In this document: positions 1 through 64,000 of the stretch, one piece after another
Numbering within the stretch: position 1 is the first letter of the stretch
How the letters are laid out: each line of letters opens with the position of its first letter
Assembly: GCF_000376845.1 (NCBI RefSeq)
Contig: NZ_AQXY01000026.1
Coordinates: 62,001 to 126,000 of the forward strand
Source of the DNA: Thioalkalivibrio sp. ALE14
Lineage (GTDB): Bacteria > Pseudomonadota > Gammaproteobacteria > Ectothiorhodospirales > Ectothiorhodospiraceae
Reading direction: 5' to 3'
DNA: 64,000 nucleotides
Program-made: the position numbers and the translations under genes
The notes under the pieces: generated by a model
The model's input: only the letters and a program-made list of their open reading frames with translations
Database searches by the model: none
What the model was told of the DNA's origin: nothing

Positions 1-117
1 CGGTGTAACCCCGGGCCGACGAACGGGCTACTAACGGTGCGCCCGGGCCGCGGCCGGAAGCGGCAGGTGCCTGAGGTATGATCGAGCCGTCAGATTCCGA
101 TACCCCCGGGCGCCGAG

Positions 118-1719
118 ATGTCCTTTCTCCTGCACGATTCCGTATGGATGCAAGCCGAACGTGCGGCGGCCGCTCCGGCCCTGCGTCATCGGGATACCGT
201 GGAGGACTACGCGATGCTGGCGGCCAATATCGGCCATGCGGCGGCGCGCCTGCTGGCTTGTGGCCTGGAGCGCCAGGAACGCGTGGCGGTCTATCTGGAC
301 AAGCGTCCGGAGACGGTGCATGCCCTGTTCGGTGCTGCCCGAGCCGGCGGGGTCTTCGTGCCGGTCAATCCGTTGCTCAAGGCCGAGCAGGTGGCGCACA
401 TCCTGCGCGACTGCAATGTGCGCATCCTTGTGACCTCCACGGATCGGTTGTCGGCACTGCGTGCGGCACTCGCCGGGTGCCCCGATCTGCATACGGTGCT
501 GGTGGTGGGCCCGGAGCCGAGCCAGGACTCGGGCGATGCCGAGGTCGGGCATGTCCGAGTGGATGCCTGGGATGCCGCGCCGGATCGCGATGGAGTGACC
601 GGGCACCGGGTGATCGATACTGACATGGCCGCGATCCTCTACACCTCCGGGAGTACCGGCCGCCCCAAGGGGGTCGTGCTCTCGCACCGCAACATGGTTG
701 CGGGCGCACAGAGTGTGTCGACCTATCTGGAGAATCGGCCGGACGATCGAATCCTCGCCGTGCTGCCGTTCAGCTTCGACTACGGACTGAGCCAGCTGAC
801 CACCGCCTTCCGGACCGGAGCCGAGGCCGTATTGCTGACCTATCTGCTGCCGCGCGATGTGGTCCGGGCGGTGGCGCGCTACGGCATCACGGGTTTGGCG
901 GCCGTCCCGCCGCTCTGGATTCAGCTTGCGCGTCTTGACTGGCCGGAGGAGGCGCAGCATTCCTTGCGCTATCTCACCAACTCCGGCGGTGCGATGCCGA
1001 AGGAGACGCTGGCCGCACTGCGCGAGCGCCTTCCGCGCACCGATTGCTACCTGATGTACGGTCTGACCGAGGCATTTCGTTCCACCTATCTGCCGCCCGA
1101 GGAGCTCGACAGGCGCCCCGGCTCCATGGGCCGGGCAATCCCCAATGCGGAGATCCAGGTGGTGCGCGAGGACGGCACCCCCTGCGCCCCCGGCGAGCCG
1201 GGCGAACTGGTCCATCGCGGCGCCCTGGTCGCCATGGGGTACTGGAACGACCCGGAGCGCACGGCGGGGCGTTTCCGTCCCGCGCCGGGCCAGCCGTCCG
1301 GTGTCTCATTGCCCGAGGTCGCGGTTTGGTCCGGCGACACCGTGCGCATGGACGAGGACGGTTTTCTGTATTTCGTGGGCCGCCGCGACGAGATGATCAA
1401 GACCTCGGGGTACCGCGTGAGTCCCAACGAGGTGGAAGAGGCGGTCTATGCGACGGGGTTGGTGGCGGAAGCCGCGGCGCTGGGGGTGGAGCACCCGGAT
1501 CTGGGTCAGGCCATCGTGCTGGCGGCCCTGCCCCAGGCCCCGGGCTTGAGTGAGGGCGACTTGCTCAACGCCCTTCGTCCCCATCTGCCGGGCTTCATGC
1601 TGCCGGCGCACGTGGGGCTGCGCACCGAGCCGCTGCCGCGTAACGCCAACGGCAAGATCGACCGCAAGGCGCTTGCTGAAGAATTCGGCGATCTGTTTCG
1701 GGAGGGGGTGCCGGCATGA
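118..1719 (+). CDS. AMP-forming acyl-CoA ligase, exosortase A system-associated
   Basis: This 533-residue ANL-superfamily enzyme should activate a carboxylic acid with ATP to an acyl-adenylate and pass it to CoA. The adenylation P-loop YTSGSTGRPKGVV lies near residues 174-186. The C-terminal hinge and lysine region reads SGDTVRMDEDGFLYFVGR and then NGKIDRK near residue 513. Length is normal for the family. The assignment to the exosortase A-associated subfamily rests on context: the next gene is the matching PLP decarboxylase, starting 4 bp before this stop, and acyltransferases follow. In exosortase A exopolysaccharide loci the ligase-decarboxylase pair probably supplies an acyl or amino substituent, but the substrate is unknown. 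The ATG has only a weak purine-rich stretch upstream. Confidence 0.9.
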   Translation: MSFLLHDSVWMQAERAAAAPALRHRDTVEDYAMLAANIGHAAARLLACGLERQERVAVYLDKRPETVHALFGAARAGGVFVPVNPLLKAEQVAHILRDCNVRILVTSTDRLSALRAALAGCPDLHTVLVVGPEPSQDSGDAEVGHVRVDAWDAAPDRDGVTGHRVIDTDMAAILYTSGSTGRPKGVVLSHRNMVAGAQSVSTYLENRPDDRILAVLPFSFDYGLSQLTTAFRTGAEAVLLTYLLPRDVVRAVARYGITGLAAVPPLWIQLARLDWPEEAQHSLRYLTNSGGAMPKETLAALRERLPRTDCYLMYGLTEAFRSTYLPPEELDRRPGSMGRAIPNAEIQVVREDGTPCAPGEPGELVHRGALVAMGYWNDPERTAGRFRPAPGQPSGVSLPEVAVWSGDTVRMDEDGFLYFVGRRDEMIKTSGYRVSPNEVEEAVYATGLVAEAAALGVEHPDLGQAIVLAALPQAPGLSEGDLLNALRPHLPGFMLPAHVGLRTEPLPRNANGKIDRKALAEEFGDLFREGVPA

Positions 1720-2951
1720 ACGATAGCCGTCCCGGTCACAGCGCGATGGAGCAGTTCACGACAGTGGACGACTGTCTGCAGATCGGCGGTATTTCGCTGC
1801 CCGATCTGGCCGCGCGTGTCGGCCAGACCCCCTTTTATGCCTACGACCGTGCCGTGATGAGGCGCCGGGTCGAGCACCTGCGCAGCAACCTGCCGGACGG
1901 CCTCTCCCTCCATTACGCGATCAAGGCCAACCCGATGCCGGCTGTGGTGCAGCATATGGCGGGTCTGGTGGACGGGCTCGACGTGGCCTCGCAGCGGGAG
2001 ATGCAGGTGGCTCTGGATACGGGCACTGCGCCGGACGAGATCAGCTTTGCCGGGCCGGGCAAGTCGGTGCCGGAGCTGGAGGCGGCGGTAGCGTCCGGCA
2101 TCACGATCAACCTGGAGTCGGAGACGGAACTGGAGCGCCTCGGATTGATCGCCGAACGCACGGGCCGGTTGCCGCAGGTGGCCGTCCGCGTGAACCCGGA
2201 TTTCGAGCTGAAGAGCTCCGGTATGCGCATGAGTGGTGGGCCGAAGGCCTTCGGCGTCGATGCCGAACGGGTCCCCGATCTGCTGGCCCGTATTGGCGAA
2301 CTGGGGCTGCACTTCCGGGGCTTTCACATCTTCTCGGGTTCCCAGAACCTGCGACCCGAAACGCTGGTCGAGGCGCAAGGGCAGACGTTCGAGCTTGCCC
2401 TGCGCCTGGCCGAATCCGCGCCGGGGCCGGTCGAGATGCTGAATATCGGCGGCGGCTTCGGTATCCCCTATTTCCCGGGTGACCCGTCGCTGGATCTCGG
2501 CCCCATCGCGGAACACCTGGCGGAGCGCTTGCCGGCGGTACGGGATGCGCTTCCGGACGCGGAGATTATTCTCGAACTGGGGCGCTACCTGGTGGGCGAG
2601 GCGGGTATCTATGTGGCCGAGGTACTGGACCGCAAGGAGTCGCGCGGCCAGGTTTTTCTTGTCACTAATGGCGGCCTGCACCACCACCTGGCTGCATCCG
2701 GCAACTTTGGCCAGGTGATTCGCAAGAATTATCCGGTGGTGGTGGGCAATCGCGTGCAAGGCACCGAACGCGAGGTCGTGAACGTGGTGGGCCCGCTGTG
2801 CACGCCGCTGGACGTACTGGCCCAGCAGATGGAGCTGGCCCGCGCCGACGTGGGGGATCTGGTCGTGGTCTTCCAGTCGGGTGCCTACGGCTATACCGCC
2901 AGCCCGACGCGCTTCCTGAGTCATCCGGAACCGGGGGAGATCCTGGTGTGA
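1716..2951 (+). CDS. PLP-dependent decarboxylase, exosortase A system-associated
   Basis: This 411-residue protein belongs to the Orn/DAP/Arg decarboxylase group 2 (alanine-racemase-like barrel) fold. The PLP lysine is in HYAIKANP near residue 70, and the glycine-rich phosphate-binding stretch NIGGGFGIPYF is near residue 244. The C-terminal cysteine region GPLCTPLDVL, near residue 352, matches the catalytic-domain contact seen in DAP decarboxylases. Start ATG overlaps the ligase stop by 4 bp (ATGA), so the two are translationally coupled. The exosortase-associated branch is distinct from lysA. Its substrate is not established; it may make an amine or amino-acid precursor that the preceding ligase or following GNAT proteins use. 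Confidence 0.9.
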   Translation: MNDSRPGHSAMEQFTTVDDCLQIGGISLPDLAARVGQTPFYAYDRAVMRRRVEHLRSNLPDGLSLHYAIKANPMPAVVQHMAGLVDGLDVASQREMQVALDTGTAPDEISFAGPGKSVPELEAAVASGITINLESETELERLGLIAERTGRLPQVAVRVNPDFELKSSGMRMSGGPKAFGVDAERVPDLLARIGELGLHFRGFHIFSGSQNLRPETLVEAQGQTFELALRLAESAPGPVEMLNIGGGFGIPYFPGDPSLDLGPIAEHLAERLPAVRDALPDAEIILELGRYLVGEAGIYVAEVLDRKESRGQVFLVTNGGLHHHLAASGNFGQVIRKNYPVVVGNRVQGTEREVVNVVGPLCTPLDVLAQQMELARADVGDLVVVFQSGAYGYTASPTRFLSHPEPGEILV

Positions 2952-3916
2952 ACGGCGCCGTTGCCGCACCTGCTGAGCCCCCGGCATTGCCGCTGGCGCG
3001 GCAGACGGTGTATCTGCCCTTCCGCTTCGGGTATCGCACACTGGCGGAGCCGGTGCGCACGATGCAGGTGCTGCAGCTCCCGTTTACGCACATCCGGCCG
3101 GAGCATGCGGAGCAAGTGTTGGCGGCCGCACCGGACGAGGACTGCCTGATCCGCTCCATGCCGGTGGAGGCGCCTCTGCCTCGTGTCTCGCGGTTTCGGG
3201 GGCGGTTGCGCTTCGTGCCCCGGCAGTACCAGCGCCACTTCATTGACCTGACTACCGGGTGGGAGGCCTATCAGTCGCGTTTCTCCTCGAAGTCGAGGTC
3301 GAGCATGCGCCGCAAGGTTCGCAAGCTGGCGGAGGCCTCCGATGGCACCGTGGACTGGCGGCAATACGATACGCCGGAGGGGATCCAGGAGTTTCACCGC
3401 CTGGCCCGCGAGGTCTCGGCCCGCACCTACCAGGAGCGATTGCTGGACGCCGGTCTGCCGGGCGGCAAGGGATTCGTCAAGCAGCTGTTGGAACGCGCTC
3501 GCGAGGGGCGGGTGCGGGGCTACCTGCTGTTCCTGGATGGGCAGCCCATTGCTTATCTGTACTGCCCAATTGACGACGGCATCCTGCGCTATGCCTTCCT
3601 CGGGTACTTGCAGGAGTACTCGGACCTGTCGCCCGGGACGGTCTTGCAGTGGCTGGTGCTGGAGGCATTGTTCCTTGAGGGGCGCTTTGCCCTTTTCGAT
3701 TTCAGTCCGGGTGAGGGGGCGCACAAGTCGCTTTTCGGGAAGGACTCCCGCTATTGCGCCGACGTGTACCTGTTGCGCCCGTCCTGGCGCAACCGGGCGC
3801 TTGTGTACTCGCATCTGGCGGTGACGGACCTGTCGCGTTTCGCCAGCGCTGTCCTGAGTCGTCTTCGGCTCAAGGGGCGGGCCAAGCGTCGCGCCCGGGC
3901 GACCGCGACAGGCTGA
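2948..3916 (+). CDS. GNAT-fold acyltransferase (BioF2-like / FemAB-type), paralogue 1
   Basis: The 322-residue protein starts at a GTG that overlaps the decarboxylase stop by 4 bp (GTGTGA), which fits this operon better than the earlier in-frame ATG at 2798 inside the decarboxylase. It has the BioF2-like acetyltransferase domain in its C-terminal half, with VSARTYQERLL near residue 157 and FDFSPGEGAHKSLFG near residue 253. The block around VSARTYQ matches the protein encoded at 4567-5730, so the two are paralogues. Family members transfer acyl or aminoacyl groups. Here an exopolysaccharide-modifying role is inferred from the neighbours only. The basic C-terminus (KGRAKRRARATATG) is unusual but may be disordered. 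Confidence 0.8.
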   Translation: MNGAVAAPAEPPALPLARQTVYLPFRFGYRTLAEPVRTMQVLQLPFTHIRPEHAEQVLAAAPDEDCLIRSMPVEAPLPRVSRFRGRLRFVPRQYQRHFIDLTTGWEAYQSRFSSKSRSSMRRKVRKLAEASDGTVDWRQYDTPEGIQEFHRLAREVSARTYQERLLDAGLPGGKGFVKQLLERAREGRVRGYLLFLDGQPIAYLYCPIDDGILRYAFLGYLQEYSDLSPGTVLQWLVLEALFLEGRFALFDFSPGEGAHKSLFGKDSRYCADVYLLRPSWRNRALVYSHLAVTDLSRFASAVLSRLRLKGRAKRRARATATG

Positions 3917-3929
3917 GAGGTAATCGCTC

Positions 3930-4604
3930 GTGCGCCGACTGCGCCTGTCACCGATGACGTTCGAGGCGTCCACCCTGTGGTTGCTGAAACGGCTGACCGG
4001 TATCCAGGTTCACTGGCTTTACGAACTGCGAGCGGACGCCACGGGCAACGGTAACTCGCACGGCGGGTCAACCGACGTGGGTTATCACCAGTTTCGTGAT
4101 GTGGTCGCCTTCGACGGTCTGCCCGAGGATCAGGCCCAGGTGATTGCGGGGCACACCGGTCGGTCACCCCGGCGCTTGTTGCGCGAGGGCGGTCGCATCC
4201 ACGCCATGGAGATGGGTGGCCGGATCGTGTCGCAGCTGAATGTGCAATTCGGCGCGTTCGATGTCTCGACGCCGATTCCGTTGCGGTTCTCCCTGCCAGA
4301 CGACGCCTTCTTCGTCTCCTTCCTGTACACGCCGGATGCCGAGCGCGGCCATGGGTATGCCCAGGCATTGTTGCGGCATGCCTGTGGGGCGCTGTTTCGG
4401 GAAGGCTACGGGCGCGCGTACTGCCATATCCGCTCCACCAACATTGCCTCTCGCCGGGCATTCCGGCGCGCAGGTTGGCGGCCGGTGGGAATCATTGTCG
4501 CGACCATGTCCGGACGTCTTGTCGCCACCCCCGGTACCCGCCGGCGGGGGTTCGGCGTCACGCGCCTCAAACCCGCCGCAGAACCCTCCGGATCCGGTCC
4601 TTGA
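3930..4604 (+). CDS. GNAT family N-acetyltransferase
   Basis: This 224-residue protein carries a GNAT core in its middle to C-terminal part: a beta-4 strand FFVSFLYTPDAERGHGYAQALLR segment (broken here as FFVSFLYTP, then AERGHGYAQAL) resembles motif A, and the tail ISCRA-like step ISTNIASRRAFRRAG reads as IRSTNIASRRAFRRAG. GTG at 3930 is chosen because GAGAGG lies nine bases upstream; ATG at 3954 is an alternative. It follows the BioF2-like gene by 13 bp and is probably co-transcribed. Its 3' end overlaps the convergent gene at 4567 by 38 bp. Substrate unknown; N- or O-acetylation of the exopolysaccharide or its precursors is an inference. Confidence 0.72.
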   Translation: MRRLRLSPMTFEASTLWLLKRLTGIQVHWLYELRADATGNGNSHGGSTDVGYHQFRDVVAFDGLPEDQAQVIAGHTGRSPRRLLREGGRIHAMEMGGRIVSQLNVQFGAFDVSTPIPLRFSLPDDAFFVSFLYTPDAERGHGYAQALLRHACGALFREGYGRAYCHIRSTNIASRRAFRRAGWRPVGIIVATMSGRLVATPGTRRRGFGVTRLKPAAEPSGSGP

Positions 4605-5730
4605 ATTTCAGGCGTGCGGCGAGCGCAGAGAGGGCGTCAGAGAACCTGTTGAAGCTGCCCAGTGAGGTGTAGAGGAGGGTCCCCCGCAGGTTTCGTGGGA
4701 ACAGGTAGAACTTGCCTTCGCGGCGCGACTGATTCGCGAGTTTGCGTTTCGCCGCGTTGTCCCCGTGTAGCATGTCGATTCGCTGGACGGTCGGCGACAG
4801 CGAACAGAGGTCCCGGAGTGTCCGAGCCTGCAGCACAATGCCCGGGTGCCATTCAGACCAGTCCGGGTCGTAGCCGATGTGGTGGCTGAAATAGGTCCCC
4901 TGGAAGACGAAACCGACTCGCCAGGCGACCAGCTTCTGGTCGACAAACAGGCCGTAACATCGCGCATAGCCGCGTTCGGCGGCGGCCTGCAACATTCGCT
5001 CAATCCAGTGCCCCCGTTTTACCCCCAGTCCAAGCAGACGGCTCTGGTAGGTGCGTGCGGATACGGGCTCGACGGAATCGAGGAACGCCGTGATCTCTTC
5101 CGGTCCGGAGAAGACGTCCAGGCGTGCTCCCTGGCCGAAGGCATCGTTGAATCGCCGCTCACTGCGTCGGATGTCCTGACGGGCCTTGCGTGGCAACGAG
5201 CCGAGATACTCATCGAAGGTTTCTGGCAGGTCCACCAGTCGGCGCGTGTCGGTCTCGCCGCTTTGCAGCACGTGGTAACGGCGGCGAAGATCGGCCGATT
5301 GCAGCGCCTGCCAGAGAGGTTCGCCTTCGACCACACCGATCAGGAAGACCACGCTGCGGTGGTCCAGGAGGCCCCTCAACTCGCCGAGGATGGCGACCAG
5401 GTCATTCTGTGACCAGTCGGGCAGGTTGCCGGTGAGTACATGGCGGCGGATCTCGATGCGCCGCAGGGCCATGCCACCGAGGACGAAGCTGAGGGCCCCG
5501 TCGTGGACATAGATGGGTAACTGGCGGGAGTCCCGCTCGGCCAGCAGCACGCTGCCGTGGCCGGGGTGCCGTATGGCGAGCAGCCACTCCGGGTCATGCT
5601 CCATCATCGTGCCCGGCGCCGGGGGCGTGAAGGTCTCGCCCGGCGAGGCCTGGCGCAGGACCCAGTTCGCTGTGCGGGCACGATCGTTCTGGTGGGTCGC
5701 CGTGGCGCTGGGGGAGCGGGCCATGCTCAC
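4567..5730 (-). CDS. GNAT-fold acyltransferase (BioF2-like / FemAB-type), paralogue 2
   Basis: This 387-residue protein is a diverged paralogue of the one at 2948-3916: both contain VSARTYQxRLL, a turn of LFVDQKLVAW type, and a HPGIVLQ/SPGTVLQ helix before the last third. A DUF-like N-terminal GNAT half (residues 1-150) precedes the BioF2-like domain (about 165-330). GTG at 5730 overlaps the upstream deacetylase stop by 4 bp; ATG at 5724 is equally possible. It is therefore co-transcribed with the deacetylase at 5727-6722. In exosortase A loci such proteins are frequent, and they are presumed to decorate the polymer or lipid-linked precursor. Its stop lies 38 bp inside the end of the convergent GNAT gene. 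Confidence 0.8.
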   Translation of the reverse strand: MSMARSPSATATHQNDRARTANWVLRQASPGETFTPPAPGTMMEHDPEWLLAIRHPGHGSVLLAERDSRQLPIYVHDGALSFVLGGMALRRIEIRRHVLTGNLPDWSQNDLVAILGELRGLLDHRSVVFLIGVVEGEPLWQALQSADLRRRYHVLQSGETDTRRLVDLPETFDEYLGSLPRKARQDIRRSERRFNDAFGQGARLDVFSGPEEITAFLDSVEPVSARTYQSRLLGLGVKRGHWIERMLQAAAERGYARCYGLFVDQKLVAWRVGFVFQGTYFSHHIGYDPDWSEWHPGIVLQARTLRDLCSLSPTVQRIDMLHGDNAAKRKLANQSRREGKFYLFPRNLRGTLLYTSLGSFNRFSDALSALAARLKFKDRIRRVLRRV

Positions 5731-6722
5731 ACCCCGACCGAGGCGTGGTTGAGGCGGTTGACGAGGATGCGCCCCAGAGCCCGGTAGGCGGGGACATCGA
5801 GCGTGTCTTCATGCGGGGCCGCCGGCTCGTTTCCGAGTGTGCTCATGCAGGCCGCCTCCAGACCGGGCTCTTCCGCGACGAATGCGCACAGCCGTTCCAG
5901 GCGGTGGCGATTGACGTGGTCGAGCTTTGGTGGTCGTGCCGCGCTCCCCTGATGCTTTACGAACTCGAACGGGTGGGTCAGGACCACGACATCCGAAACC
6001 CCCTGCGCGCGGGCCTTTTTGAGGACGGTTCGGGTCTCCGGCCAGGAGCAGCCCGTGACCGTGAGGGTCTTGTAGTGGCGCCGGCCCGGGAGGCGCAAGT
6101 CCGCATACGTCGTCACGGGAAACTCGCGGACTCCGTCGATATCGTGATGTCCGGCGAACAACTGTAGCTCCCGTTCGTGCGGACGGTAGATTGCCAGGCC
6201 GATGTTCGAGGCGATCGTCATGCCACAGCGGCGCATCGCCGCGTACACGCCAAGCCCGACCTTGAGCCCGCCGGTACGCAGAACCTTGGGCGTGGGAAGG
6301 CCCCAGCGGTTGAAAGTTTCCTGACCCATCCCGATAAGGCGAACCTGCTCGTTCTCGCTGCGGCGGGTGATGTCATCGTTCGGCGGATTCGTCTGCAGCT
6401 GTTGAGACCAGTTCGGCTGTTCGAAGTATGTCCAGCACGGGTGCAGGTGGAGTTGCACGTCATGCCCGCGCGCCGCGATCTCGCGTGCGATGCCCCCCAT
6501 TGGCTCGTCCCCGAAATAGCAGGTGTTCAGGGCCTCGACAAAGAAGGTGCCGCGGATGCCGTGCTGTTCCAGGGTCTCCATCAGGTAACCCAGCCCCTCC
6601 GAGCGACCATGGCGCTCGCAGTAAACGGACGAAGCGCCGACCGGTCGCCGGTTCTCCGGATCGGCAAAGGTCCCCCCAATACTAAACTCCGTATCGACGG
6701 TGATATGGACTCGAGTGGTCAT
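5727..6722 (-). CDS. Polysaccharide deacetylase-like protein (WalW-type)
   Basis: The 331-residue protein has the N-terminal HITVDTEFSIGG stretch, whose Asp is the usual catalytic/metal residue of NodB-fold deacetylases, and a metal-binding HDVQLHLHPCW motif near residue 100. The fold would remove N- or O-acetyl groups from a sugar polymer or lipid-linked sugar. The ATG at 6722 is preferred over the longer frame to 6809, because the extra 29 residues are not conserved in style and overlap AT-rich intergenic DNA. It is followed by the acyltransferase at 5730 with a 4 bp overlap. WalW was named from a related polysaccharide locus. No signal peptide is visible, so the enzyme is probably cytoplasmic. 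Confidence 0.78.
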   Translation of the reverse strand: MTTRVHITVDTEFSIGGTFADPENRRPVGASSVYCERHGRSEGLGYLMETLEQHGIRGTFFVEALNTCYFGDEPMGGIAREIAARGHDVQLHLHPCWTYFEQPNWSQQLQTNPPNDDITRRSENEQVRLIGMGQETFNRWGLPTPKVLRTGGLKVGLGVYAAMRRCGMTIASNIGLAIYRPHERELQLFAGHHDIDGVREFPVTTYADLRLPGRRHYKTLTVTGCSWPETRTVLKKARAQGVSDVVVLTHPFEFVKHQGSAARPPKLDHVNRHRLERLCAFVAEEPGLEAACMSTLGNEPAAPHEDTLDVPAYRALGRILVNRLNHASVGV

Positions 6723-7058
6723 GTGGCGTCGAAACTCTCGGTTGCTCCTACACTTCGCGGCAAGCTGCAATAAAGGTGTCAGTCGTTCGGCGCAATACAT
6801 TGCAGGCATTGAGATGACGCCACTGAAGCTAATTCCTTGCCTATTGTGGCCAAAAAGCCATCGACCTTATCAGTCTTCACGCTATAATCGTTGATTGTCG
6901 TCTCACTGATACCATTTCCGGCTACGCGTCGAGCGTCCATGCGGAGCCTGTGCTAGTTCGCCCACCTTTGAAGATTTTCTAGGCCCTCCATGATCGCCCA
7001 CTTTCCTAGCCTTACCGTAGGCACGCCAATCCAACCACATCCCATTTTTACCCTTAAT
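6723..7058. other. 336 bp AT-rich intergenic stretch
   Basis: No gene is supported here. The sequence changes from the GC-rich style of the flanking deacetylase to clearly AT-rich. A perfect TATAAT hexamer occurs on the plus strand at 6883-6888, but there is no good -35 box and no plus-strand gene downstream. The promoter of the deacetylase at 6722 is expected on the minus strand in this stretch, but I could not pick it out. Confidence 0.5.
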
Positions 7059-7757
7059 CTAATATACAACAATGTCATCCTTCTTCGAGGATGCTCTTGA
7101 CCTAATTTCAGCTAAAGGATACCTCTCATGCGGCGCTTGCAACCGGTAGAAGCGTGTATAGCCAAAACCACTGAGAAAATCCATAAACGAATCTGCAGAT
7201 GTTCCGGCCGCCTCTATTGCCCCCGCATTCATTTCCATTAAGATAAAGGGGTGGTACCGCGCGATGGTCTCCCTTGCTCCGGCAAGGGCATCCATCTCGG
7301 ATCCTTCGACGTCTATCTTCAATAATACGTTGCCCGGTAGATCGAAACCTTCGAGCGCCGAGTCAAGCTTCACCAGCTTAATGTCCGAGCACTCTACTAA
7401 TTCGCCTTTGGTGTACCCCTTAAAGAGACTCGCACGGCCTGACGACCCTCTTGGTACAAATATCTGACGGCATTCTTCGGCGTTCCCGCAGGCGTATTGG
7501 AATACCTTCTCTTGGGCTAAGTCGTTTTCCGAAAGGGTCTTCTTTATCAGGTCCGCGAGTATTGGCTGCGGTTCAAACGCGACAACAAGGCCCGTTTTTC
7601 CAACTATCTCCGACGCCGCAAGGGAGAACGACCCGTGGTTGGCTCCCACGTCGATAAATGTGTCGCCAATTTTAAGCTCTCTTTTAAGGGGGCTTGACGG
7701 TGATAGAAGTTCTCTAAATCTCTCCCGGGACAGCGAGCATTCTTGGGTCTTCTGCAT
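7059..7757 (-). CDS. FkbM family methyltransferase, catalytic part
   Basis: This 232-residue reading frame contains the SAM-binding motif FIDVGANHGSFSL near residue 35, an acidic VAFEPQP strand end, the DVEGSEMDAL motif typical of FkbM proteins near residue 145, and a C-terminal MEMN strand. FkbM enzymes O-methylate sugars or antibiotics, so methylation of the exopolysaccharide is likely. ATG at 7757 (or TTG at 7781) gives a protein without the normal N-terminal region. That region is found in another frame just upstream (7714-7992), so the gene is probably frameshifted. Codon use is AT-richer than in neighbours outside 6.75-9.15 kb, suggesting acquisition by transfer. Confidence 0.75.
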   Translation of the reverse strand: MQKTQECSLSRERFRELLSPSSPLKRELKIGDTFIDVGANHGSFSLAASEIVGKTGLVVAFEPQPILADLIKKTLSENDLAQEKVFQYACGNAEECRQIFVPRGSSGRASLFKGYTKGELVECSDIKLVKLDSALEGFDLPGNVLLKIDVEGSEMDALAGARETIARYHPFILMEMNAGAIEAAGTSADSFMDFLSGFGYTRFYRLQAPHERYPLAEIRSRASSKKDDIVVY

Positions 7758-7992
7758 TGAGCCATACCTTAAGTTGACCAATTCTTAATGGGAATGATTT
7801 TCGGCCAAACATGCTCGATGCTAGATTAAAATGGAGGGGGCCTAGGTGGACATAGTGGGCTCCTAAAAGGCGCTGCCAACAAAAAAGTCTCAACATGATC
7901 TGAAAAGAGCGAGGGAGCTGTTCTGCTAGCTCATCGTCAAAGATCCAGCTTAGATTTCTGAAACCGTATAGCCAGCTGTCGTCCCCTTGCAT
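7714..7992 (-). pseudogene. Detached N-terminal part of the FkbM methyltransferase (apparent frameshift)
   Basis: This 92-codon frame begins at an ATG with AAGAGGG a few bases upstream and ends at a TAG about 7714. Its last residues, KVWLNAEDPRMLAVPGEI, look like the strand-turn that precedes the SAM domain in FkbM proteins. The other frame continues exactly there with FRELLSPSSPLKRELKIG and then the SAM motif. Removing one A, or adding two bases, in the GGGAGAGATTT stretch would join the two into a protein of about 310 residues, the usual family length. This may be a real mutation, a phase-variable site or a sequencing error; the sequence alone cannot decide. Confidence 0.6.
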
Positions 7993-8080
7993 ATCGCCCT
8001 CTTCTCTTGTCTAGTTATAAACCGATTTTGCGGCCCTAATGCGGGTCTTTATATGTACTAGGTATGAGGTTATGTTTCGC

Positions 8081-9133
8081 TTATTTCGCGATCGAACGTG
8101 TTAAGACTTCAATAACCCTATGGGTAATCAACTCGGGATCCAGCTCGGGGCGTTTCGAATAGTCAAGTGCAGCGAGTGACAAGGCTTCCCAGTAACGAGA
8201 GTTCTCCCAGACGTTCCGGAGTGCGCTATTCCACGCGTCGAGGTCGCTGGGGGGTAAGAGCAAGCCGCCGGGTCCGAGGGCCTCTGGGATGCCCCCCGTG
8301 TCGCTAGCCAGAACAGGAATACCCGAAAACTGCGCTTCGGTGATTACTCGCCCCCAAGCTTCTTCCCACTGGCTTGGGACCAAAACTATACGCGCAGATT
8401 CGTATACCGGCCGCATGTCATTCTGCCGCTTCAAAAAAGTAACATTGGGAAGTCGTTTCAAGCGTTCTAGCAACTGTAAGCGAGCTGGTTTGTTTTGAGG
8501 CCAGCCTTCAACGAAGAGGAAAGGTATGCTCGGGTTATCTCTCGCGAGTCCGATAGCAATTTCGAGACCTTTTTTCTGGACAGGGTTTATGAATACGACT
8601 TTTTCGCCTCGTCGGCGTGTACGGTATGCGTTCGCGTCGAAGAGATTCGGTATCACGACGCATTGTTGGTTAAAATGATATTGAAAGCGAGAGGCAGTGA
8701 ATTTTGAATTGGCGATCACTGTGACTGGCTTGAAGGGGAGGTGCGAGTCGCGGAATTCAACGTCGCGGACATGGAGAGCGGTTGGGACGCCAAGGTGTTC
8801 GAGTACGCGTCCTAATTCAAGGCGTCCGGTGCCTTGAAGGAGTGCGATGTCAGGATGCACCTGTTTTAGTATGTTGGGGAGGTCTCGAGTCATCATCGGC
8901 GTCCTGAAGACGTTGTATCCTGCTCCAAACGGTTCCGGACGTGGGCGACCACCGAGCAGGATGCGCCGCGAGAGGGTCTTGATCCCATGGCCATCTAGCG
9001 CGCGAAGGCGTGAAAGGACGGTCGATTGAGTCCCTCGCTTATAGAGTGCGTTGGCTAAGTCGTGAACACTTGATTCGATCCCGCCTGAGCGTTGAGGGAG
9101 GAAGAGGCGGTTCAGCGCTAAAAGGATTCTCAT
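8081..9133 (-). CDS. Glycosyltransferase family 4 protein
   Basis: This 350-residue protein has a GT-B fold. The N-terminal Rossmann part opens with LLALNRLFLPQRSGGIES, the acceptor-side glycine loop of GT4 enzymes. The C-terminal donor domain carries VLVPSQWEEAWGRVITEAQFSGIPVLASD, seen here as VPSQWEEAWGRVITEA near residue 260, in which the EX7E pair binds the nucleotide sugar. It should add a sugar from an NDP donor to the growing repeat unit on the cytoplasmic face of the membrane. It lies in the AT-rich island with the FkbM gene, on the same strand, and was probably acquired with it. Confidence 0.9.
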   Translation of the reverse strand: MRILLALNRLFLPQRSGGIESSVHDLANALYKRGTQSTVLSRLRALDGHGIKTLSRRILLGGRPRPEPFGAGYNVFRTPMMTRDLPNILKQVHPDIALLQGTGRLELGRVLEHLGVPTALHVRDVEFRDSHLPFKPVTVIANSKFTASRFQYHFNQQCVVIPNLFDANAYRTRRRGEKVVFINPVQKKGLEIAIGLARDNPSIPFLFVEGWPQNKPARLQLLERLKRLPNVTFLKRQNDMRPVYESARIVLVPSQWEEAWGRVITEAQFSGIPVLASDTGGIPEALGPGGLLLPPSDLDAWNSALRNVWENSRYWEALSLAALDYSKRPELDPELITHRVIEVLTRSIAK

Positions 9134-9248
9134 TTTCGGTTGTCTCCATCCGTTCGGCGCGATACACCGTTCTTTGGCCTGTTAGGAACGTTTGTGGCCG
9201 CGATCGCGCAGCTGATCGAATAGGTGGTTATCCGGGCCGCTATGGTGG

Positions 9249-10214
9249 TCATGCGGCGCGTCGCTCGCGGGGTTCGGCGAGGTTGCGGGCGAGGCGCAGG
9301 CCGAAGCGCAGGGGCGTGCGGTCCCAGGGCGTGAAGCGCGGGAGTTGGAACGGGTCGGAATCGGTGCGTGCGGCGCCGGCGGCGGTGGAGACGGCGGCAT
9401 CGAAGCCGCAGTCGCGCGCGATCTGGACGTGTTCGGCGGCGTAGTCACGGTCCGGGCGGCCGTTCGGGTAGGCGAACAGGCGCAGGGGTCGGTCCAGCAG
9501 GGTTTCCAGATCGGTCTTGCCGCGCTGGATCTCGGTGCGCGCGGTATCGGCATCCACTTCGGTCAAGATCGGGTGGGTGGCGGTGTGCCCGCCGATCCCC
9601 ATGCCCGCCGCCGCCAGTTCGCGGACCTGTGCGCGGGTCATCATCAGGTCGTCTGGCAGGTCCAGCCCGAAGCGCACGGCCAGTGCCTCGGTGCCGGCCG
9701 TGCGCTGCTCGGCGGGCTGGTACTTGAACTGGCCGATCAGGTCGCGGATCAACTCCCGCCGGTCGGCGATCGTGTCCAGCTGCCGCTGTCCCAGGCCCTC
9801 CGGCGTCAGATCGATGAGTCCCGGCGGCAGGTGGCGCACGGTCTCGATCAGGGTGTCGTTGAACATGCGTCCGCCGTCGAGATACCCGGTGGCGATGAAG
9901 AAGGTGGCCGGGACGCCCTCCTCACGCAGGATGGGCAGGGCGACCTCGGCGTTGTCGGCATAGCCGTCGTCGAAGGTGACGCTGACCGCTCGGGCGGGCA
10001 GGGTGCCGGCCCGCAGGCGGTCCACGGCTTCCTCCAGCGGAAGCGGGTTCATGGAGCGCGCGAGGAGCCGCATCTGCCAGCGGAAGTCATCGGCGTGTGG
10101 GTCGCCGGGCAGCAGTGGGTCGGGCGCCGGCAGGACGCGGTGGTAGATCAGGATGGACAGGCGCGCGCGGGAGCCGCCGGGCGACATCAGGGACAGCAGC
10201 GAGCGCAGTAGCAT
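9249..10214 (-). CDS. NodB-type polysaccharide deacetylase
   Basis: The 321-residue protein has the NodB motifs: VTFDDGYADN (catalytic Asp and metal Asp) near residue 92, GGHTATHP (two metal-binding His) near residue 205, and LFAYPNG near residue 247. It starts LSILIYHRVLP, typical of the peptidoglycan/EPS deacetylase group found in PEP-CTERM loci. ATG at 10214 is chosen because it sits six bases after the wecB-like stop; the longer frame would overlap wecB. It probably removes N-acetyl groups from amino sugars of the polymer, which fits the UDP-HexNAc genes upstream. GC content is high again, marking the end of the AT-rich island. Confidence 0.88.
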   Translation of the reverse strand: MLLRSLLSLMSPGGSRARLSILIYHRVLPAPDPLLPGDPHADDFRWQMRLLARSMNPLPLEEAVDRLRAGTLPARAVSVTFDDGYADNAEVALPILREEGVPATFFIATGYLDGGRMFNDTLIETVRHLPPGLIDLTPEGLGQRQLDTIADRRELIRDLIGQFKYQPAEQRTAGTEALAVRFGLDLPDDLMMTRAQVRELAAAGMGIGGHTATHPILTEVDADTARTEIQRGKTDLETLLDRPLRLFAYPNGRPDRDYAAEHVQIARDCGFDAAVSTAAGAARTDSDPFQLPRFTPWDRTPLRFGLRLARNLAEPRERRAA

Positions 10215-10219
10215 GGTGG

Positions 10220-11374
10220 TCAGCCCGTGGCGCGGGCGCGTGGCTCGTGCCCCAGCCACCGGGCGATGACGGCCGCGATGCGCTCCCCGGCTCGGCCATC
10301 CCAGTACTGCGGGATGCGGCCCTTCTTGCCTCCATGATCCATGACGTCGCGGAAGGCGACCTGTAGACGTTCCGGATCGTTGCCGACCAGGACATTGGTG
10401 CCCTCGTCGATGGTGATGGGCCTCTCGGTATTCTCCCGCAGGGTGATGCAGGGCACGCCCAGGGCGGTGGTTTCTTCCTGCATGCCGCCGGAGTCGGTGA
10501 GGACCACCCGCGCATCCTTCATCAGGCCGAGCATTTCCAGATAGCCCGCTGGCGGCAGTACCGCGATGGCCGACTCGTTCAGGTGGTGCTCCAGCCCGGA
10601 GGCCTGCAGCCGGTCACGGGTACGGGGGTGCAGCGGAAAGATCAGAGGCAACTCGCGGGCGATGCCCGCCAGGGTGGTGATCAGGCGTTCGAGGATTGCT
10701 GGCTCGTCGACATTGGAGGGGCGGTGCAGGGTCAGCACGCCGTAGGCGCTATCCGGGGCGAAGCGCGCCGGGTCGATACCCGCGGATTGCAGGGATTCGT
10801 CCCAGGGCACGGCCCGCTCGAGGTTGTGGAGCTGGGTGTCGATCATCACGTTGCCGACGAAGTGGACGCGCTCGCGATCGATCCCCTCGCGGGCGAGGTT
10901 GTCGATGGCGTGTCCTTCGGTGGTGAACAGCAGATCGGAGATCTGGTCGGTCAGGACCCGGTTGATCTCTTCCGGCATGCGTCGATCGTAGCTGCGCAGG
11001 CCGGCCTCGACGTGGATGACGCCGATGCCCTTCTTGGCTGCGACCAGAGCGCAGGCGATGGTGGAATTCACATCGCCCACGACCAGAACGGCCCGCGGAT
11101 TCAGCTCGTCCAGTACCGGTTCGAAGCGGCTCATGACCTCGGCGGTCTGGACGGCGTGGGAGGAGGAACCGACCTCCAGGTTGATGTCCGGATAGGGGAT
11201 GTTCAGATCGGTGAAGAAGCGCTCGTTCATCGCCGGATCGTAGTGCTGGCCGGTATGCACGAGCTGGGCGGTGATGCCGGCGTCCGTCAGGGCGCGCATG
11301 ACCGGGCCGATCTTCATGAAGTTCGGCCGTGCGCCGACCACGCACAGGATTTCGCATTGCGGTTGGGGAGTCAT
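10220..11374 (-). CDS. wecB: UDP-N-acetylglucosamine 2-epimerase (non-hydrolysing)
   Basis: The 384-residue enzyme interconverts UDP-GlcNAc and UDP-ManNAc in the cytoplasm. Recognisable motifs are GARPNFMKIGPVMRAL at the N-terminus, HTGQHYD, VVGDVNST, HVEAGLRS, and SGGMQEE with CITLRENTERP near the C-terminus; the Asp and Glu in these motifs are catalytic in the family. ATG at 11374 (MTPQPQ) gives the standard length, whereas the frame extends 24 codons upstream with no conservation. It is followed by the deacetylase, six bases after the stop. Together with the dehydrogenase at 13169-14458 it could supply UDP-ManNAcA or a related acidic sugar. Confidence 0.94.
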   Translation of the reverse strand: MTPQPQCEILCVVGARPNFMKIGPVMRALTDAGITAQLVHTGQHYDPAMNERFFTDLNIPYPDINLEVGSSSHAVQTAEVMSRFEPVLDELNPRAVLVVGDVNSTIACALVAAKKGIGVIHVEAGLRSYDRRMPEEINRVLTDQISDLLFTTEGHAIDNLAREGIDRERVHFVGNVMIDTQLHNLERAVPWDESLQSAGIDPARFAPDSAYGVLTLHRPSNVDEPAILERLITTLAGIARELPLIFPLHPRTRDRLQASGLEHHLNESAIAVLPPAGYLEMLGLMKDARVVLTDSGGMQEETTALGVPCITLRENTERPITIDEGTNVLVGNDPERLQVAFRDVMDHGGKKGRIPQYWDGRAGERIAAVIARWLGHEPRARATG

Positions 11375-11655
11375 GGGCTGTCGAGAAATCCTGTGGGCGC
11401 ATGGGCGGACCCGCTCGCGACGACGCCAACGGGCGCGGCTCGGCATCCTTGTCGGGTTCGACGGCCCGGTCCGGATCCCTGTCGAATCACTTTATCGTTT
11501 CGGCTGGAACGCGCGGCGCCCTTCGTGAATGGCTCGTTAGGTCCGGGATGCTGGCATGTGCATGACAACCAGGTGGGAAGTGATCATCGTTGGACCTGAT
11601 AGACGATTGAGGGGTGGGCTGCATTGATCCAGATTCCTGGCAGTGACGGACGGTG

Positions 11656-13077
11656 ATGAGGCGCTTCGGGCACGCACCGCATCCGTGGCTTTGCGCAACG
11701 CTTGCACCGTGCGTCTTGCTGCTTGGGGTGCCGGTGGCCGCGGCCGATACCGTCGCTGAGGCGGTATCGGCGAGTCCTGGCGTTGCTCTGCCGTATGAGG
11801 GCTGGAATGTGGTTCAGGCCGGGCCGGAGGATTACCGGGCGGCGGTGGCTGCGCTGGAGCCCGGCGACTGGTTGCGGCTGGAAGCGGGTGACTATCCGCG
11901 TTCACTGCGGCTGCGCGGGGTGCGCGGGACGCCGGAGCGGCCCATCGTCATCAGCGGGCCGGCCGATGGGGAGCCTGCCATCCTGCACGGGCGGCGCGGG
12001 GAGAACACGATCAGTCTGGTGGATGCCGAGTACGTAGTGATCCGGCATCTGACTCTGGATGGTGGGGGCGAGCCAGTCGCCGGGGTGGTGGCGGAGGCGC
12101 GGGGCGACGGGGTCCATCACGTGACGCTGGAGCACCTGACGATCCGCCACTACGACCATTCGCAGGGCAACACGGGGATCACCACGCGGGTACCGGCCCG
12201 GGGCTGGGTGATCCGGCACAACGAGATCCACGATGTGGGGACCGGGATGTATCTCGGGCAGCCGGACGGGACCAGTCCGTTTGTTGCTGGCGTGATCGAG
12301 CACAACCATGTGCACCGCACCCTTGGGTACAACATCCAGATCAAGCATCAGACGGATCGCGACGGGATCCCGGGGATGCCGTCTCAACCGTACGAGACGC
12401 GTATTTGCTACAACGTGCTGAGCAAGGTAGAGCGCGGAAGCGACGGGGCACGGGCACGGCCCAACCTGCTGGTGGGGCATTTCCCGCCCACCGGCCCGGG
12501 GTCGGAGGACCGGTATCGTATTGCCGGGAATCTGTTTTATCAGAATCCGCATGAGCGGTTGTTCCAGGGCGAAGGCCACATCGAGCTCCACGACAACCTG
12601 TTCGTGAACGATGCCGGTGACGCGATGGTGATCCGCCCGCACAACCACGTGCCGCGCGCGGTCCGCATCGTGAACAACACGGTGCTGGCCACTGGCTTCG
12701 GGATTCGCGTGGACGAGCCGGACCGTGCCTACCGGCAGGTAGTCGCGGGCAATGCCGTGTTTGCCGGGGACCCGCTGCAGCTCTCCGGGGGTATCGCGGG
12801 TGACGACAATTTCACTGCGTCGCGCGAGGATGCGGCCCGGTATCTGGTCGCCCCGGATGCCGGGCTGGATGCGCTGGATTTGTATCCCCGCGAGGGTGCT
12901 CTGCCCGAGCGTGCGGGCAGCGTGAGTTCGGCCCCGGTCGCGGGTGCGAATCGTGACTACAATGGCCGTCTGCGCGAGCGGGTGGTCTGGGGTGCCTATG
13001 GCGGGCCGCCGGGATCCAACCCCGGGCGCGTGGATGGGATCGGGCCGCGCGTCCCCGGCTGCGCGCCCTGTCGGTGA
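11656..13077 (+). CDS. Secreted right-handed parallel beta-helix repeat protein
   Basis: This 473-residue protein starts with a Sec signal peptide (hydrophobic core [18 protein letters not shown], probable cleavage after AAA near residue 31). The body is built of turns with stacked Asn/His ladders, such as [44 protein letters not shown] and [10 protein letters not shown], which is the pectate-lyase-like beta-helix pattern. Such proteins bind or cleave polysaccharides in the periplasm or outside the cell. A role in trimming or binding the exopolysaccharide is inferred from position. GTG at 11653 directly precedes the ATG and is an alternative start. The C-terminus VPGCAPCR has two cysteines but no PEP-CTERM signal. 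Confidence 0.82.
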
Positions 13078-13168
13078 TCCGGCGGCAAGCGCCGGCGGCG
13101 ACGTACAAGCACGGAGTGGCATCCGGCCCGGGGCCCTCCCTCACATTGGCTATGAGAACGGACATCTT

Positions 13169-14458
13169 ATGCACACGCTTCCTGCGCTGGATGAAGTCAC
13201 CATCGGTGTAATCGGTCTGGGGTACGTCGGCCTGCCACTGGCCGTGGAGTTCGGACATCACTGGCCCACACACGGGTTCGACATCGACCCGGAACGGGTG
13301 CGGCAACTGCAGGCCGGGGTGGACCGCACGCGCGAGGTGGAGTCGGACAAGCTCGCGGCCACGCCGAAGCTGACGTACACGGCGGATCTGGAGGTCATGC
13401 GCCAATGCAACGTGTTCGTGGTGACGGTGCCGACGCCGATCGATCAGCACAAGCGCCCCGATCTGGGCCCGCTTCTGGGCGCCAGCCGCAGTGTCGGGCG
13501 GGTGCTCAAGCCGGGTGACACGGTGATCTACGAGTCCACCGTCTACCCGGGGGCGACCGAGGAGGATTGTGTGCCGATCCTGGAGGCGGAGTCCGGGCTG
13601 GTGCACAACCAGGACTTCTTTACCGGCTACAGCCCCGAGCGCATCAACCCGGGCGACAAGGAACACGGGGTCACCTCCATCATGAAGGTCACCTCGGGCT
13701 CCACCCCGGAGGTGGCCGATTTCGTCGACGCGCTGTACGCGCGGGTCATCACGGCCGGCACGCACAAGGCCGAGAGTATCCGCGTGGCCGAGGCCGCCAA
13801 GGTGATCGAGAACACCCAGCGTGATGTGAACATCGCGCTGATCAACGAGCTGGCGTTGCTGTTCGAGCGCCTGGGGCTGGATACGGAAGCCGTGCTGAAG
13901 GCGGCCGGGACCAAGTGGAACTTCCTGCCGTTCCGCCCCGGGCTGGTGGGCGGCCACTGCATCGGCGTGGACCCGTACTACCTGACCCACAAGGCGCAGG
14001 CGGTGGGGCATCACCCGGAGATGATCCTGGCCGGGCGGCGTGTGAATGACTCCATGGGCGCCCACATCGCGGACAACACGGTGCGGGCGCTGGTGCGCAA
14101 GGGCATCAACCCGGTGGGGGCGCGAATCCTGGTGATGGGGCTGACCTTCAAGGAGAACTGCCCGGACCTGCGCAATACCCGGGTGATCGATATCCACGCC
14201 ACCCTGGCCGGCTACAACGCCGATGTGACCGTCTTCGACCCCTGGGTGGACCCGACCGAGGCCGAGCACGAATACGGGATTACCCCGGTGACCGAGACCC
14301 CGGACCCGGGGCAGTTCGATGCGATCATTTTGGCGGTGCCGCACCGCGAGTTCCTGCAGATGGGAATCGAGGCGATCCGCGAACTGGCCCGGCCGGAGTC
14401 GGTCATCTTCGACGTGAAATCGGTCTTCCCGCGGGAATCGACCGATCTGCGCTTGTAA
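13169..14458 (+). CDS. UDP-N-acetyl-hexosamine 6-dehydrogenase (TviB/WbpA-like)
   Basis: The 429-residue nucleotide-sugar dehydrogenase oxidises C6 of a UDP-HexNAc to a uronic acid using two NAD+. The NAD-binding [16 protein letters not shown] opens the protein. The central domain has [19 protein letters not shown], and the active-site cysteine is in [12 protein letters not shown] near residue 270. The third domain has [19 protein letters not shown]. The sequence style is that of Vi-antigen TviB rather than UDP-glucose dehydrogenase. ATG at 13169 is used; the longer frame upstream runs through the end of the beta-helix gene. Whether it acts on UDP-GlcNAc or UDP-GalNAc is not visible. Confidence 0.92.
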
Positions 14459-14534
14459 CCGCGGTTCGGGATGTATTCGCAGGGAGGCACCGAATCCATC
14501 GTTCGGTGTCGCCCCGGTTTTGCGACGAAATGAT

Positions 14535-14564
14535 CTTCGACGGGTGGTGCAGCGCCCGTCGAAG
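14535..14564. terminator. Hairpin between convergent genes
   Basis: A perfect 10 bp stem (CTTCGACGGG / CCCGTCGAAG) with a 10-base loop lies between the convergent dehydrogenase and PEP-CTERM genes. A weaker 7 bp stem (CACCGAA / TTCGGTG) lies at 14488-14508. Neither has a long T-run, so this may be a bidirectional but partly Rho-assisted terminator. Confidence 0.55.
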
Positions 14565-14582
14565 ACCTTCGTGATGGATGTT

Positions 14583-15368
14583 TCAGTTGCCGCTATCAGA
14601 CCGCTTGCGGCGCCAGAGCATCGATCCGGCAACCAGCAGCCCGCTGGCAAACAATACTAGAGTGCCGGGCGTCGGTACTGGCGTAACTTGCTCGAGTTCC
14701 CCGATGGTCATGTTGTCGAAGCTGAAGATGTCGGTCTGCGGACCTTCGACCAGGTCAAAGTCGAGCGAAGTGAACAGGAAGTCCTCACTTGTGGCAATGG
14801 CACCAAAGTAGAAGACCGAGCCGTCCGTAGACCCGCCGGATCCCACGGTGTGCGGGACGGTTTCCTGGTGGATGCCTCCCGAGCTCAAGTTGAAATTGAT
14901 CAGCAGTTGCCCGCCGAAATCACCGATGTCGATCCCGTAAAACCCGAACGCGGCGATGTCCTGCCCAAAGTCGACGCCGAACCCGTCATCCCCGGTCGCA
15001 TTGGCACGCCAGGTGTTGGTGCCGGAGACGGAATAGCGGCCGAAGTAGGCGCTGCCCTCGGAAACGGTCTTGATGCGGCCGTCCCCCGTCAGTGTCGCGC
15101 TAAGCGAACTCCCACCGAAGCCAGGGAAGGTGAGGTTCAGGGGGGCACTGGTCCCCGTGGCAAAGCTTTCGAAGTCTTCGGTTCCCACCCCGCTGAGTGA
15201 GCCGAGAAAAGAACTTTCAGCTGCGTCGGCATTGGGGGTCGACGACAGCGGGACGTTTGCCGAATTGTTCAGGTCTTCCCCGAAATAGGTGATGAAGGCG
15301 GCTTGAGCCGAGGGCCCCGCAAGCATCGCCCCCGCGGCGACCAAAGCAATGATGAGCGGTCGTTTCAT
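14583..15368 (-). CDS. PEP-CTERM sorting-domain protein (VPTPG variant)
   Basis: The 261-residue precursor has an N-terminal signal peptide (KRPLIIALVAAGAMLAG, cleavage near AQA-AF) and a C-terminal tripartite sorting signal: VPTPGTLVLFASGLL, a transmembrane stretch, then the basic WRRKRS. The motif is PTP rather than PEP. The middle is a beta-rich, Gly/Ser/Thr-rich domain with little charge and the FESFATG and FYGIDIGDFG pieces seen in PEP-CTERM proteins. Exosortase A is expected to cleave the tail and link the protein to the envelope polymer. ATG at 15368 is preceded by AAGGGAG at good spacing, and by a sigma-54 promoter at 15405-15421. No exosortase gene is in the window. Confidence 0.88.
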   Translation of the reverse strand: MKRPLIIALVAAGAMLAGPSAQAAFITYFGEDLNNSANVPLSSTPNADAAESSFLGSLSGVGTEDFESFATGTSAPLNLTFPGFGGSSLSATLTGDGRIKTVSEGSAYFGRYSVSGTNTWRANATGDDGFGVDFGQDIAAFGFYGIDIGDFGGQLLINFNLSSGGIHQETVPHTVGSGGSTDGSVFYFGAIATSEDFLFTSLDFDLVEGPQTDIFSFDNMTIGELEQVTPVPTPGTLVLFASGLLVAGSMLWRRKRSDSGN

Positions 15369-15404
15369 GCTGTAACTCCCTTGTTGACATGGCTGACCGT
15401 GGGC

Positions 15405-15421
15405 AAGCACCAAGCGTGCCA
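15405..15421 (-). promoter_or_regulatory. Sigma-54 promoter of the PEP-CTERM gene
   Basis: On the minus strand the sequence TGGCACGCTTGGTGCTT matches the RpoN consensus TGGCACG-N4-TTGCW with one mismatch, with GG and GC exactly 10 bases apart. The start of transcription would be about 15395, giving a leader of about 27 bases before the ATG with its ribosome-binding site. PEP-CTERM genes in other species are known to be under an RpoN-dependent regulator (PrsK/PrsR), which fits. Confidence 0.8.
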
Positions 15422-15585
15422 TCGTTTTTTAACTTTATGAATTCGAAGAATTAAATTGGACACCCTTCCTCGTCAGGCCGAGTCGGTGTAAAGGTTTGTG
15501 ACGCGTTTCGCGATCCCTGCATGCTACTGCTTCGCGAGTTCCGGCGGGTATACAGTGATGAACCGGCCTCCGCCCCGAGCCCCTC

Positions 15586-18500
15586 ATGAATGCGATGGTG
15601 AATGCAGCTGAACCCCTGTCCCTGCGCACGTGTGCGCTGTGGGCCTGGTTGTCGCTGGGGGCGGCGGTCTATCTGACGCTGTTGCCGTTCGAGTTCGGCT
15701 CGATGAGTCTGGAGCGTGCCTGGGAGATCTACCGCGCCATGAGCCTGACCGGCCCCGGGACCAGCGGCCGCCAGCAGTTCATGGCCAATGCCCTGATGTT
15801 CCTGCCGCTGGGATTCTTCTGGACCGCATGGATGACGCACGGGCGCCGCAACCGGCTGCTGGCCGGCGGCGCATTCGTCTTCGTGGCCGCGTTGGGGCTG
15901 GCCGTCACGGCCAGTGTGGAATTCCTCCAGGTCTGGTTGCCCTACCGCCACCCTGCGGGCGCTGATATTGCCGGTAATTTTTCCGGGGCCGTGGCCGGTT
16001 CGCTCGCCTGGCTGGTCCTGCGAGACCCGCTCGTTCGCTGGCGGCAGGTGCTGGAAGGCGCGGGCGCGCAGACCTTGACCGCCGGTCTGGTGGTCTATGC
16101 CGCAGTCTACGTGCTGGTTGGCTTCGTCCCCTTTGACTTTGTACTGGCCGCGGACGAGTTGCGGGCCCGGTTGGCATCGGATGCCTGGGGCTGGTGGGTG
16201 GCGGCCGGCGCCTGCACTGGCGGCGTTCGCTGTATCAGCTGGCTGACGCTGGAGGTGGTGGTCAGTGTGCCGGTCGGTTTGCTCCTGGCGCTGTGGCTGC
16301 AGCGGCGCGGGACATCGCTGCTGGGGGTCGGGATCCCCCTGGTCCTGCTGCTGGCGGGCCTGCTGGAGCTGCTGAACCTGGTGACCCTGTCGGGGATTGC
16401 CGAAGGACGTTCCGTGCTGCTGCGGGCGCTGGGGATGGGGATCGGCCTCGTCCTGTTCCGGCGCCTGCCCGCGCATCCCCATGGCGTGATCCGAACGCTG
16501 CAGCAGTTCGCCACGCCGTTGCTTGTGACGGGTACCGTTGCCTACGCCTTGCTGCTGGTCGCGCTCAACCACGGCTTCGGTGCGTTTCACGCCGACGGGG
16601 AGGCGGCCCGGGCGCAGTGGGCCGACCTGAACCTGTGGCCTTTCTATTACCACTACCACGTGGACGAGATCCACGCCCTGCGCAGTACCGCGCTGCACCT
16701 GGCCATGTACGCGCCCCTGGGGGGGCTGGTCTGGCTCTGGCAGTTGCGCCATCCACTGCAACCGGCCGCGTTGAACCTGCTGGCGGTCCTCACGGGGGTT
16801 GCGCTGGCGCTGGCGGTCGAGGCCGCCAAGCTGTTTGTGGACGGTGCCCGCCCGGACCCGGCCAGCCTGGTCCTGGCCGGGCTGGCGGCCGGGTTCATGG
16901 TCGCCTCGCTGCAGTGGTTGGAACGCGCGAGCGTGGCGGGTGTCGCGCAACCGGCCATGGCGTCGCGAGACGAGCCCCGCAATGCTGCCCCGGGACCAAG
17001 CGATCCAGGCTCGGTCGTGGGCTCTCTGCAACGGTTGCGCCAGGCCCTTGGCGGTCTCCTGGCCCTGGTGGCCGTGCTGGCGGCGGTGACCTGGCCGGTG
17101 GCGCCGGTCGCGCTGGCCGCGGGGTTGCTGGCCTACGCCGTCTTGCTGGCCTGGCGTCTGCAGGTCTGGCTGGTCGTGATCCCGGTTGTGCTGGCCACGC
17201 TGGACTTGACCCTCTACCACGGGCGTCTGTTTGTCTCCGAGCTGGATCTGTTCCTGTTGATGACCCTGGCCGTGGCCCTGTGGCGAGGGCCCCATGCGCT
17301 GCATGTGGGCGCATCGCTGCTGCCGCGCGGGATCCGCTGGCCACTGGGGCTGCTGGTCGTCTCCACCCTGATCGGCCTGGGGCTGGCCCTGTGGCCGCCC
17401 GGAGGCTGGAACCCCGGCGCAGCGGTGCACTTTGCCCACGACTGGAATGCCCTGCGGGTCGCCAAGGGCCTGCTGTGGGCGGTGGTGCTGCTGGCAGTGT
17501 TGCGCGTGGCGCCCATTCCGGTTCGGGAGCAGGTGACACGCTGGTTTCTCCCGGGCGTGGGGCTCGCCCTGCTGGCGCAGCTGGCCTTCGTGGTGCGCGA
17601 GCGGATCACCTATCCCGGGCTGCTGGATTTCGACAGCGGCTACCGCCTGTCCGGTCTGTTCTCCGAGATGCAGGCGGGCGGCCCCAGCATCGAGACCTTC
17701 CTGGTGCTGGCCTTCCCGCTCGCCCTGGTCTGGTGCTGGCGGCAGCGCCCCGGCGTACTGCTCGCCGGATCGGCCGTGCTGGCGGTCGGGACCGCCTATG
17801 CGGTCGCGATGACCTATTCGCGCGGCGGGTATCTGGGACTCGCGGTGGCGGTTGCGGTGCTGGCGGCCGGGATGCTGCTGGCGGCAATGCATGGGCGCAT
17901 GCGGTCGGCCGGGGCCGTGGTGGCCGGTGTGCTGTTGCCGGTCGTGGCGATTGCGCTGATCGCGGGCACGACGCTGGGCGGGTTTGCCGAACAGCGCCTG
18001 GGTCAGATCGAACGCGACTTCGGCAGTCGCCTGGATCACTGGCGGGCCGCGCTCGAGTTACCCGGTGCCGGGCCGCTGGCGCCACTGCTGGGCCGGGGTG
18101 TCGGCCGTTTCCCCGAGCACTATCGCACGGGTAACCGCGACGGGCGCGTACCCGGGAACCTGGCGTTCACCCACGAGGGTGATGTGCCGCGCCTGCAGAT
18201 CGGGGGTGGCGATTCGCTGTTCGTGAATCAGCGCGTGAGCCTGCCCCGTGACGGGCGCCTTACCGTAACGGTGGAGGCGGCCAGCGACCGGCCTGCGGGA
18301 TTCCGGGTGTTCATCTGCGAGAAGCCCATCCGCCATTCCTTCGTCTGTCGCAGTGAGGGGATGCGGCTGGACGATGGTGGGCGTCAGAGCTTCCAGTGGG
18401 CCTTCGATCTGGATCCCATGGAGACGCGTCCCTGGCCATTCCAGCGCGGCCTCGTGCTGTCGCTGGCAGTCGACGCACGTCAGCAGTCTGTCGTCGAATT

Positions 18501-18894
18501 TTACAGGGTGCAGATCCGGGGTTCGGCCGGTCGCGAATATGTGGCCAATGGCGATTTCCGGCACCTGGGCCGCCACTGGTACTTCACCACGGATCACCTC
18601 TGGCCCTGGCGCGTCGAGAATCAGTGGCTGGAGCTCTATTTCGACCAGGGCTGGCTGGGTGTGGCCGCCTTTGTCTGGCTGACGCTGGCCGCCCTCGCGT
18701 TCCTGTTGCGCCGCGGCCTCCGCGGCGATGCGGTGGCCCTGGCCTCGGCCGCTGCCCTGGCGGGGGCGCTGTCCATTGGTCTGTTCAGCACACTGTTCTT
18801 CTCGCCACGGATCGCGCTGTTGTTCTATCTCGTACTGTTTATGGGGGTGGCGGCTCGCAAGTTGCCACCATCAAGTGGCCCCCGGTGGCGTTAG
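15586..18894 (+). CDS. Multi-domain membrane protein: tandem VanZ-like modules fused to an O-antigen ligase/polymerase-like domain
   Basis: The 1102-residue protein is almost entirely membrane helices up to about residue 830. Residues 18-150 form a VanZ-like module (LPFEFGSM, then NALMFLPLGFFW, then SVEFLQ). Residues 160-300 (VPFDFVL, then LLELLNL) and 330-450 (NLWPFYYHYHVDEIHALRS, then AVEAAKLF) look like two further copies. Residues 480-840 resemble O-antigen ligase/Wzy proteins, with MTYSRGGYLGL near residue 745. A periplasmic domain of about 200 residues (850-1030) precedes the last three helices. A role in polymerising or ligating the exopolysaccharide is inferred. The start is the first of two close ATGs; no clear ribosome-binding site is seen. 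Confidence 0.75.
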   Translation: MNAMVNAAEPLSLRTCALWAWLSLGAAVYLTLLPFEFGSMSLERAWEIYRAMSLTGPGTSGRQQFMANALMFLPLGFFWTAWMTHGRRNRLLAGGAFVFVAALGLAVTASVEFLQVWLPYRHPAGADIAGNFSGAVAGSLAWLVLRDPLVRWRQVLEGAGAQTLTAGLVVYAAVYVLVGFVPFDFVLAADELRARLASDAWGWWVAAGACTGGVRCISWLTLEVVVSVPVGLLLALWLQRRGTSLLGVGIPLVLLLAGLLELLNLVTLSGIAEGRSVLLRALGMGIGLVLFRRLPAHPHGVIRTLQQFATPLLVTGTVAYALLLVALNHGFGAFHADGEAARAQWADLNLWPFYYHYHVDEIHALRSTALHLAMYAPLGGLVWLWQLRHPLQPAALNLLAVLTGVALALAVEAAKLFVDGARPDPASLVLAGLAAGFMVASLQWLERASVAGVAQPAMASRDEPRNAAPGPSDPGSVVGSLQRLRQALGGLLALVAVLAAVTWPVAPVALAAGLLAYAVLLAWRLQVWLVVIPVVLATLDLTLYHGRLFVSELDLFLLMTLAVALWRGPHALHVGASLLPRGIRWPLGLLVVSTLIGLGLALWPPGGWNPGAAVHFAHDWNALRVAKGLLWAVVLLAVLRVAPIPVREQVTRWFLPGVGLALLAQLAFVVRERITYPGLLDFDSGYRLSGLFSEMQAGGPSIETFLVLAFPLALVWCWRQRPGVLLAGSAVLAVGTAYAVAMTYSRGGYLGLAVAVAVLAAGMLLAAMHGRMRSAGAVVAGVLLPVVAIALIAGTTLGGFAEQRLGQIERDFGSRLDHWRAALELPGAGPLAPLLGRGVGRFPEHYRTGNRDGRVPGNLAFTHEGDVPRLQIGGGDSLFVNQRVSLPRDGRLTVTVEAASDRPAGFRVFICEKPIRHSFVCRSEGMRLDDGGRQSFQWAFDLDPMETRPWPFQRGLVLSLAVDARQQSVVEFYRVQIRGSAGREYVANGDFRHLGRHWYFTTDHLWPWRVENQWLELYFDQGWLGVAAFVWLTLAALAFLLRRGLRGDAVALASAAALAGALSIGLFSTLFFSPRIALLFYLVLFMGVAARKLPPSSGPRWR

Positions 18895-18984
18895 GGTCGG
18901 CTGCTTGCGTGGCTAACGCTGGCCGGATTCCGTGCCGGGGCGGGCTGTTAACCTCGCGGTACGACACCGCCATGGGGCCGGGGG

Positions 18985-19707
18985 ATGGAAGAGGCCTTTA
19001 ATGCATTCGACGAGCGGCTCCTGGAGCTGGCTCATTTTGTGGAGGAGGCCGAGTCCCTGGAAAAGGGGCTGTCCGGGCTGGCCACGCTGGTGGGACATGC
19101 CATGGGCTGCCAACACTGCTCGATCATGCTGTTGAAGCAGGACCCGGAGACCGGTGAACCGCGTCTGCGGGTGCAGGCGCATCACGGGCAGCTCCCCGGC
19201 CAGGCCTATGGCGAACGCCAGCCTCTGGGGCGCGGCATTGCCGGCCGGGTGGCGAGTGCCGGCAAGGGGTTCTTGATCCGCGACCTTCACCGATCCGAAT
19301 TTGCCGGCATGGCGTGGCGTGAAAACGGGGGTGACCCGGTCGACATCATCGCGGTGCCGATCGTGCTGGAGGCCGAAGTGGTGGGGGTGATCAATATCGA
19401 CTCGCCCAAGGGGAGACGGCGGCTGACGCAGGAGGACCTCCGCATGGCGTCGATCCTGGCACTGGTTGTGGCCCAGTCGGTTCTGGTCCATCGCCTGAAG
19501 GGGCTGTTGCGCACCAGCTTTACCCAGCTGGCGCTGGCGCGTCAGCCGGGGGCGGCCACGGGCCCGATTACCCATGCCCCGGAGCGGGTGGCCCGGTTGC
19601 TGGCGCGCACGTTGTACGACGAGATGAGTCGCGCCGGGTTTTCCCGCGATCATGTACTGACCGCAGCGACCGAACTCATCGGCCAGGTGAGCGAGGACCA
19701 GGAATGA
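18985..19707 (+). CDS. GAF domain protein
   Basis: This 240-residue cytoplasmic protein has one GAF domain at about residues 15-165. The pieces GCQHCSIMLLKQD, LGRGIAGRVASAGKGFLI and VIAVPIVLEAEVVGVINID (seen as VPIVLEAEVVGVINID) are standard strands and helix of the fold. The short C-terminal tail has no recognised output domain. It may be a small-molecule sensor that works with a partner. Two nearby genes (15368 and 20739) have sigma-54 promoters, but this protein has no AAA+ domain and cannot be the RpoN activator itself. ATG at 18985 follows a GGGG run. Confidence 0.75.
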   Translation: MEEAFNAFDERLLELAHFVEEAESLEKGLSGLATLVGHAMGCQHCSIMLLKQDPETGEPRLRVQAHHGQLPGQAYGERQPLGRGIAGRVASAGKGFLIRDLHRSEFAGMAWRENGGDPVDIIAVPIVLEAEVVGVINIDSPKGRRRLTQEDLRMASILALVVAQSVLVHRLKGLLRTSFTQLALARQPGAATGPITHAPERVARLLARTLYDEMSRAGFSRDHVLTAATELIGQVSEDQE

Positions 19708-19747
19708 GAGGGTGCCCGAGCGTGTCGACAGCACTTGGAGCTGTGCC

Positions 19748-20482
19748 ATGAAAGACACCGGCTTCGAGCGCCGCTGGCGCCAGCGCTTTCTCGAGCGTGG
19801 GGCAAGCCTGGAGGATGATGCCGACATCGCGGGCTGGACGCACAGCGGCCTGAACAGTCGCGTGCGGCAGTTCGAACGTCTGTGGCGAAGCGCCGATCTG
19901 GCGCCCGGGCGCTGGCTGGATATCGGCTGTGGCGCAGGCACCTACACGCGGATGCTGCAGGCGCAGGGTCACGCGGTGTGGGGCCTCGACTATTCAACCC
20001 CATCCCTGCAGAAGGCGCGCGCTCGAAGCGATGCCGCGATCCCCTGGCTGGCGGCGGATATCAACCATCTTCCATTGGCGGATGCGGCGTTCGACGGGGT
20101 GCTCTGCTTCGGTGTCATGCAGGCGTTGTCCGATCCCGCACCCGCGCTCGCCGAGATCCGCCGGGTTCTGCGTCCCGGTGGCGAGGCCTGGGTTGATGCC
20201 TTGAACCTGCGCTGTCTGCCCACTGCGGCTCGCGAATGGCATCGCCATCGCCAGGGCCGCCCACCGCATTTGCGCTACGACGATCCCGCCGCGCTCCGGT
20301 CTACCGCGGAGTCCGTGGGTCTTGTACCCGGTGACCTGTACTGGCTGCCACTGGCCCCCGGTCGGCTGGCTCGCCTGCAGCCACTCCTGGAGAACCGGGG
20401 CACCCGGGGGTTCCTGCAGGCATTACCGATCGCCGGGGCATGGCTAAGCCATTCGTTCATCCTGCGTATGCGCAAGGAGTGA
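19748..20482 (+). CDS. Class I SAM-dependent methyltransferase
   Basis: The 244-residue protein has motif I in WLDIGCGAGTYTRML near residue 58, an acidic post-I strand end GLDYS, and the DAAFDGVLCFGVMQAL / VLRPGGEAW motifs II and III of UbiE-like methyltransferases. ATG at 19748 is chosen because TTGGAG lies eight bases upstream; the frame opens at 19712. It is 40 bp after the GAF gene and probably in the same transcript. The substrate is unknown. It could methylate a sugar of the polymer, a lipid, or the neighbouring cysteine-rich protein. Confidence 0.82.
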   Translation: MKDTGFERRWRQRFLERGASLEDDADIAGWTHSGLNSRVRQFERLWRSADLAPGRWLDIGCGAGTYTRMLQAQGHAVWGLDYSTPSLQKARARSDAAIPWLAADINHLPLADAAFDGVLCFGVMQALSDPAPALAEIRRVLRPGGEAWVDALNLRCLPTAAREWHRHRQGRPPHLRYDDPAALRSTAESVGLVPGDLYWLPLAPGRLARLQPLLENRGTRGFLQALPIAGAWLSHSFILRMRKE

Positions 20483-20503
20483 CGCGCCGCCCGTGCCGTG
20501 AGC

Positions 20504-20530
20504 TGTCGGAAAATTTTGCACTTGTCGGTG
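20504..20530. promoter_or_regulatory. Possible activator site (GTCGG repeats) upstream of the sigma-54 promoter
   Basis: Two GTCGG half-sites (in TGTCGGAAAATTTTGCA and CTTGTCGGTG) lie about 80-100 bp upstream of the RpoN site, the normal distance for an enhancer. A GTCGGTGTAAA sequence lies at 15482-15492, about 65 bp upstream of the other RpoN site. The shared GTCGGTG core is suggestive only. Confidence 0.3.
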
Positions 20531-20604
20531 CCTGGATCCGCGTTGGATGTTTCGTGTGGCGGGCGGCCCCTCGATATCAGTGAGTTACCCGTTATTCGAA
20601 GCGG

Positions 20605-20620
20605 TGGCATTACGCTTGCT
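20605..20620 (+). promoter_or_regulatory. Sigma-54 promoter of the cysteine-rich protein gene
   Basis: TGGCATTACGCTTGCT has GG and GC exactly 10 bases apart and matches the RpoN consensus in TGGCA and TTGCT. Transcription would start near 20631, leaving a leader of about 108 bases before the ATG at 20739. The same kind of promoter precedes the PEP-CTERM gene at 15368. Confidence 0.72.
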
Positions 20621-20738
20621 AAGTCTTGGTAGAAAGCGTCTGATTGCATTGTGCCCCCGAGAATTCGCCGGTCGCGGTGGTTTCGGGTTTTCCGGCGCGA
20701 ATGGCGCAACGCCGAGTACGGATCTGGAGCAGTCAAGC

Positions 20739-21500
20739 ATGAGTGACGAACACGAGCACAACGATGGCAAGGGCCTCAAGGGCAAGGGCGAAAACGCGTC
20801 CGGAACCCCTGCGGACCATGGCTCGGAGTCGTCGGCCCCCCGTAGCCGGAGCCGGCGCCGCCTGACCGCAGCCGGTCTGGGTGGCGCGATGCTGGTGTCC
20901 CTCCCCGCCAAGTCGGTCTGGGGTGCACAGGGGCAGTGTTCGCTGTCGGGCAATATCTTCTCCGCCAACGTCTCCAATATCGACCACGAGTGCACCGAGG
21001 GCGATGGCTGCACGCCGGGCTTCTGGAAGAACAACTGGTTCGCCTGGGACTGCACCGGCTACTCCCCGGGGACCTGCCATGAGACCAATCCGCCGGGCAA
21101 CCAGTGTCGCCGCTTCGATGCCACGGTGCATCCCGGTGGCGCGACCTCCTTCGAGTCGGTGTTCGGCTACAAGCCGGAATGCCTGAGTGGCTCGCCGTCG
21201 CTGATGGAGGTGCTGCAGGCCAGTGGCGTGTGCAGTGGCTCGCTGGACTGGCATGCGGTGGGCGCGGTCCTGAACGCGGCCTGCACCTCGATCGACTTTG
21301 GTGCCTCGGTGGACGAAGTGATCAAGGCCTATTCCATGGCCCGCGAGGATGCGGACAAGTACGCGGCGGTGAAGAATGTCTTCGTCTACATGAACGAGCG
21401 CTTCTGTCCGATCAACAGCCAGGGCGATTGCGAGGATGGCTACTCGCGCAACGAACTGGGCGTATGCGTGGAAGTGCGGACCACCACATCCAACCAGTAG
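20739..21500 (+). CDS. Secreted cysteine-rich protein with CTPGFWK motif
   Basis: The function is not recognised. The 253-residue protein has a hydrophilic, His/Glu/Gly/Lys-rich N-terminal segment of about 45 residues, then SRSRRRLTAAGLGGAMLVSLPAKSVWGA (written in parts: SRSRRRLTAAGLGG, AMLVSLPAKSVWGA), which resembles a Tat-like or long Sec signal. The exported part contains 12 cysteines, an even number that suits disulfides, starting with the GCTPGFWKNN motif near residue 89. ATG at 20739 is preferred; the open frame begins at 20547 but runs over the RpoN promoter. It stands immediately before the PqqD/HprK-like/nucleotidyltransferase cassette and is the obvious candidate client. The long pre-signal segment could act as a leader. 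Confidence 0.75.
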   Translation: MSDEHEHNDGKGLKGKGENASGTPADHGSESSAPRSRSRRRLTAAGLGGAMLVSLPAKSVWGAQGQCSLSGNIFSANVSNIDHECTEGDGCTPGFWKNNWFAWDCTGYSPGTCHETNPPGNQCRRFDATVHPGGATSFESVFGYKPECLSGSPSLMEVLQASGVCSGSLDWHAVGAVLNAACTSIDFGASVDEVIKAYSMAREDADKYAAVKNVFVYMNERFCPINSQGDCEDGYSRNELGVCVEVRTTTSNQ

Positions 21501-21567
21501 GGCATTCGCTGACCTCCGGGGCGCTGCTGCCCCGGATACGCCTGACCGCACGGTACACGAGGCGCAC

Positions 21568-21870
21568 TTGTCCGTTTTCGAAGAACCCCTCGAACTGATT
21601 TCGCTGTCGGTCGCTCACGTGCGGGCGTGGGGCGAATCCGTGGTCGTCTATGATCAGCGCTGTGGCGAGACACACGTGCTGCAACCGCCCCTCACCGAGC
21701 TCTTCCAGGCCCTGCAAGAGGGGCCGATGACGCCGACGGCCCTGTTCGAGTACCTTGAACAGCGTTACGAAGCCGCCGAGGGGGAGCTGGAGGATGCGAT
21801 GCACGCGGGACTGACCCAGTTGCGGCAGCACTACCTGATCCAGGTCGCCCCGGAGTCGCGGAGCGCGTGA
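21568..21870 (+). CDS. PqqD-like protein, HPr-rel-A system
   Basis: This protein of about 100 residues has the PqqD-type winged-helix look: an N-terminal beta-hairpin (LISLSVAHVRAWGESVVVYD in parts: LSVAHVRAW, SVVVYDQRCGETHVL), then LTELFQALQ and YLEQRYEAAEGELEDAM helices. PqqD domains bind leader peptides of ribosomally made, modified peptides. A TTG start at 21568 is proposed because CGAGG lies five to six bases upstream and gives the usual length; the open frame extends to 21436 but overlaps the previous gene. Its stop overlaps the kinase GTG by 4 bp. The small PqqD-related family next to HprK-related kinase A is known by name but not by function. Confidence 0.75.
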   Translation: MSVFEEPLELISLSVAHVRAWGESVVVYDQRCGETHVLQPPLTELFQALQEGPMTPTALFEYLEQRYEAAEGELEDAMHAGLTQLRQHYLIQVAPESRSA

Positions 21871-22772
21871 CGGGCCAGGAAACCCTGAAGGCAGGGTTGC
21901 GGGGTGCCGGCCTTCCCATCCAGGTGGGCCCGTTCGTGGTGCGGTTGCGTTCGCGGCTGGACCGCATCGAGCGTTCCGTGGCCTTGTTCTATGACCGCCA
22001 GCTGCTGCCGGCGGATGGCACCCCGTTTGCGGACTTCCACATCACCCTCGCGCGTTCCTCCGGCCTGCATGCGGTCTGGCGACCGCAGGCGCGTTTCTTC
22101 CTTGACGGGCGTTCGCCCTTCCGGCCATTGCCGCTGGCCCATGCCTACCCGCTGTTCGAGTGGGGCCTCAACTGGTGCATCGCCCAGCATGCCCATGACT
22201 TCCTGATGATCCATGCGGCGGTGCTGGAACGCGACGGTCAGGCGCTGGTGATGCCGGGCGAGCCCGGGGCGGGCAAGAGCACCCTGACCGCCGCGCTGGC
22301 GCTTTCGGGGTGGCGGTTGTTGTCGGACGAGTTCGCCCTGCTGTCCCTGGAGACCGGCCGGCTCGTGGCGTTGCCGCGTCCGGTCAGTCTGAAGAATGCC
22401 GCCATTGATCTGATCCGCGAGCGCTACCCGCAGGCAATCATCGGGCCCTCCTCGTACGACACCAGCAAGGGGACGGTGGCCCACCTGAAGCCGCCGGACC
22501 CAAGCATCGAGCGGATGGACGAGCAGGCCCGGCCGGCCTGGCTGGTGTTTCCGCGCTTTGCCGTCGGGGGGCGTGACCATCTGGAGCCGCTGGCCCCGGC
22601 CGAGGCGTTGCAGCGGCTGGTCGGCTCGTCGTTCAACTACAGCGTGGTGGGGGCGGCGGGCTTCGAGGCTGCGGCCGACCTGATCGAACAAAGTGCGTGC
22701 CTGAATCTGGAGTACGCGGACCTGGACGCCACCCTGGGCCTGCTGAACGGGTTGCCGGAGGGTGGCGCGTGA
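21867..22772 (+). CDS. HprK-related kinase A
   Basis: The 301-residue protein has the C-terminal P-loop kinase fold of HPr kinase/phosphorylase without its N-terminal domain. The Walker A sequence GEPGAGKST is at residues 131-139, and the LLSDEFALL stretch with acidic residues follows near 151. No HPr gene lies nearby, and the canonical HprK signature is not evident, so the substrate is probably another protein or peptide. GTG at 21867 overlaps the PqqD-like stop (GTGA), and its own stop overlaps the next GTG, so the three genes are translationally coupled. A kinase acting on a client bound by the PqqD-like protein is a reasonable but untested model. Confidence 0.85.
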   Translation: MTGQETLKAGLRGAGLPIQVGPFVVRLRSRLDRIERSVALFYDRQLLPADGTPFADFHITLARSSGLHAVWRPQARFFLDGRSPFRPLPLAHAYPLFEWGLNWCIAQHAHDFLMIHAAVLERDGQALVMPGEPGAGKSTLTAALALSGWRLLSDEFALLSLETGRLVALPRPVSLKNAAIDLIRERYPQAIIGPSSYDTSKGTVAHLKPPDPSIERMDEQARPAWLVFPRFAVGGRDHLEPLAPAEALQRLVGSSFNYSVVGAAGFEAAADLIEQSACLNLEYADLDATLGLLNGLPEGGA

Positions 22773-23875
22773 CCCGCCCCGCGCTTGCACAAATGCTCGC
22801 GACTCTGCGCGAGCCGGCCGGGGTCAGTGAGCGGTCGCCGGCGGACTGGGACTTGCTGGTCCGGGTGGCGCGGGTCGCCTCCCTGGAGGGGCGGTTGCAG
22901 GCCCTGATCGAGGATGCCGGGGCCTTGCCGGACGTGCCCCCGGCGCCGCGGCGGCACCTGCATGCGGCCCGCGTACTGGCGGATCGCCAGCATGTCATGG
23001 TCCGCTGGGAAGTGGCACGGATCCACGAGGCCCTGGCCCCGGAACAGATCCCGGTGATGTTGCTGAAGGGGGCCGCCTACGTGATGGCCGGGCTGCCCTG
23101 TGCACGGGGGCGGCAGTTCTCGGATGTCGACATCATGGTCCCGAAGGCGCAGATCCAGCAGGCGGAACAGCACCTGTTCGTCCAGGGGTGGGTCTGCGAG
23201 GGATACGATGCCTATGACCAGCGATATTACCGCCAGTGGATGCATGAACTGCCGCCGCTGACGCACATGCGGCGCAAAAGCGTGCTGGACGTACACCACA
23301 CGATCCTGCCGCCGACGGCGCGGTTGCACCCCGATCCGGCCCTATTGTGGCAGGCGGCGCTGCCGCTGGAGGGTTACCCCGGTGTGTACATTCCGGCTCC
23401 GGTCGACATGGTCCTGCACAGCGCGACGCACCTGTTTCACGACGGCGAGCTGGAGAACGGGTTGCGCGATCTGGCGGATCTGGATGCACTGCTGCGTCAT
23501 TTCGCGAATGAAGATCCGGCCTTCTGGGAGCGACTGACGGCACGGGCCTTCGAGATGGACCTGGCACGCCCCCTCTTTTACGCCCTTCGGTACGGGCACG
23601 AGTTCCTGCAAACCCCGGTTCCGGATTCGGTGATCCGGGCCCTGGCGCCGGCGCGCCCGGCGTTGCCTCTGCTCGCCTTGATGGATGCCCTCTTCCGCCG
23701 TGGTCTGAAACCGCACCACTGGAGCTGTGATGGAGGCCTGTCGGGCGTTGCGCGCTGGCTGTTGTACGTCCGCTCGCACTATCTGCGCATGCCCTTGCAC
23801 CTGCTGGTGCCGCATCTGCTGCGCAAGGCGATCAAGGAGCATCGCAAGGGCAAGCGGGAAAGGCCCGATGCATGA
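22769..23875 (+). CDS. Nucleotidyltransferase family protein (NTP_transf_5)
   Basis: The 368-residue protein has the NTP_transf_5 core: MLLKGAAYVMAG near residue 93 and GRQFSDVDIMV near residue 114, where the two Asp are the metal-binding pair of the polymerase-beta fold. A further VLDVHHTI near residue 175 would carry the third acidic residue. GTG at 22769 overlaps the kinase stop by 4 bp. The family occurs together with HprK-related kinases, often close to exopolysaccharide loci. It may transfer a nucleotide to a protein or small molecule; the substrate is unknown. The C-terminus is basic (HRKGKRERPDA). Confidence 0.83.
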   Translation: MTRPALAQMLATLREPAGVSERSPADWDLLVRVARVASLEGRLQALIEDAGALPDVPPAPRRHLHAARVLADRQHVMVRWEVARIHEALAPEQIPVMLLKGAAYVMAGLPCARGRQFSDVDIMVPKAQIQQAEQHLFVQGWVCEGYDAYDQRYYRQWMHELPPLTHMRRKSVLDVHHTILPPTARLHPDPALLWQAALPLEGYPGVYIPAPVDMVLHSATHLFHDGELENGLRDLADLDALLRHFANEDPAFWERLTARAFEMDLARPLFYALRYGHEFLQTPVPDSVIRALAPARPALPLLALMDALFRRGLKPHHWSCDGGLSGVARWLLYVRSHYLRMPLHLLVPHLLRKAIKEHRKGKRERPDA

Positions 23876-23901
23876 TTGCGGTGGACCCGGGTGTGCCGGT
23901 A

Positions 23902-24861
23902 TCACGAGGCGGCCGGTGGCGGCTCCATTGCCAAAGCGGCAAGCGGGGCCAGGAGTAGTTCGCCGCGGAAAAGGGTGCGTGCGCCCGAGAGGATCCCGAA
24001 GCAGCGATACCGCCGTTGCGCCATGCCGGATCCGGCGAGCCCGCGGTCCACGGTCTCGAGGTGTTCCGCCGGGCTCACCAGGATGTGCAGGGCCTCGGCA
24101 CTGCGCAGGCTGCGGGCGAGCCGCTGGTCGACGCTGATGTGATGGGCCGTGTAAACCAGCGGGTCCCGGTAGAAATCGTGACCGTCGGCGTGGGCCCTTT
24201 CAAGCAGGGCGCAGGAGATGAGCGCGGCCGGAAACATGTCCGGAAAGTTGATGCGGTCCTCCAGCTCGTCGAAGTAGTCCGCCTGGCGTACCAGTGAACC
24301 CGACAGCAGGTTCTTCGCATTGCTGTTGGCCATGAACTTGCGCTTGTGGAACCACCCGTTGCCCGGCAGCACGCACCGATCCTCGAGTTGATCGAGGTCG
24401 CCATTCGCGGGAAGGGCCAGTACCTCCTCGGGTAGTGCCCGGGGCGCGAACGTGTCGCGCACGTGGCCGAGCAGCACCAGCCCACTGTCCTTGCGCATCA
24501 CGATGCGATTGGATGGCTGCTCGCGCCCCGCCTCGTCCGGCCGCCGCCTCGTGGGCTTCACCTCTGTGGTGAACGGCTCGTCCACGCGCAGGGCGTCAGC
24601 AAAAGTGAACTGGTAGTCCCGGAACGGCAATGGTTCCGCGTTGTCGGTCTCACCCTCGGCCAGGCGCGTCCGGGTGACTAGCGCCTCGGCGAGGCACTCC
24701 AGCTGGAAGCCAAGCACGATCGGCCCGCCGAACGGATTGCCACGGATGCGCGCCCACTTGTCGCCGTCATGGAACGGGTTGAAGTCGTCCGTGGCATTGC
24801 GGGCCACGTCGATGTGAATCTGACGATAGACGCGGGTGCCGTCGGAAGGGGCCACTGCCAT
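23902..24861 (-). CDS. Hotdog-fold (MaoC-like) protein of unknown function
   Basis: The 319-residue protein starts with DFNPFHDGDKWARIRG and GGPIVLGFQLECL, which resembles the DxNPxH and GxxxxG hot-dog core of MaoC-type hydratases. The second half (about 160-300) has TAHHISVDQRLARSLR and could be a second, degenerate hotdog. No transmembrane segment or signal is visible. Such proteins hydrate or bind acyl-thioesters. ATG at 24861 has AAGAGG upstream. It converges with the nucleotidyltransferase gene 26 bp away and lies downstream of a protease gene on the same strand. Assignment is by motif only. Confidence 0.5.
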   Translation of the reverse strand: MAVAPSDGTRVYRQIHIDVARNATDDFNPFHDGDKWARIRGNPFGGPIVLGFQLECLAEALVTRTRLAEGETDNAEPLPFRDYQFTFADALRVDEPFTTEVKPTRRRPDEAGREQPSNRIVMRKDSGLVLLGHVRDTFAPRALPEEVLALPANGDLDQLEDRCVLPGNGWFHKRKFMANSNAKNLLSGSLVRQADYFDELEDRINFPDMFPAALISCALLERAHADGHDFYRDPLVYTAHHISVDQRLARSLRSAEALHILVSPAEHLETVDRGLAGSGMAQRRYRCFGILSGARTLFRGELLLAPLAALAMEPPPAAS

Positions 24862-24913
24862 GGGGATGGCCTCTTCCGTATCGGGTTGGCGGGGTGCGGG
24901 GGTGTGGATCGGG

Positions 24914-25759
24914 CTACTCCCGGACGTTCGCCAGCAGCGGACGAATGCGGTCGGCCGGCACGGCGTAGCTGATGCCGCTCGGATGGCCGACCGCGGCCTC
25001 GCGTCCGCCCTGCACGAAGACCTGGTTGATTACGCCCACGACTTGGCCGCTGTCGATGCGGTAGAGGGGGCTTCCGCTGTTTCCGGGGTAGGCGGTGGCG
25101 TCCAGCTGAAACACCATGGGCGCGCCGTCGCGCAGTTGCCGGATGCGAGCCTCGCTCAGTTCGCTCGAGCGGCGTGCGGTGATGGCCATGGGCGTGCGCG
25201 CCGCCACGCTGGCGCGATGGGACGCCGGGTAGGTGCCCAGGACCATGGCGATCGGGTAGCCCGTGAACGCGAGCTGTTCGCCCTCGCGCACCGCATCCGA
25301 CGATCCCAGCTGCAAGGGGGGCAGCGGGTCGCCGGCAATCCGCAACAGGGCTAGGTCGTCGTTCGCCGAATGTGCCACGACTTCCGCGCTGTGAAGGGAG
25401 GTGTTGCGACCTTCGCCGCTGACCACCACGAGCTGTTCGCGGTTCTCGTGGTCGAGTGACGCCGGGATCACATGGTGATTGGTGACGACCAGGGTCCCGT
25501 CGCCAACGGCGAAGCCGGTGGCGATGTACTGGGCGCGCGGGCTACGCGAGGGCTGGTGGGTCGCGATGCTGACCACCGAGGGCTTGATGCGCTCGATGGT
25601 GTCGGGGAGCCCGTCGGCAGCGGCCGGCTGCTGGGCTGCCAGCAGGGTCAGAAGACTCGCTGTGGCCAGCAGTTTTAGCGTCCTCCCTTTCCGCTGCCGG
25701 GTACGCGCCGGGCGGCGCAGGGTCAAAAGGCCGGATCGCGTGCTTGTCGTGCTGTTCAT
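24914..25759 (-). CDS. Trypsin-like serine protease (DegP-like core without PDZ)
   Basis: The 281-residue protein has an N-terminal export signal (basic region, then LKLLATASLLTLLAAQQPAAA). The catalytic triad is visible as TNHHV (His), ANDDLALLRI (Asp) and PGNSGSPLY (Ser). No PDZ domain follows, so it is shorter than DegP/DegQ and more like small periplasmic proteases. A role in periplasmic protein quality control or processing is likely. The gene is alone between purU and the hotdog-like gene, 52 bp upstream of the latter. An internal start at the LKLLA region is possible. Confidence 0.85.
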   Translation of the reverse strand: MNSTTSTRSGLLTLRRPARTRQRKGRTLKLLATASLLTLLAAQQPAAADGLPDTIERIKPSVVSIATHQPSRSPRAQYIATGFAVGDGTLVVTNHHVIPASLDHENREQLVVVSGEGRNTSLHSAEVVAHSANDDLALLRIAGDPLPPLQLGSSDAVREGEQLAFTGYPIAMVLGTYPASHRASVAARTPMAITARRSSELSEARIRQLRDGAPMVFQLDATAYPGNSGSPLYRIDSGQVVGVINQVFVQGGREAAVGHPSGISYAVPADRIRPLLANVRE

Positions 25760-25871
25760 GGGCCACCCCCGCCGATCGATGATTCGAGTCTAGGCCAGGC
25801 GCTTCCGGCCGTGGGGGCGATGCGTTAGGCGGGGAGGGTGGTGAACGGCGGTGGCGTTAACCGGTGCCGCC

Positions 25872-26726
25872 TCAGTTGAAGACGATGGTCTTGTTGCCGT
25901 GAGTGAGGACGCGGCCCTCGAGGTGGTAGCGCAGGCCGCGGGCGAGGACCCAGCGTTCGACGTCGCGGCCCTTGCGGATCAGGTCCTGCACGCCGTCGTC
26001 ATGGCGGATGCGGGTCACGTCCTGCTCGATGATCGGGCCGGCGTCGAGGTCTTCGGTGACGTAGTGACATGTGGCACCGATCAGCTTCACGCCGCGGGCG
26101 AAGGCCTGGTGGTAGGGCCGGGCGCCGACGAACGATGGCAGGAAGCTGTGGTGGATGTTCAGGATGCGCTCGGGGTATTCGTCGCAGAGCGTGGGCGGCA
26201 GGATCTGCATGTAGCGCGCCAGCACGATGGCATCGGGTGCGAGTTCGGCCAGGCGATCCTGCAGGGTGGCGAACGCCGCCTCGCGTTCCTCGCGCGGCAC
26301 CGGGATGTGCTCGAATGGGATGCCGTAGCACTTGGCCAGCGGTTCCAGATCGTGGTGGTTGGAGAGGATCGCCGGGATTTCCATCGGCAGTTCACCGTTG
26401 CTCCAGCGCGCCAGCAGGTCGCTGAGGCAGTGCGGCTCGCGCGAGACCATCAGCACGACCCGGGGCCGGGTTTCGGCCGCGGCCAGCCACCAGTCCATGC
26501 CGAGATCGAGGGCCAGTTCGTCCAGGCGTTCGCGCAGGGCGGGCTCGGCATCGACGGGCAGCGAGAACACCCAGCGCATGAAGAACCAGCCGGCCTCGGC
26601 ATCCGTGTGCTGTGCCGCCTCGGTGATCCAGCCGTCGGTGTTGGCGATCGCGTTCGCAATGCGCGCCACGATCCCGTGCTGATCAGGGCAGCGAATGCTC
26701 AGCCGAAAACGCGGTCGATCATCCAT
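25872..26726 (-). CDS. purU: Formyltetrahydrofolate deformylase
   Basis: The 284-residue enzyme hydrolyses 10-formyl-THF to formate and THF, adjusting one-carbon pools. It has an N-terminal ACT domain (RLSIRCPDQHGIVARIA) and a C-terminal formyl-transferase domain with LARYMQILP, NIHHSFLPSFVGARPYHQA and CHYVTEDLDAGPII, which include the catalytic His and Asp. Length is exactly typical. It is separated by a MITE-like repeat from the ispH operon upstream and is likely to be transcribed on its own or by read-through. Confidence 0.95.
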   Translation of the reverse strand: MDDRPRFRLSIRCPDQHGIVARIANAIANTDGWITEAAQHTDAEAGWFFMRWVFSLPVDAEPALRERLDELALDLGMDWWLAAAETRPRVVLMVSREPHCLSDLLARWSNGELPMEIPAILSNHHDLEPLAKCYGIPFEHIPVPREEREAAFATLQDRLAELAPDAIVLARYMQILPPTLCDEYPERILNIHHSFLPSFVGARPYHQAFARGVKLIGATCHYVTEDLDAGPIIEQDVTRIRHDDGVQDLIRKGRDVERWVLARGLRYHLEGRVLTHGNKTIVFN

Positions 26727-26763
26727 GTCGTTTCATAATCCCGAGCAAGGTCAAGGGCGGTTA

Positions 26764-26892
26764 ACAGGAAGTTGGGAAGACAGGAAGGGTTTTTGGGTGT
26801 GGAATCCCTGACATTCGGGGATATGCCAGCAACGGCGGGTGTGTGCGGTGCGCCCCAATCCAGTTTTTCTTCAAATCTTCTGGCCTTCCTGT
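26764..26892 (-). repeat. MITE-like element, family A, copy 1 (diverged)
   Basis: This 129 bp element begins ACAGGAAG and ends CTTCCTGT. Read on the minus strand it matches copies 2 and 3 at both ends and in stretches such as ATTGGGGCG and ACCCTTCCTGTCTTC. The outer flank AAGGTCAAGGGCGG also matches the outer arm of copy 3. It sits between ispH and purU. Confidence 0.7.
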
Positions 26893-26903
26893 AAGCAGCC
26901 CTT

Positions 26904-27854
26904 TCAGGCGGATTCGCGGCGCAGGCCGGAGGGGATGGAGAAGGTGATGGTCTCTTCGCGGCCGGCGAGTTCGGAGATGGTGTCGACGCCGTGCCCGCGG
27001 AGGTAGTCGAGGACCTCGTTGACCAGGACCTCCGGGGCCGAGGCGCCGGCGGTGACGCCGATGCGGTTCTTGCCTTCCAGCCAGGCCGGGTCGATGTCGG
27101 CGGCGCCGTCCACCAGGTAGGAAGCCACGCCCATGCGGGCACCGATCTCGCTCAAGCGGTTGGAGTTCGAGCTGTTTTTCGAGCCGACCACCAGCAGCAG
27201 GTCACACTGCTTCGCCAGGTCCTTCACCGCGTCCTGGCGGTTCTGGGTGGCGTAGCAGATGTCCATCTTGCGCGGGCCTTCGATCTTCGGGAAGCGCCCG
27301 GTGAGGGCATCGATGATCCCGGCGGTGTCGTCCATCGACAGCGTGGTCTGGGAGACGAAGGCCAGGCGGTCGGGGTTTGCCACTTCCAGGCTTTCAACGT
27401 CCGCGATGGTCTCCACGAGCATCATGCAGCCGCCCTGCGAATCGTCGAACTGACCCATGGTGCCCTCGACCTCGGGGTGTCCGGCGTGGCCGATCAGTAC
27501 CACCTCGCGGCCCTCGCGGGCGTAGCGAGCCACCTCCAGGTGCACCTTGGTGACCAGCGGGCAGGTCGCGTCGAATACCGTCAGGCCGCGTTCCTCGGCC
27601 TCCTGCTGCACGCGTTTCGGCACGCCGTGGGCGGAGAAGATCACCACCTGGCCATCGGGCACTTCGTCGAGCTCTTCGACAAACTTCACGCCGGCATCGG
27701 TCAGGCGCCCGACCACGTGGCGGTTGTGCACGACCTCGTGGCGCACATACAGCGGCGCGCCGTAGATCTCCAGGGCGCGTTCCACGATCTCGATGGCGCG
27801 TTCGACACCGGCGCAGAAACCGCGCGGATTGGCGAGCTGGGCCTGCATGCTCAT
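26904..27854 (-). CDS. ispH: 4-hydroxy-3-methylbut-2-enyl diphosphate reductase
   Basis: The 316-residue iron-sulfur enzyme catalyses the last step of the MEP isoprenoid pathway. The three cluster cysteines are in [12 protein letters not shown] (residue 14), [12 protein letters not shown] (near 98) and the [12 protein letters not shown] region (near 199). The catalytic Glu lies in [10 protein letters not shown], and the [10 protein letters not shown] motif is intact. It is the last gene of the murJ-ribF-ileS-lspA-fkpB-ispH operon, 26 bp after fkpB. ATG at 27854 or the second Met two codons later may be used. Confidence 0.97.
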
Positions 27855-27880
27855 GGTGTTCTCCTGCGGTCGGTCGCGAC

Positions 27881-28315
27881 CTACTGGGGTTCCCGTACGG
27901 ATATCACATCCACCTCGAAGGTGAAGTGCTGCCCCGCCAGCGGGTGATTGAAATCCACTGTCACGGTGTCGTCCTCCACCGCCTCGATGCGCCCGGGCAC
28001 GGCGTCGCCGGACGGGCTGTTGAACTCGTAGATGTAGTCCACTTCCAGCGGCAGGTCATCCGGGAACTGCGAGCGCGGCATCTGCTGCACCGCCGCCTGA
28101 TCCCGAAACGGGAACATGACGCCGGCCTCGATCGCAAATTCCCGGTGGTCGCCGGCCTCCAGTCCGACCAGCAGGTCTTCCAGTCCCGGCAGGATCTCGC
28201 CGGAGCCGATCTCCAGGGTGATGGGTTCGTCGCCGGTCCCGTCCACGACATAGCCGTTTTCGAGGATCAGGCGATAGTGCATCTCGATGTGCGCGCCCTT
28301 GGTGGCCGTGGTCAT
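27881..28315 (-). CDS. fkpB: FKBP-type peptidyl-prolyl isomerase, SlpA/FkpB type
   Basis: The 144-residue protein has a split FKBP domain ([32 protein letters not shown]) with the inserted IF chaperone domain between, and ends with [17 protein letters not shown]. This is the SlyD/SlpA arrangement. Unlike SlyD there is no His-rich tail. It should act as a cytoplasmic prolyl isomerase and chaperone. It lies between lspA and ispH, as in E. coli, 14 bp after lspA. Confidence 0.93.
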
Positions 28316-28329
28316 GCGTGCTCCCGTAT

Positions 28330-28833
28330 TCAGTGCTTGTCTTCGGGGTGGCGGTGGTCACCCTCGATGAAGGTCGCCACGATCAGCGTGACCGCCCCCA
28401 CCACGATGGCCATGTCCGCCACGTTGAAGGCCGGCCAGTGGTAGCCCGCCCAGTGAAAGTCGAGAAAATCCACCACCGCGCCGTAGCGCACGCGGTCGAT
28501 CAGGTTGCCGATGGCGCCGCCCAGCACCAGGCCCAGAGCTGTGACCGACCACCACGCGCCGCGCGGCAGGCGGGCCAGCCAGAAGGCGATCAGCAGCCCG
28601 ATCACCACGGCGATGCCGGTCAGCAGCCAGCGGCCCCAGTCCCCGGCGCCGGCCAGGAAGCTGAAGGCCGCGCCGGGGTTGTATACCAGCGACAGGTTGA
28701 AAAAGCTGGTCACCTCGACCGGCGCGAACAGCGTCAGGGCATGCTCCGCCCAGACCTTGGTGACCTGGTCCGCGACCACGATGATCGCGGCAATCAGCAG
28801 CCCGGGGCCGAGGCCGGAACCGCGAAGTCGCAT
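28330..28833 (-). CDS. lspA: Lipoprotein signal peptidase II
   Basis: The 167-residue inner-membrane aspartyl protease removes signal peptides from prolipoproteins. Four hydrophobic helices are visible, and both catalytic Asp regions are present: GGAIGNLIDRVRYG and FNVADMAI. The NPGAAFSF loop is conserved. ATG at 28833 shares one base with the ileS stop (TGATG), which fixes the start; the open frame runs upstream inside ileS. Translation is therefore coupled to ileS. Confidence 0.96.
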   Translation of the reverse strand: MRLRGSGLGPGLLIAAIIVVADQVTKVWAEHALTLFAPVEVTSFFNLSLVYNPGAAFSFLAGAGDWGRWLLTGIAVVIGLLIAFWLARLPRGAWWSVTALGLVLGGAIGNLIDRVRYGAVVDFLDFHWAGYHWPAFNVADMAIVVGAVTLIVATFIEGDHRHPEDKH

Positions 28834-31679
28834 CAGGCGAAACGCCGGGTCTCGCCCGGACCTTCCACGTTGCTGACGCAGCGCCCGCACAGTTCCGGAT
28901 GCTGCGCGTGTTCGCCGACATCCGTGCGGCGGTGCCAGCAGCGTACGCACTTGGGCTGTTCGCTCTTGTGCACCACGATGCCCAGCGCCGTGCCGTCGTT
29001 CAGCTCGGCGGCATGCGCGCCTTCCGGTGCGGCGCCGTCGGCCAGGCGGGCCTCCGAGGTGATCAGCACGAAGCGCAGTTCATTGCCCAGGCGCTCGAGC
29101 AGGGACCGGATGGTCGAGCCGGCCGGCAGGTGCAGGTCGATCTCGGCGTTCAGCGAGGCGCCAATCCCCTGTTCGTTGCGTGCCAGTTCCAGCGCGCGGG
29201 CGACATGGGTCCGCACCTCCAGGATGCGGTCCCAGTCTCCATCGGAGAAGGTCGCGTCCTCCGGCAACGGGGCCAGCCCCTCGTACCAGGTCGCGAACAG
29301 CACGCTGTCCGGGCGCTCGCCCGGCAGCAGTTCCCAGATCTCCTCGGCGGTGAAGGTCAGGATCGGGGCGACCCAGCGCGTCAGGGCCTCCGCCACGTGG
29401 TACAGCGCGGTCTGTGCCGAGCGACGGGCGTGCGAGTCGGCCTGCGTGGTGTACTGGCGATCCTTGATCACGTCCAGGTAGAAGCTGCCCAGCTCCACCG
29501 AGCAGAAGTTGTGCACGCGCTGGTAGATCTGGTGGAACAGGTAGTCGTCGTAGGCCTTCGTCACCTGGCCCTGCACCTGCAGCGCGCGGGCGACGATCCA
29601 GCGATCCAGCGGCAGCAGCTCGTCCAGCGGCAGGGCGTGCTCGGCCGGCTCGAAGCCGTTCAGGTTGCCCAGCAGGAAGCGCGTGGTGTTGCGGATGCGG
29701 CGGTAGGCATCGGCGGTGCGGTCGAGGATGTCCTTGGAGATCGCCATCTCGCCGGAGAAGTCGGTGGCCGCGACCCACAGGCGCAGGATATCCGCGCCCA
29801 GGGTGGAGACGACCTCCTGCGGCGCGACCACGTTGCCGCGCGACTTGGACATCTTCTCGCCCTTCTCGTCCACGGTGAAGCCGTGGGTCAGCACCGCCTT
29901 GTAGGGCGCCTCGCCGCGCATGGCCACGCTGGTCAGCAGGCTGGACTGGAACCAGCCGCGGTGCTGGTCGGAGCCCTCCAGGAACAGGTCCACCGGAAGC
30001 TCGCCCAGCTCCGGGCGCTTCTCCACGACCGTGGAGTGGAGCACGCCGGAGTCGAACCAGACGTCGAGGGTGTCGTTCAGCTTCACGTAGTCATCGGCCT
30101 TGTCGCCCAGCAACTCCTTCGGGTCCAGCTGGAACCAGGCCTCGATACCGTCACGCTCGATGCGCTGCGCGACCTTCTCGACCAGCTCCGGGGTATGGGG
30201 ATGGAGGCGGTTGGTCTCCTTGTGCACGAAGAACGGGATCGGCACGCCCCAGTTGCGTTGGCGCGAGATGCACCAGTCCGGGCGGTTCACCACCATGCCG
30301 TGGATACGCGCCTGGCCCCAACTCGGCATCCATTGGGTGTCGGCGATCGCCTTCAGCGCGTCGGCGCGCAGCTCCGCGCGATCCATGCTGATGAACCACT
30401 GTGGGGTCGCGCGGAAGATGATCGGCGTCTTGTGGCGCCAGCAGTGCGGGTAGCTGTGCTCGAACTTCACCGCCACGATCAGCGCGCCGTGTTCCTTCAG
30501 CACGTCGATCACGTGGCCGTTGGCCTGATGCACGTTCTCGCCGGCGAAATGCGGGGTGTCCGGGAGGAAGCGGCCGTCCGGGCCCACCGGATTTTCTACT
30601 GGCAGGCTGTACTGCAGCCCGACCGCGTAGTCCTCCTGGCCGTGGCCGGGGGCGGTGTGCACCGCCCCGGTACCGGTCTCGGTGGTCACGTGATCGCCCA
30701 GGATCAGGGGAACGTCGCGCTCCAGGAACGGGTGGCGCAGCATCAGGCCTTCCAGCGCCTGGCCCTTGGCCCGGGCGACGATCTTGCCTTCGCCCAGGGA
30801 GTAGCGTGCGAGGCAGTCCTCGACCAGGTCCTCCGCCAGCAGGATGCGCTCGTGCTCCAGCTCCACCAGCGCGTAGTCCAGTTCCGGGTGCAGGGCCACC
30901 GCCTGGTTGGCCGGCAGGGTCCACGGCGTGGTGGTCCAGATCACCACGCTGATCGGGCCGCGCGAGCCGTCGATGCCGTCGAAGCGGCGCAGGAAGTCGA
31001 TGTCGTCGACCACTCGGAAGCGCACGTCGATCGCCTGCGAGATCTTGTCCTCGTACTCGACCTCGGCCTCGGCCAGGGCCGAGCCGCAGTCCACGCACCA
31101 GTGCACCGGCTTCTCGCCCATCTGCACGTGGCCGCGCTTGAAGATGGTGCCCAGCGCGCGGACGGTGTCCGCCTCCACCTGATAGTTCATGGTCAGGTAG
31201 GGATTGTCCCAGTCGCCCAGCACGCCCAGGCGCTGGAAGTCCGCACTCTGGCCGTCCACCTGTTCCTGGGCGTATTCCCGGCAGGCCTTGCGGAAGGTCG
31301 CGGCATCCACGTCGCGCCCGGCCTTGCCCAGGTTCTGTTCCACCTTCAGCTCGATCGGCAGGCCGTGGCAGTCCCAGCCGGGCACGTAGGGCGCATCAAA
31401 GCCGGCCAGGGTGCGGCTCTTCACGATCACGTCCTTGAGGATCTTGTTGACCGCGTGGCCGACATGGATCGAGCCGTTGGCGTAGGGCGGGCCGTCCGCC
31501 AGCACGAAGCGCGGCCGCCCGGCACAGTGCTCGCGCAGGCGCTGGTAGCGGTCCTCGGCCTTCCAGGCCTCCAGCCATTCGGGCTCCCGCGTCGCCAGGC
31601 CGGCGCGCATGGGGAAGGCCGTCTCGGGCAGGTTGAGGGTGTCCTTGTAGGGATTCGGCGGTGCCGGTTTGCGTGCCAT
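28833..31679 (-). CDS. ileS: Isoleucyl-tRNA synthetase
   Basis: The 948-residue class I synthetase charges tRNA-Ile and edits Val. The HVGH signature is at residues 72-75, and KMSKS is near residue 610. The CP1 editing domain lies between them. The C-terminal zinc-binding CVRCWH and CGRC cysteines are present. Length is typical. It sits 33 bp after ribF and overlaps lspA by one base in the conserved operon. Confidence 0.98.
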
Positions 31680-31712
31680 GAGCGAGTTCCGGATCGGCCC
31701 TGCGGGCCGGTT

Positions 31713-32675
31713 TCAGTCGAGTTCGGAGAGTTGCATGCGGGCCGCGTCGACGTCGCGCGCGATCTGTGCGCGCAGCGCCTCCAGGCCCTCGAAGCGTTGT
31801 TCGCCGCGCACCTGCGCGACCGGCTCGAAGCACACGGCCTCGCCGTACAGGTCGGGCTGGCCCTCGAGCACGTGGGCCTCCAGGCGCTGTTCGGTGCCGT
31901 CCACGGTTGGGCGCCAGCCGATATTGGCGACCGCCGGCAGGGACTCGCCGGAGGCGCGTCGCAGCCAGCCGGAGTACACCCCGCGCAGCGCCAGCGGCCA
32001 GGGCCCCAGGCGCAGGTTCGCGGTGGGGAAGCCGATGGTGCGCCCGCGTTTGTCGCCATGCGCGACCCGGCCGTGCAGGCGGTAGGGCCGGCCGAGCAGC
32101 TCGGTCACCCGGGCGAAGTCCCCGGCGACGGCGGCGGAGCGCACCCGCGTGCTGCTGATGCGGCCTTCGGCATCGCGCACCGTCGGGGTGGATTCCACGG
32201 TAAAGCCCAGGCGTCGGCCAGCGGTCTGCAGGGCGGCCTGGTCCCCCTCGCGCCCGCGGCCGAAGCGGAAGTCGTCGCCGACCAGCACATGCCGGGCACC
32301 CAGCCGCCGGTAGAGGACCTCCTCCATGAAGGCATCGGCCGAAAGCCCGGCCAGGTGTGCGTCGAAGCGCAGGATCCAGGCAGCGTCCAGGGCGCTGTCG
32401 CTCAGGGTCACCAGACGGTCGCGCAGACGCTGGAGGCGCCCGGGGGCCGCCGGGGCCTGCGTGTGCGCGCCGAAGTACTCGCGCGGCAGCGGTTCGAAGG
32501 TCATCAGGAGCGCCGGCGCCTGGTGATCCTGCGCCGCCTCGAGCAGGCGCCCCAGAACAGCCTGATGGCCACGATGCAGACCATCAAAGTTGCCAATGGT
32601 CACCACCGCGCCGTGCAGGCCGGCCGCCTCGAACGCCTTGCTGTCGGCCGGCCCCAGGCCGCGTATCAGCCGCAT
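31713..32675 (-). CDS. ribF: Bifunctional riboflavin kinase / FAD synthetase
   Basis: The 320-residue enzyme makes FMN and then FAD. The N-terminal adenylyltransferase domain has TIGNFDGLHRGHQAVL near residue 22 and the VGDDFRFGRGREGD loop. The C-terminal kinase domain has HGDKRGRTIGFPTANL and GVYSG. ATG at 32675 gives the standard start; the frame extends six codons upstream. It is the second gene of the operon, 54 bp after murJ. Confidence 0.96.
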   Translation of the reverse strand: MRLIRGLGPADSKAFEAAGLHGAVVTIGNFDGLHRGHQAVLGRLLEAAQDHQAPALLMTFEPLPREYFGAHTQAPAAPGRLQRLRDRLVTLSDSALDAAWILRFDAHLAGLSADAFMEEVLYRRLGARHVLVGDDFRFGRGREGDQAALQTAGRRLGFTVESTPTVRDAEGRISSTRVRSAAVAGDFARVTELLGRPYRLHGRVAHGDKRGRTIGFPTANLRLGPWPLALRGVYSGWLRRASGESLPAVANIGWRPTVDGTEQRLEAHVLEGQPDLYGEAVCFEPVAQVRGEQRFEGLEALRAQIARDVDAARMQLSELD

Positions 32676-32729
32676 TGCCCCGATCCCGCGCAAAACCGCG
32701 AGTATAACCCGCCGTGGCCATCCCGGACA

Positions 32730-34310
32730 TCATTGATCCGCGTGATCCGCGGACTCGCGCAGCAGCAGGTGGTGCGGCCGCAGCCCGGCCAGCCAAAGCG
32801 TGGCGGCCAGCGTCGCGGTTCCGGCGAGGATCAACCCCGCGAGCGCCTGCAGGCGCGTATCGATGGACCACTCGGTCCACTGCCCGAACTCCGGCGAGAG
32901 CCAGACCAGCACGCCGATCATCGCGGCAAGCCCCAGCGGCAGCCCCAGGCGCAGCCGGCGCAGGCCGGGTCCCGGCTGGTAGATGCCCTCGCGGATCAGC
33001 CCGCGGTAGAGCAGCCCGGCGTTGATGTAGGCCGAGGCCGCGGTGGCCAGCGCGAGCCCGGCGTGCGCCCCCGGGGTGCCGGAGAGATACCACGGCAGCA
33101 CGAAGGCGCCGTTCAGCACCATGTTCCAGAGCATGGCGATGATCGCGATCTTCACCGGGGTCTTCGTATCCTGGCGGGCGAAAAAGCCGGGCGCCAGGAC
33201 CTTGATCAGGATGAACCCGGGCAGGCCCAGGGCGTAGGCGGCCAGCGCCATCGCGGTCATGTAGGTATCGAACTGGGTGAAGGCCTGATACTGGATCAGC
33301 GTGGCGAGGATCGGCACGGCGAGCACGACCAGCCCGACCATGGAGGGCAGTGCCACCAGCATCGCCAGGCGCAGGGCCCAGTCCAGGGTGCGGTTGAAGG
33401 CCGCCGGGTCCGCCAGGTTGTACTGCCGCGCCAGGCGCGGAAGGATCACTGTGCCGATGGCGATACCGAACAGGGCCAGTGGGAGCTCCACGAAGCGGTC
33501 ACCGAAGTACAGCCAGGAGATCGAACCGGCGACCAGGAACGACGCGATCAGGGTGTCCACCAGCAGGTTGATCTGGACCACCGAGGTCCCGAGGATTGCT
33601 GGCAGCATCAGCTTGACGATGCGGCGCACGCCCTCGTGGGCGCGCCGGAAGCGCGGCCGCGGCAGCAGGCCGGCACGCAACAGGAACGGGATCTGGAAGG
33701 CGAGCTGCAACGCCCCGGCGATGAATACGCCCCAGGCCAGGGCCATGATCGGTTCCTCGAACATCGGAGCCAGCCACAGCGCGGCCCCGATCAGGGCCAG
33801 GTTCAGGAACACCGGGGTAAACGCCGGCACCGCGAAGCGCCCGATGCTGTTGAGGATGCCGGCCGCCATTGCGGTCAGCGAGATGAACAGCAGGTAGGGG
33901 AAGGTGATCCGCAGCATGGTGGCGGCCAGGTCCTCGCGCCCGGCCTCCTGGGTGCCCAGGCCCGGGGCGAATACCCAGATCAGCGCCGGCGCGGCCAGGA
34001 CCCCGATCAGGGTCACCACGGTGACGACGGTCATCAGGGTGCCGGCGGTGTGGTCCAGCAGATCCCGCAGGGCCTCGCGCCCGCGCTTCTCGCGAAACTC
34101 CGCGAACACCGGCACGAAGGCCTGGTTGAAGGCCCCCTCGGCGAACAGCCGGCGCAGGAAATTGGGGATGCGAAAGGCGACGAAGAAGGCGTCGGTCGCC
34201 GGCCCGGCGCCGAAGGTGACCGCCAGCACCATGTCGCGCAGATAGCCCATGATCCGGGAGATCATGGTCATGCCACTGACGACGGCGGTGGAGCGAAACA
34301 GGCGGTTCAT
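32730..34310 (-). CDS. murJ: Lipid II flippase
   Basis: The 526-residue inner-membrane protein of the MOP superfamily has about 14 helices. Conserved pieces are SRIMGYLRD, FRIPNFLRRLFAEGAFNQAFVP (in parts: RIPNFLRRLFAEGAF), and the central basic residues of the substrate cavity. It flips lipid-linked peptidoglycan precursor across the membrane. It is the first gene of the murJ-ribF-ileS-lspA-fkpB-ispH operon; upstream lies repeat-rich intergenic DNA. Confidence 0.97.
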   Translation of the reverse strand: MNRLFRSTAVVSGMTMISRIMGYLRDMVLAVTFGAGPATDAFFVAFRIPNFLRRLFAEGAFNQAFVPVFAEFREKRGREALRDLLDHTAGTLMTVVTVVTLIGVLAAPALIWVFAPGLGTQEAGREDLAATMLRITFPYLLFISLTAMAAGILNSIGRFAVPAFTPVFLNLALIGAALWLAPMFEEPIMALAWGVFIAGALQLAFQIPFLLRAGLLPRPRFRRAHEGVRRIVKLMLPAILGTSVVQINLLVDTLIASFLVAGSISWLYFGDRFVELPLALFGIAIGTVILPRLARQYNLADPAAFNRTLDWALRLAMLVALPSMVGLVVLAVPILATLIQYQAFTQFDTYMTAMALAAYALGLPGFILIKVLAPGFFARQDTKTPVKIAIIAMLWNMVLNGAFVLPWYLSGTPGAHAGLALATAASAYINAGLLYRGLIREGIYQPGPGLRRLRLGLPLGLAAMIGVLVWLSPEFGQWTEWSIDTRLQALAGLILAGTATLAATLWLAGLRPHHLLLRESADHADQ

Positions 34311-34374
34311 CGCGTGCGGGAGCAGCCAAAGCCCCGCAGTGTACTTGAATCACCCGCGCCGGACTGCAGCCTCC

Positions 34375-34563
34375 ACCACGAGCACGGGCTAGATCAAAAG
34401 CGTTTCACAGGAAGACGCGAAGATTGGAAGAGGGATTGGGGTGGGGCGTACAGGGTAGGGCTGACGGTCCGGGCATGCCGCGGGCCCTCAGCCAGTACCC
34501 GAACCCAATAACCCTTCCTGTCTTCGCGTCTTCCTGTAAATGGCTTTCGATCTGCTTCGTGGT
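34375..34563. repeat. MITE-like element, family A, copy 2
   Basis: The outer arms are ACCACGAG at the left and GCTTCGTGGT at the right. Inside, a perfect 16 bp inverted repeat (ACAGGAAGACGCGAAG at 34407-34422 and CTTCGCGTCTTCCTGT at 34522-34537) bounds a 131 bp core. The core is closely similar to copy 3, including TGACGGTCCGGGCATGCC. It has no transposase gene. The element fills most of the 344 bp between murJ and the cold-shock gene. Confidence 0.8.
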
Positions 34564-34584
34564 GAATCCAGGACGCCGGGCACG

Positions 34585-34612
34585 AAAAAGGCCGCCCGGA
34601 GGCGGCCTTTTC
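34585..34612 (-). terminator. Intrinsic terminator of the cold-shock gene
   Basis: On the minus strand the stem GGCCGCC / GGCGGCC with a short TCCG loop is followed by five Ts. It lies about 45 bp after the cold-shock stop codon and is a classic Rho-independent terminator. Confidence 0.88.
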
Positions 34613-34654
34613 GGACGGTCCAACGAAGGAGCCGTCAGCCTGGAGAGTGGCGCC

Positions 34655-34858
34655 TTAGATGGCGGTCACTTCCCCGGCGGCCAGGCCCTTGGCGGTTTCC
34701 TGGATTTCAAAGGAGACCTTCTGACCTTCGGCCAGGGTCTTGAAACCCGAACCGTTGATCGCGGAGAAATGGACGAACACGTCCTTGCCGCCATCATCGG
34801 GGGTGATGAAACCGAAACCCTTGCTCTCGTTGAACCACTTCACAACACCAGTATTCAC
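34655..34858 (-). CDS. Cold-shock protein (CspA family)
   Basis: The 67-residue single-stranded nucleic-acid-binding protein is one OB-fold. RNP1 (KGFGFI) is at residues 13-18 and RNP2 (VFVHF) at 27-31. A GTG start at 34858 is chosen because AAGAGG lies nine bases upstream and the protein then begins MNTGVVKWF like other family members; an ATG 15 bases upstream would add five residues. A leader of about 120 bases separates it from the predicted promoter, as is usual for csp genes, where the leader is thermosensitive. Confidence 0.95.
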
Positions 34859-34984
34859 AACTTGTAACCTCTTCATGTAACTAACAAATGTGTTCGTGGC
34901 ATGCTGCCAACAGATCAACGGGAGCACTGGTTCAGAAACTAGAAACTTCCTAGTGTTGTCGCTCAACCACGAATCACGACTTCG

Positions 34985-35014
34985 ACTATACGCCCCATCC
35001 CGGGCAAAATCCAA
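34985..35014 (-). promoter_or_regulatory. Predicted sigma-70 promoter of the cold-shock gene
   Basis: TTGGAT (35014-35009) and TATAGT (34990-34985) are separated by 18 bases on the minus strand. Transcription would start near 34978 and give a leader of about 120 bases. Confidence 0.55.
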
Positions 35015-35074
35015 CGCCCCTCCATGAAGTTTTTTTGGCGCTGCGACGCGGATTTTCCGCATGCCGGGAGATTC

Positions 35075-35273
35075 ACCACGAAGCGCACGAAGACACGAAG
35101 AAGGGCAAGGGCCTGTGACAGGAAGACGCGAAGATTCGAAGCGGGATCGGGTCGGAGCGTACAGGGCGGGGCTGACGGTCCGGGCATGCCCCGATTCCAT
35201 GCCAGTACCCACACCCAAGGACCCTTCCTGCCTTCGCGTCTTCCTGTGAATCGCCCTTGACCGGCTTCGTGGT
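35075..35273. repeat. MITE-like element, family A, copy 3 (best preserved)
   Basis: Outer arms ACCACGAAGC (35075-35084) and GCTTCGTGGT (35264-35273) are perfect inverted repeats. The inner arms ACAGGAAGACGCGAAG (35118) and CTTCGCGTCTTCCTGT (ending 35247) bound a 130 bp core. It has two nested pairs of inverted repeats in 199 bp and no coding capacity. It lies between the cold-shock promoter and the SDR gene. Confidence 0.82.
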
Positions 35274-35290
35274 GCAACCGGAAGGGGGGG

Positions 35291-36010
35291 TCAGAGCTGG
35301 CGGATGTCGACGAAGCTGCCGCGGGTGGTCTGGTGCAGGCGCGGCAGGACGTCGAGGATCGCGCGTGCGGCGTCCTCGGGGCCGGGCATGTCCTGCGTGC
35401 CGCGAGCGGCCTTCAGGCGCTGGAGGACCGGGAAGCTCTCGCGGTCGGCTTCCTCGCACAGGTAGTCCTGCATCGCGGTGTCGACCAGGCCCGGGGCGAA
35501 GGCGTTGATCGCCGTCTCCTCGGGGAATTCGTGGGCGTAGAGCTGCATCATCATGTTCAGCGCCGCCTTGGACAGCGAATAGCCGCTCCAGCCCGCGTGC
35601 CCCGATACCGAGGCGCCGGAGGAGATGGCGATGATCTGGCCGACGCGTACGCGGTGCTTCAGCAGCGCGTCGAGGATCACCTTGTTGGCAAAGGTGTTCA
35701 CGTCCATCAGCAGGCGCAGCTCGTCCATCGGCGCGTCCTGCATGCGCTGCATGTGGCCCAGGAGTCCCGCGTTGAGCACTACCAGGTCCAGCGACTCGAC
35801 ACCCTCGAGCAGGCGTTCCATCGCGGTCTGCGTGGCGGTGAAGTCGCTCAGGTCCACCTGTTCGTCACCACTGACCCCGGCCTCGGGGCAGCCGCGCCGG
35901 CTCATGCCATAGACATTGGCGCCGCGTTCCAGCAGCACCCGGGTCACCCCCAGGCCCAGCCCGCTGGAGTTCCCGGTCACGAGTGCCGAACCAAAATGGC
36001 CGTTCTGCAT
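35291..36010 (-). CDS. SDR family NAD(P)-dependent oxidoreductase
   Basis: The 239-residue classical short-chain dehydrogenase has the cofactor glycine motif TGNSSGLGLG near residue 12, NAG near residue 80, catalytic Ser in ISSGASVSG and the YSLSK Tyr-Lys pair near residue 145. The substrate cannot be told from sequence. It stands alone, flanked on both sides by family A repeats. Confidence 0.88.
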   Translation of the reverse strand: MQNGHFGSALVTGNSSGLGLGVTRVLLERGANVYGMSRRGCPEAGVSGDEQVDLSDFTATQTAMERLLEGVESLDLVVLNAGLLGHMQRMQDAPMDELRLLMDVNTFANKVILDALLKHRVRVGQIIAISSGASVSGHAGWSGYSLSKAALNMMMQLYAHEFPEETAINAFAPGLVDTAMQDYLCEEADRESFPVLQRLKAARGTQDMPGPEDAARAILDVLPRLHQTTRGSFVDIRQL

Positions 36011-36048
36011 ATCGCTCTCCCTTGAGATTCTGAATGTCTGGATTGTCT

Positions 36049-36330
36049 ACCACGAAGCGTACGAAGGCACGAAGAAGGGCCAGGTCAAAAGCATTACTGA
36101 TTAGCAACGAGGTTCAGCCAGTTGCCTGATCGTAGGGTGCCGTTGAGCGCAGCGAAACGCATCAGGGGTTCACAATGGGCGCGGGCCTGGTGCGTTTCGC
36201 TGCGCTCGATCGCACCCTGCCGCGGCTGGTTGCGGCCGACCCGGGCGCGAACAGGCCCTGCGATTGGCTGAACGTCGTTGCTAGTCAGGAAAGCAATTGC
36301 ACAGGAAGATACGAAGATTGAATCAGGGGG
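36049..36330. repeat. Composite repeat: family A fragment split by a second inverted-repeat element
   Basis: The left end (ACCACGAAGCGTACGAAGG, 36049) and a later ACAGGAAGATACGAAG (36301) match the left arm and inner arm of copy 3. Between them lies a separate structure: outer arms at about 36099-36120 and 36264-36285 (TTAGCAACGAGGTTCAGCCA and its near-inverse), and inner arms at 36134-36163 and 36189-36219 containing GAGCGCAGCGAAACGCA. The right part of family A is missing. Confidence 0.65.
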
Positions 36331-36447
36331 CAATGATGACGGGTACCCCGGTCAAGCCCACTATGGGTACTTGGAGGAGATTGTGAATAAATCGTCCCCA
36401 CAAGCCCGCTTTCCCCATGCGTAGTTCGACCTCGGTGAGGGGCTGAG

Positions 36448-38388
36448 ATGGAGGCGCGTTCGCTCTACCGCCTGCCGGCCGATCCGGGGGCTCGCCATGC
36501 CGCGGAGACCTGGCTCCGGGCCGCCGCGGTCCGGGGCCCGGTACTATGGGTGGGGCGCCATGCCCCCGAGGGGCTACCACACGTAGCGCCGGCACAGGCC
36601 GGGCACTGGCTGGGTCACGAAGTGCAGGCCCTGGTGTTCGAGGCCGGGGACCCGCTCCACGTGGACGCGCTGGTCACGGCGGCCGGGTTGCTCCGCGGCG
36701 GTGGCGCCCTGGTCCTCCTCGACGGGGTCACCGGTGCTGGCGCGTTCGCCCGGCGCTGGCGGACGGCGCTGGCCGAGGCGTGGGTGCAGGCGCCCGCATT
36801 GACGGAGCGATTGCCCGAGGTGCCGGCCCGTCCGGCGCCCGCCTTTGCGTGGACGCCGGATCAGGCTGCGGCGCTGGATCGTCTCGCGCATCTTGGTGCC
36901 GACGAATGCCTGGCGCTGATCGCCCCGCGCGGTCGCGGCAAGTCGACCCTCCTGGGCGAGTTCCTCGGCGGGACACTCCGACATGGGGGGCCCGCGATCA
37001 CGCTGACGGCACCGAGTCCACGGGCCGTGGACGCCCTGCTAGCGCGCGCCCGCCACTGCATCGACACGCCGGAACACCTCTACCGGGCACCCGATGTGCT
37101 GCTGGCAGCGCCCGAGCCCGTGGATACCCTGATCATCGACGAGGCGGCGAATCTGCCGGTGGAGCGCCTGCTGCGTCTGGCTCGGCGCGCGCGCCGCCTG
37201 GTGTTGTCGACTACGACGGGTGGGTTCGAGGGCAGCGGGCAGGGCTTCCGTCTGCGCGCCCTGCCGACCCTGGAGGCGGCCGGTTTCCAGGTGCGGGTGC
37301 AGGCCATGGCGACCCCGGTGCGCTGGGCGCCGGGAGATCCACTGGAGGACTGGCTCAATCGGCTGTTCCTGCTGGAGGCGGAAAGCACGACCCCGGCCGC
37401 CCAGGCTGTCCGCCTGCGCTGGACGACTGGGGCGGCCCTGGCGGATTTGCCGCAGGCCCTGGAGGCTGTGATGGGCCTGCTGGCGGATGCGCACTATCGC
37501 ACCCGGCCCTCGGATCTTGCGCGCTGGCTGGACGACCCGGGTGTGCGGGTGTTGTGCATGGAGGGGGCGGTCGACGGGGCGCTGTTCGGCGTGGCCCTGA
37601 TCCAGGAGGAGGCCGGTCTGGAACCGGCCGTGGCCGAGGGGGTATGGGCCGGCGAACGTCGGCCGCAGGGGCACTTCCTGCCCTGCACCCTGGCGGCCCG
37701 GGGTGACTTTGACCTGGCGGCGGAACGGGCCTGGCGCATCCAGCGCATTGCGGTGCACCCCCAGTGGCAGGCCCTGGGCCTGGGGCGCCGTCTGTTGCGC
37801 GCGGTGGCGGACCGGGCGCAGACCGAAGGCATCGGATTGCTAGGTGCCAGCTTCGGTCTGCAGCCGGCGTTGCTGCGCCTCTGGCAGCGTGCCGGCTATG
37901 GTCTTGTGCGCGTCGGTATCCAGCCGGATGCGGCCAGTGGCCAGGTCAGCGGGGTGGTGCTGCGTGCGATCGCGCCCCGATTGCAGCGCCGACTGGAACC
38001 GATACTGGAGGCCTTCCGGAACGACTGGCCGGTCTGGCATCCGCGCTTTCTTCCGCACCTCACTGCGGCCATGGTGAACGATTGGCTCGGCCATCAAGAG
38101 GGGGGCGCGGACGGTCCTTTATCGCCGGTCGATCGGGTGGCGGATCGAGAGGAGGTCCGCGCCTTTGCCCGCCGTACACGGCCCCTGGAATGGGCACTTC
38201 CGGTCCTCCTTCGGCAATTGGCGGCGGCACCGCCGGAGGATCCGGAGGGCCGGTTGCTTGCGAGCTGCTTGGCCGCGCCGATCGACTGGCACCGGCTGGC
38301 GCGCGAGCTGGGGGTGTCCGGGCGGCGCGGCGTCACCCGCAGGCTGCGCCGCGCCGCCCGGGCCTGGCTGGAGGTCCGTGGGTTGTAG
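36448..38388 (+). CDS. tmcA: tRNA(Met) cytidine acetyltransferase
   Basis: The 646-residue enzyme makes N4-acetylcytidine at the wobble base of elongator tRNA-Met using ATP and acetyl-CoA. A DUF1726-type N-terminal part is followed by an RNA-helicase-like module with Walker A LIAPRGRGKSTLL near residue 160 and DEAANLP near 233. The GNAT domain has IQRIAVHPQWQALGLGRRLL (in parts: IAVHPQWQALGLGRRLL) near residue 432. A C-terminal tRNA-binding tail follows. It converges with the chemotaxis receptor gene 6 bp away. Confidence 0.93.
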   Translation: MEARSLYRLPADPGARHAAETWLRAAAVRGPVLWVGRHAPEGLPHVAPAQAGHWLGHEVQALVFEAGDPLHVDALVTAAGLLRGGGALVLLDGVTGAGAFARRWRTALAEAWVQAPALTERLPEVPARPAPAFAWTPDQAAALDRLAHLGADECLALIAPRGRGKSTLLGEFLGGTLRHGGPAITLTAPSPRAVDALLARARHCIDTPEHLYRAPDVLLAAPEPVDTLIIDEAANLPVERLLRLARRARRLVLSTTTGGFEGSGQGFRLRALPTLEAAGFQVRVQAMATPVRWAPGDPLEDWLNRLFLLEAESTTPAAQAVRLRWTTGAALADLPQALEAVMGLLADAHYRTRPSDLARWLDDPGVRVLCMEGAVDGALFGVALIQEEAGLEPAVAEGVWAGERRPQGHFLPCTLAARGDFDLAAERAWRIQRIAVHPQWQALGLGRRLLRAVADRAQTEGIGLLGASFGLQPALLRLWQRAGYGLVRVGIQPDAASGQVSGVVLRAIAPRLQRRLEPILEAFRNDWPVWHPRFLPHLTAAMVNDWLGHQEGGADGPLSPVDRVADREEVRAFARRTRPLEWALPVLLRQLAAAPPEDPEGRLLASCLAAPIDWHRLARELGVSGRRGVTRRLRRAARAWLEVRGL

Positions 38389-38394
38389 CCCGGA

Positions 38395-40410
38395 TCAGAG
38401 CCGGAACTGGGCCAGCGCCTGCTGGATCTCCTTCTCCACCTGCTTGAGTTCGTCGGAGGCGGCGCTGACGCGGTCGGCGGTGTTCGCCGACTGATCCGCC
38501 TCGTCGGAGATCTGCACGATGTTGCGGTTGATGTCCTCGACCACGGTGCTCTGCTGGCGTGACGCCACGGCGATTTGCTCGGTCATCTCCACGATGGTGG
38601 TGACGGACTGACGGATCTGCTGCAGGGCGCCATTCACCTCGGCGGTGTGTTCCATCGTGGTCTCGGCCTCGTCCTGGCCGTGCTGCATGGCCTTGACCGC
38701 ACTGTCGGTGGCGGACTGCAGGCGCGAGATCATGGTCTCGATCTCGTCGGTGGACTCCTGGGTGCGGGTCGCGAGCTTGCGCACCTCGTCGGCGACCACC
38801 GCGAAGCCGCGGCCGTGTTCGCCGGCGCGGGCGGCCTCGATGGCGGCGTTCAGGGCGAGCAGATTGGTCTGCTCGGCCACGCCGCGGATCACCTCGAGGA
38901 TGGTCCCGATCTGCTTGGAGTCCTCGCCCAGCTTGGCCACGGTGCCGGCAGCCTGTTCGACTGTGCCGAGCAGGGACGACATCGAGGTGATGTTCTTCTC
39001 CATGACTTCGGAGCCATTGTTCACTGCATCCCCGGCCTCCTGGCCGGCCTGGGAGGTTGCATCGGTGTTACGTGCGATCTCCTCGGCACTGCTTTGCAGC
39101 TCGTTGATCGCAGTGGCGACGCGCTCGGTCTCGTCACGTTGGCGCGACACCGCCTCGCGGGCCTCGTAGGCCTCCTGGTTCAGGTTCTCGGTGGCCCGGT
39201 TCAGCGTCTCGGTGCTGCCTCGGGCATTGCCGATGGCCTGGGCGATCTTGTCGGTGAAGCGGTTGAAGGCGCGGCCGAGCTGCGCGGTCTCGATCAGGCC
39301 GTTCTCGTCCAGGCGGCGGCTCAGATCCCCATCGCCGTCGGCGATCTCCTCAAGGGCCGCGGTGGAGTGGGCCAGGGCGCGGCGCACGACCAGGATGATG
39401 AACACCGCACCGGCCAGGCCCAGGATCACCCCGATCAGGGCCAGTACGCCCTGGGTGGTCTGGGTGGTGCGCATGTCGGCGGTCAGCGCGGCGGCGCTGC
39501 GTTCGGCACGGGCAGTGATGCGCTCGCTGAGCCCCTGCAGGTGGTCACGGGCCTCGACCAGCAGCGGGCCGATCTCGGTACGGATCAGGTAGGCGTCCTG
39601 CAGGGCCTGTTCGCTGCCGTGGATCTCGATCAGGTCATCCAGGGCGGAATTCTGGGTGTCGAGTGCGCCCTGGAAGTCCTCGAGCGCGATCTGCTGCTCG
39701 AAGTCCAGGTCGTCGAACTGGTCCATCAATTGTGCGGTGATGTCGTTGGTCCGGGTCGAGAACAGGCGGACGTTCTCGCGGAAGGCGGCGTCACGGAAGG
39801 CGATGAAGCCACGCAGGTTGGAGGTGACCTGGATCACCGACATGCGCAGCTCGTGCAGCGTATCGATGCGGTCCCATGAGCGCTGAAACCGCGGCAGGCC
39901 CATCTCGGCACTGATCATCATGTTGGTCTGCTGGGTCATCTCGCGGCTGGCGGGGTTGGCCCGGGCATTGGCGATCGCGAGGGCCGGCATGTTCGCGGCC
40001 GCGTCCTCGGCCACCTCGATCAGGCGCTCCTCGAAGCTGGCGAACTGGTCCACCAGGCGGCGTACCTCGGTGGCGCTGGCGGCGAGCTCCTCGTCGGCCG
40101 CGATCACCGCGTCTTCGTTCAGCGCCCGCGTGGCGGCATCGAGGTCGCGCATCGCGTTCTGCCAGGCGTCACGATGCGACTGCTCCTCGCTCATCAGATA
40201 GAAGCCGAGAAAAGCTGCACTCTCCTGCAGCAGTTGCTCGACATCATTGACGCGGGCGACCGCCGGGTAATCCGCCTGGGTCAGTTGTTCGACGCCCTGG
40301 CTGCCCGTGCTCATCGCGCGCAGCGCCAGCAGGGAGTTGATGATCAGGATCGCGACGACCAGCCCGAAGCCGGCGATCAACAGTCCCCGGATGGAGAGTT
40401 TGTCCAGCAT
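38395..40410 (-). CDS. Methyl-accepting chemotaxis protein
   Basis: The 671-residue receptor has a first membrane helix at about residues 9-30, a long periplasmic helical sensor domain, a second membrane helix near 335-360 ([20 protein letters not shown]), a HAMP domain, and a cytoplasmic coiled-coil signalling domain. The hairpin tip reads [19 protein letters not shown] near residue 510, invariant in the family. No C-terminal CheR-binding pentapeptide is seen. ATG at 40410 has AAGGAG seven bases upstream. The stimulus is unknown. Confidence 0.93.
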
Positions 40411-40769
40411 GCGATGACTCCTTCTGCGCGCCTTGTGACGGGCGCTTCTGGAACCGGCCGCAGTCACAAGTGCTGCTGGCCCGAAAGGTGGCTATTCAAC
40501 CCCTGTTACGGCAAGCCTCGGGCAGAGTTGAGCGCAAATGGAACACGGATCCATTTGCGCGCGTACGCCCGCCCCGTGCGTTTCATCATTTTGGGAGTGG
40601 GTATGCCGGGTTCCCCGGTTCCACGTTGCGTCCCGGCAATCCAGCAGGGGCGGGCGGAAGTACCGCTGCCCACTGCCCGAGGTCCAGGAAAACGCAGGGT
40701 CCCAGCGTGAATCCGTACATTGTCTCCCTGATCCCCGGAAACCCGATTGGATTGTAGACGTGACGGGGC
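40411..40769. other. 359 bp intergenic stretch between receptor and uup genes
   Basis: No gene is supported. The only clear structure is the 29 bp palindrome at 40532-40560, which has its own entry. Short open frames here lack ribosome-binding sites and conserved features. Confidence 0.5.
40532..40560. repeat. 29 bp perfect palindrome
   Basis: Two perfect 11 bp arms (GCGCAAATGGA and TCCATTTGCGC) flank a 7-base spacer. It lies about 120 bp upstream of the receptor start. There is no T-run, so it is more likely an operator or REP-like element than an intrinsic terminator. Confidence 0.6.
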
Positions 40770-42674
<1,905 letters not shown>

Positions 42675-42760
42675 TCGAGTTCCGGTCGCGAGCGAGTGTT
42701 GTAGCGGGCGCCAAGACTATCACCTTGGCGCGTTGCGGCGTGCTGGTGCCTTCGTCCGGC

Positions 42761-43012
42761 CGCCTGCCTTGTGGTGGCTGGTCCTGGTTCACCGTTCGGT
42801 GTTTGCGGTGGCTTCGGTCCGCCGCCTGCCACGCGCTCACTCGCGAGCGCACCGCGAGGTACTTCTTTGCTCGTGCAAAGAAGTACCCAAGAAACACGCC
42901 CGACTGCCGCGACCCCGGCCCGCTGCGCGGGCCGGGGTTTCCCTCGCTCCGAGGGTTTTCGCGGGCGGCGCTGAACTCGCTGCGCCTTCGGCTCCGCTCA
43001 GACATCCAGCGC
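42761..43012 (+). repeat. Family B repeat, left copy
   Basis: This 250 bp noncoding segment is similar to the inverse of 43297-43524, from GTGGTGGCTGGTCC through GGTGGCTTCGGTCC to CTCAGACATCCAGCGC. It holds a hairpin TTCTTTG-CTCGTG-CAAAGAA and a 12 bp perfect stem ACCCCGGCCCGC / GCGGGCCGGGGT at 42912-42938. Confidence 0.7.
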
Positions 43013-43296
43013 CTCTGATCCCGCGAAAACCCTCTCCACTCGGCGCGACGACAACGGGGGGATCAAGGTCAAGACAACGGCCGTCCCGATGGTCTTGCCA
43101 GTGGATGAAGGCTAGGTCTTCGAGCATCTTGGGCACGCTCGGCCTTCGGCCGTTGCGTGCCGCGCCCGCGGTGCGGGCGCCGGGGGCTTTCAGGCGGCAG
43201 GGCCGTTGTGGTGTCGCGGGGTCGGAATACCTTCTGTCTTGAACTTCGCCTCCCGTATGGAGCCCCTTGCGGAAGGGCTCTCGGGCCGGGAGAAGG
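43013..43296. other. Spacer between the two family B repeats
   Basis: This 284 bp stretch has no gene. It is GC-rich with short inverted repeats such as GGCCTTCGGCC. It completes the 923 bp gene-free interval 42675-43597. Confidence 0.45.
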
Positions 43297-43524
43297 CGCT
43301 GGATGTCTGAGCGAAGCGCAGCGTAGCGAGTTCAGCGCCGCCGGCCCGAGGGCCCTGGAGCAAGGTTCCCGGGCGAAATCCGGGTGCCCTTCTTTGGGTC
43401 CTTTCTTGGGCAAGCAAGAAAGGACCTCGCGGCGCGCTGGCGAGTCAGCGCTCGGCAGTATGTGGACCGAAGCCACCGTAAACACCATATGACGAACCGG
43501 GACCAGCCACCACGAGGCAGGCGA
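43297..43524 (-). repeat. Family B repeat, right copy (inverted)
   Basis: This is the inverted partner of 42761-43012. It keeps the hairpin CTTTCTTG-GGCAAG-CAAGAAAG in the position of the left copy's hairpin, although its bases differ; this paired change suggests that the structure is maintained. Confidence 0.7.
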
Positions 43525-43597
43525 CGGGCCGGAGTCACGCAAAAACGGAATCGCAAAGCATGCCTCGCTGGGGGCGAGGGCGAGAGAGGGACGGGCG

Positions 43598-44938
43598 TCA
43601 GGCCTCGCCCATGAACCAGGCGCTCAGAGCGCCGGCCAGGCTCATCAGCGCGAGCACGAAGATCGCGACTTCGGTGCCCGCCAGCTGCGCCAGCAGCCCG
43701 AACAGCCCCCCGATCAGCAGCAAGCCACCAATCACCGTGTTGCTGACCGCAGTGAACGCCGCCCGGGTTTCCTGGGTCGCCATGTCGACCAGGTACGTCT
43801 TGCGCCCCAGGCGCACGCCGGCATGGCTGACCCCGAGCAGGAAGAACAGCGCCGCATAGACCCAGCCGCCGGGAACCAGCGCATGGTCCGTATCGACCGG
43901 TGCGAACCAGACGCTCAGCGCGACCGCAATGCCGAGCCCGGCGGCGAGCAGCCCGGACAGGATCAGCACCCAGCGCGCGGAGCGGTCGGACAGGCGTCCC
44001 CAGACCGGGGCGCTGACCGCGGAGGCCAGGCCACTGGCCAGGATCAGCAGCCCGAGGGTGCCGAGATCGCCGGCGGTGGCGTCCTCCGCGAGCAGGACGT
44101 AGAACGGCAGTGCCAGTGCGGTGCTCATCAGCAGGGCGCGGGTCAGTACGAAGTGACCGAAGGCCCGGTCGGTCCACAGCAGGCGCATCGACCGGATCGC
44201 TTCGGTAACCGCGTTGCCCCCGCCCTCGGTGGAGCCCGGGTCCTCGCGCAGCCGCGTGAAGGTCGCGGCGGCCACCCACCAGGCCCCGGCCGAGGCGGCC
44301 AGCAGGGCGACGAAGACGCCGATGCCGACTTCTTCCAGGTTCGCCAGCGTGAGGTAGATGCCCAGGCCCAGGGTGAAGAAGCCGGCCAGTGATGCGGCGT
44401 AGCCCATCACGGTCCCGCGCTGGTGCTTGGCGATGGTCTTGCCCAGTACGTCCTTGGAGGCGACCGAATTGATCCCGCGCGACAGGGCGAAGACCACCAG
44501 CAGCCCGAGGATCGCCCAGCCAGCTGCGACGCCCTCCAGGGTCAGCGCGACGATGGCCATGCCGGCCACCGCCAGCCCCGAGAGCACGCTGCCGAGGACC
44601 CAGAAGCCCTTGCGGATGGCCCGGCGGCGGATGGACGCGGCCACGAATAGTTGTGGCAGAAGGGAGCCGGATTCGCGGATCGGCACCAGGAAGCCCGCGA
44701 AGGCGGCCGGGGCCCCCAGGGCGCCCAGCAGCCAGGCCAGGACCAGCCGGGCCGAGGCGAGCTCGTCGCCAATCTTGCTTAGGGTGTTCGAGATCAGGTG
44801 GACAAGGAAATTGACCGGCTGGGCGCGACAGGCGTTCTCCGGGATGTCCTTGCAGACGCGGGCGTCCTCGTCGCCGGCAATGGTTTCGTACAGTCCGATA
44901 ATCGGGCGCGGCAGCTTGTCCGGATCACTCTCGGTCAT
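43598..44938 (-). CDS. MFS transporter
   Basis: The 446-residue inner-membrane protein has about 12 helices. The inter-helix motif GRLSDRSARW near residue 315 and VMGYAASLAGF in the first half are MFS features. It also has SKDVLGKTIAKHQRGTVMG, where a cytoplasmic loop is expected. The N-terminal 40 residues contain two cysteines. ATG at 44938 is chosen because GGAAG lies eight bases upstream and the longer frame overlaps a repeat. Substrate unknown. Confidence 0.8.
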   Translation of the reverse strand: MTESDPDKLPRPIIGLYETIAGDEDARVCKDIPENACRAQPVNFLVHLISNTLSKIGDELASARLVLAWLLGALGAPAAFAGFLVPIRESGSLLPQLFVAASIRRRAIRKGFWVLGSVLSGLAVAGMAIVALTLEGVAAGWAILGLLVVFALSRGINSVASKDVLGKTIAKHQRGTVMGYAASLAGFFTLGLGIYLTLANLEEVGIGVFVALLAASAGAWWVAAATFTRLREDPGSTEGGGNAVTEAIRSMRLLWTDRAFGHFVLTRALLMSTALALPFYVLLAEDATAGDLGTLGLLILASGLASAVSAPVWGRLSDRSARWVLILSGLLAAGLGIAVALSVWFAPVDTDHALVPGGWVYAALFFLLGVSHAGVRLGRKTYLVDMATQETRAAFTAVSNTVIGGLLLIGGLFGLLAQLAGTEVAIFVLALMSLAGALSAWFMGEA

Positions 44939-44957
44939 GGCGTTCTTCCGTTGCGTT

Positions 44958-45079
44958 GCCCCCGTCATTGCGAGGAGCCGAAGGCGACGTGGCAACCTCC
45001 AGATGCTGGCAGTGCGGCGGGATCCGGTGGTTCTGGAAGGCGATTGCCACGGCGCCTCCGGCCCCGCAATGACGGGGGC
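44958..45079. repeat. CGTCATTGCGAGG-type inverted-repeat element
   Basis: Perfect 15 bp terminal inverted repeats GCCCCCGTCATTGCG and CGCAATGACGGGGGC bound this 122 bp element. Its left end continues AGGAGCCGAAGGCGACGTGG. Sequences of this type recur in many bacterial genomes. It lies between metA and the MFS gene. Confidence 0.8.
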
Positions 45080-45096
45080 GGGCCCGGTGTGACGTT

Positions 45097-46167
45097 CTAC
45101 CGGCGTCCGGCCAGCGGGTCGCTCGGGTCCACGCTGTCGCGGAACTGCTTTCGGCGGTCGAGGTTAGTGAGCTGGTAGACCGCGCCCAGCCAGTTGTTCA
45201 TCACCGCCAGTGCCGTGTCGTGCCAGGTGTTGTCCAGGCGATCCAGCAGCAGTGCTTCGGGCAGGGCCGGGATCTCGGTGCAGTGTTCCACTGCGGTTTC
45301 CACATGTTCGCGGTGCTCGTCGAGGATCGCGGCGGCCTGGGGCAGCAGGTAGTTTTCCGGCAGCGGCGGGTAGGTCTCGCGTTCGCCCTGGATGTAGCGC
45401 ACGACCTCGCGCTTGTACTCCTTGAGCAGGCTGATCGAGTCGTACTCCGGATGGCCCTGGAAGAAGACCATGCGAAAGCCGTCCGGCGAGGCCCCCAGAT
45501 GGATGCCGGACTGCTCGCTTTCCACCAGGACGCGCAGGCCGTGGCGTTCGAACTGTTCACGCGAGACATCGTTGTAGCGCGAGTGCGGCACATCGAAGCG
45601 GGTGTTCACGCCAGTGACCAGCGGATGGCCGCGGTCCACCACCCGGTGGGGGAATACGCCCCACAGCTTCTCGCCCATGTGCACGCGGTGCTCGCCGTAG
45701 CGCGCCTGCAGCACGGCGTGGGTCGCCAGGCAGGAGCACAGCGTGGAGGTCACGTTCTCCCAGGCCCAGTCGACCACCTCGGCCAGCGGCTCCCAGAAGG
45801 GCTCGAGTGCCAGGTCCGGTTGGGTCACGTTGGCGCCGGTGATGATCAGCGCGTCGAGGCCCTCCTGCTTCAGGTCCTCGAAGTCCTCGTAGTACTGCTT
45901 GACGTGATCGCGCCCCTTCGGCCCGCGCTTGAGCTGCGGCAGGGTGAACGGGTGGATGTAGAACTGTGCGATCTGGTTGCTCTCGCCGATCAGGCGGAAG
46001 AACTGGCGCTCGGTGGCCGCCAGGGCCGCGTCCGGCATCATGTTCAGCAGCCCGATGTGCAGGGCGCGGATCTCCTGCTGCTGCGCGAAGTCGCTGGGCA
46101 GTACGGTCTCGCCCTCGCTTTTCAGGCGGGCAAAGGTGGGCAGGTCTGAGTAGGCGACAAGTGGCAT
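45097..46167 (-). CDS. metA: Homoserine O-succinyltransferase (MetA family)
   Basis: The 356-residue enzyme acylates homoserine at the start of methionine synthesis. It keeps the MetA core NMMPDAALAATERQF, the nucleophile cysteine region TLCSCLATHAVLQ, and FFQGHPEYD with the catalytic His and Glu. Acyl choice between succinyl and acetyl is not safe to call from sequence. ATG at 46167 shares one base with the upstream stop (TAATG), so it is translationally coupled to the P-loop gene. Confidence 0.9.
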   Translation of the reverse strand: MPLVAYSDLPTFARLKSEGETVLPSDFAQQQEIRALHIGLLNMMPDAALAATERQFFRLIGESNQIAQFYIHPFTLPQLKRGPKGRDHVKQYYEDFEDLKQEGLDALIITGANVTQPDLALEPFWEPLAEVVDWAWENVTSTLCSCLATHAVLQARYGEHRVHMGEKLWGVFPHRVVDRGHPLVTGVNTRFDVPHSRYNDVSREQFERHGLRVLVESEQSGIHLGASPDGFRMVFFQGHPEYDSISLLKEYKREVVRYIQGERETYPPLPENYLLPQAAAILDEHREHVETAVEHCTEIPALPEALLLDRLDNTWHDTALAVMNNWLGAVYQLTNLDRRKQFRDSVDPSDPLAGRR

Positions 46168-47018
46168 TACAGACGCGCCTCCCGCTCCAGGGCCATGCAG
46201 ACCAGGTCGTCGAAGTCGGCCGCGTTGCGCACCCGCGCCAGTTCCGTGGTGCTGATGGTGTAGCCGTGACTCTCGGCGATCGCCTCGTAACGTGGCAGGC
46301 GGGCACGGAACAGCCGCGAGAAGACCCAGCGCACAAACGCGTCGGGGTCGATCTGGGCGACGTAGTCCAGCCCCTCGTCGCGCATGTATTCGGCCAGCTG
46401 CTGGTCGAGGAAGGCCTCGCGGTAGTACAGCGGCTTGGGGTCTTGTTCGGCGCGCTCGATCAGCTGGCGCTCGTCCTCGTCGGTCGCCTTGATGTACAGG
46501 ATCAGGGTGTGCTCGGCGAGCGTCTCCAGCACGCCGGGGCTGTCCAGTTCGCAGACCGAGCCGCCGGCGTCGTTGACGAAGTGCGGATAGCCGAACAGCG
46601 TCTGCGCCTTGTGGATGAAGTCCGGCACGTCGAGCATCGCCTGCACCTCGGCCTCGTGGTGCAGGGTCTGGCGGCGCTTGAATTCGGTCAGCGGCAGGCC
46701 GCCCTGCTCCGGGTTGCCAAGCTTGCCGAGGAAGCTTGCCACCGGATGGAGGTTGTCCACCGTGATGTTGTTGATGATCTGGATCGAGTCCGAGCGCAGC
46801 AGGTCGCGCAGGAACGGCACCGCCATTGCCTGAGCCTTGATGTTGTCCAGGATCGGCTCGCTCAGATAGCGCGTTCCGATGCGGTAATCGCCCGAATAAT
46901 GGAACCAGTCCTCGCGCCGAAGCATGTTGGACAGGCGCGTCTTGCCGACACCGGACATCCCCAGCAGGGTGATGCGGCGGTGCTCCTGGTTGCGGTATTC
47001 GTCGGGGCTTAGGCGCAT
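46167..47018 (-). CDS. P-loop ATPase-like protein linked to metA
   Basis: The 283-residue protein has one Walker A motif, LLGMSGVGKTRLS near residue 18, in a kinase-like N-terminal domain. DSPGVLETL near residue 159 and LILYIKATDEDE follow. It does not match shikimate kinase or another known enzyme closely enough to name. It is coupled to metA by a one-base overlap, which points to a linked function. No membrane segment is visible. Confidence 0.7.
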   Translation of the reverse strand: MRLSPDEYRNQEHRRITLLGMSGVGKTRLSNMLRREDWFHYSGDYRIGTRYLSEPILDNIKAQAMAVPFLRDLLRSDSIQIINNITVDNLHPVASFLGKLGNPEQGGLPLTEFKRRQTLHHEAEVQAMLDVPDFIHKAQTLFGYPHFVNDAGGSVCELDSPGVLETLAEHTLILYIKATDEDERQLIERAEQDPKPLYYREAFLDQQLAEYMRDEGLDYVAQIDPDAFVRWVFSRLFRARLPRYEAIAESHGYTISTTELARVRNAADFDDLVCMALEREARL

Positions 47019-47027
47019 GGCATTTCC

Positions 47028-47174
47028 CTAGCGACGCAGGATGAACAGGATACCGGCGATCACCGCCAGGCCACTGATGACGTAGTGGTCGTACTGGAAC
47101 TGCAGCCCCAGCAGACCGCGCAGGCCGAACAGGATCAACCACAAGCCCAGCAAAATGTTTCCAAGCATGCGCAT
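47028..47174 (-). CDS. Small membrane protein (48 residues)
   Basis: This short frame encodes MRMLGNILLGLWLILFGLR, a polar turn with FQYDHYVISG, and a second hydrophobic stretch LAVIAGILFILRR. The two helices with basic ends look like a genuine small inner-membrane protein. A GGGAG lies about nine bases before the first ATG; the second ATG at 47168 is an alternative. It sits between the isochorismatase-like gene and the P-loop gene, 24 bp from the former. Function unknown. Confidence 0.7.
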   Translation of the reverse strand: MRMLGNILLGLWLILFGLRGLLGLQFQYDHYVISGLAVIAGILFILRR

Positions 47175-47198
47175 CCCTGCGTGTCTCCCGGTTCGTGA

Positions 47199-47774
47199 TT
47201 AGCGGATCAACTGGCTCAGTTCGCGGAACTGCGGATCGGCCGCGTCGCGCAGCCATTCGAACAGCACCGATTCGTGGTTGGTGATGATGGCGCCGGCGGC
47301 GCGCAGGCGCTCCAGCCCGTTGTGCTTGCGCCCGGTGTCGCGCGAGCAGACTCCGTCCTCGACCACGAACACGGTCACGCCCACCTCCAGCAGTTCCAGT
47401 GCCGTCTGGGTCACGCAGATGTGGGTCTCCGCGCCGGTCAGGATGATCTGGTCGCCGCGGGTCAGGCGGGTGTGCAGGTCGGGTTCGGCGCAGCAGGAGA
47501 AAGCCGTCTTGTCGGTGACCGCGCCCTTGCCGTCCAGCGCCTGCTGCAGGGGGGCGGTGACCTCGCCGAGGCCTTTGGGATACTGGCGCGATACCTCGAT
47601 CGGGATGCCGAGCTTGCGCGCCGCCTCGATCAGGCGCGCGGCATTGCGCTCGACCTCGGCACGGGCCGCCTCGGGCATCGCGGCCAGCAGGCGTTCCTGC
47701 AGGTCGATCAGGACCAGGCGCGAGCGCGCCCGCTCGCAGCGGGCCCGTGGGTTATGCGTGGCGGAGGCGGACAT
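47199..47774 (-). CDS. Isochorismatase-like cysteine hydrolase
   Basis: The 191-residue protein has the family's triad: Asp in LVLIDLQERL near residue 23, Lys in TDKTAFSC near residue 86, and Cys in ETHICVTQTA near residue 117. It resembles the YcaC-type hydrolases. The substrate is not known. Its ATG at 47774 overlaps the stop of the TolC-like gene by one base (TAATG), so it is co-translated. Confidence 0.87.
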   Translation of the reverse strand: MSASATHNPRARCERARSRLVLIDLQERLLAAMPEAARAEVERNAARLIEAARKLGIPIEVSRQYPKGLGEVTAPLQQALDGKGAVTDKTAFSCCAEPDLHTRLTRGDQIILTGAETHICVTQTALELLEVGVTVFVVEDGVCSRDTGRKHNGLERLRAAGAIITNHESVLFEWLRDAADPQFRELSQLIR

Positions 47775-49102
47775 TACTCCAGCAGGTCGTCGATGGCCTC
47801 GAGGTCGGCTACGCTCAGGCGACCGGCCGCGCGCTGCAGGCGCAGCGACTCGCCGAGGAAGCCGTAGCGGGCCTCGGCGTAGTCGCGTTCGGCGCGGAAG
47901 ACCTCGCGCAGGGCGAGCAGGACGTCCACCTGGGTGCGGGTACCGACCTCGAAGCCGGCCTCGGCCGCCTCGAACGCGGACTGGGTCGAAACCAGTGCCT
48001 GCTCCAGCGCGCGCACCCGCGAGTTGTTGGAGATCACCGACAGGTAGGCGCTGCGGGTGTCCTGAGTGGTGCGGCGCTCCACCAGCGACTGGCCTTCCTG
48101 CGCGGCCTGGAAGTCCTCGCGGGCCTGGCGGGTCAGGGCGCTGACGCGCCCGCCGGTGTAGAGCGGGATCTCCAGTTGCACGCCGACCTGGGCGTCGGTG
48201 CCCTCGAAGAAGGCGCCTCTGGCATCAGCTGGTACATCCAGGCCGTGGTAGCGGTTCTCGCGCACCGAGGCGTTCAGGTTGAGCCGCGGCAGGCCCTCGG
48301 CGCGCTGGCGCTGGATCTGTTCGCGGGCGGTTTCCGTGCTCAGGCGCTGGGCGGCCAGTTCCAGGTTGTTGGCGAGCGCGATATCGACCCAGGCCTGCGG
48401 ATCGGCCGGGTCCGGCGGGGTCAGCTCGGCCTCGTCGCGCAGCATGTCCAGCTCGTCCCAGTAGGTGTTGGTGATCACCGCGAGCTGCTCGCGGGTCAGG
48501 TCCAGCTGGTTCGCGGCGGCGATGCGCTCGGCCTCGGCGATGTCGCGCTGGGCCTGGGCTTCGGTGACGTCGGTACGGGCGACCAGGCCGACATCGAAGC
48601 GGCGCTGGGTCTGTTCCAGCTGGCGCTCGATCGCCTCGACTTCGGCTTCACGGAAGGCGACGGTCTCCTGTGCGATCAGTACGTCGAAATAGGCCTGGGC
48701 GACACGCAGGATCAGGTCCTGGCGAGCGGCATCCAGCTCGGCCTCGGCACGCGCGATCTCGAGATCCACCTGCGCCAGCTCGATGTAGTTGCGACGGTCG
48801 TAGAGGCTCTGGGAGAGGTTGACGCCGAAGCTGGTCTGGCGCCCATCGAGGCTGCCCGGCTGGTTGCGGTCGTCACGGTAGAACGCGCCCGCCTCGGCCT
48901 GGCCGGAGATCTGCGGCAGCAGGGCGGAGCGCGCGATCGGGCGATTCTCCAGCACGCTGCGGTACTCCGCCTCGGCGGTGCGCAGTTCGGCGTCTTCCGC
49001 GGCCGCCCGCTCGTAGACCTCCATCAGGCTGGAGGCAGCGGCGGGCGCCGAGATCGAAAGGGCCAGCCCGGCGGCGGCGAGAAGCGACGGCAGACGGTTC
49101 AT
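47774..49102 (-). CDS. tolC: TolC family outer-membrane efflux protein
   Basis: The 442-residue protein has a signal peptide (LLAAAGLALSISAPAAAS) and two repeated outer-membrane efflux halves of long coiled coils and short strands. The NRPIARSALLPQISG and VGLVARTDVTEAQAQRD pieces are typical of TolC. It forms the outer-membrane channel of tripartite export systems. A Pcm-type gene lies upstream on the same strand, 75 bp away, a common arrangement. Confidence 0.9.
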   Translation of the reverse strand: MNRLPSLLAAAGLALSISAPAAASSLMEVYERAAAEDAELRTAEAEYRSVLENRPIARSALLPQISGQAEAGAFYRDDRNQPGSLDGRQTSFGVNLSQSLYDRRNYIELAQVDLEIARAEAELDAARQDLILRVAQAYFDVLIAQETVAFREAEVEAIERQLEQTQRRFDVGLVARTDVTEAQAQRDIAEAERIAAANQLDLTREQLAVITNTYWDELDMLRDEAELTPPDPADPQAWVDIALANNLELAAQRLSTETAREQIQRQRAEGLPRLNLNASVRENRYHGLDVPADARGAFFEGTDAQVGVQLEIPLYTGGRVSALTRQAREDFQAAQEGQSLVERRTTQDTRSAYLSVISNNSRVRALEQALVSTQSAFEAAEAGFEVGTRTQVDVLLALREVFRAERDYAEARYGFLGESLRLQRAAGRLSVADLEAIDDLLE

Positions 49103-49177
49103 GGACGCGGCTCCGGAGGATATTAGGAAAAGCCTATCCTATCAGAGCCGGTTTGGGCGTGGGATGCCCGGGCGGGC

Positions 49178-49834
49178 TCAGAATTCGAAGGCGGGTCTGG
49201 GCTCGAAGCCGACCAGCGGCTTCACGCGGGTCTCGAACAGGCCCTCGTGGAGGCAGTCGTCCTCGGTGGTGCGGGTAATGAGCTGCGCCTCCATGATCGG
49301 GCCGTCGCCGGTGATCACGAACAGCCGACCGCCCAGGGTCAGGTACGGCTCGAGGAAATCTTCGTATTCGGTCATCGCGCCGGTCAGGATGATCGCGTCA
49401 TAGCGCGGGCGCGGCGGGGTCCAGTCCCGGGTCACCGTGGCGGTACGCAGGTGGGCGTTATCGAGGCCCAGGTCCGTCAGGCGGTTGCGCGCGGCCAGGC
49501 GCAGCTCGTCGATACGCTCGATGCTGTCGACCTGGGCGGCCAGGTGCGCCAGGCCGGCGGTCACGTAGCCGGAACCGGTGCCGATCTCGAGCACGGTCTC
49601 GGTGGGCTGCGGCGACACGGCCTGCAGCAGGCGGCCGACCACCACCGGCGGCAGGGTATTCTCGCCGTGCCCCAGCGGGATCTCGGAATCGGCGTACGCC
49701 AGGGCCTGGTAGGGCTCGGGCATGAAGCGTTCACGCGGCAGCGTTTCCATCACATCCAGAACACGAGTATCCAGCACGTCCCAGGGGCGGACCTGCTGCT
49801 CGACCATGTTGATCCGGGCCTTGGCGTAATCCAT
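49178..49834 (-). CDS. Protein-L-isoaspartate O-methyltransferase family protein
   Basis: The 218-residue protein has the PCMT SAM motif VLEIGTGSGYVTAGLA near residue 80 and GGRLFVITGDG near residue 182. MVEQQVRPWDVLD at the N-terminus is typical of the form that lies next to tolC and is called a Pcm-like protein; true isoaspartyl repair activity is not certain. ATG at 49834 has GAGGAA eight bases upstream. The long upstream frame runs through REP sequences and is not coding. Confidence 0.87.
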   Translation of the reverse strand: MDYAKARINMVEQQVRPWDVLDTRVLDVMETLPRERFMPEPYQALAYADSEIPLGHGENTLPPVVVGRLLQAVSPQPTETVLEIGTGSGYVTAGLAHLAAQVDSIERIDELRLAARNRLTDLGLDNAHLRTATVTRDWTPPRPRYDAIILTGAMTEYEDFLEPYLTLGGRLFVITGDGPIMEAQLITRTTEDDCLHEGLFETRVKPLVGFEPRPAFEF

Positions 49835-49896
49835 CGCGGTTTCCTCAGTACGCTCGACAGCCGCGAAAGAGTACGTTCGCGCGCCGAAACAGGCAA

Positions 49897-50132
49897 GTAG
49901 GAGCTCAGCCCTCTGAGCGATCGGATGTCGGACAGGCCCCATCGCCCACGGGGGGCGGTGCTCGCCGAGTCCCCGTAGGAGCCTGCTTGCAGGCGAATGC
50001 CCCTGCCCGTGTCCGGCTTTGGCGGGGGCTTCGCCTGCGAGCAGGCTCCCACGCTCCGGCCCCGCGTAGGAGCCGAGCCTCTCGGCGATTGGGTGTTGGG
50101 CAGGCCCCATCGCCCAGAGGCTGGGCTCCTAC
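49897..50132. repeat. REP/BIME cluster, GTAGGAGC type
   Basis: Several GTAGGAGC units lie in the 294 bp between pcm-like and cca genes: a partial unit at 49897; a paired unit at 49975-50052 (GTAGGAGCCTGCTTGCAGGC and its near-inverse, ending GCTCCCAC); and a further pair at 50066-50132 (GTAGGAGCCGAGCCTCTCGG / GGCTGGGCTCCTAC). They resemble Pseudomonas-type REPs. The last one contains the stop codon of cca. Confidence 0.8.
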
Positions 50133-51361
50133 AGTTCGGGGTTGTCCGCGAGGGCCTCGGCAATGGCTCGGATGCGCTCGCGCTGCAACGCCTCGCCCAG
50201 GGCCTTGCCCTTGTAGCCCTCGGCCATCAGGGCCTGCGGCTGTACGGCCTGCGCGGCGGCCACCGCGTGGCGCACCGCGTCGGCCTGCGGGTACGGCTTG
50301 TCTTCCCAGCCGGTGCGCCCGCGGAAGTCCGCCTCCACCGCGAGCAGGAAGGGCTCGACGTTCTCGGGCCGTCGCAGTGCGTCCAGTCCGTCGACCAGCT
50401 TCATCACCGTCTTCGGGCGCAGTTCGAACACGCGATGCACCAGCCCGTGGTAGCGCGCCACGCGCACCGCGAGGTCGCGGTAGCGGTTGGGCACGCGCAG
50501 GCGTTCGGCCAGGGCCCGGATCAAGTCCACCCCGCGTTCCTCGTGCCCGTGGTGACTGGGCAGGATGGCCGGATCGGTCGTGCCCTTGCCGAGGTCATGT
50601 ACCAGCGCGGCGAAACGGACCTCGGGTGCATCGGACAGCCGGGTCGCCTGGTCCAGGACCATCAGGGTGTGCACGCCGGTGTCGATCTCCGGGTGGTAGC
50701 GCTCGGGCTGGGGGACACCGAACAGCCGCGCGATCTCCGGAAACAGGATGGCGAGCGCCCCGGCCTCGCGCAGGACCTCGAGGAAGCGCCGCGGGGCCGG
50801 ACTCTTCAGGGCCTTCTCGCACTCGGCCCAGACGCGCTCGGGCACCAGGGCGTCGACCTCGCCGGAGGTGACGAGCTCCTGCATCAGCGTCAGCGTGTCA
50901 GGGGCCACCTCGAAGTCCCAGGGCGCGAGCTGGGCGGCGAACCGGGCCACCCGCAGCAGGCGCACCGGATCCTCGGCAAAGGCGGGGGCGACATGGCGCA
51001 GCCGGCGGGCTTCCAGGTCATCCTGCCCGCCATAGGGGTCGATCAGGCGGCCGTCGGTGTCCTCGGCCATCGCGTTGATGGTGAGATCGCGGCGTTCGAG
51101 GTCGTCTTCCAGGGTGACCTCGGGCGAGGCGTTGAACTGGAAGCCGTGATAGCCCCGCGCGGTCTTGCGCTCGGTGCGCGCCAGCGCGTATTCCTCGTGG
51201 GTCTCGGGATGCAGGAAGACGGGAAAGTCGCGCCCGACCGGGCGAAAGCCCGCCGCCTCCATCGCCTCGGGGGTGGCGCCGACGACGACGTAGTCGCGCT
51301 CCGTGAACGGGCGCCCCAGCAGGCGGTCGCGAACCGCACCGCCGACGAGATAGGTCTGCAT
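50129..51361 (-). CDS. cca: Multifunctional CCA-adding enzyme
   Basis: The 410-residue enzyme adds or repairs the tRNA CCA end. It begins [13 protein letters not shown], followed by RDYVVVG with the catalytic carboxylates, [10 protein letters not shown], and an HD phosphohydrolase domain with LVHDLGKG near residue 223. ATG at 51361 gives the standard start; the frame extends upstream without conservation. The stop TAG lies inside a REP element (CTGTAGGAGC). Confidence 0.95.
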
Positions 51362-51386
51362 GGCGGCCCCGGGTTCGCGATCCGGG

Positions 51387-52358
51387 TCAGCCGCGGCCCG
51401 ATCCGCGGTTGAGGGTTCGCAGTACCTGCATGCGGGCCTCGCGTCCGGCGCCGCCGCCACCCAGGTAGCCGGGGGCGATGGATTCGAGTCGGGTCGGGCA
51501 GGGCAGCTGCTGCTCGCCGTCGCAGACGGAGTCGATGGTCAGCGAGGCGAAGTTGTCGCGCGACAGCGGCTTGCCGGGCACGAACTCGAGCAGGCTGGCC
51601 TGGAGCTTGCCGGCCCAGTCGGGCAGGCCGATCACCGGGCGCCGGTGACCGGAGGCGCGCCCGACATAGCGCACCAGCTCGGCCAGGGTGTAGGTCTTCG
51701 GCCCGCACAGCTCGAAGCCCTGACCGATAGTGTCATGGTCTTCCAGTGCCTCGACGAAGTGCTCCGCCACGTCGCCCACGAACACCGGGGCAAAACGTGC
51801 CCGGGCACGGGCGAGCGGCATGACCGGGGAGAACTTCAGCAGCGTGGCGAAGCGGTTCAGGAAGGAGTCCTCGGGCCCGAAGATCACGGATGGGCGAAAG
51901 ACCGTGACCGCCAGGGATTCGCTGGCGAACACCGCCTGCTCCGCCGCGCCCTTGCTGCGCAGGTAGTGGCTGGGGGCGTCGTCCATGTCCGCCTTGAGCG
52001 CGCTCATCTGCAGGAAGCGGCGCACGCCCTGCGCCTCGGCGGCGGCCAGGGCCTTTTCGGTCAGTTCGGTATGGGCCGCACGGAAGCCGGCTCCATTGTG
52101 CCCGCGCTCGTTGAGGATGCCGACCAGGTTGATCACCGCGTCCTGCCCCGCGAACACGCGTTCCAGGGTGGCGGGGTCATGGGCGCTGCCCTCGACCAGA
52201 TCCACCTCGGGGTTGACCAGGAGATCACGGTGGCGATGCGGGCGGCGGGAGAGAACGCGGACCTTCAGGCCGCGGTCAATCAGTCGGCGGATGATGTGAT
52301 GGCCGACGAAGCCCGTGCCGCCCAGCAGGCAGACATTGCGAATCGAATCGATCGACAT
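51387..52358 (-). CDS. NAD(P)-binding NDUFA9-like (atypical SDR) protein
   Basis: The 323-residue protein has the NAD-binding [19 protein letters not shown] motif at its N-terminus (seen as [11 protein letters not shown] near residue 8), [10 protein letters not shown], and [10 protein letters not shown]. It belongs to the atypical SDR group related to the complex I accessory subunit NDUFA9. No catalytic YxxxK is evident. Function in bacteria is not defined. ATG at 52358 is near AAGGACC. It precedes cca on the same strand by 25 bp. Confidence 0.83.
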
Positions 52359-52462
52359 GGTGGCAAGGTCCTTCCGAAAGCGAGTGCGGGACGTCTTATA
52401 CTCGGGTGACCTGCATTGTTCAAACAAGCCCGGATTCCGGGCCCTGACGCCGAGGCACCGAT

Positions 52463-53830
52463 ATGACCGAACTCACCGCGATCAATCCCGCCACCGGCGA
52501 GACACTCGCGCGCTATCCGCGTATGGATCGGGATGCCCTGGAAGCGGCATTGGCTCGCGCCGCCAGCGCGGCCCCGGACTGGGCCGCGCGCCCGGTCGCG
52601 GAGCGCGCCGCCCGCCTGCGCGACCTGGCAGGGGTCCTGCGCAAGGAACGAGAGGCGCTCGCGGAAACCGCCACCCGCGAGATGGGCAAGCGGCTGGCCG
52701 AGGCGCGCGCCGAGGTCGACAAGTGCGCCAACGCCTGCGAGTACTACGCCGAGCACGGCCCGGATTTTCTGCAGGACACCATGGTCGCCTCGGATGCGAG
52801 CCGCTCGTTCATTGCCTGGCAGCCACTGGGGACCGTGCTGCTGGTGATGCCCTGGAACTTTCCCTACTGGCAGGCCTTTCGCCAGGCGATCCCGGCCACC
52901 CTGGCCGGCAATACCGTGCTGCTCAAGCATGCCTCCAACGTGCCCGGCTGCGCCGAGCATCTGGAGCGGGTGTTCATGGCGGCCGGTTTTCCCGAAGGCG
53001 TGTTCCGCAACCTGCCGGTTGGCTCCGAGGCGGTGGAAGGCATCATCTCGGATAGCCGTTTGCAGGGTGTCAGCCTGACCGGGTCCGAGGGCGCCGGGCG
53101 TGCGGTGGGTGCGGCCGCCGGCAAGGCGCTCAAGTCCTCGGTGCTGGAACTCGGTGGCTCGGATGCCTTCGTTGTGCTGGCGGACGCCGATCTCGATCAC
53201 ACGGTGGAGCAGGCGGTCCGCGGGCGCTTCCAGAACAACGGCGAGACCTGTATCGCCGCCAAGCGCTTCATCGTGGAGGAATCCATCGCGGACGCCTTCG
53301 TCGAGCGCTTCCAGGCCGCTATCGAGGCGCTTGTCATCGGCGACCCGATGGACGAGGGCACGAACATCGGTCCGCTGGCGCGCGACGACCTGCGCAGTGA
53401 ACTGCACGACCAGGTCACGCGCAGTGTTGCGGCCGGGGCCCGCGTGGTGACGGGGGGAGAACCGCGCGAGGGCACAGGGTATTTCTACCCGCCCACGCTG
53501 CTGGATGGCGTGGAACCCGGGATGCCGGCCTTCGACGAAGAGACCTTTGGCCCGGTCGCGGCCGTCACCCGGGCGCGCGACGCGGACCATGCCATCGAGC
53601 TCGCCAATCGCTCGCGCTTTGGTCTGGGCGGCAGCGTCTGGACCGGCGATCCAGTGCGCGGCGAGGCCCTGGCCCGTCGGCTGGAGTGCGGCTGCGCCTT
53701 TGTCAACGGCATCGTCAAGAGTGACCCGCGCCTGCCTTTCGGTGGCGTGAAGGACTCCGGCTACGGCCGCGAACTCTCCGAACTCGGCATCCGCGAATTC
53801 GTCAATGCCAAGACCATCTGGGTGGGTTGA
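52463..53830 (+). CDS. Aldehyde dehydrogenase, succinate-semialdehyde type
   Basis: The 455-residue NAD(P)-dependent enzyme has the catalytic Glu in LELGGSDAFVV near residue 230 and the nucleophile Cys in NNGETCIAAKRF near residue 266. PWNFPYWQ near residue 133 and FGGVKDSGYGREL near the end are typical of the Sad/GabD group. Length is a little short but complete. It is divergent from the NDUFA9-like gene and stands alone. Confidence 0.88.
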   Translation: MTELTAINPATGETLARYPRMDRDALEAALARAASAAPDWAARPVAERAARLRDLAGVLRKEREALAETATREMGKRLAEARAEVDKCANACEYYAEHGPDFLQDTMVASDASRSFIAWQPLGTVLLVMPWNFPYWQAFRQAIPATLAGNTVLLKHASNVPGCAEHLERVFMAAGFPEGVFRNLPVGSEAVEGIISDSRLQGVSLTGSEGAGRAVGAAAGKALKSSVLELGGSDAFVVLADADLDHTVEQAVRGRFQNNGETCIAAKRFIVEESIADAFVERFQAAIEALVIGDPMDEGTNIGPLARDDLRSELHDQVTRSVAAGARVVTGGEPREGTGYFYPPTLLDGVEPGMPAFDEETFGPVAAVTRARDADHAIELANRSRFGLGGSVWTGDPVRGEALARRLECGCAFVNGIVKSDPRLPFGGVKDSGYGRELSELGIREFVNAKTIWVG

Positions 53831-53875
53831 TTCACGCCTGTCGAGAACCCCCCGTATTGACCTGAACGTATCGCT

Positions 53876-54295
53876 CTAGTGGGCCGGTGAGGTTCGCGGC
53901 CGGGCGCGGTACAGGCCGAGTTCGAGGCGGTTGTGGCGGTCGGCCTGGTCGCGTTTTTCCAGGATGCGGGCGATCAGGGGCTGGTCCTGGTCGAGCAGTC
54001 GCGCGGCCAGGCCGTTGCGGTCGCGCGGCAGGTAGCCCAGGTGATGATCCATCCAGCGCACGGCGACGGCCTGCTCGTCGTGGGTGTTGGTGCGCTCGCG
54101 TTCCACGGTCAGGGCCTGGCCGCGTTTGAGGATGTCCCACAGCTTCGGCGCCTCGTGGTGACGGAAGCCGGCCAGTGGAATGGTCTCGAGCAGTTCCTCG
54201 GTGGTGGCGGTGGCGTTGTAGGCCCCGCGGCGCGCGTAGTAGCCGCGCAGGACGGGGGTGCGGCGGGCCTGGCGGTTGGGGGTGTTCGATTGCAT
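53876..54295 (-). CDS. HIRAN domain protein
   Basis: The 139-residue protein has one HIRAN domain: PLAGFRHHEAP, LTVERERTNTHDEQAVAVRW, GYLPRDRNGLAARLLD. In other proteins HIRAN binds DNA 3' ends; stand-alone copies are also known in bacteria. ATG at 54295 is used. It is downstream of the MOSC gene on the same strand, separated by a hairpin. Confidence 0.82.
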   Translation of the reverse strand: MQSNTPNRQARRTPVLRGYYARRGAYNATATTEELLETIPLAGFRHHEAPKLWDILKRGQALTVERERTNTHDEQAVAVRWMDHHLGYLPRDRNGLAARLLDQDQPLIARILEKRDQADRHNRLELGLYRARPRTSPAH

Positions 54296-54336
54296 GGTCG
54301 CGCTCCTGGGTGGGGTTTGCGACCTTTTTAGCACCG

Positions 54337-54363
54337 GGGGTGGCTCACAGAATGAGCCACCCC
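54337..54363 (-). terminator. Hairpin downstream of the MOSC gene
   Basis: An 11 bp perfect stem (GGGGTGGCTCA / TGAGCCACCCC) with a CAGAA loop lies between the MOSC and HIRAN genes. The minus strand lacks a T-run after the stem, so it is not a classical intrinsic terminator. Confidence 0.4.
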
Positions 54364-54365
54364 GG

Positions 54366-54896
54366 CTAATCGTGTGTTGCGGGCCCCGCGGCGGCCTCCC
54401 AGTGCACGGGGTCGCCCTGCCGGATGGTGCCCGGCTCCAGTGGCCGCAGGCAGATACCGCTGTCCTGGCGCAGGGCGCCGGCGAGGTTGTAGCCGACCAC
54501 CTGGTTGAGCCAGCCGCAGGGCGGGCGCGGCCGGGTGATGGCAAAACGCACAACACCGATGCGCAAGGTTCCCGCGCGCGGGCTGCGTCGGAGGCCGCTG
54601 ACCACGAGGTTGCGGCGGTGGTCGCCGGGCGTCGGGGTCGCGGGCTGGCGCAGGCGCCGCGCCCGCCGCGTGGCGCGGTCCAGCTCGGCGCTGCAGATCA
54701 GGGTGACGGGGCAGGATTCCACCGTGTGCCAGTGGCCCTGCCCGGTGGCGTAGCGGTCACCGGTCAGGCCCGCTTTGGTGACCTCCACGGCGGCGCACTC
54801 GTGCATGGGGGTGCCGGCCCGATCGGCGATCCAGATCGTTTCCAGCCGGCCGGAGACGGTGGCGGCTTTGCGGCGGGCCAGCCAGCGGCGCAGCAT
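54366..54896 (-). CDS. MOSC domain protein
   Basis: The 176-residue protein has the MOSC beta-barrel pattern: GLTGDRYATGQGHWHT, DHRRNLVVSGL, FAITRPRPPCGWLNQVVG with the conserved Cys near residue 138. MOSC proteins handle molybdenum cofactor sulfur. Its substrate is not known. ATG at 54896 shares one base with the regulator stop (TGATG), so it is co-translated with it. Confidence 0.85.
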   Translation of the reverse strand: MLRRWLARRKAATVSGRLETIWIADRAGTPMHECAAVEVTKAGLTGDRYATGQGHWHTVESCPVTLICSAELDRATRRARRLRQPATPTPGDHRRNLVVSGLRRSPRAGTLRIGVVRFAITRPRPPCGWLNQVVGYNLAGALRQDSGICLRPLEPGTIRQGDPVHWEAAAGPATHD

Positions 54897-55864
54897 CAGG
54901 ACGAAGCCGCGTATTGCGCAGCGGCCTCGCGCAGCGTGGTGGCGACACGGGTGCGCAGGCTTTCGGGGGCCAGGACCTCGACCCCGGGACCGTGGCGCAG
55001 GATCTCCTGGATCAGCTCGGTGGGATCGCCGTAGGGCACCCGAAGGTGGTAGTGATCGCCTTCGAAGTGGCCGGTCTGGTCCGGATGCCAGGTCTCGTCG
55101 GCGACCCAGCGGGCGTGTTCCGGGGTGAAGCGCAATTTGGCCCATTGCTGTGCGGGGCCGGTGAAGATACCGAAGGCGTCGCCAGTGTGGGCGTCCAGCG
55201 TGGCTTCGTCGACATCGTGATAGCGAGCCTCGACCGATTGCGTGGACCGGATGCGCTCCAGCGCGAAGGTGCGCAGGGCGCGGGCCTGCTCGCACCAGGC
55301 GATCAGGTACCAGTTGTCGCGGTAGTAGAGCAGGCGCTGGGGGTGCACGACGCGCCGGGTCGCGGCGTCCCGGGCGCGGCCGTGGTATTCGATCTCGAGG
55401 GGGTGTTCCTCCAGGGTCGCGGAGGCAATGGCCTGGAAATTCTCGCCGCGACCGCCTCGCTGGGCCAGCGGCTGGATGCGGATGCGCCGGCGCACCGCGT
55501 CCGGTTGATGGCCGCCGCTGGCGAGCAGCTCGCGGATGCGCGCTTTCAGCGGCCCCAGTGTGGGTGCCAGCAGGCCGGGCTGCACATCCTCCAGCAGCTG
55601 CTCCATGGTCAGCAGCGCCAGCAGCTCGGATTCGTTGAACCACAGCCCCGGCAGTTCGAAGGTCGGGGCGTCCCGGTCGTAGCGATAGCCGTTAGCCTGC
55701 GGGTCGTATTCGATCGGTGCCTGCATGAAGTCGCGCATGTATTCGAGGTCGCGCTTGATGGTGGCGCGCGAGACCTCGAGATCCTCCATCAGCTGCGCCA
55801 GAGACGGCGGACAGCGGGCCTGCAGCAGCCGGTGCAGGTGGAAGATGCGCTCGGCGCGGTTCAC
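54896..55864 (-). CDS. WYL domain transcriptional regulator
   Basis: The 322-residue protein has an N-terminal winged helix (RIFHLHRLLQAR, SRATIKRDLEYM) and a WYL domain starting near residue 150, with YYRDNWYLIAWCEQARALRTFALERI (in parts: NWYLIAWCEQARALRTF). A WCX-type C-terminal part follows. Such proteins bind DNA and sense nucleic-acid ligands or other small molecules. It is coupled to the MOSC gene, which is the likely target or partner. Confidence 0.88.
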   Translation of the reverse strand: MNRAERIFHLHRLLQARCPPSLAQLMEDLEVSRATIKRDLEYMRDFMQAPIEYDPQANGYRYDRDAPTFELPGLWFNESELLALLTMEQLLEDVQPGLLAPTLGPLKARIRELLASGGHQPDAVRRRIRIQPLAQRGGRGENFQAIASATLEEHPLEIEYHGRARDAATRRVVHPQRLLYYRDNWYLIAWCEQARALRTFALERIRSTQSVEARYHDVDEATLDAHTGDAFGIFTGPAQQWAKLRFTPEHARWVADETWHPDQTGHFEGDHYHLRVPYGDPTELIQEILRHGPGVEVLAPESLRTRVATTLREAAAQYAASS

Positions 55865-55868
55865 GGAA

Positions 55869-56345
55869 TCAGTGCAAGGGAGGCCATTTCCGGAACGCTA
55901 CGTGGAGGACACGCCCCTTGGCAATCTCGCGCGGCTTTTTCGTGGGGTGCGCGGCGCCCGCTGCACGGGCACAGGTGAGCTGCCTCGAGCGGTTTCCGGG
56001 CGCGGCCGGCTGGCGAGCGAGCGGCTGATGGACGCGATGGCCGGGGCGTCCGGCGTTGTCTGCGGTCTGGCTGGCGAGGGGTACGGGGGCGTCCGGTCGC
56101 GTTGCCGGCGCCCTGCGCTGGACGGTAATGCCTTCGAGGCAGGCCTCCAGGATCAGATCCCGGGTGGTTTCGTGGACGGTGTCGCGGCTCTGCGGGCCGC
56201 AGCAATCGGTCGGGGCAATGATGCCGGAGTCCAGCAGATCCCGGAGTTCCTGCCCGCGCCACTCGGCCACGACCCGGCGGGAGTGATCGTCGATGATCCG
56301 CAGCGAGGGGGCGGGATTTTCAAGCCATGCGTCGAGAGTGAACAT
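55869..56345 (-). CDS. Unknown protein behind a Fur-box-like site
   Basis: I do not recognise this 158-residue protein. The N-terminal part (about residues 1-75, with DAWLENPAPSLRIIDDHSR and APTDCCGPQSRDT) looks folded and acidic, while the rest is Ala/Pro/Arg-rich and may be disordered. ATG at 56345 has AAGGAG seven bases upstream. A Fur-box-like palindrome lies just before it. The location beside the zinc/iron island suggests a metal-stress protein. The next gene's start at 55864 lies 4 bp after its stop. Confidence 0.6.
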   Translation of the reverse strand: MFTLDAWLENPAPSLRIIDDHSRRVVAEWRGQELRDLLDSGIIAPTDCCGPQSRDTVHETTRDLILEACLEGITVQRRAPATRPDAPVPLASQTADNAGRPGHRVHQPLARQPAAPGNRSRQLTCARAAGAAHPTKKPREIAKGRVLHVAFRKWPPLH

Positions 56346-56358
56346 ATTGACTCCTTGC

Positions 56359-56377
56359 AAACGAGAACCATTCGCAT
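56359..56377. promoter_or_regulatory. Fur-box-like operator before the unknown gene
   Basis: The plus-strand sequence AAACGAGAACCATTCGCAT resembles a Fur box (AATGAGAATCATT type) in the central bases. On the minus strand a TTGACT at 56408-56403 with a weak -10 (GAACAT, 56385-56380) overlaps it. Repression by iron is inferred. Confidence 0.5.
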
Positions 56378-56498
56378 CCATGTTCCTCGAAGGGGAGGAG
56401 GGAGTCAAGCAAGGAAGCGCAGTTTTTGCGGCAAGACGCGGATCCTGCGATCGCTCCGCGTCTCCCTGGCTTCTTGTGGGAGCTGCGGGATGGTTCGA

Positions 56499-57146
56499 TC
56501 AGGGGTAGTCGAGCCGCACGAGCAGGCGTCGGGCATTGTCCGCCAGTGGCGGCGAACGATGGACCGCCCCCAGGCCGCCGCAAGTGGGTGAGCGCTCGCC
56601 TTTCATGAGGATGACGGACCCGGTCCCCAGCGTCACCGGTGCATGCCCCCCGAGAACGCCTTCGTTATCACCACAACGCAGCCGGTCCCGGTTTACGTAG
56701 CGATCGTCTGCATATTCGGTCCCGGGGCCGGTGTAGCTGCAGACCATTCGCAGGACGTTGTTGTCCACATGGAACATCGGACACGGCTGATCGTGCAGGA
56801 CCTCGAGCTGGATGCGGACGCTGAGCGCGTGGGCGACCACCGCGAAATTGTGTGCCAGCCGCTCGAGGTCGTATGCCAGACGGTGGATCCTGAACGGGGA
56901 CAGGTCACTGTGCTCCAGAAGCCGTTCACGCACCTGGTCCGGCCGGCAGGAGGTGTCCAGGATCATGCCGCTTTCACTCGCGGCCATTGCACCGGCCTGC
57001 TCCTGCAACGGGGCATCCATGCACCGCCGCCATATAAGGGCATTCACATCGCGGCGGTGAATGCCCTTGAGCTCGACAGCCCGGTCGACAAAGCGGTGCC
57101 GCGAACGCGCGTTCGCGGCCGGTGGCGAGGTTTGAGTAGCCGTCAT
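56499..57146 (-). CDS. DUF1826 protein
   Basis: The 215-residue protein resembles DUF1826: MFHVDNNVLRMVCSYTGPGTEY near residue 125, seen in parts as CPMFHVDNNVLRMVC and YTGPGTEY, and GSVILMKGER near residue 177. This family is commonly next to CobW GTPases in zinc-regulated loci. Its role is unknown; the His/Asp motif could bind a metal. ATG at 57146 overlaps the CobW stop by 4 bp (ATGA). Confidence 0.78.
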   Translation of the reverse strand: MTATQTSPPAANARSRHRFVDRAVELKGIHRRDVNALIWRRCMDAPLQEQAGAMAASESGMILDTSCRPDQVRERLLEHSDLSPFRIHRLAYDLERLAHNFAVVAHALSVRIQLEVLHDQPCPMFHVDNNVLRMVCSYTGPGTEYADDRYVNRDRLRCGDNEGVLGGHAPVTLGTGSVILMKGERSPTCGGLGAVHRSPPLADNARRLLVRLDYP

Positions 57147-58405
57147 GCGGGGACGTCCGACCGGGTTTCGCTGGTTGCCGGGTCTTCCGCCTCGCGCTCT
57201 GCGGTCTCGGCCTCCAGGCGCCAGACCGGGAAGGGGTCCGCGTAGCTCAGCCAGCGTTCCGGGCCTTCCAGCATCTCGTCGTCGGTGAGCAGGCAGGCGT
57301 CGAGACGTTTGCGCATCGCATCCGCGTCCATGTGGATGCCGATCAGCACGATTTCCTGGCGCCGATCGCCGAAATGCTCATCCCAGACGGGAGCGATTGC
57401 GGTTGCCCACCAGTCTTCGTCGGTCGGGCGCTTTTCGGGGGGTACGGCGGCCCACCAGAATCCGGCGGCATGGTGGGTCAGCGCGCCTCCGGCCTGAGAC
57501 AGGGTGCCGGCCCAGTCGGGGCGCGAAGCCAGCCAGAACCAGCCCTTGCTGCGGATGATGCCAGGCCATTCCTCGTGCAGCAGGGCAAAAAAGCGTTCCG
57601 GATGAAATGGCCGATTGACGCGGTATACGATGCTGGAGATGCCGTATTCCTCGGTCTCCGGGGTGTGGCCACCCATCATCTCCTGGGCCCAGCCGGCGGC
57701 CTGGGACGCGCGGTCGAAGTCGAAGCGTCCGGTTCCCAGCAGGGACTCCGGCGCGACCTGGCCGTGTGTGGTTTCGATGATTCTGGCGTCCCGGTTCAGG
57801 GCGCGCACGACGCTGCGGACGGTATCCAGTTGTTCCGGCGACGGGCGATCCACCTTGTTCAGGACAATGACGTCCGCGAACTCGATCTGATCCACCAGCA
57901 GGTCAACGACGGTACGGTCGTCTTCCTCCCCCAGGGATTCGCCGCGGTCGCCCAGGAAATCGCTGGACGCGTAGTCCTGCAGCAGGGCACCTGCATCCAC
58001 CACCGTGACCATCGTGTCGAGGCGGGCGACATCGTCCAGGGACTGGCCGTCTTCGTCGCGGAAGGCGAAGGTGGCCGCGACCGGCATGGGTTCGGAAATG
58101 CCGGTGGATTCGATGACCAGGTAGTCGTACTGCCCGGATTCGGCGAGGCGGCGCACCTCCACCAGCAGGTCGTCCCGCAGCGTGCAGCAGATGCAGCCGT
58201 TGGTCATCTCGACCATGCGGGCATCGGTACGTGTTACGGCATCCTGGCCGCCGCGCACCAGGGCGCTGTCGATGTTGACCTCGCTCATGTCGTTGACGAT
58301 GACCGCGACGCGCAGCCCCGACTGGTTGTGCAGGATGTTGTTCAGCAGTGTGGTCTTGCCGGCGCCGAGAAAGCCGGAGAGGACGGTGACGGGAAGACGT
58401 TTCAT
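57143..58405 (-). CDS. CobW/COG0523 GTPase, zinc chaperone type
   Basis: The 420-residue G3E GTPase has Walker A GFLGAGKTTL at residues 11-20, the metal-binding CICC at 71-74 (in MTNGCICCTLRDDL), ESTGISEP and NKVD motifs, and a C-terminal CobW domain. COG0523 proteins in Zur regulons (ZagA/YeiR-like) deliver zinc to client enzymes. ATG at 58405 has GGAGG five bases upstream. It follows the dksA2-like gene by 65 bp and is probably in the same Zur-controlled transcript with the DUF1826 gene. Confidence 0.92.
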   Translation of the reverse strand: MKRLPVTVLSGFLGAGKTTLLNNILHNQSGLRVAVIVNDMSEVNIDSALVRGGQDAVTRTDARMVEMTNGCICCTLRDDLLVEVRRLAESGQYDYLVIESTGISEPMPVAATFAFRDEDGQSLDDVARLDTMVTVVDAGALLQDYASSDFLGDRGESLGEEDDRTVVDLLVDQIEFADVIVLNKVDRPSPEQLDTVRSVVRALNRDARIIETTHGQVAPESLLGTGRFDFDRASQAAGWAQEMMGGHTPETEEYGISSIVYRVNRPFHPERFFALLHEEWPGIIRSKGWFWLASRPDWAGTLSQAGGALTHHAAGFWWAAVPPEKRPTDEDWWATAIAPVWDEHFGDRRQEIVLIGIHMDADAMRKRLDACLLTDDEMLEGPERWLSYADPFPVWRLEAETAEREAEDPATSETRSDVPA

Positions 58406-58470
58406 GGTACCTCCAGGGAATCGGGATGCCCGGGCGTCGGAATGTGCCCGGATGGAAGGGTTGGGCAGGC

Positions 58471-58872
58471 TCAGCGAACGAACACGTGTTCGGCCTTTTC
58501 CTGGCGTTCCTTGACCTCGATGCACAGGGTCGCCGTCGGGCGTGCCAGCAGGCGGGGCAGACCGATCGGTTCGCCGCTCACCTCGCAGTAGCCGTAATCG
58601 CCGGTTTCGATGCGATGCAGGGCCGCATCGATCTTTCGCAGCAGGCGGCCTTCGCGCTCCTGCACCCGCATCGACAGGAGGCGCGACTCCTCCATTGCCG
58701 CACGGTCAAGCTCGTCCGGGGTGCGTTCGTTGTCGCGCAATCCGTCCCGGGCGCCCTCCATGTCGGCCAGGATCTCGTCGCGCATTTCGAGCAGGCGCTC
58801 GCGGAAGTACGCGAGCTGGGCCTCGTTCATGTAGGCCGCGGCAGGCATGGCCAGCAGTTCGTCGCGGGTCAT
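58471..58872 (-). CDS. DksA paralogue lacking a complete zinc finger (DksA2-like)
   Basis: The 133-residue RNA polymerase-binding protein has the DksA coiled coil (residues 15-90) and a C-terminal globular part with Cys96-x2-Ser99 and Cys117-x2-Val120 where normal DksA has CxxC pairs. Losing two of four zinc ligands matches the zinc-independent DksA2 of Pseudomonas. Such a copy replaces DksA under zinc starvation in partnership with ppGpp. The Zur-box-like site at 58899-58911 lies 27 bp upstream of the ATG. Confidence 0.85.
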   Translation of the reverse strand: MTRDELLAMPAAAYMNEAQLAYFRERLLEMRDEILADMEGARDGLRDNERTPDELDRAAMEESRLLSMRVQEREGRLLRKIDAALHRIETGDYGYCEVSGEPIGLPRLLARPTATLCIEVKERQEKAEHVFVR

Positions 58873-58898
58873 GGGGTTCCGTCGGTTGCGATCAGGAT

Positions 58899-58911
58899 GT
58901 TATACCATAAC
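58899..58911. promoter_or_regulatory. Zur box between divergent dksA2-like and folE2 genes
   Basis: GTTATACCATAAC is a nearly perfect palindrome and matches the core of the gammaproteobacterial Zur box; the flanking bases GAT and GTTTC extend the match. It is positioned to repress both divergent genes under zinc-replete conditions. Confidence 0.85.
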
Positions 58912-58987
58912 GTTTCGATTGCGCCCCGACAACACGGATCGGCCACCGTCCTGTGATGGGGTCGACCCGCCTGCAAAAAGGTGTCTT

Positions 58988-59932
58988 ATGTCCTCTACCT
59001 GTGTGTCTACGGCCTCGCCGGATACGGAAACCTCCGCGACCGATCCGCTACCGGATATTGCCGCGTCGGCTGCTACGCACGCCTCTGCGCTCGACTGGGT
59101 GGGTATGGAAGACATCACCCTTCCGCTGTATCTGACCGGCCAGCCAGTGATCGCTCGAGCCAGCGCGGGGGTGAGCCTCGACGACGCGGGCGCGCGCGGC
59201 ATCCATATGTCACGGCTCTACGGGGCCCTGCGACAGCTGGAGTCTCGTGAGCTGGACCTTGCGCGGCTGTGTGGCGTGCTCGAGGCGTTTCTGGCTTCGC
59301 ACGATGGCCTGTCCAGCGTGGCCGAGGTTCGTCTGGCCGGGGAGCTGCCGCTGGAACGGCCGGCCCTGGTCAGTGCCGCCGCGGGCTGGAAGCGCTACCC
59401 GTTCAGGATCGCTGCACGCAGCGAGTCCGGGGCGGTGTCCCTGGAACTGGAGGTTCAGGTGGGCTATTCCTCCACCTGTCCCTGCTCCGCCGCCCTGGCG
59501 CGGCAGGCGATCCAGGAACAGTTCGACCGTGACTTCACGCGAGCGGCTGTGGATGCGGCAACCGTGCGCGAATGGCTGGGCCGGGCCGAGGGGATTGTCG
59601 CGACCCCCCACAGCCAGCGCAGCGAGGCAACCGTCACGGTCGGTCTGGAACCGCTGGTATCAACGCTGCCCCTGCCCGATCTGATTGATCGCGTGGAACA
59701 GGCGCTGGGCACCGCCCTGCAAACGGCGGTAAAGCGCGTCGACGAGAAGGCCTTCGCGCTCGCCAACGGCCGCAACCTGATGTTCTGCGAAGACGCCGTA
59801 CGGCGCCTGGACAGCGCCCTGCGCCCGGAGTACTCCGCCCGCGGCTATCGCGTCCAGGTCCGCCACCGCGAGAGTCTGCATGCACACGATGCCGTCGCGC
59901 GGGTCGTGCGTCTGCCGTCAGCGGAACGCTGA
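58988..59932 (+). CDS. folE2: GTP cyclohydrolase I type 2 (FolE2)
   Basis: The 314-residue enzyme makes 7,8-dihydroneopterin triphosphate for folate synthesis without needing zinc. The conserved GIHMSRLY is at 71-78 and the active-site Cys lie in YSSTCPCSAAL (Cys164 and Cys166). ATG at 58988 has AAAGGTG six bases upstream; the open frame starts at 58847 but runs across the Zur box. It is divergent from the DksA2-like gene. Confidence 0.94.
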   Translation: MSSTCVSTASPDTETSATDPLPDIAASAATHASALDWVGMEDITLPLYLTGQPVIARASAGVSLDDAGARGIHMSRLYGALRQLESRELDLARLCGVLEAFLASHDGLSSVAEVRLAGELPLERPALVSAAAGWKRYPFRIAARSESGAVSLELEVQVGYSSTCPCSAALARQAIQEQFDRDFTRAAVDAATVREWLGRAEGIVATPHSQRSEATVTVGLEPLVSTLPLPDLIDRVEQALGTALQTAVKRVDEKAFALANGRNLMFCEDAVRRLDSALRPEYSARGYRVQVRHRESLHAHDAVARVVRLPSAER

Positions 59933-60019
59933 AGCAGCCAGTTGGAGCGTGGACCGCCACAAGGCGGTGGGGTTGGTCAGGCATCTGCCAGGTCGCTCTT
60001 CGGCAAGCGTGTGGACACG

Positions 60020-60135
60020 TAAAAAAGCCGCCGGATACGCAATCCGGCGGCAATGCTTACGGAGGTTGGAGAGACCAAAGGCAGGAAGCCACCTTTCGTC
60101 CTGGCGACACACAGCTGTCCGGGCTGCGCATCTAA
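60020..60135 (-). ncRNA. Candidate iron-regulated small RNA
   Basis: A strong promoter (60142-60169) reads into about 115 bases that end in an intrinsic terminator, with no conserved coding sequence. The transcript would contain the C/U-rich stretch CTCTCCAACCTCC, which could pair with ribosome-binding sites, as in RyhB or PrrF. An ATG near 60130 opens a 24-codon frame that shows no usual protein features. The Fur-box-like site over the -10 suggests it is made under iron limitation. It was identified by structure alone, not by homology. Confidence 0.6.
60021..60051 (-). terminator. Intrinsic terminator of the candidate small RNA
   Basis: A perfect 10 bp stem (GCCGCCGGAT / ATCCGGCGGC) with a 5-base loop is followed on the minus strand by six Ts. 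Confidence 0.88.
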
Positions 60136-60141
60136 ATGAGA

Positions 60142-60169
60142 ATCATACGCACTTGCGGTGCATTGTCAA
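60142..60169 (-). promoter_or_regulatory. Strong sigma-70 promoter overlapped by a Fur-box-like site
   Basis: On the minus strand TTGACA (60169-60164) and TATGAT (60147-60142) are separated by 16 bases. The plus-strand sequence AATGAGAATCATACGC (60136-60151) matches the Fur consensus at 12 of 16 positions and covers the -10, so Fur-Fe should block it. Confidence 0.75.
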
Positions 60170-60219
60170 GCGGACTGAGGCCTGTTCGGGCCCAGGGGGG
60201 GGCGATGGCGTAGCCCGTG

Positions 60220-61098
60220 CTACGGCCCGGACGGCACTGACTGCGGGGTGCCTGCCGCGTCGGGCAGGCTGCGATGCCGGTCGGCCATCGGCTCGGCTGC
60301 GATCAGGTAATCCGCCCCGTGCCGCAGGCCCTCCTTGCTTCGGGCCAGCGGCAGGGCGGTTTCCCGCAGCGCCTCGATCTTCTGGTGCATGGCCTTTGCC
60401 AGGCCATCGTCATTGAAGTGCGACAGCTGGCGCAGGCACAGGTCGAGCTGGCCGTTGACGAAGCGCTCGCGGTAGTGAATCGGGAAATAGCGGACATCCA
60501 GAACCCGGAAGCCGGCGATTCCGAGATGGCGCATGACCCAGGACGAAGGGTATTCGCGATAGGGGCGGTTCCCCGCGAGCAGCAGGCAGGCATCCCGCAG
60601 GCGGCCGATTTCGCGCACGATGCGGTCGGACTCGGTCTTGGGTTCGGTCAGTACATAGGGTTCCACGCCGACGAGATACAGCCGCTCGCCCACGTGGGGC
60701 CGCAGCCGATGCAGCGCGCGGTCCTGCCAGTAGGGCGAGAAGCCCTCGATTGCTCCGATGAAGTAGTCGAGCAGGACGGTGTCGAAACGCTCGCCAAACA
60801 GGAGCTGGTCGGACATCCAGTTGCCGACGAGGATGCGATCTTCGCGTCGCCGGCCTTTTCCTGCCGCCTTCTTCACCGTGTTCGCCATCTCCTGCGAGGC
60901 CGTGACGGCCGTCCAGCGCGCGGTCTCCAGCGCACAGATCCACTCGATGGATGCGCGTCCGGTGCCGGCATCGAGCACACTTCCCCAAGGTCGGTCGCCC
61001 TGCAGCTTCTCGATCGCCTGGAAGATCGGCGAGTGGGTGCCCTGGCGCTTCGGCCCGCCGGATGGGGGTACGCCATGGGAGGGTAGCTTCGAGGTCAT
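60220..61098 (-). CDS. SAM-dependent methyltransferase-like protein next to znuB
   Basis: The 292-residue protein has a plausible SAM-binding motif, SVLDAGTGRASIEW near residue 36, and FDTVLLDYFIGAIEGF further on. The rest does not match a family I can name. ATG at 61098 is used, 31 bp after the znuB stop. Its position after znuACB suggests zinc-linked expression, but the role is unknown. Confidence 0.65.
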   Translation of the reverse strand: MTSKLPSHGVPPSGGPKRQGTHSPIFQAIEKLQGDRPWGSVLDAGTGRASIEWICALETARWTAVTASQEMANTVKKAAGKGRRREDRILVGNWMSDQLLFGERFDTVLLDYFIGAIEGFSPYWQDRALHRLRPHVGERLYLVGVEPYVLTEPKTESDRIVREIGRLRDACLLLAGNRPYREYPSSWVMRHLGIAGFRVLDVRYFPIHYRERFVNGQLDLCLRQLSHFNDDGLAKAMHQKIEALRETALPLARSKEGLRHGADYLIAAEPMADRHRSLPDAAGTPQSVPSGP

Positions 61099-61129
61099 GG
61101 TTCTGCTCCGGGGTGACCTTTTGATCGTT

Positions 61130-61903
61130 TCAGGGACGTGACATTGCGAGCAGTCGGGCCGCCAGGGCGAGGCCGACATTGACCAGGACGAGTACCGGCG
61201 CAAACGGCTGATCCAGCGGCAGGCTGACGCTCCAGGCGATCAGGAAGCCCGCGAGGGCCAGGGCCTGGGCCCACAGGAACAATCCGCGCAGATTGCGCGC
61301 GAGATAGGCGGCACCCCAGGCGGGCAGGAGCAGCGTGGCGAGGGCGGCGGGCAGCCCCAGTACCATGCTGCCCAGCACCACCGCGGCCACCAGCCAGGCG
61401 ACCTCCGTGAGGCGCAACCACGCGCGCGGGCTGCGCGTGCCGGGGACGTCGGGGGCGAGCTGCGCGTGCCGCCAGACGTGGTACAGCCCGGGCGCGAGCA
61501 CGAGGCTGGCCAACCCGAGCGCGACCACTGCCCATAGTTCGCGGGGGCCGGCGAAATACAGCTGGCCCTCGGCCCAGGCGGCCGCGGCGAGGCTGGCCTG
61601 CGCGAAATTGGCGGCCAGCAATGTCACCGCCGCCAGTCCGGCCAGAAAAACGGCCAGCGGCAGGCGCTCGCGGTCAGAGCTGCGTTGCAGCAGGGCCATG
61701 ACTCCGGCCCCGAGTGCCAGGGCCACAGGCAGCACCGGCCAGTGCACGACCGACGCCAGTACGCCCCCGGCCGCGGCCCACTGCCCGAGTGCCAGGGCCT
61801 GCCAGACCGAACCGCGCAGGAACAGCCCGGCTCCGGCCAGGGCCAGCACAGCCGTGACCAGCAGCCCGGAGACAAACGGTACGAACAGCAGGTCACCGAG
61901 CAT
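61130..61903 (-). CDS. znuB: Metal ABC transporter permease
   Basis: The 257-residue inner-membrane protein has about eight helices and the ABC-3 family pattern (LFVPFVSGLLVTAVLALAGAG in parts: FVSGLLVTAVLALAG, MVLGLPAALATLLLPAWGAAYLA as MVLGLPAALATLLLP). It forms the zinc channel of ZnuABC. It overlaps znuC by 11 bp and precedes the methyltransferase-like gene. Confidence 0.87.
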   Translation of the reverse strand: MLGDLLFVPFVSGLLVTAVLALAGAGLFLRGSVWQALALGQWAAAGGVLASVVHWPVLPVALALGAGVMALLQRSSDRERLPLAVFLAGLAAVTLLAANFAQASLAAAAWAEGQLYFAGPRELWAVVALGLASLVLAPGLYHVWRHAQLAPDVPGTRSPRAWLRLTEVAWLVAAVVLGSMVLGLPAALATLLLPAWGAAYLARNLRGLFLWAQALALAGFLIAWSVSLPLDQPFAPVLVLVNVGLALAARLLAMSRP

Positions 61904-62492
61904 CGAGGTAGTCCGTCAGTGGATGGTTCTCTACCCCGACGGCCTGCAGGAACTCGTCGTCGTGGCTGGTCATCACCAGTGTCGTTTCGGCCGGGAGGGA
62001 GGCAATCAGGTCGACCGCATCGCCGCGTACCTCGGCGTCGAGGTGGTTGGCGGGCTCGTCCAGAAGGATCAGGCGTTCCCCCGGTGGCCGGTCGGTGCTG
62101 CTGTGCAGGGCCGCAGCCAGACGCAGCAACTGCCACTGGCCGCCACTCAGGCGATCGAGCCGGCGATCCAGCAAGGCCTGCACCCGGGGTTGATCGGGCG
62201 GGGTGGCGCCCATCGCCCGGAACCAGTCGTGACCGCACAAGGGCCAGGGGTCCCGCCGGGGGTGGTCCTGCGCCAGCAGGCTGACACGCGTCGCGGGGCC
62301 AAGCTGCAGGGTGCCTGCGTGGACCCGAGCCTGGCCGGTCACGGCCTTCAGCAGCAGCGACTTGCCGATGCCGTTCGGGCCGGTCAAGCCCCATCGGGCC
62401 CCGGTGGGTACCTCGAGGGACAGCGGGCCCAGCACCGGATGATCACAGCCGAGGTGTGCGGCCTGTGCGTGCAGGGCGGTTTGAGGGGGCAT
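61893..62492 (-). CDS. znuC: Metal ABC transporter ATP-binding protein
   Basis: The 199-residue ATPase has Walker A GPNGIGKSLLLK near residue 38, signature LSGGQWQLLRLAAAL near residue 114, Walker B LILLDEPANHLD and the switch His (TSHD). It is shorter than the usual ZnuC because it lacks a C-terminal extension. It works with ZnuB and ZnuA. It lies 91 bp after znuA, from which it is separated by a long hairpin. Confidence 0.88.
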   Translation of the reverse strand: MPPQTALHAQAAHLGCDHPVLGPLSLEVPTGARWGLTGPNGIGKSLLLKAVTGQARVHAGTLQLGPATRVSLLAQDHPRRDPWPLCGHDWFRAMGATPPDQPRVQALLDRRLDRLSGGQWQLLRLAAALHSSTDRPPGERLILLDEPANHLDAEVRGDAVDLIASLPAETTLVMTSHDDEFLQAVGVENHPLTDYLDAR

Positions 62493-62526
62493 GCGGACTC
62501 GAAATCGTTGGAGGAGCCTGAATGAT

Positions 62527-62558
62527 ATCGGGCCCGGAAAGCATTTTCCGGGCCCGAT
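62527..62558 (-). terminator. Strong hairpin between znuA and znuC
   Basis: A perfect 14 bp stem (ATCGGGCCCGGAAA / TTTCCGGGCCCGAT) with a 4-base loop lies just after znuA. The T-run after it is weak, so it may act as a partial terminator or as an mRNA-stabilising structure that lets znuA be made in excess over znuCB. Confidence 0.65.
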
Positions 62559-62583
62559 CGTGAGGAAGATGTTTCACCCTGGG

Positions 62584-63510
62584 TTAGCGCTGGGGCAGCG
62601 TTTGCGCCCAGGTGGTCATCAGGTCCAGGTAGCCATCCAGGCTGGAGTCGGCCGGCGGATCCAGAGGGACCGCATGGCTCGACCAGCCCAGGTTGCGTTC
62701 GAGGAACTCGGCGCCGCGCGGCGGCTGGAATTCGGCGTACAGGATGGTGCCCTCGGTACCTTCGAGATCACTGACCAGGCTGCGCAGGTGGCGCGCGGTG
62801 GGCGGGATGCCCGGGGCCGGCTCCAGGTAGCCGACGATCTCGACCGGCAGCCACTCTTCCAGATAGTCGAGGTCCTCGTGGTAGACCACGATGCGCTGGT
62901 CCGGCGCTACCTTTTCGGCCAGGGTCTCGGCGTGATTGCGCAGGCGATCGGCAGCGCGTTCGGCGCGTTCCATGAAGGCGGCGGCATGATCCGGGCTCAG
63001 CTGGCCCATGCGTTCACCCAGGGCGGTGGCGATCTGGGCCATGCGCAGCGGATCGGCATTGAAATGGGGGTTCCCTTCCTCGTGGACGTGCCCCATGTTC
63101 GGCCCGTCCAGGGTGATGGAACGGCGCAGTTCGATCATGTCCGCCGACCGGAAGTGCCCCGGTTGGCCGGAGTTGATGGCGCGGTTGTTGGCGCCGCGCT
63201 GGGCGGCCGGCAGCCAGCCCTCCTCGAGGCCGGCGCCGATCTCGAGCAGCATGTCGGCTCGGCGCAGGGCCGCCATGAAGCTGGGGCGAGCATCGAGATA
63301 GTGCGCGTCACGGTCCGGCGGCGCGAGGACGCGGACTTCGGCCTCGTCGCCGCCGATCTCGCGGGCCAGGGCGCCGAGGGTCGAGGTGGTGGCGACGATG
63401 TTCAGTCCGGCGGCGGCCTGCGACGGCAGAAGGAGCAGGGCCAGGAATACCACCGAGGCGAGGGTGGCGAGTGTTCGGGTTATGCGGATGCGAGTCTTGC
63501 GCCAGGACAT
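62584..63510 (-). CDS. znuA: Periplasmic metal-binding protein of zinc ABC transporter
   Basis: The 308-residue protein has a signal peptide (TLASVVFLALLLLPSQAAA). Likely metal ligands of the cluster A-I fold are His70 in DAHYLDARPS, His149 in EGNPHFNADP and His211 in VVYHEDLDYL, with an acidic residue near YAEFQPP. There is no long His-rich loop, unlike E. coli ZnuA; a short MGHVHEEG stands in its place. It is the first gene of znuACB. Confidence 0.9.
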   Translation of the reverse strand: MSWRKTRIRITRTLATLASVVFLALLLLPSQAAAGLNIVATTSTLGALAREIGGDEAEVRVLAPPDRDAHYLDARPSFMAALRRADMLLEIGAGLEEGWLPAAQRGANNRAINSGQPGHFRSADMIELRRSITLDGPNMGHVHEEGNPHFNADPLRMAQIATALGERMGQLSPDHAAAFMERAERAADRLRNHAETLAEKVAPDQRIVVYHEDLDYLEEWLPVEIVGYLEPAPGIPPTARHLRSLVSDLEGTEGTILYAEFQPPRGAEFLERNLGWSSHAVPLDPPADSSLDGYLDLMTTWAQTLPQR

Positions 63511-63595
63511 GCGTGACTCCTTTCAGATGGGGATATGGGTGGAGGCCGGCCGGGACGGGAGCAGTCTCTACCGGCCTCGCGAGGTCGACTGTTGC

Positions 63596-64000
63596 TTAGA
63601 AGCGGTGGGCGCCGTGGGCGCCGAGGGCCACGTTCAGCTGCAACATGAACTCCAGGCCGCGGTCGCGATGGCCGTGGTCGTCAACGAAGTCGTTCTGCGA
63701 CAGCTGGGCGCGCAGAAAGACGGGCTCCACGGGCCGGAAGGTCACCTGGGCGGAGTGGCGATAGGAGGTGCCCATGGACTCGACCTCGAAATAGTCGTGC
63801 CCGTGATGGTGGCTACCTTCTACGGCGTCATTGGTCAGACCCAGCGCTTCGGTCCGCAGGCCGGCTTCCCAGCGCGGCGCAAATCCGTAAACGCCCTCCA
63901 GGTAGAGGCCATCCTGTTTCGTCGCCAGACTTCCGGCACGTTCCCAGTCCATATGGTCGTGGTGCTCATGACCTTCGTACTGATCCAGGCTCTGGCGCAT
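63596..64000 (-). CDS. C-terminal part of a His-rich outer-membrane protein (cut by window edge)
   Basis: At least 134 residues are present and the frame runs past the window end, so the start is unknown. Amphipathic strands (GLYLEGVYGFAPRWEAGLR, QVTFRPVEPVFLRAQLS) and a final Phe (GAHGAHRF) mark an outer-membrane beta-barrel. Short His clusters (EGHEHHDHMD, GSHHHGHDYF) suggest zinc binding. It lies upstream of znuA, with 85 bp between, and fits a zinc-uptake porin; this is an inference. Confidence 0.6.
   Translation of the reverse strand: MRQSLDQYEGHEHHDHMDWERAGSLATKQDGLYLEGVYGFAPRWEAGLRTEALGLTNDAVEGSHHHGHDYFEVESMGTSYRHSAQVTFRPVEPVFLRAQLSQNDFVDDHGHRDRGLEFMLQLNVALGAHGAHRF

Follow-up and report, generated by a model that had tools for sequence, protein, structure and literature searches.

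What is the function of a PqqD-like protein, an HPr-kinase-like enzyme and a nucleotidyltransferase that are encoded behind a cysteine-rich, putatively exported protein in Thioalkalivibrio sp. ALE14? Open reading frames and family models of the window (the whole 64,000-nucleotide stretch analysed here) agree with the gene content and order given by a first-pass annotation, i.e. a Cys-rich gene followed by PqqD-like, HprK-related kinase A and family-5 nucleotidyltransferase genes. The 4-bp overlaps reported to join the last three genes are also present, both the PqqD-like/kinase and the kinase/nucleotidyltransferase junctions reading GTGA, while the region had been drawn too early, from 20605, upstream of the likely start codon of the first gene (ATG, 20739). 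The product of this gene is hereafter called the client.

20739..21500, + strand: class A client, putatively exported Cys-rich protein, 253 aa, 12 Cys (ORF, best start ATG; 1 of 112 aligned class A clients)
20850..20927, + strand: residues 38-63, SRRRLTAAGLGGAMLVSLPAKSVWGA, the twin-arginine signal region; proposed to serve both as Tat signal and as the leader bound by the PqqD-like protein (R40 in 112/112, R39 in 110/112; profile A4 match, E 3.0e-8)
20937..20975, + strand: residues 67-79, CSLSGNIFSANVS, with conserved C67, S70 and S75; candidate phosphorylation site (A3 invariant columns)
21009..21029, + strand: CTPGFWK motif, residues 91-97, where the confidently folded part begins (sequence)
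21568..21870, + strand: PqqD-like protein, predicted discrete RRE (start TTG; TIGR04353, 62.7 bits; AF2 model)
21867..22772, + strand: HprK-related kinase A, with H116, K137, D154 and E155 (start GTG; TIGR04352, 384 bits)
22769..23875, + strand: NTP_transf_5 nucleotidyltransferase, with conserved K100-G101, D119 and D121 (start GTG; PF14907, 210 bits)
24914..25759, - strand: serine protease, trypsin-like and related to HtrA, whose N terminus resembles an export signal; probably a fifth component (PF13365)

Enzymes of the cassette

Both the PqqD-like protein (62.7 bits against TIGR04353, the HPr-rel-A PqqD partner; cut-off 35) and the kinase (384.1 bits against TIGR04352, HprK-related kinase A; cut-off 200) exceed the curated cut-offs of the NCBIfam HPr-rel-A system. 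The AF2 model of the former found its best VIA match in the TbiB1-leader complex 5v1v (Z 11.8, rmsd 2.8 over 88 residues), compared with Z 7.6 for PqqD 5sxy. The protein is thus predicted to be a stand-alone RRE with a PqqD-type winged helix, closest to lasso-peptide leader-binding proteins, and this modelled fold sustains the earlier suggestion that it binds a leader. In the kinase, H116, K137, D154 and E155 align to HPrK/P 1jb1 and are kept in all 41 class-wide kinases, leaving the catalytic residues intact. The nucleotidyltransferase (PF14907, 210 bits, cut-off 31.2) retains K100-G101, D119 and D121 over 127 homologues. Two natural fusions, one PqqD-kinase and one kinase-nucleotidyltransferase, were encountered and could be assembly frameshifts. 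Finally, the trypsin-like protease occurs in 18 of 20 kinase genomes versus 2 of 38 others (58 relatives).

Association of clients with the kinase

In the class-wide (Gammaproteobacterial) set, 40 of 41 loci have a client next to the kinase, the contig of the 41st stopping ~600 bp upstream; these clients were recognised by eye and by pattern rather than blind, and the profiles match them by construction. The same holds for 78 of 80 named loci (60 clients upstream, 18 downstream), which represent the top 80 of at least 586 and are therefore biased toward close relatives, and of which at least six (L111, L115, L123, L140, L158, L165) equal a training contig in length. Among 40 phylum-wide loci, taken from 61 genomes scoring over the cut-off and including L227 by eye, 35 have an adjoining client and five lack a recognised one. 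Profiles were built from 29 of 31 class A clients (A1, without the duplicate L036 and L070), 12 of 41 kinases (A2) and 37 of 40 leaders (A4, without the duplicate L036, L040 and L064). Over 369 genomes, 31 of the 38 matches to the class A profile were cassette clients. The leader profile gave 19 strong matches in 58 whole genomes, all adjoining the kinase, and none in the 38 kinase-less genomes among them. Along a tree of 81 kinases, the client class switches twice (shuffled mean 25), or once without L233, whose doubtful client class causes the second switch; a smaller tree (69 of the 81, without 7 of the 8 class A rows from the phylum) contains one change.

Across the genomes examined, client-kinase co-occurrence thus exceeds chance, and conserved adjacency, genome-wide co-occurrence and a kinase tree following client class uphold the Cys-rich protein as the partner of the cassette. 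Judged from gene neighbourhoods, the client, PqqD-like and kinase genes are conserved as a single unit. Cassettes with class A clients nearly always include the nucleotidyltransferase, which is missing from 6 of the 9 class B cassettes in the class-wide set. Such a cassette beside one or two same-signal proteins in many Pseudomonadota suggests a chemical marking inside the cell, ahead of export.

A putative leader shared by two client classes

As far as sequence comparison can detect, the clients are of two classes (A and B) without similarity apart from a shared twin-arginine signal. The occurrence of the cassette beside an unrelated client, named beforehand as an argument against client modification, is therefore real for class B; yet the leader is common to both classes, which turns this partial objection into support for leader-directed modification. 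An HMM built on class A leaders alone picked up 15 class B clients (E < 0.1) when run on held-out phylum loci, where the best non-client reached 0.38; in the 80 named loci it met one non-client, L152, at E 0.065. By contrast, the hydrophilic 45-residue segment first proposed as leader is poorly conserved: ahead of the twin arginines, only the initial Met column reaches 75% identity over 112 clients, and the conserved shared element is the twin-arginine signal itself. RR is present in 145 of 155 parsed clients and the strict RRx[FL]x[KR] in 88, and TatC is encoded in the window's genome; Tat-signal models of Pfam or NCBIfam gave no match to the scanned clients. From their sequences, we infer that the clients leave through Tat. 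The RRE-binding motif of lasso and LPP (see below) leaders, [YW]xxPx[LVIFA], was found in one of the 155 clients, so that an LPP-type leader motif was rejected and any RRE binding here would use another motif.

This cassette is probably a leader-directed protein modification system, in which the client's twin-arginine signal peptide would double as leader. The PqqD-like RRE would bind it, perhaps delaying export, and offer the client to the kinase, which would (poly)phosphorylate a conserved Ser in or near Cys-x-x-Ser (S70 or S75 in the window client, a near-terminal Ser in class B). Onto this Ser phosphate, the nucleotidyltransferase might next transfer a sugar or nucleotide, before the modified client exits by Tat, signal peptidase cuts off the leader and the trypsin-like protease possibly trims the exported client outside.

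Alternatively, the cassette could proof-read export without lasting modification. The PqqD-like protein would in this case chaperone the signal peptide, and the kinase, together with the nucleotidyltransferase, would act as a switch that frees the client for Tat, with phosphorylation being transient or directed at the adaptor. This would agree with the signal peptide being the conserved element common to clients, and a partner masking the signal peptide has been proposed for MNIO RiPPs (excerpts of PMC12452194), but we consider it unlikely, given that neither class has its conserved Cys/Ser positions within the signal peptide and that, in the LPP system, an RRE-paired HprK-like kinase phosphorylates the precursor (excerpts of PMC13381572).

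Candidate modified residues

In alignment A3 (35 sequences, i.e. the window client and 34 clients out of the 80 named loci), R40, C67, S70 and S75 are invariant. More widely, Cys-x-x-Ser recurs, following the signal in most class A clients and lying close to the C-terminal end in most of class B, placing the candidate sites at opposite ends of the two classes. Of 118 class A clients, 77 have the exact spacing at their first post-signal Cys (15.2 in shuffles) and 41 do not; a Ser lies 3-5 residues beyond this Cys in 108 of the 118. In class B, 32 of 36 clients carry CxxS within their final 40 residues (3.4 in shuffles). A lipoprotein reading was discarded, with a lipobox at the first post-signal Cys in only 1 of 118 class A clients.

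The pathway could also operate with another chemistry, the kinase activating a carboxylate or other residue, for instance for a crosslink, or Cys rather than Ser being modified. In class A, Cys is indeed conserved to the same degree as Ser (110 of 112 aligned clients), but the motif Cys is missing in the class B clients L041, L043 and L062, and the HprK-like RiPP kinases described in excerpts of PMC13381572, PMC8498205 and PMC9266682 target a Ser hydroxyl, making this version improbable. Beyond their leader, we infer modification of the clients at a conserved Ser.

The CTPGFWK motif, previously regarded as defining these proteins, does not hold this role: strict CTPG[FY]W occurs in 9 of 41 class-wide cassettes, and another 9 have class B clients without it. 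Scanned as a DNA pattern over 369 genomes, CTPG[FY]W matched 30 times, in 29 genomes, against 11 matches of the reversed control. Of the 30, 9 belong to cassette clients, 3 to larger proteins encoded elsewhere (L084, L096, L110) and 18 to apparent chance frames, judged by eye; the motif was rejected as a diagnostic of clients. In the predicted client model, mean pLDDT is 47, 52 and 64 for residue blocks 61-70, 71-80 and 81-90. At E <= 0.001, Foldseek matched the client fold to nothing in the PDB, and the best VIA Z was 3.2; neither result is informative on novelty.

Genomic context of the kinase

The window copy adjoins an exosortase-A-type EPS locus with TIGR03098 and TIGR03099 genes and a VanZ/ligase gene, as would be expected of a cassette for surface polysaccharide synthesis with the client as passenger. 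This is very improbable: within ~10-kb flanks, VanZ/ligase relatives stand at 4 of 41 loci versus clients at 40 of 41, and an exosortase-type-looking decarboxylase (by eye) also at 4, so that the exosortase context was dismissed as a general feature. A regulatory HPr kinase in a PTS-type signalling path is scarcely credible despite the distant homology to HPrK/P, the kinase scoring far below HPr kinase/phosphorylase models (TIGR00679, 12.8 bits, cut-off 240; PF07475, 12.2 bits, cut-off 33.3) and HPr being an unlikely substrate, since the HPr gene reported as missing is absent from the cassette but present elsewhere in the genome (C28:162297), ~1.4 kb from its own canonical HprK (C28:160353).

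Relation to known modification systems

The closest parallels of the leader-directed reading are found in peptides (sources in this section cited from excerpts). The linear polyphosphorylated peptides of Bacillota (LPP; LppA/K/B/S/D/N), described as restricted to this phylum in the discussion of PMC13381572, similarly combine a discrete RRE, an HprK-like kinase and an NTP transferase with precursors of conserved N-terminus and variable remainder, no macrocyclase and often polysaccharide loci. LppK polyphosphorylates a single Ser near the leader junction, and deletion of lppN brought no change in the LPP test host (PMC13381572). LPP differ by their SipW-like leader peptidase, MsbA-like transporter and YxxPxVL leader motif (PMC13381572), whereas the clients here are mostly protein-sized and carry a twin-arginine signal, with the leader motif in 1 of 155; no SpI leader peptidase or MsbA-like transporter was recognised by eye among recurrent neighbour clusters of the 41 loci. 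In phosphorylated or phosphoglycosylated lasso peptides (PadeK, ThcoK, SyanK, PsmK/PsmN), a PqqD-like B1 protein accompanies an HprK-like kinase acting on a C-terminal Ser, and a nucleotidyltransferase puts a hexose on the phosphate (PMC8498205, PMC9266682). Class B clients resemble them by their conserved near-terminal Ser, although clients here mostly have 130-250 aa; an asparagine-synthase-like ORF (by eye) lies near only 4 of the 41 loci. By analogy, LppK, PadeK and PsmK/PsmN offer biochemical precedents for the putative kinase and nucleotidyltransferase steps. MNIO bufferins are likewise RiPP precursors, some protein-sized, with Cys motifs and an export signal replacing the usual leader, but with Sec signals and an iron oxidase in place of a twin-arginine signal and a kinase (PMC12452194).

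The pathway was initially considered undescribed, which is too broad for the enzyme trio, already at work in lasso and Bacillota LPP peptides (PMC13381572, PMC9266682). What appears new are the Tat-signal protein clients, without Pfam or NCBIfam family in the members scanned: none of 35 class A members matched at E <= 0.01, which sets them apart from the NCBIfam-modelled HPr-rel-A proteins, and seven class B clients gave one weak sub-cut-off match, to an unrelated NCBIfam model. In the open PMC literature, PqqD, HPr kinase and nucleotidyltransferase appear together in lasso-peptide papers. Open PMC searches found no mention of HPr-rel-A, TIGR04352, TIGR04353, PF14907 or HprK-related kinase, no substrate for the HPr-rel-A kinase/PqqD partner, no PqqD/HprK/exosortase pairing, no marking before export by such a cassette, no kinase system together with twin-arginine (judged by term counts or title) and no CTPGYWK or CTPGFWK string; matches to C-terminal motif strings were unrelated by title, and those to RiPP with signal peptide and HprK did not contain HprK.

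Implications

We advance tentatively, as a real possibility rather than an expectation, a widespread Pseudomonadota pathway in which at least two kinds of whole exported proteins would be phosphorylated, and often phosphoglycosylated, in the cytoplasm on a conserved Ser (mostly in Cys-x-x-Ser), with an RRE reading the Tat signal peptide as leader and folded export through Tat. It would be the first system of RiPP type in which the leaders are Tat signals and HprK-type kinases yield protein-sized products. The HPr-rel-A kinase and its PqqD partner were already named; the substrates (two client families), leader and candidate residues proposed here make this system directly testable. If true, exported proteins of Gram-negative bacteria would join short Bacillota peptides as targets of RRE/kinase modification, their signal peptide acting as leader.

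Gene organization of the window locus

The first-pass annotation had described a cysteine-rich gene followed by PqqD-like, HprK-like kinase and nucleotidyltransferase genes, and this arrangement was confirmed, with its two 4-bp overlaps at the PqqD-like/kinase and kinase/nucleotidyltransferase junctions. These genes, with a trypsin-like protease as a probable fifth component, are:

20739-21500, client (exported protein encoded beside the kinase), 253 aa, 12 Cys, first gene, ahead of the PqqD-like gene
21568-21870, PqqD-like gene, after the client gene
21867-22772, HprK-related kinase A, after the PqqD-like gene
22769-23875, family-5 nucleotidyltransferase, last of the cassette
24914-25759, trypsin-like protease (PF13365)

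The window kinase is 87-88% identical to those of Thioalkalivibrio ALJ16, AL2 and ALMg11. Elsewhere in the window, positions 1-15422 hold an exosortase-A-type EPS locus with an acyl-CoA ligase (TIGR03098), a decarboxylase (TIGR03099), deacetylases, a UDP-GlcNAc epimerase, a UDP-glucose dehydrogenase and a PEP-CTERM-like protein (14583-15422, minus strand) scoring under its model cut-off. Positions 15586-18894 encode a 1102-aa protein combining VanZ-like domains with an O-antigen-ligase-like part.

Association of clients with the kinase

The association of clients with the cassette is near certain. Kinases above the TIGR04352 cut-off (200 bits) were found in 41 of 369 Gammaproteobacterial genomes, and at 40 of these 41 class-wide loci the protein encoded directly upstream of the PqqD position displays twin arginines ahead of a hydrophobic stretch; at the 41st, the contig stops ~600 bp upstream. 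Recognised by eye and pattern, these 40 clients comprise 31 of class A, the family of the window client, and 9 of a second class B. Client HMMs built from them were applied to 80 named kinase loci (5175 ORFs), the best 80 of at least 586, of which at least 6 duplicate training contigs. They matched 82 ORFs in 78 of these best 80 loci, all on the kinase strand, with the client directly upstream in 60 loci; in 18 it lies downstream, 1.7-3.3 kb from the start of the kinase gene. The remaining two (L122, L141) gave no client match by HMM. Four of the 18 downstream-client loci (L114, L125, L138, L150) carry two class A clients in tandem, 3' of the kinase. In a phylum-level draw, the kinase occurred in 61 of 398 genomes; a client was present in 35 of the 40 loci fetched from these (8 class A and 27 class B, one of the latter added by eye), the client search recognising none in the other 5.

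Kinases and client classes travel together, since a tree covering every one of the 81 kinases from the class and phylum sets implies two changes of client class, or one when L233, a locus of doubtful class, is omitted, against 25 on average with shuffled labels (0/500 equally low). An earlier tree of 69 kinases showed one change (SH-aLRT 98).

Specificity for kinase genomes

Across the 369 Gammaproteobacterial genomes, the class A profile matched 38 times, in 36 genomes; 31 of the matches are, by construction, the clients of the cassette, and the other 7 are located elsewhere. Four of the 36 genomes (G080, G084, G099, G215) have no kinase above cut-off, giving a kinase by class A table of 32/9/4/324 (Fisher 1e-33, uncorrected for relatedness and profile training). 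A 30-position leader profile provided a sharper test on 58 whole genomes, 20 of them with the kinase: it returned 19 matches at E <= 1.6e-6, the following one being at 0.0017. All 19 adjoin the kinase, and the 38 genomes without it yielded no strong match; the client of the twentieth kinase genome, G322, scored only E 0.156. Ordinary twin-arginine signals matched this profile weakly, from which we infer that it captures more than the Tat motif. CTPG[FY]W domains were also observed in larger proteins outside any cassette, at L096 (G015:C37), L084 (G099:C48) and L110 (G084:C6), so this domain is also used without the cassette.

Client anatomy

The hydrophilic stretch before the export signal, initially proposed as a leader, is not the conserved one, because Met1 is the sole column reaching 75% identity ahead of the twin arginines among 112 class A clients. 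Conservation lies further on, at R40 (112/112), R39 (110), C67 (110), S70 (111), N179 (109) and the Ser of SGN (S75 in the window client; 107/112 rows), which is shifted one column further in the five Thioalkalivibrio rows. R40, C67, S70 and S75 are invariant in a class A alignment of 35 sequences (the window client and 34 from named loci). No Pfam or NCBIfam hit at E <= 0.01 was obtained for any of 35 class A members. The first post-signal Cys opens a CxxS of exact spacing in 77 of 118 parsed class A clients (mean 15.2, maximum 27 in 1000 shuffles), and a Ser lies 3-5 residues beyond it in 108 of the 118. In the AF2 model of the window client (mean pLDDT 70.9, pTM 0.61), confidence is mostly good over residues 91-220 except for a drop at 111-130, weak at 67-90 and very low ahead of residue 67, so the Cys/Ser stretch seems flexible, preceding a predicted fold opened by CTPGFWK.

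Judging from sequence, the signal region is common to both classes: when held-out phylum loci were searched with an HMM of class A leaders, 15 class B clients scored E < 0.1, the top non-client being at 0.38. Class B clients usually end in C-[WFYLMIVN]-[STANG]-S-[FLIVA], the strict C-terminal form occurring in 29 of 36 (shuffle mean 0.18) and 32 of the 36 having CxxS within their final 40 residues, against a mean of 3.4 and a maximum of 10 in shuffles. One of seven class B members had a weak NCBIfam match, far under cut-off, in searches of Pfam and NCBIfam. A minimal class B client of 74 aa, at L054, consists of an export signal and a C-terminal CNASLI motif, with little else.

Cassette enzymes and a probable fifth component

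The kinase profile matches the HPrK/P structures 1jb1 and 2qmh at E 0.0014, and H116, K137 and D154-E155, kept in 41/41 class-wide kinases, align with the HPrK/P His, P-loop Lys and Asp-Asp. According to PMC9266682, a His-Lys-Asp-Asp motif is essential in lasso kinases; the cassette kinase has Glu at the final position. The PqqD-like model (mean pLDDT 81.9) is structurally closest to leader-bound lasso RREs, TbiB1 (Z 11.8) and 6jx3 (Z 9.9), followed by other structures, with PqqD 5sxy lower (Z 7.6). Beside the kinase, the PqqD-like gene occurs at 40/41 class-wide, 77/80 named (best 80 of at least 586) and 31/40 phylum loci, and the nucleotidyltransferase gene at 34/41, 79/80 and 34/40, respectively. 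By class, the latter accompanies 30 of 31 class A and 3 of 9 class B clients of the class-wide loci, the class A exception being L063, whose sequence stops 150 bp past the kinase. Among 161 loci, single ORFs join the PqqD-like protein to the kinase (L136, 3377-4681) and the kinase to the nucleotidyltransferase (L253, oriented, 4968-7088), either as genuine gene fusions or perhaps through frameshifts introduced in assembly. Kinases of ~90-104 bits, below the TIGR04352 cut-off, in G143, G256, G352, G194, G299 and other genomes match the model only from about position 87 onward, and are possibly a sister family with other partners.

The protease was found in 18 of 20 kinase genomes versus 2 of 38 others among the 58 relatives, on a separate contig from the kinase in G008, G322 and G021. 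In a class draw of 284 genomes, 23 of the 36 protease genomes belong to the 41 cassette genomes (table 23/5/13/243, Fisher 4e-20, assuming that the draw corresponds to genomes G000-G283). A relative lies near the cassette at 18/41 class-wide, 16/80 named (best 80 of at least 586) and 6/40 phylum loci.

Proposed mechanism and relation to known systems

By analogy with LppK and PsmK/PsmN, the client would be (poly)phosphorylated on a conserved Ser, then decorated further. Modification of the client by the kinase is probable, and export via Tat somewhat more so; placing the modified site at a Ser within the Cys/Ser region is a tentative proposal, as is, to the same degree, decoration of the phosphate by the nucleotidyltransferase. 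LppK of the linear polyphosphorylated peptides (LPP) of Bacillota puts several phosphates on core Ser3, and lppN deletion brought no change in the test host (PMC13381572). PMC8498205 and PMC9266682 describe phosphorylation of the C-terminal Ser of a lasso peptide by PsmK and addition of a hexose to it by PsmN. Unlike LPP, the clients bear twin-arginine signals in place of a YxxP leader (YxxP-type motif in 1/155 parsed clients), and no transporter or SpI peptidase was seen by eye among recurrent neighbours of class-wide loci; in contrast to both LPP and lasso peptides, cassette products are mostly protein-sized. MNIO RiPPs offer a precedent for a signal peptide serving as leader, but with Sec signals (PMC12452194). 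A Tat route would fit cytoplasmic modification ahead of folded-protein export. The enzyme trio was already known; judging by the open literature searched, the clients and their leader are new.
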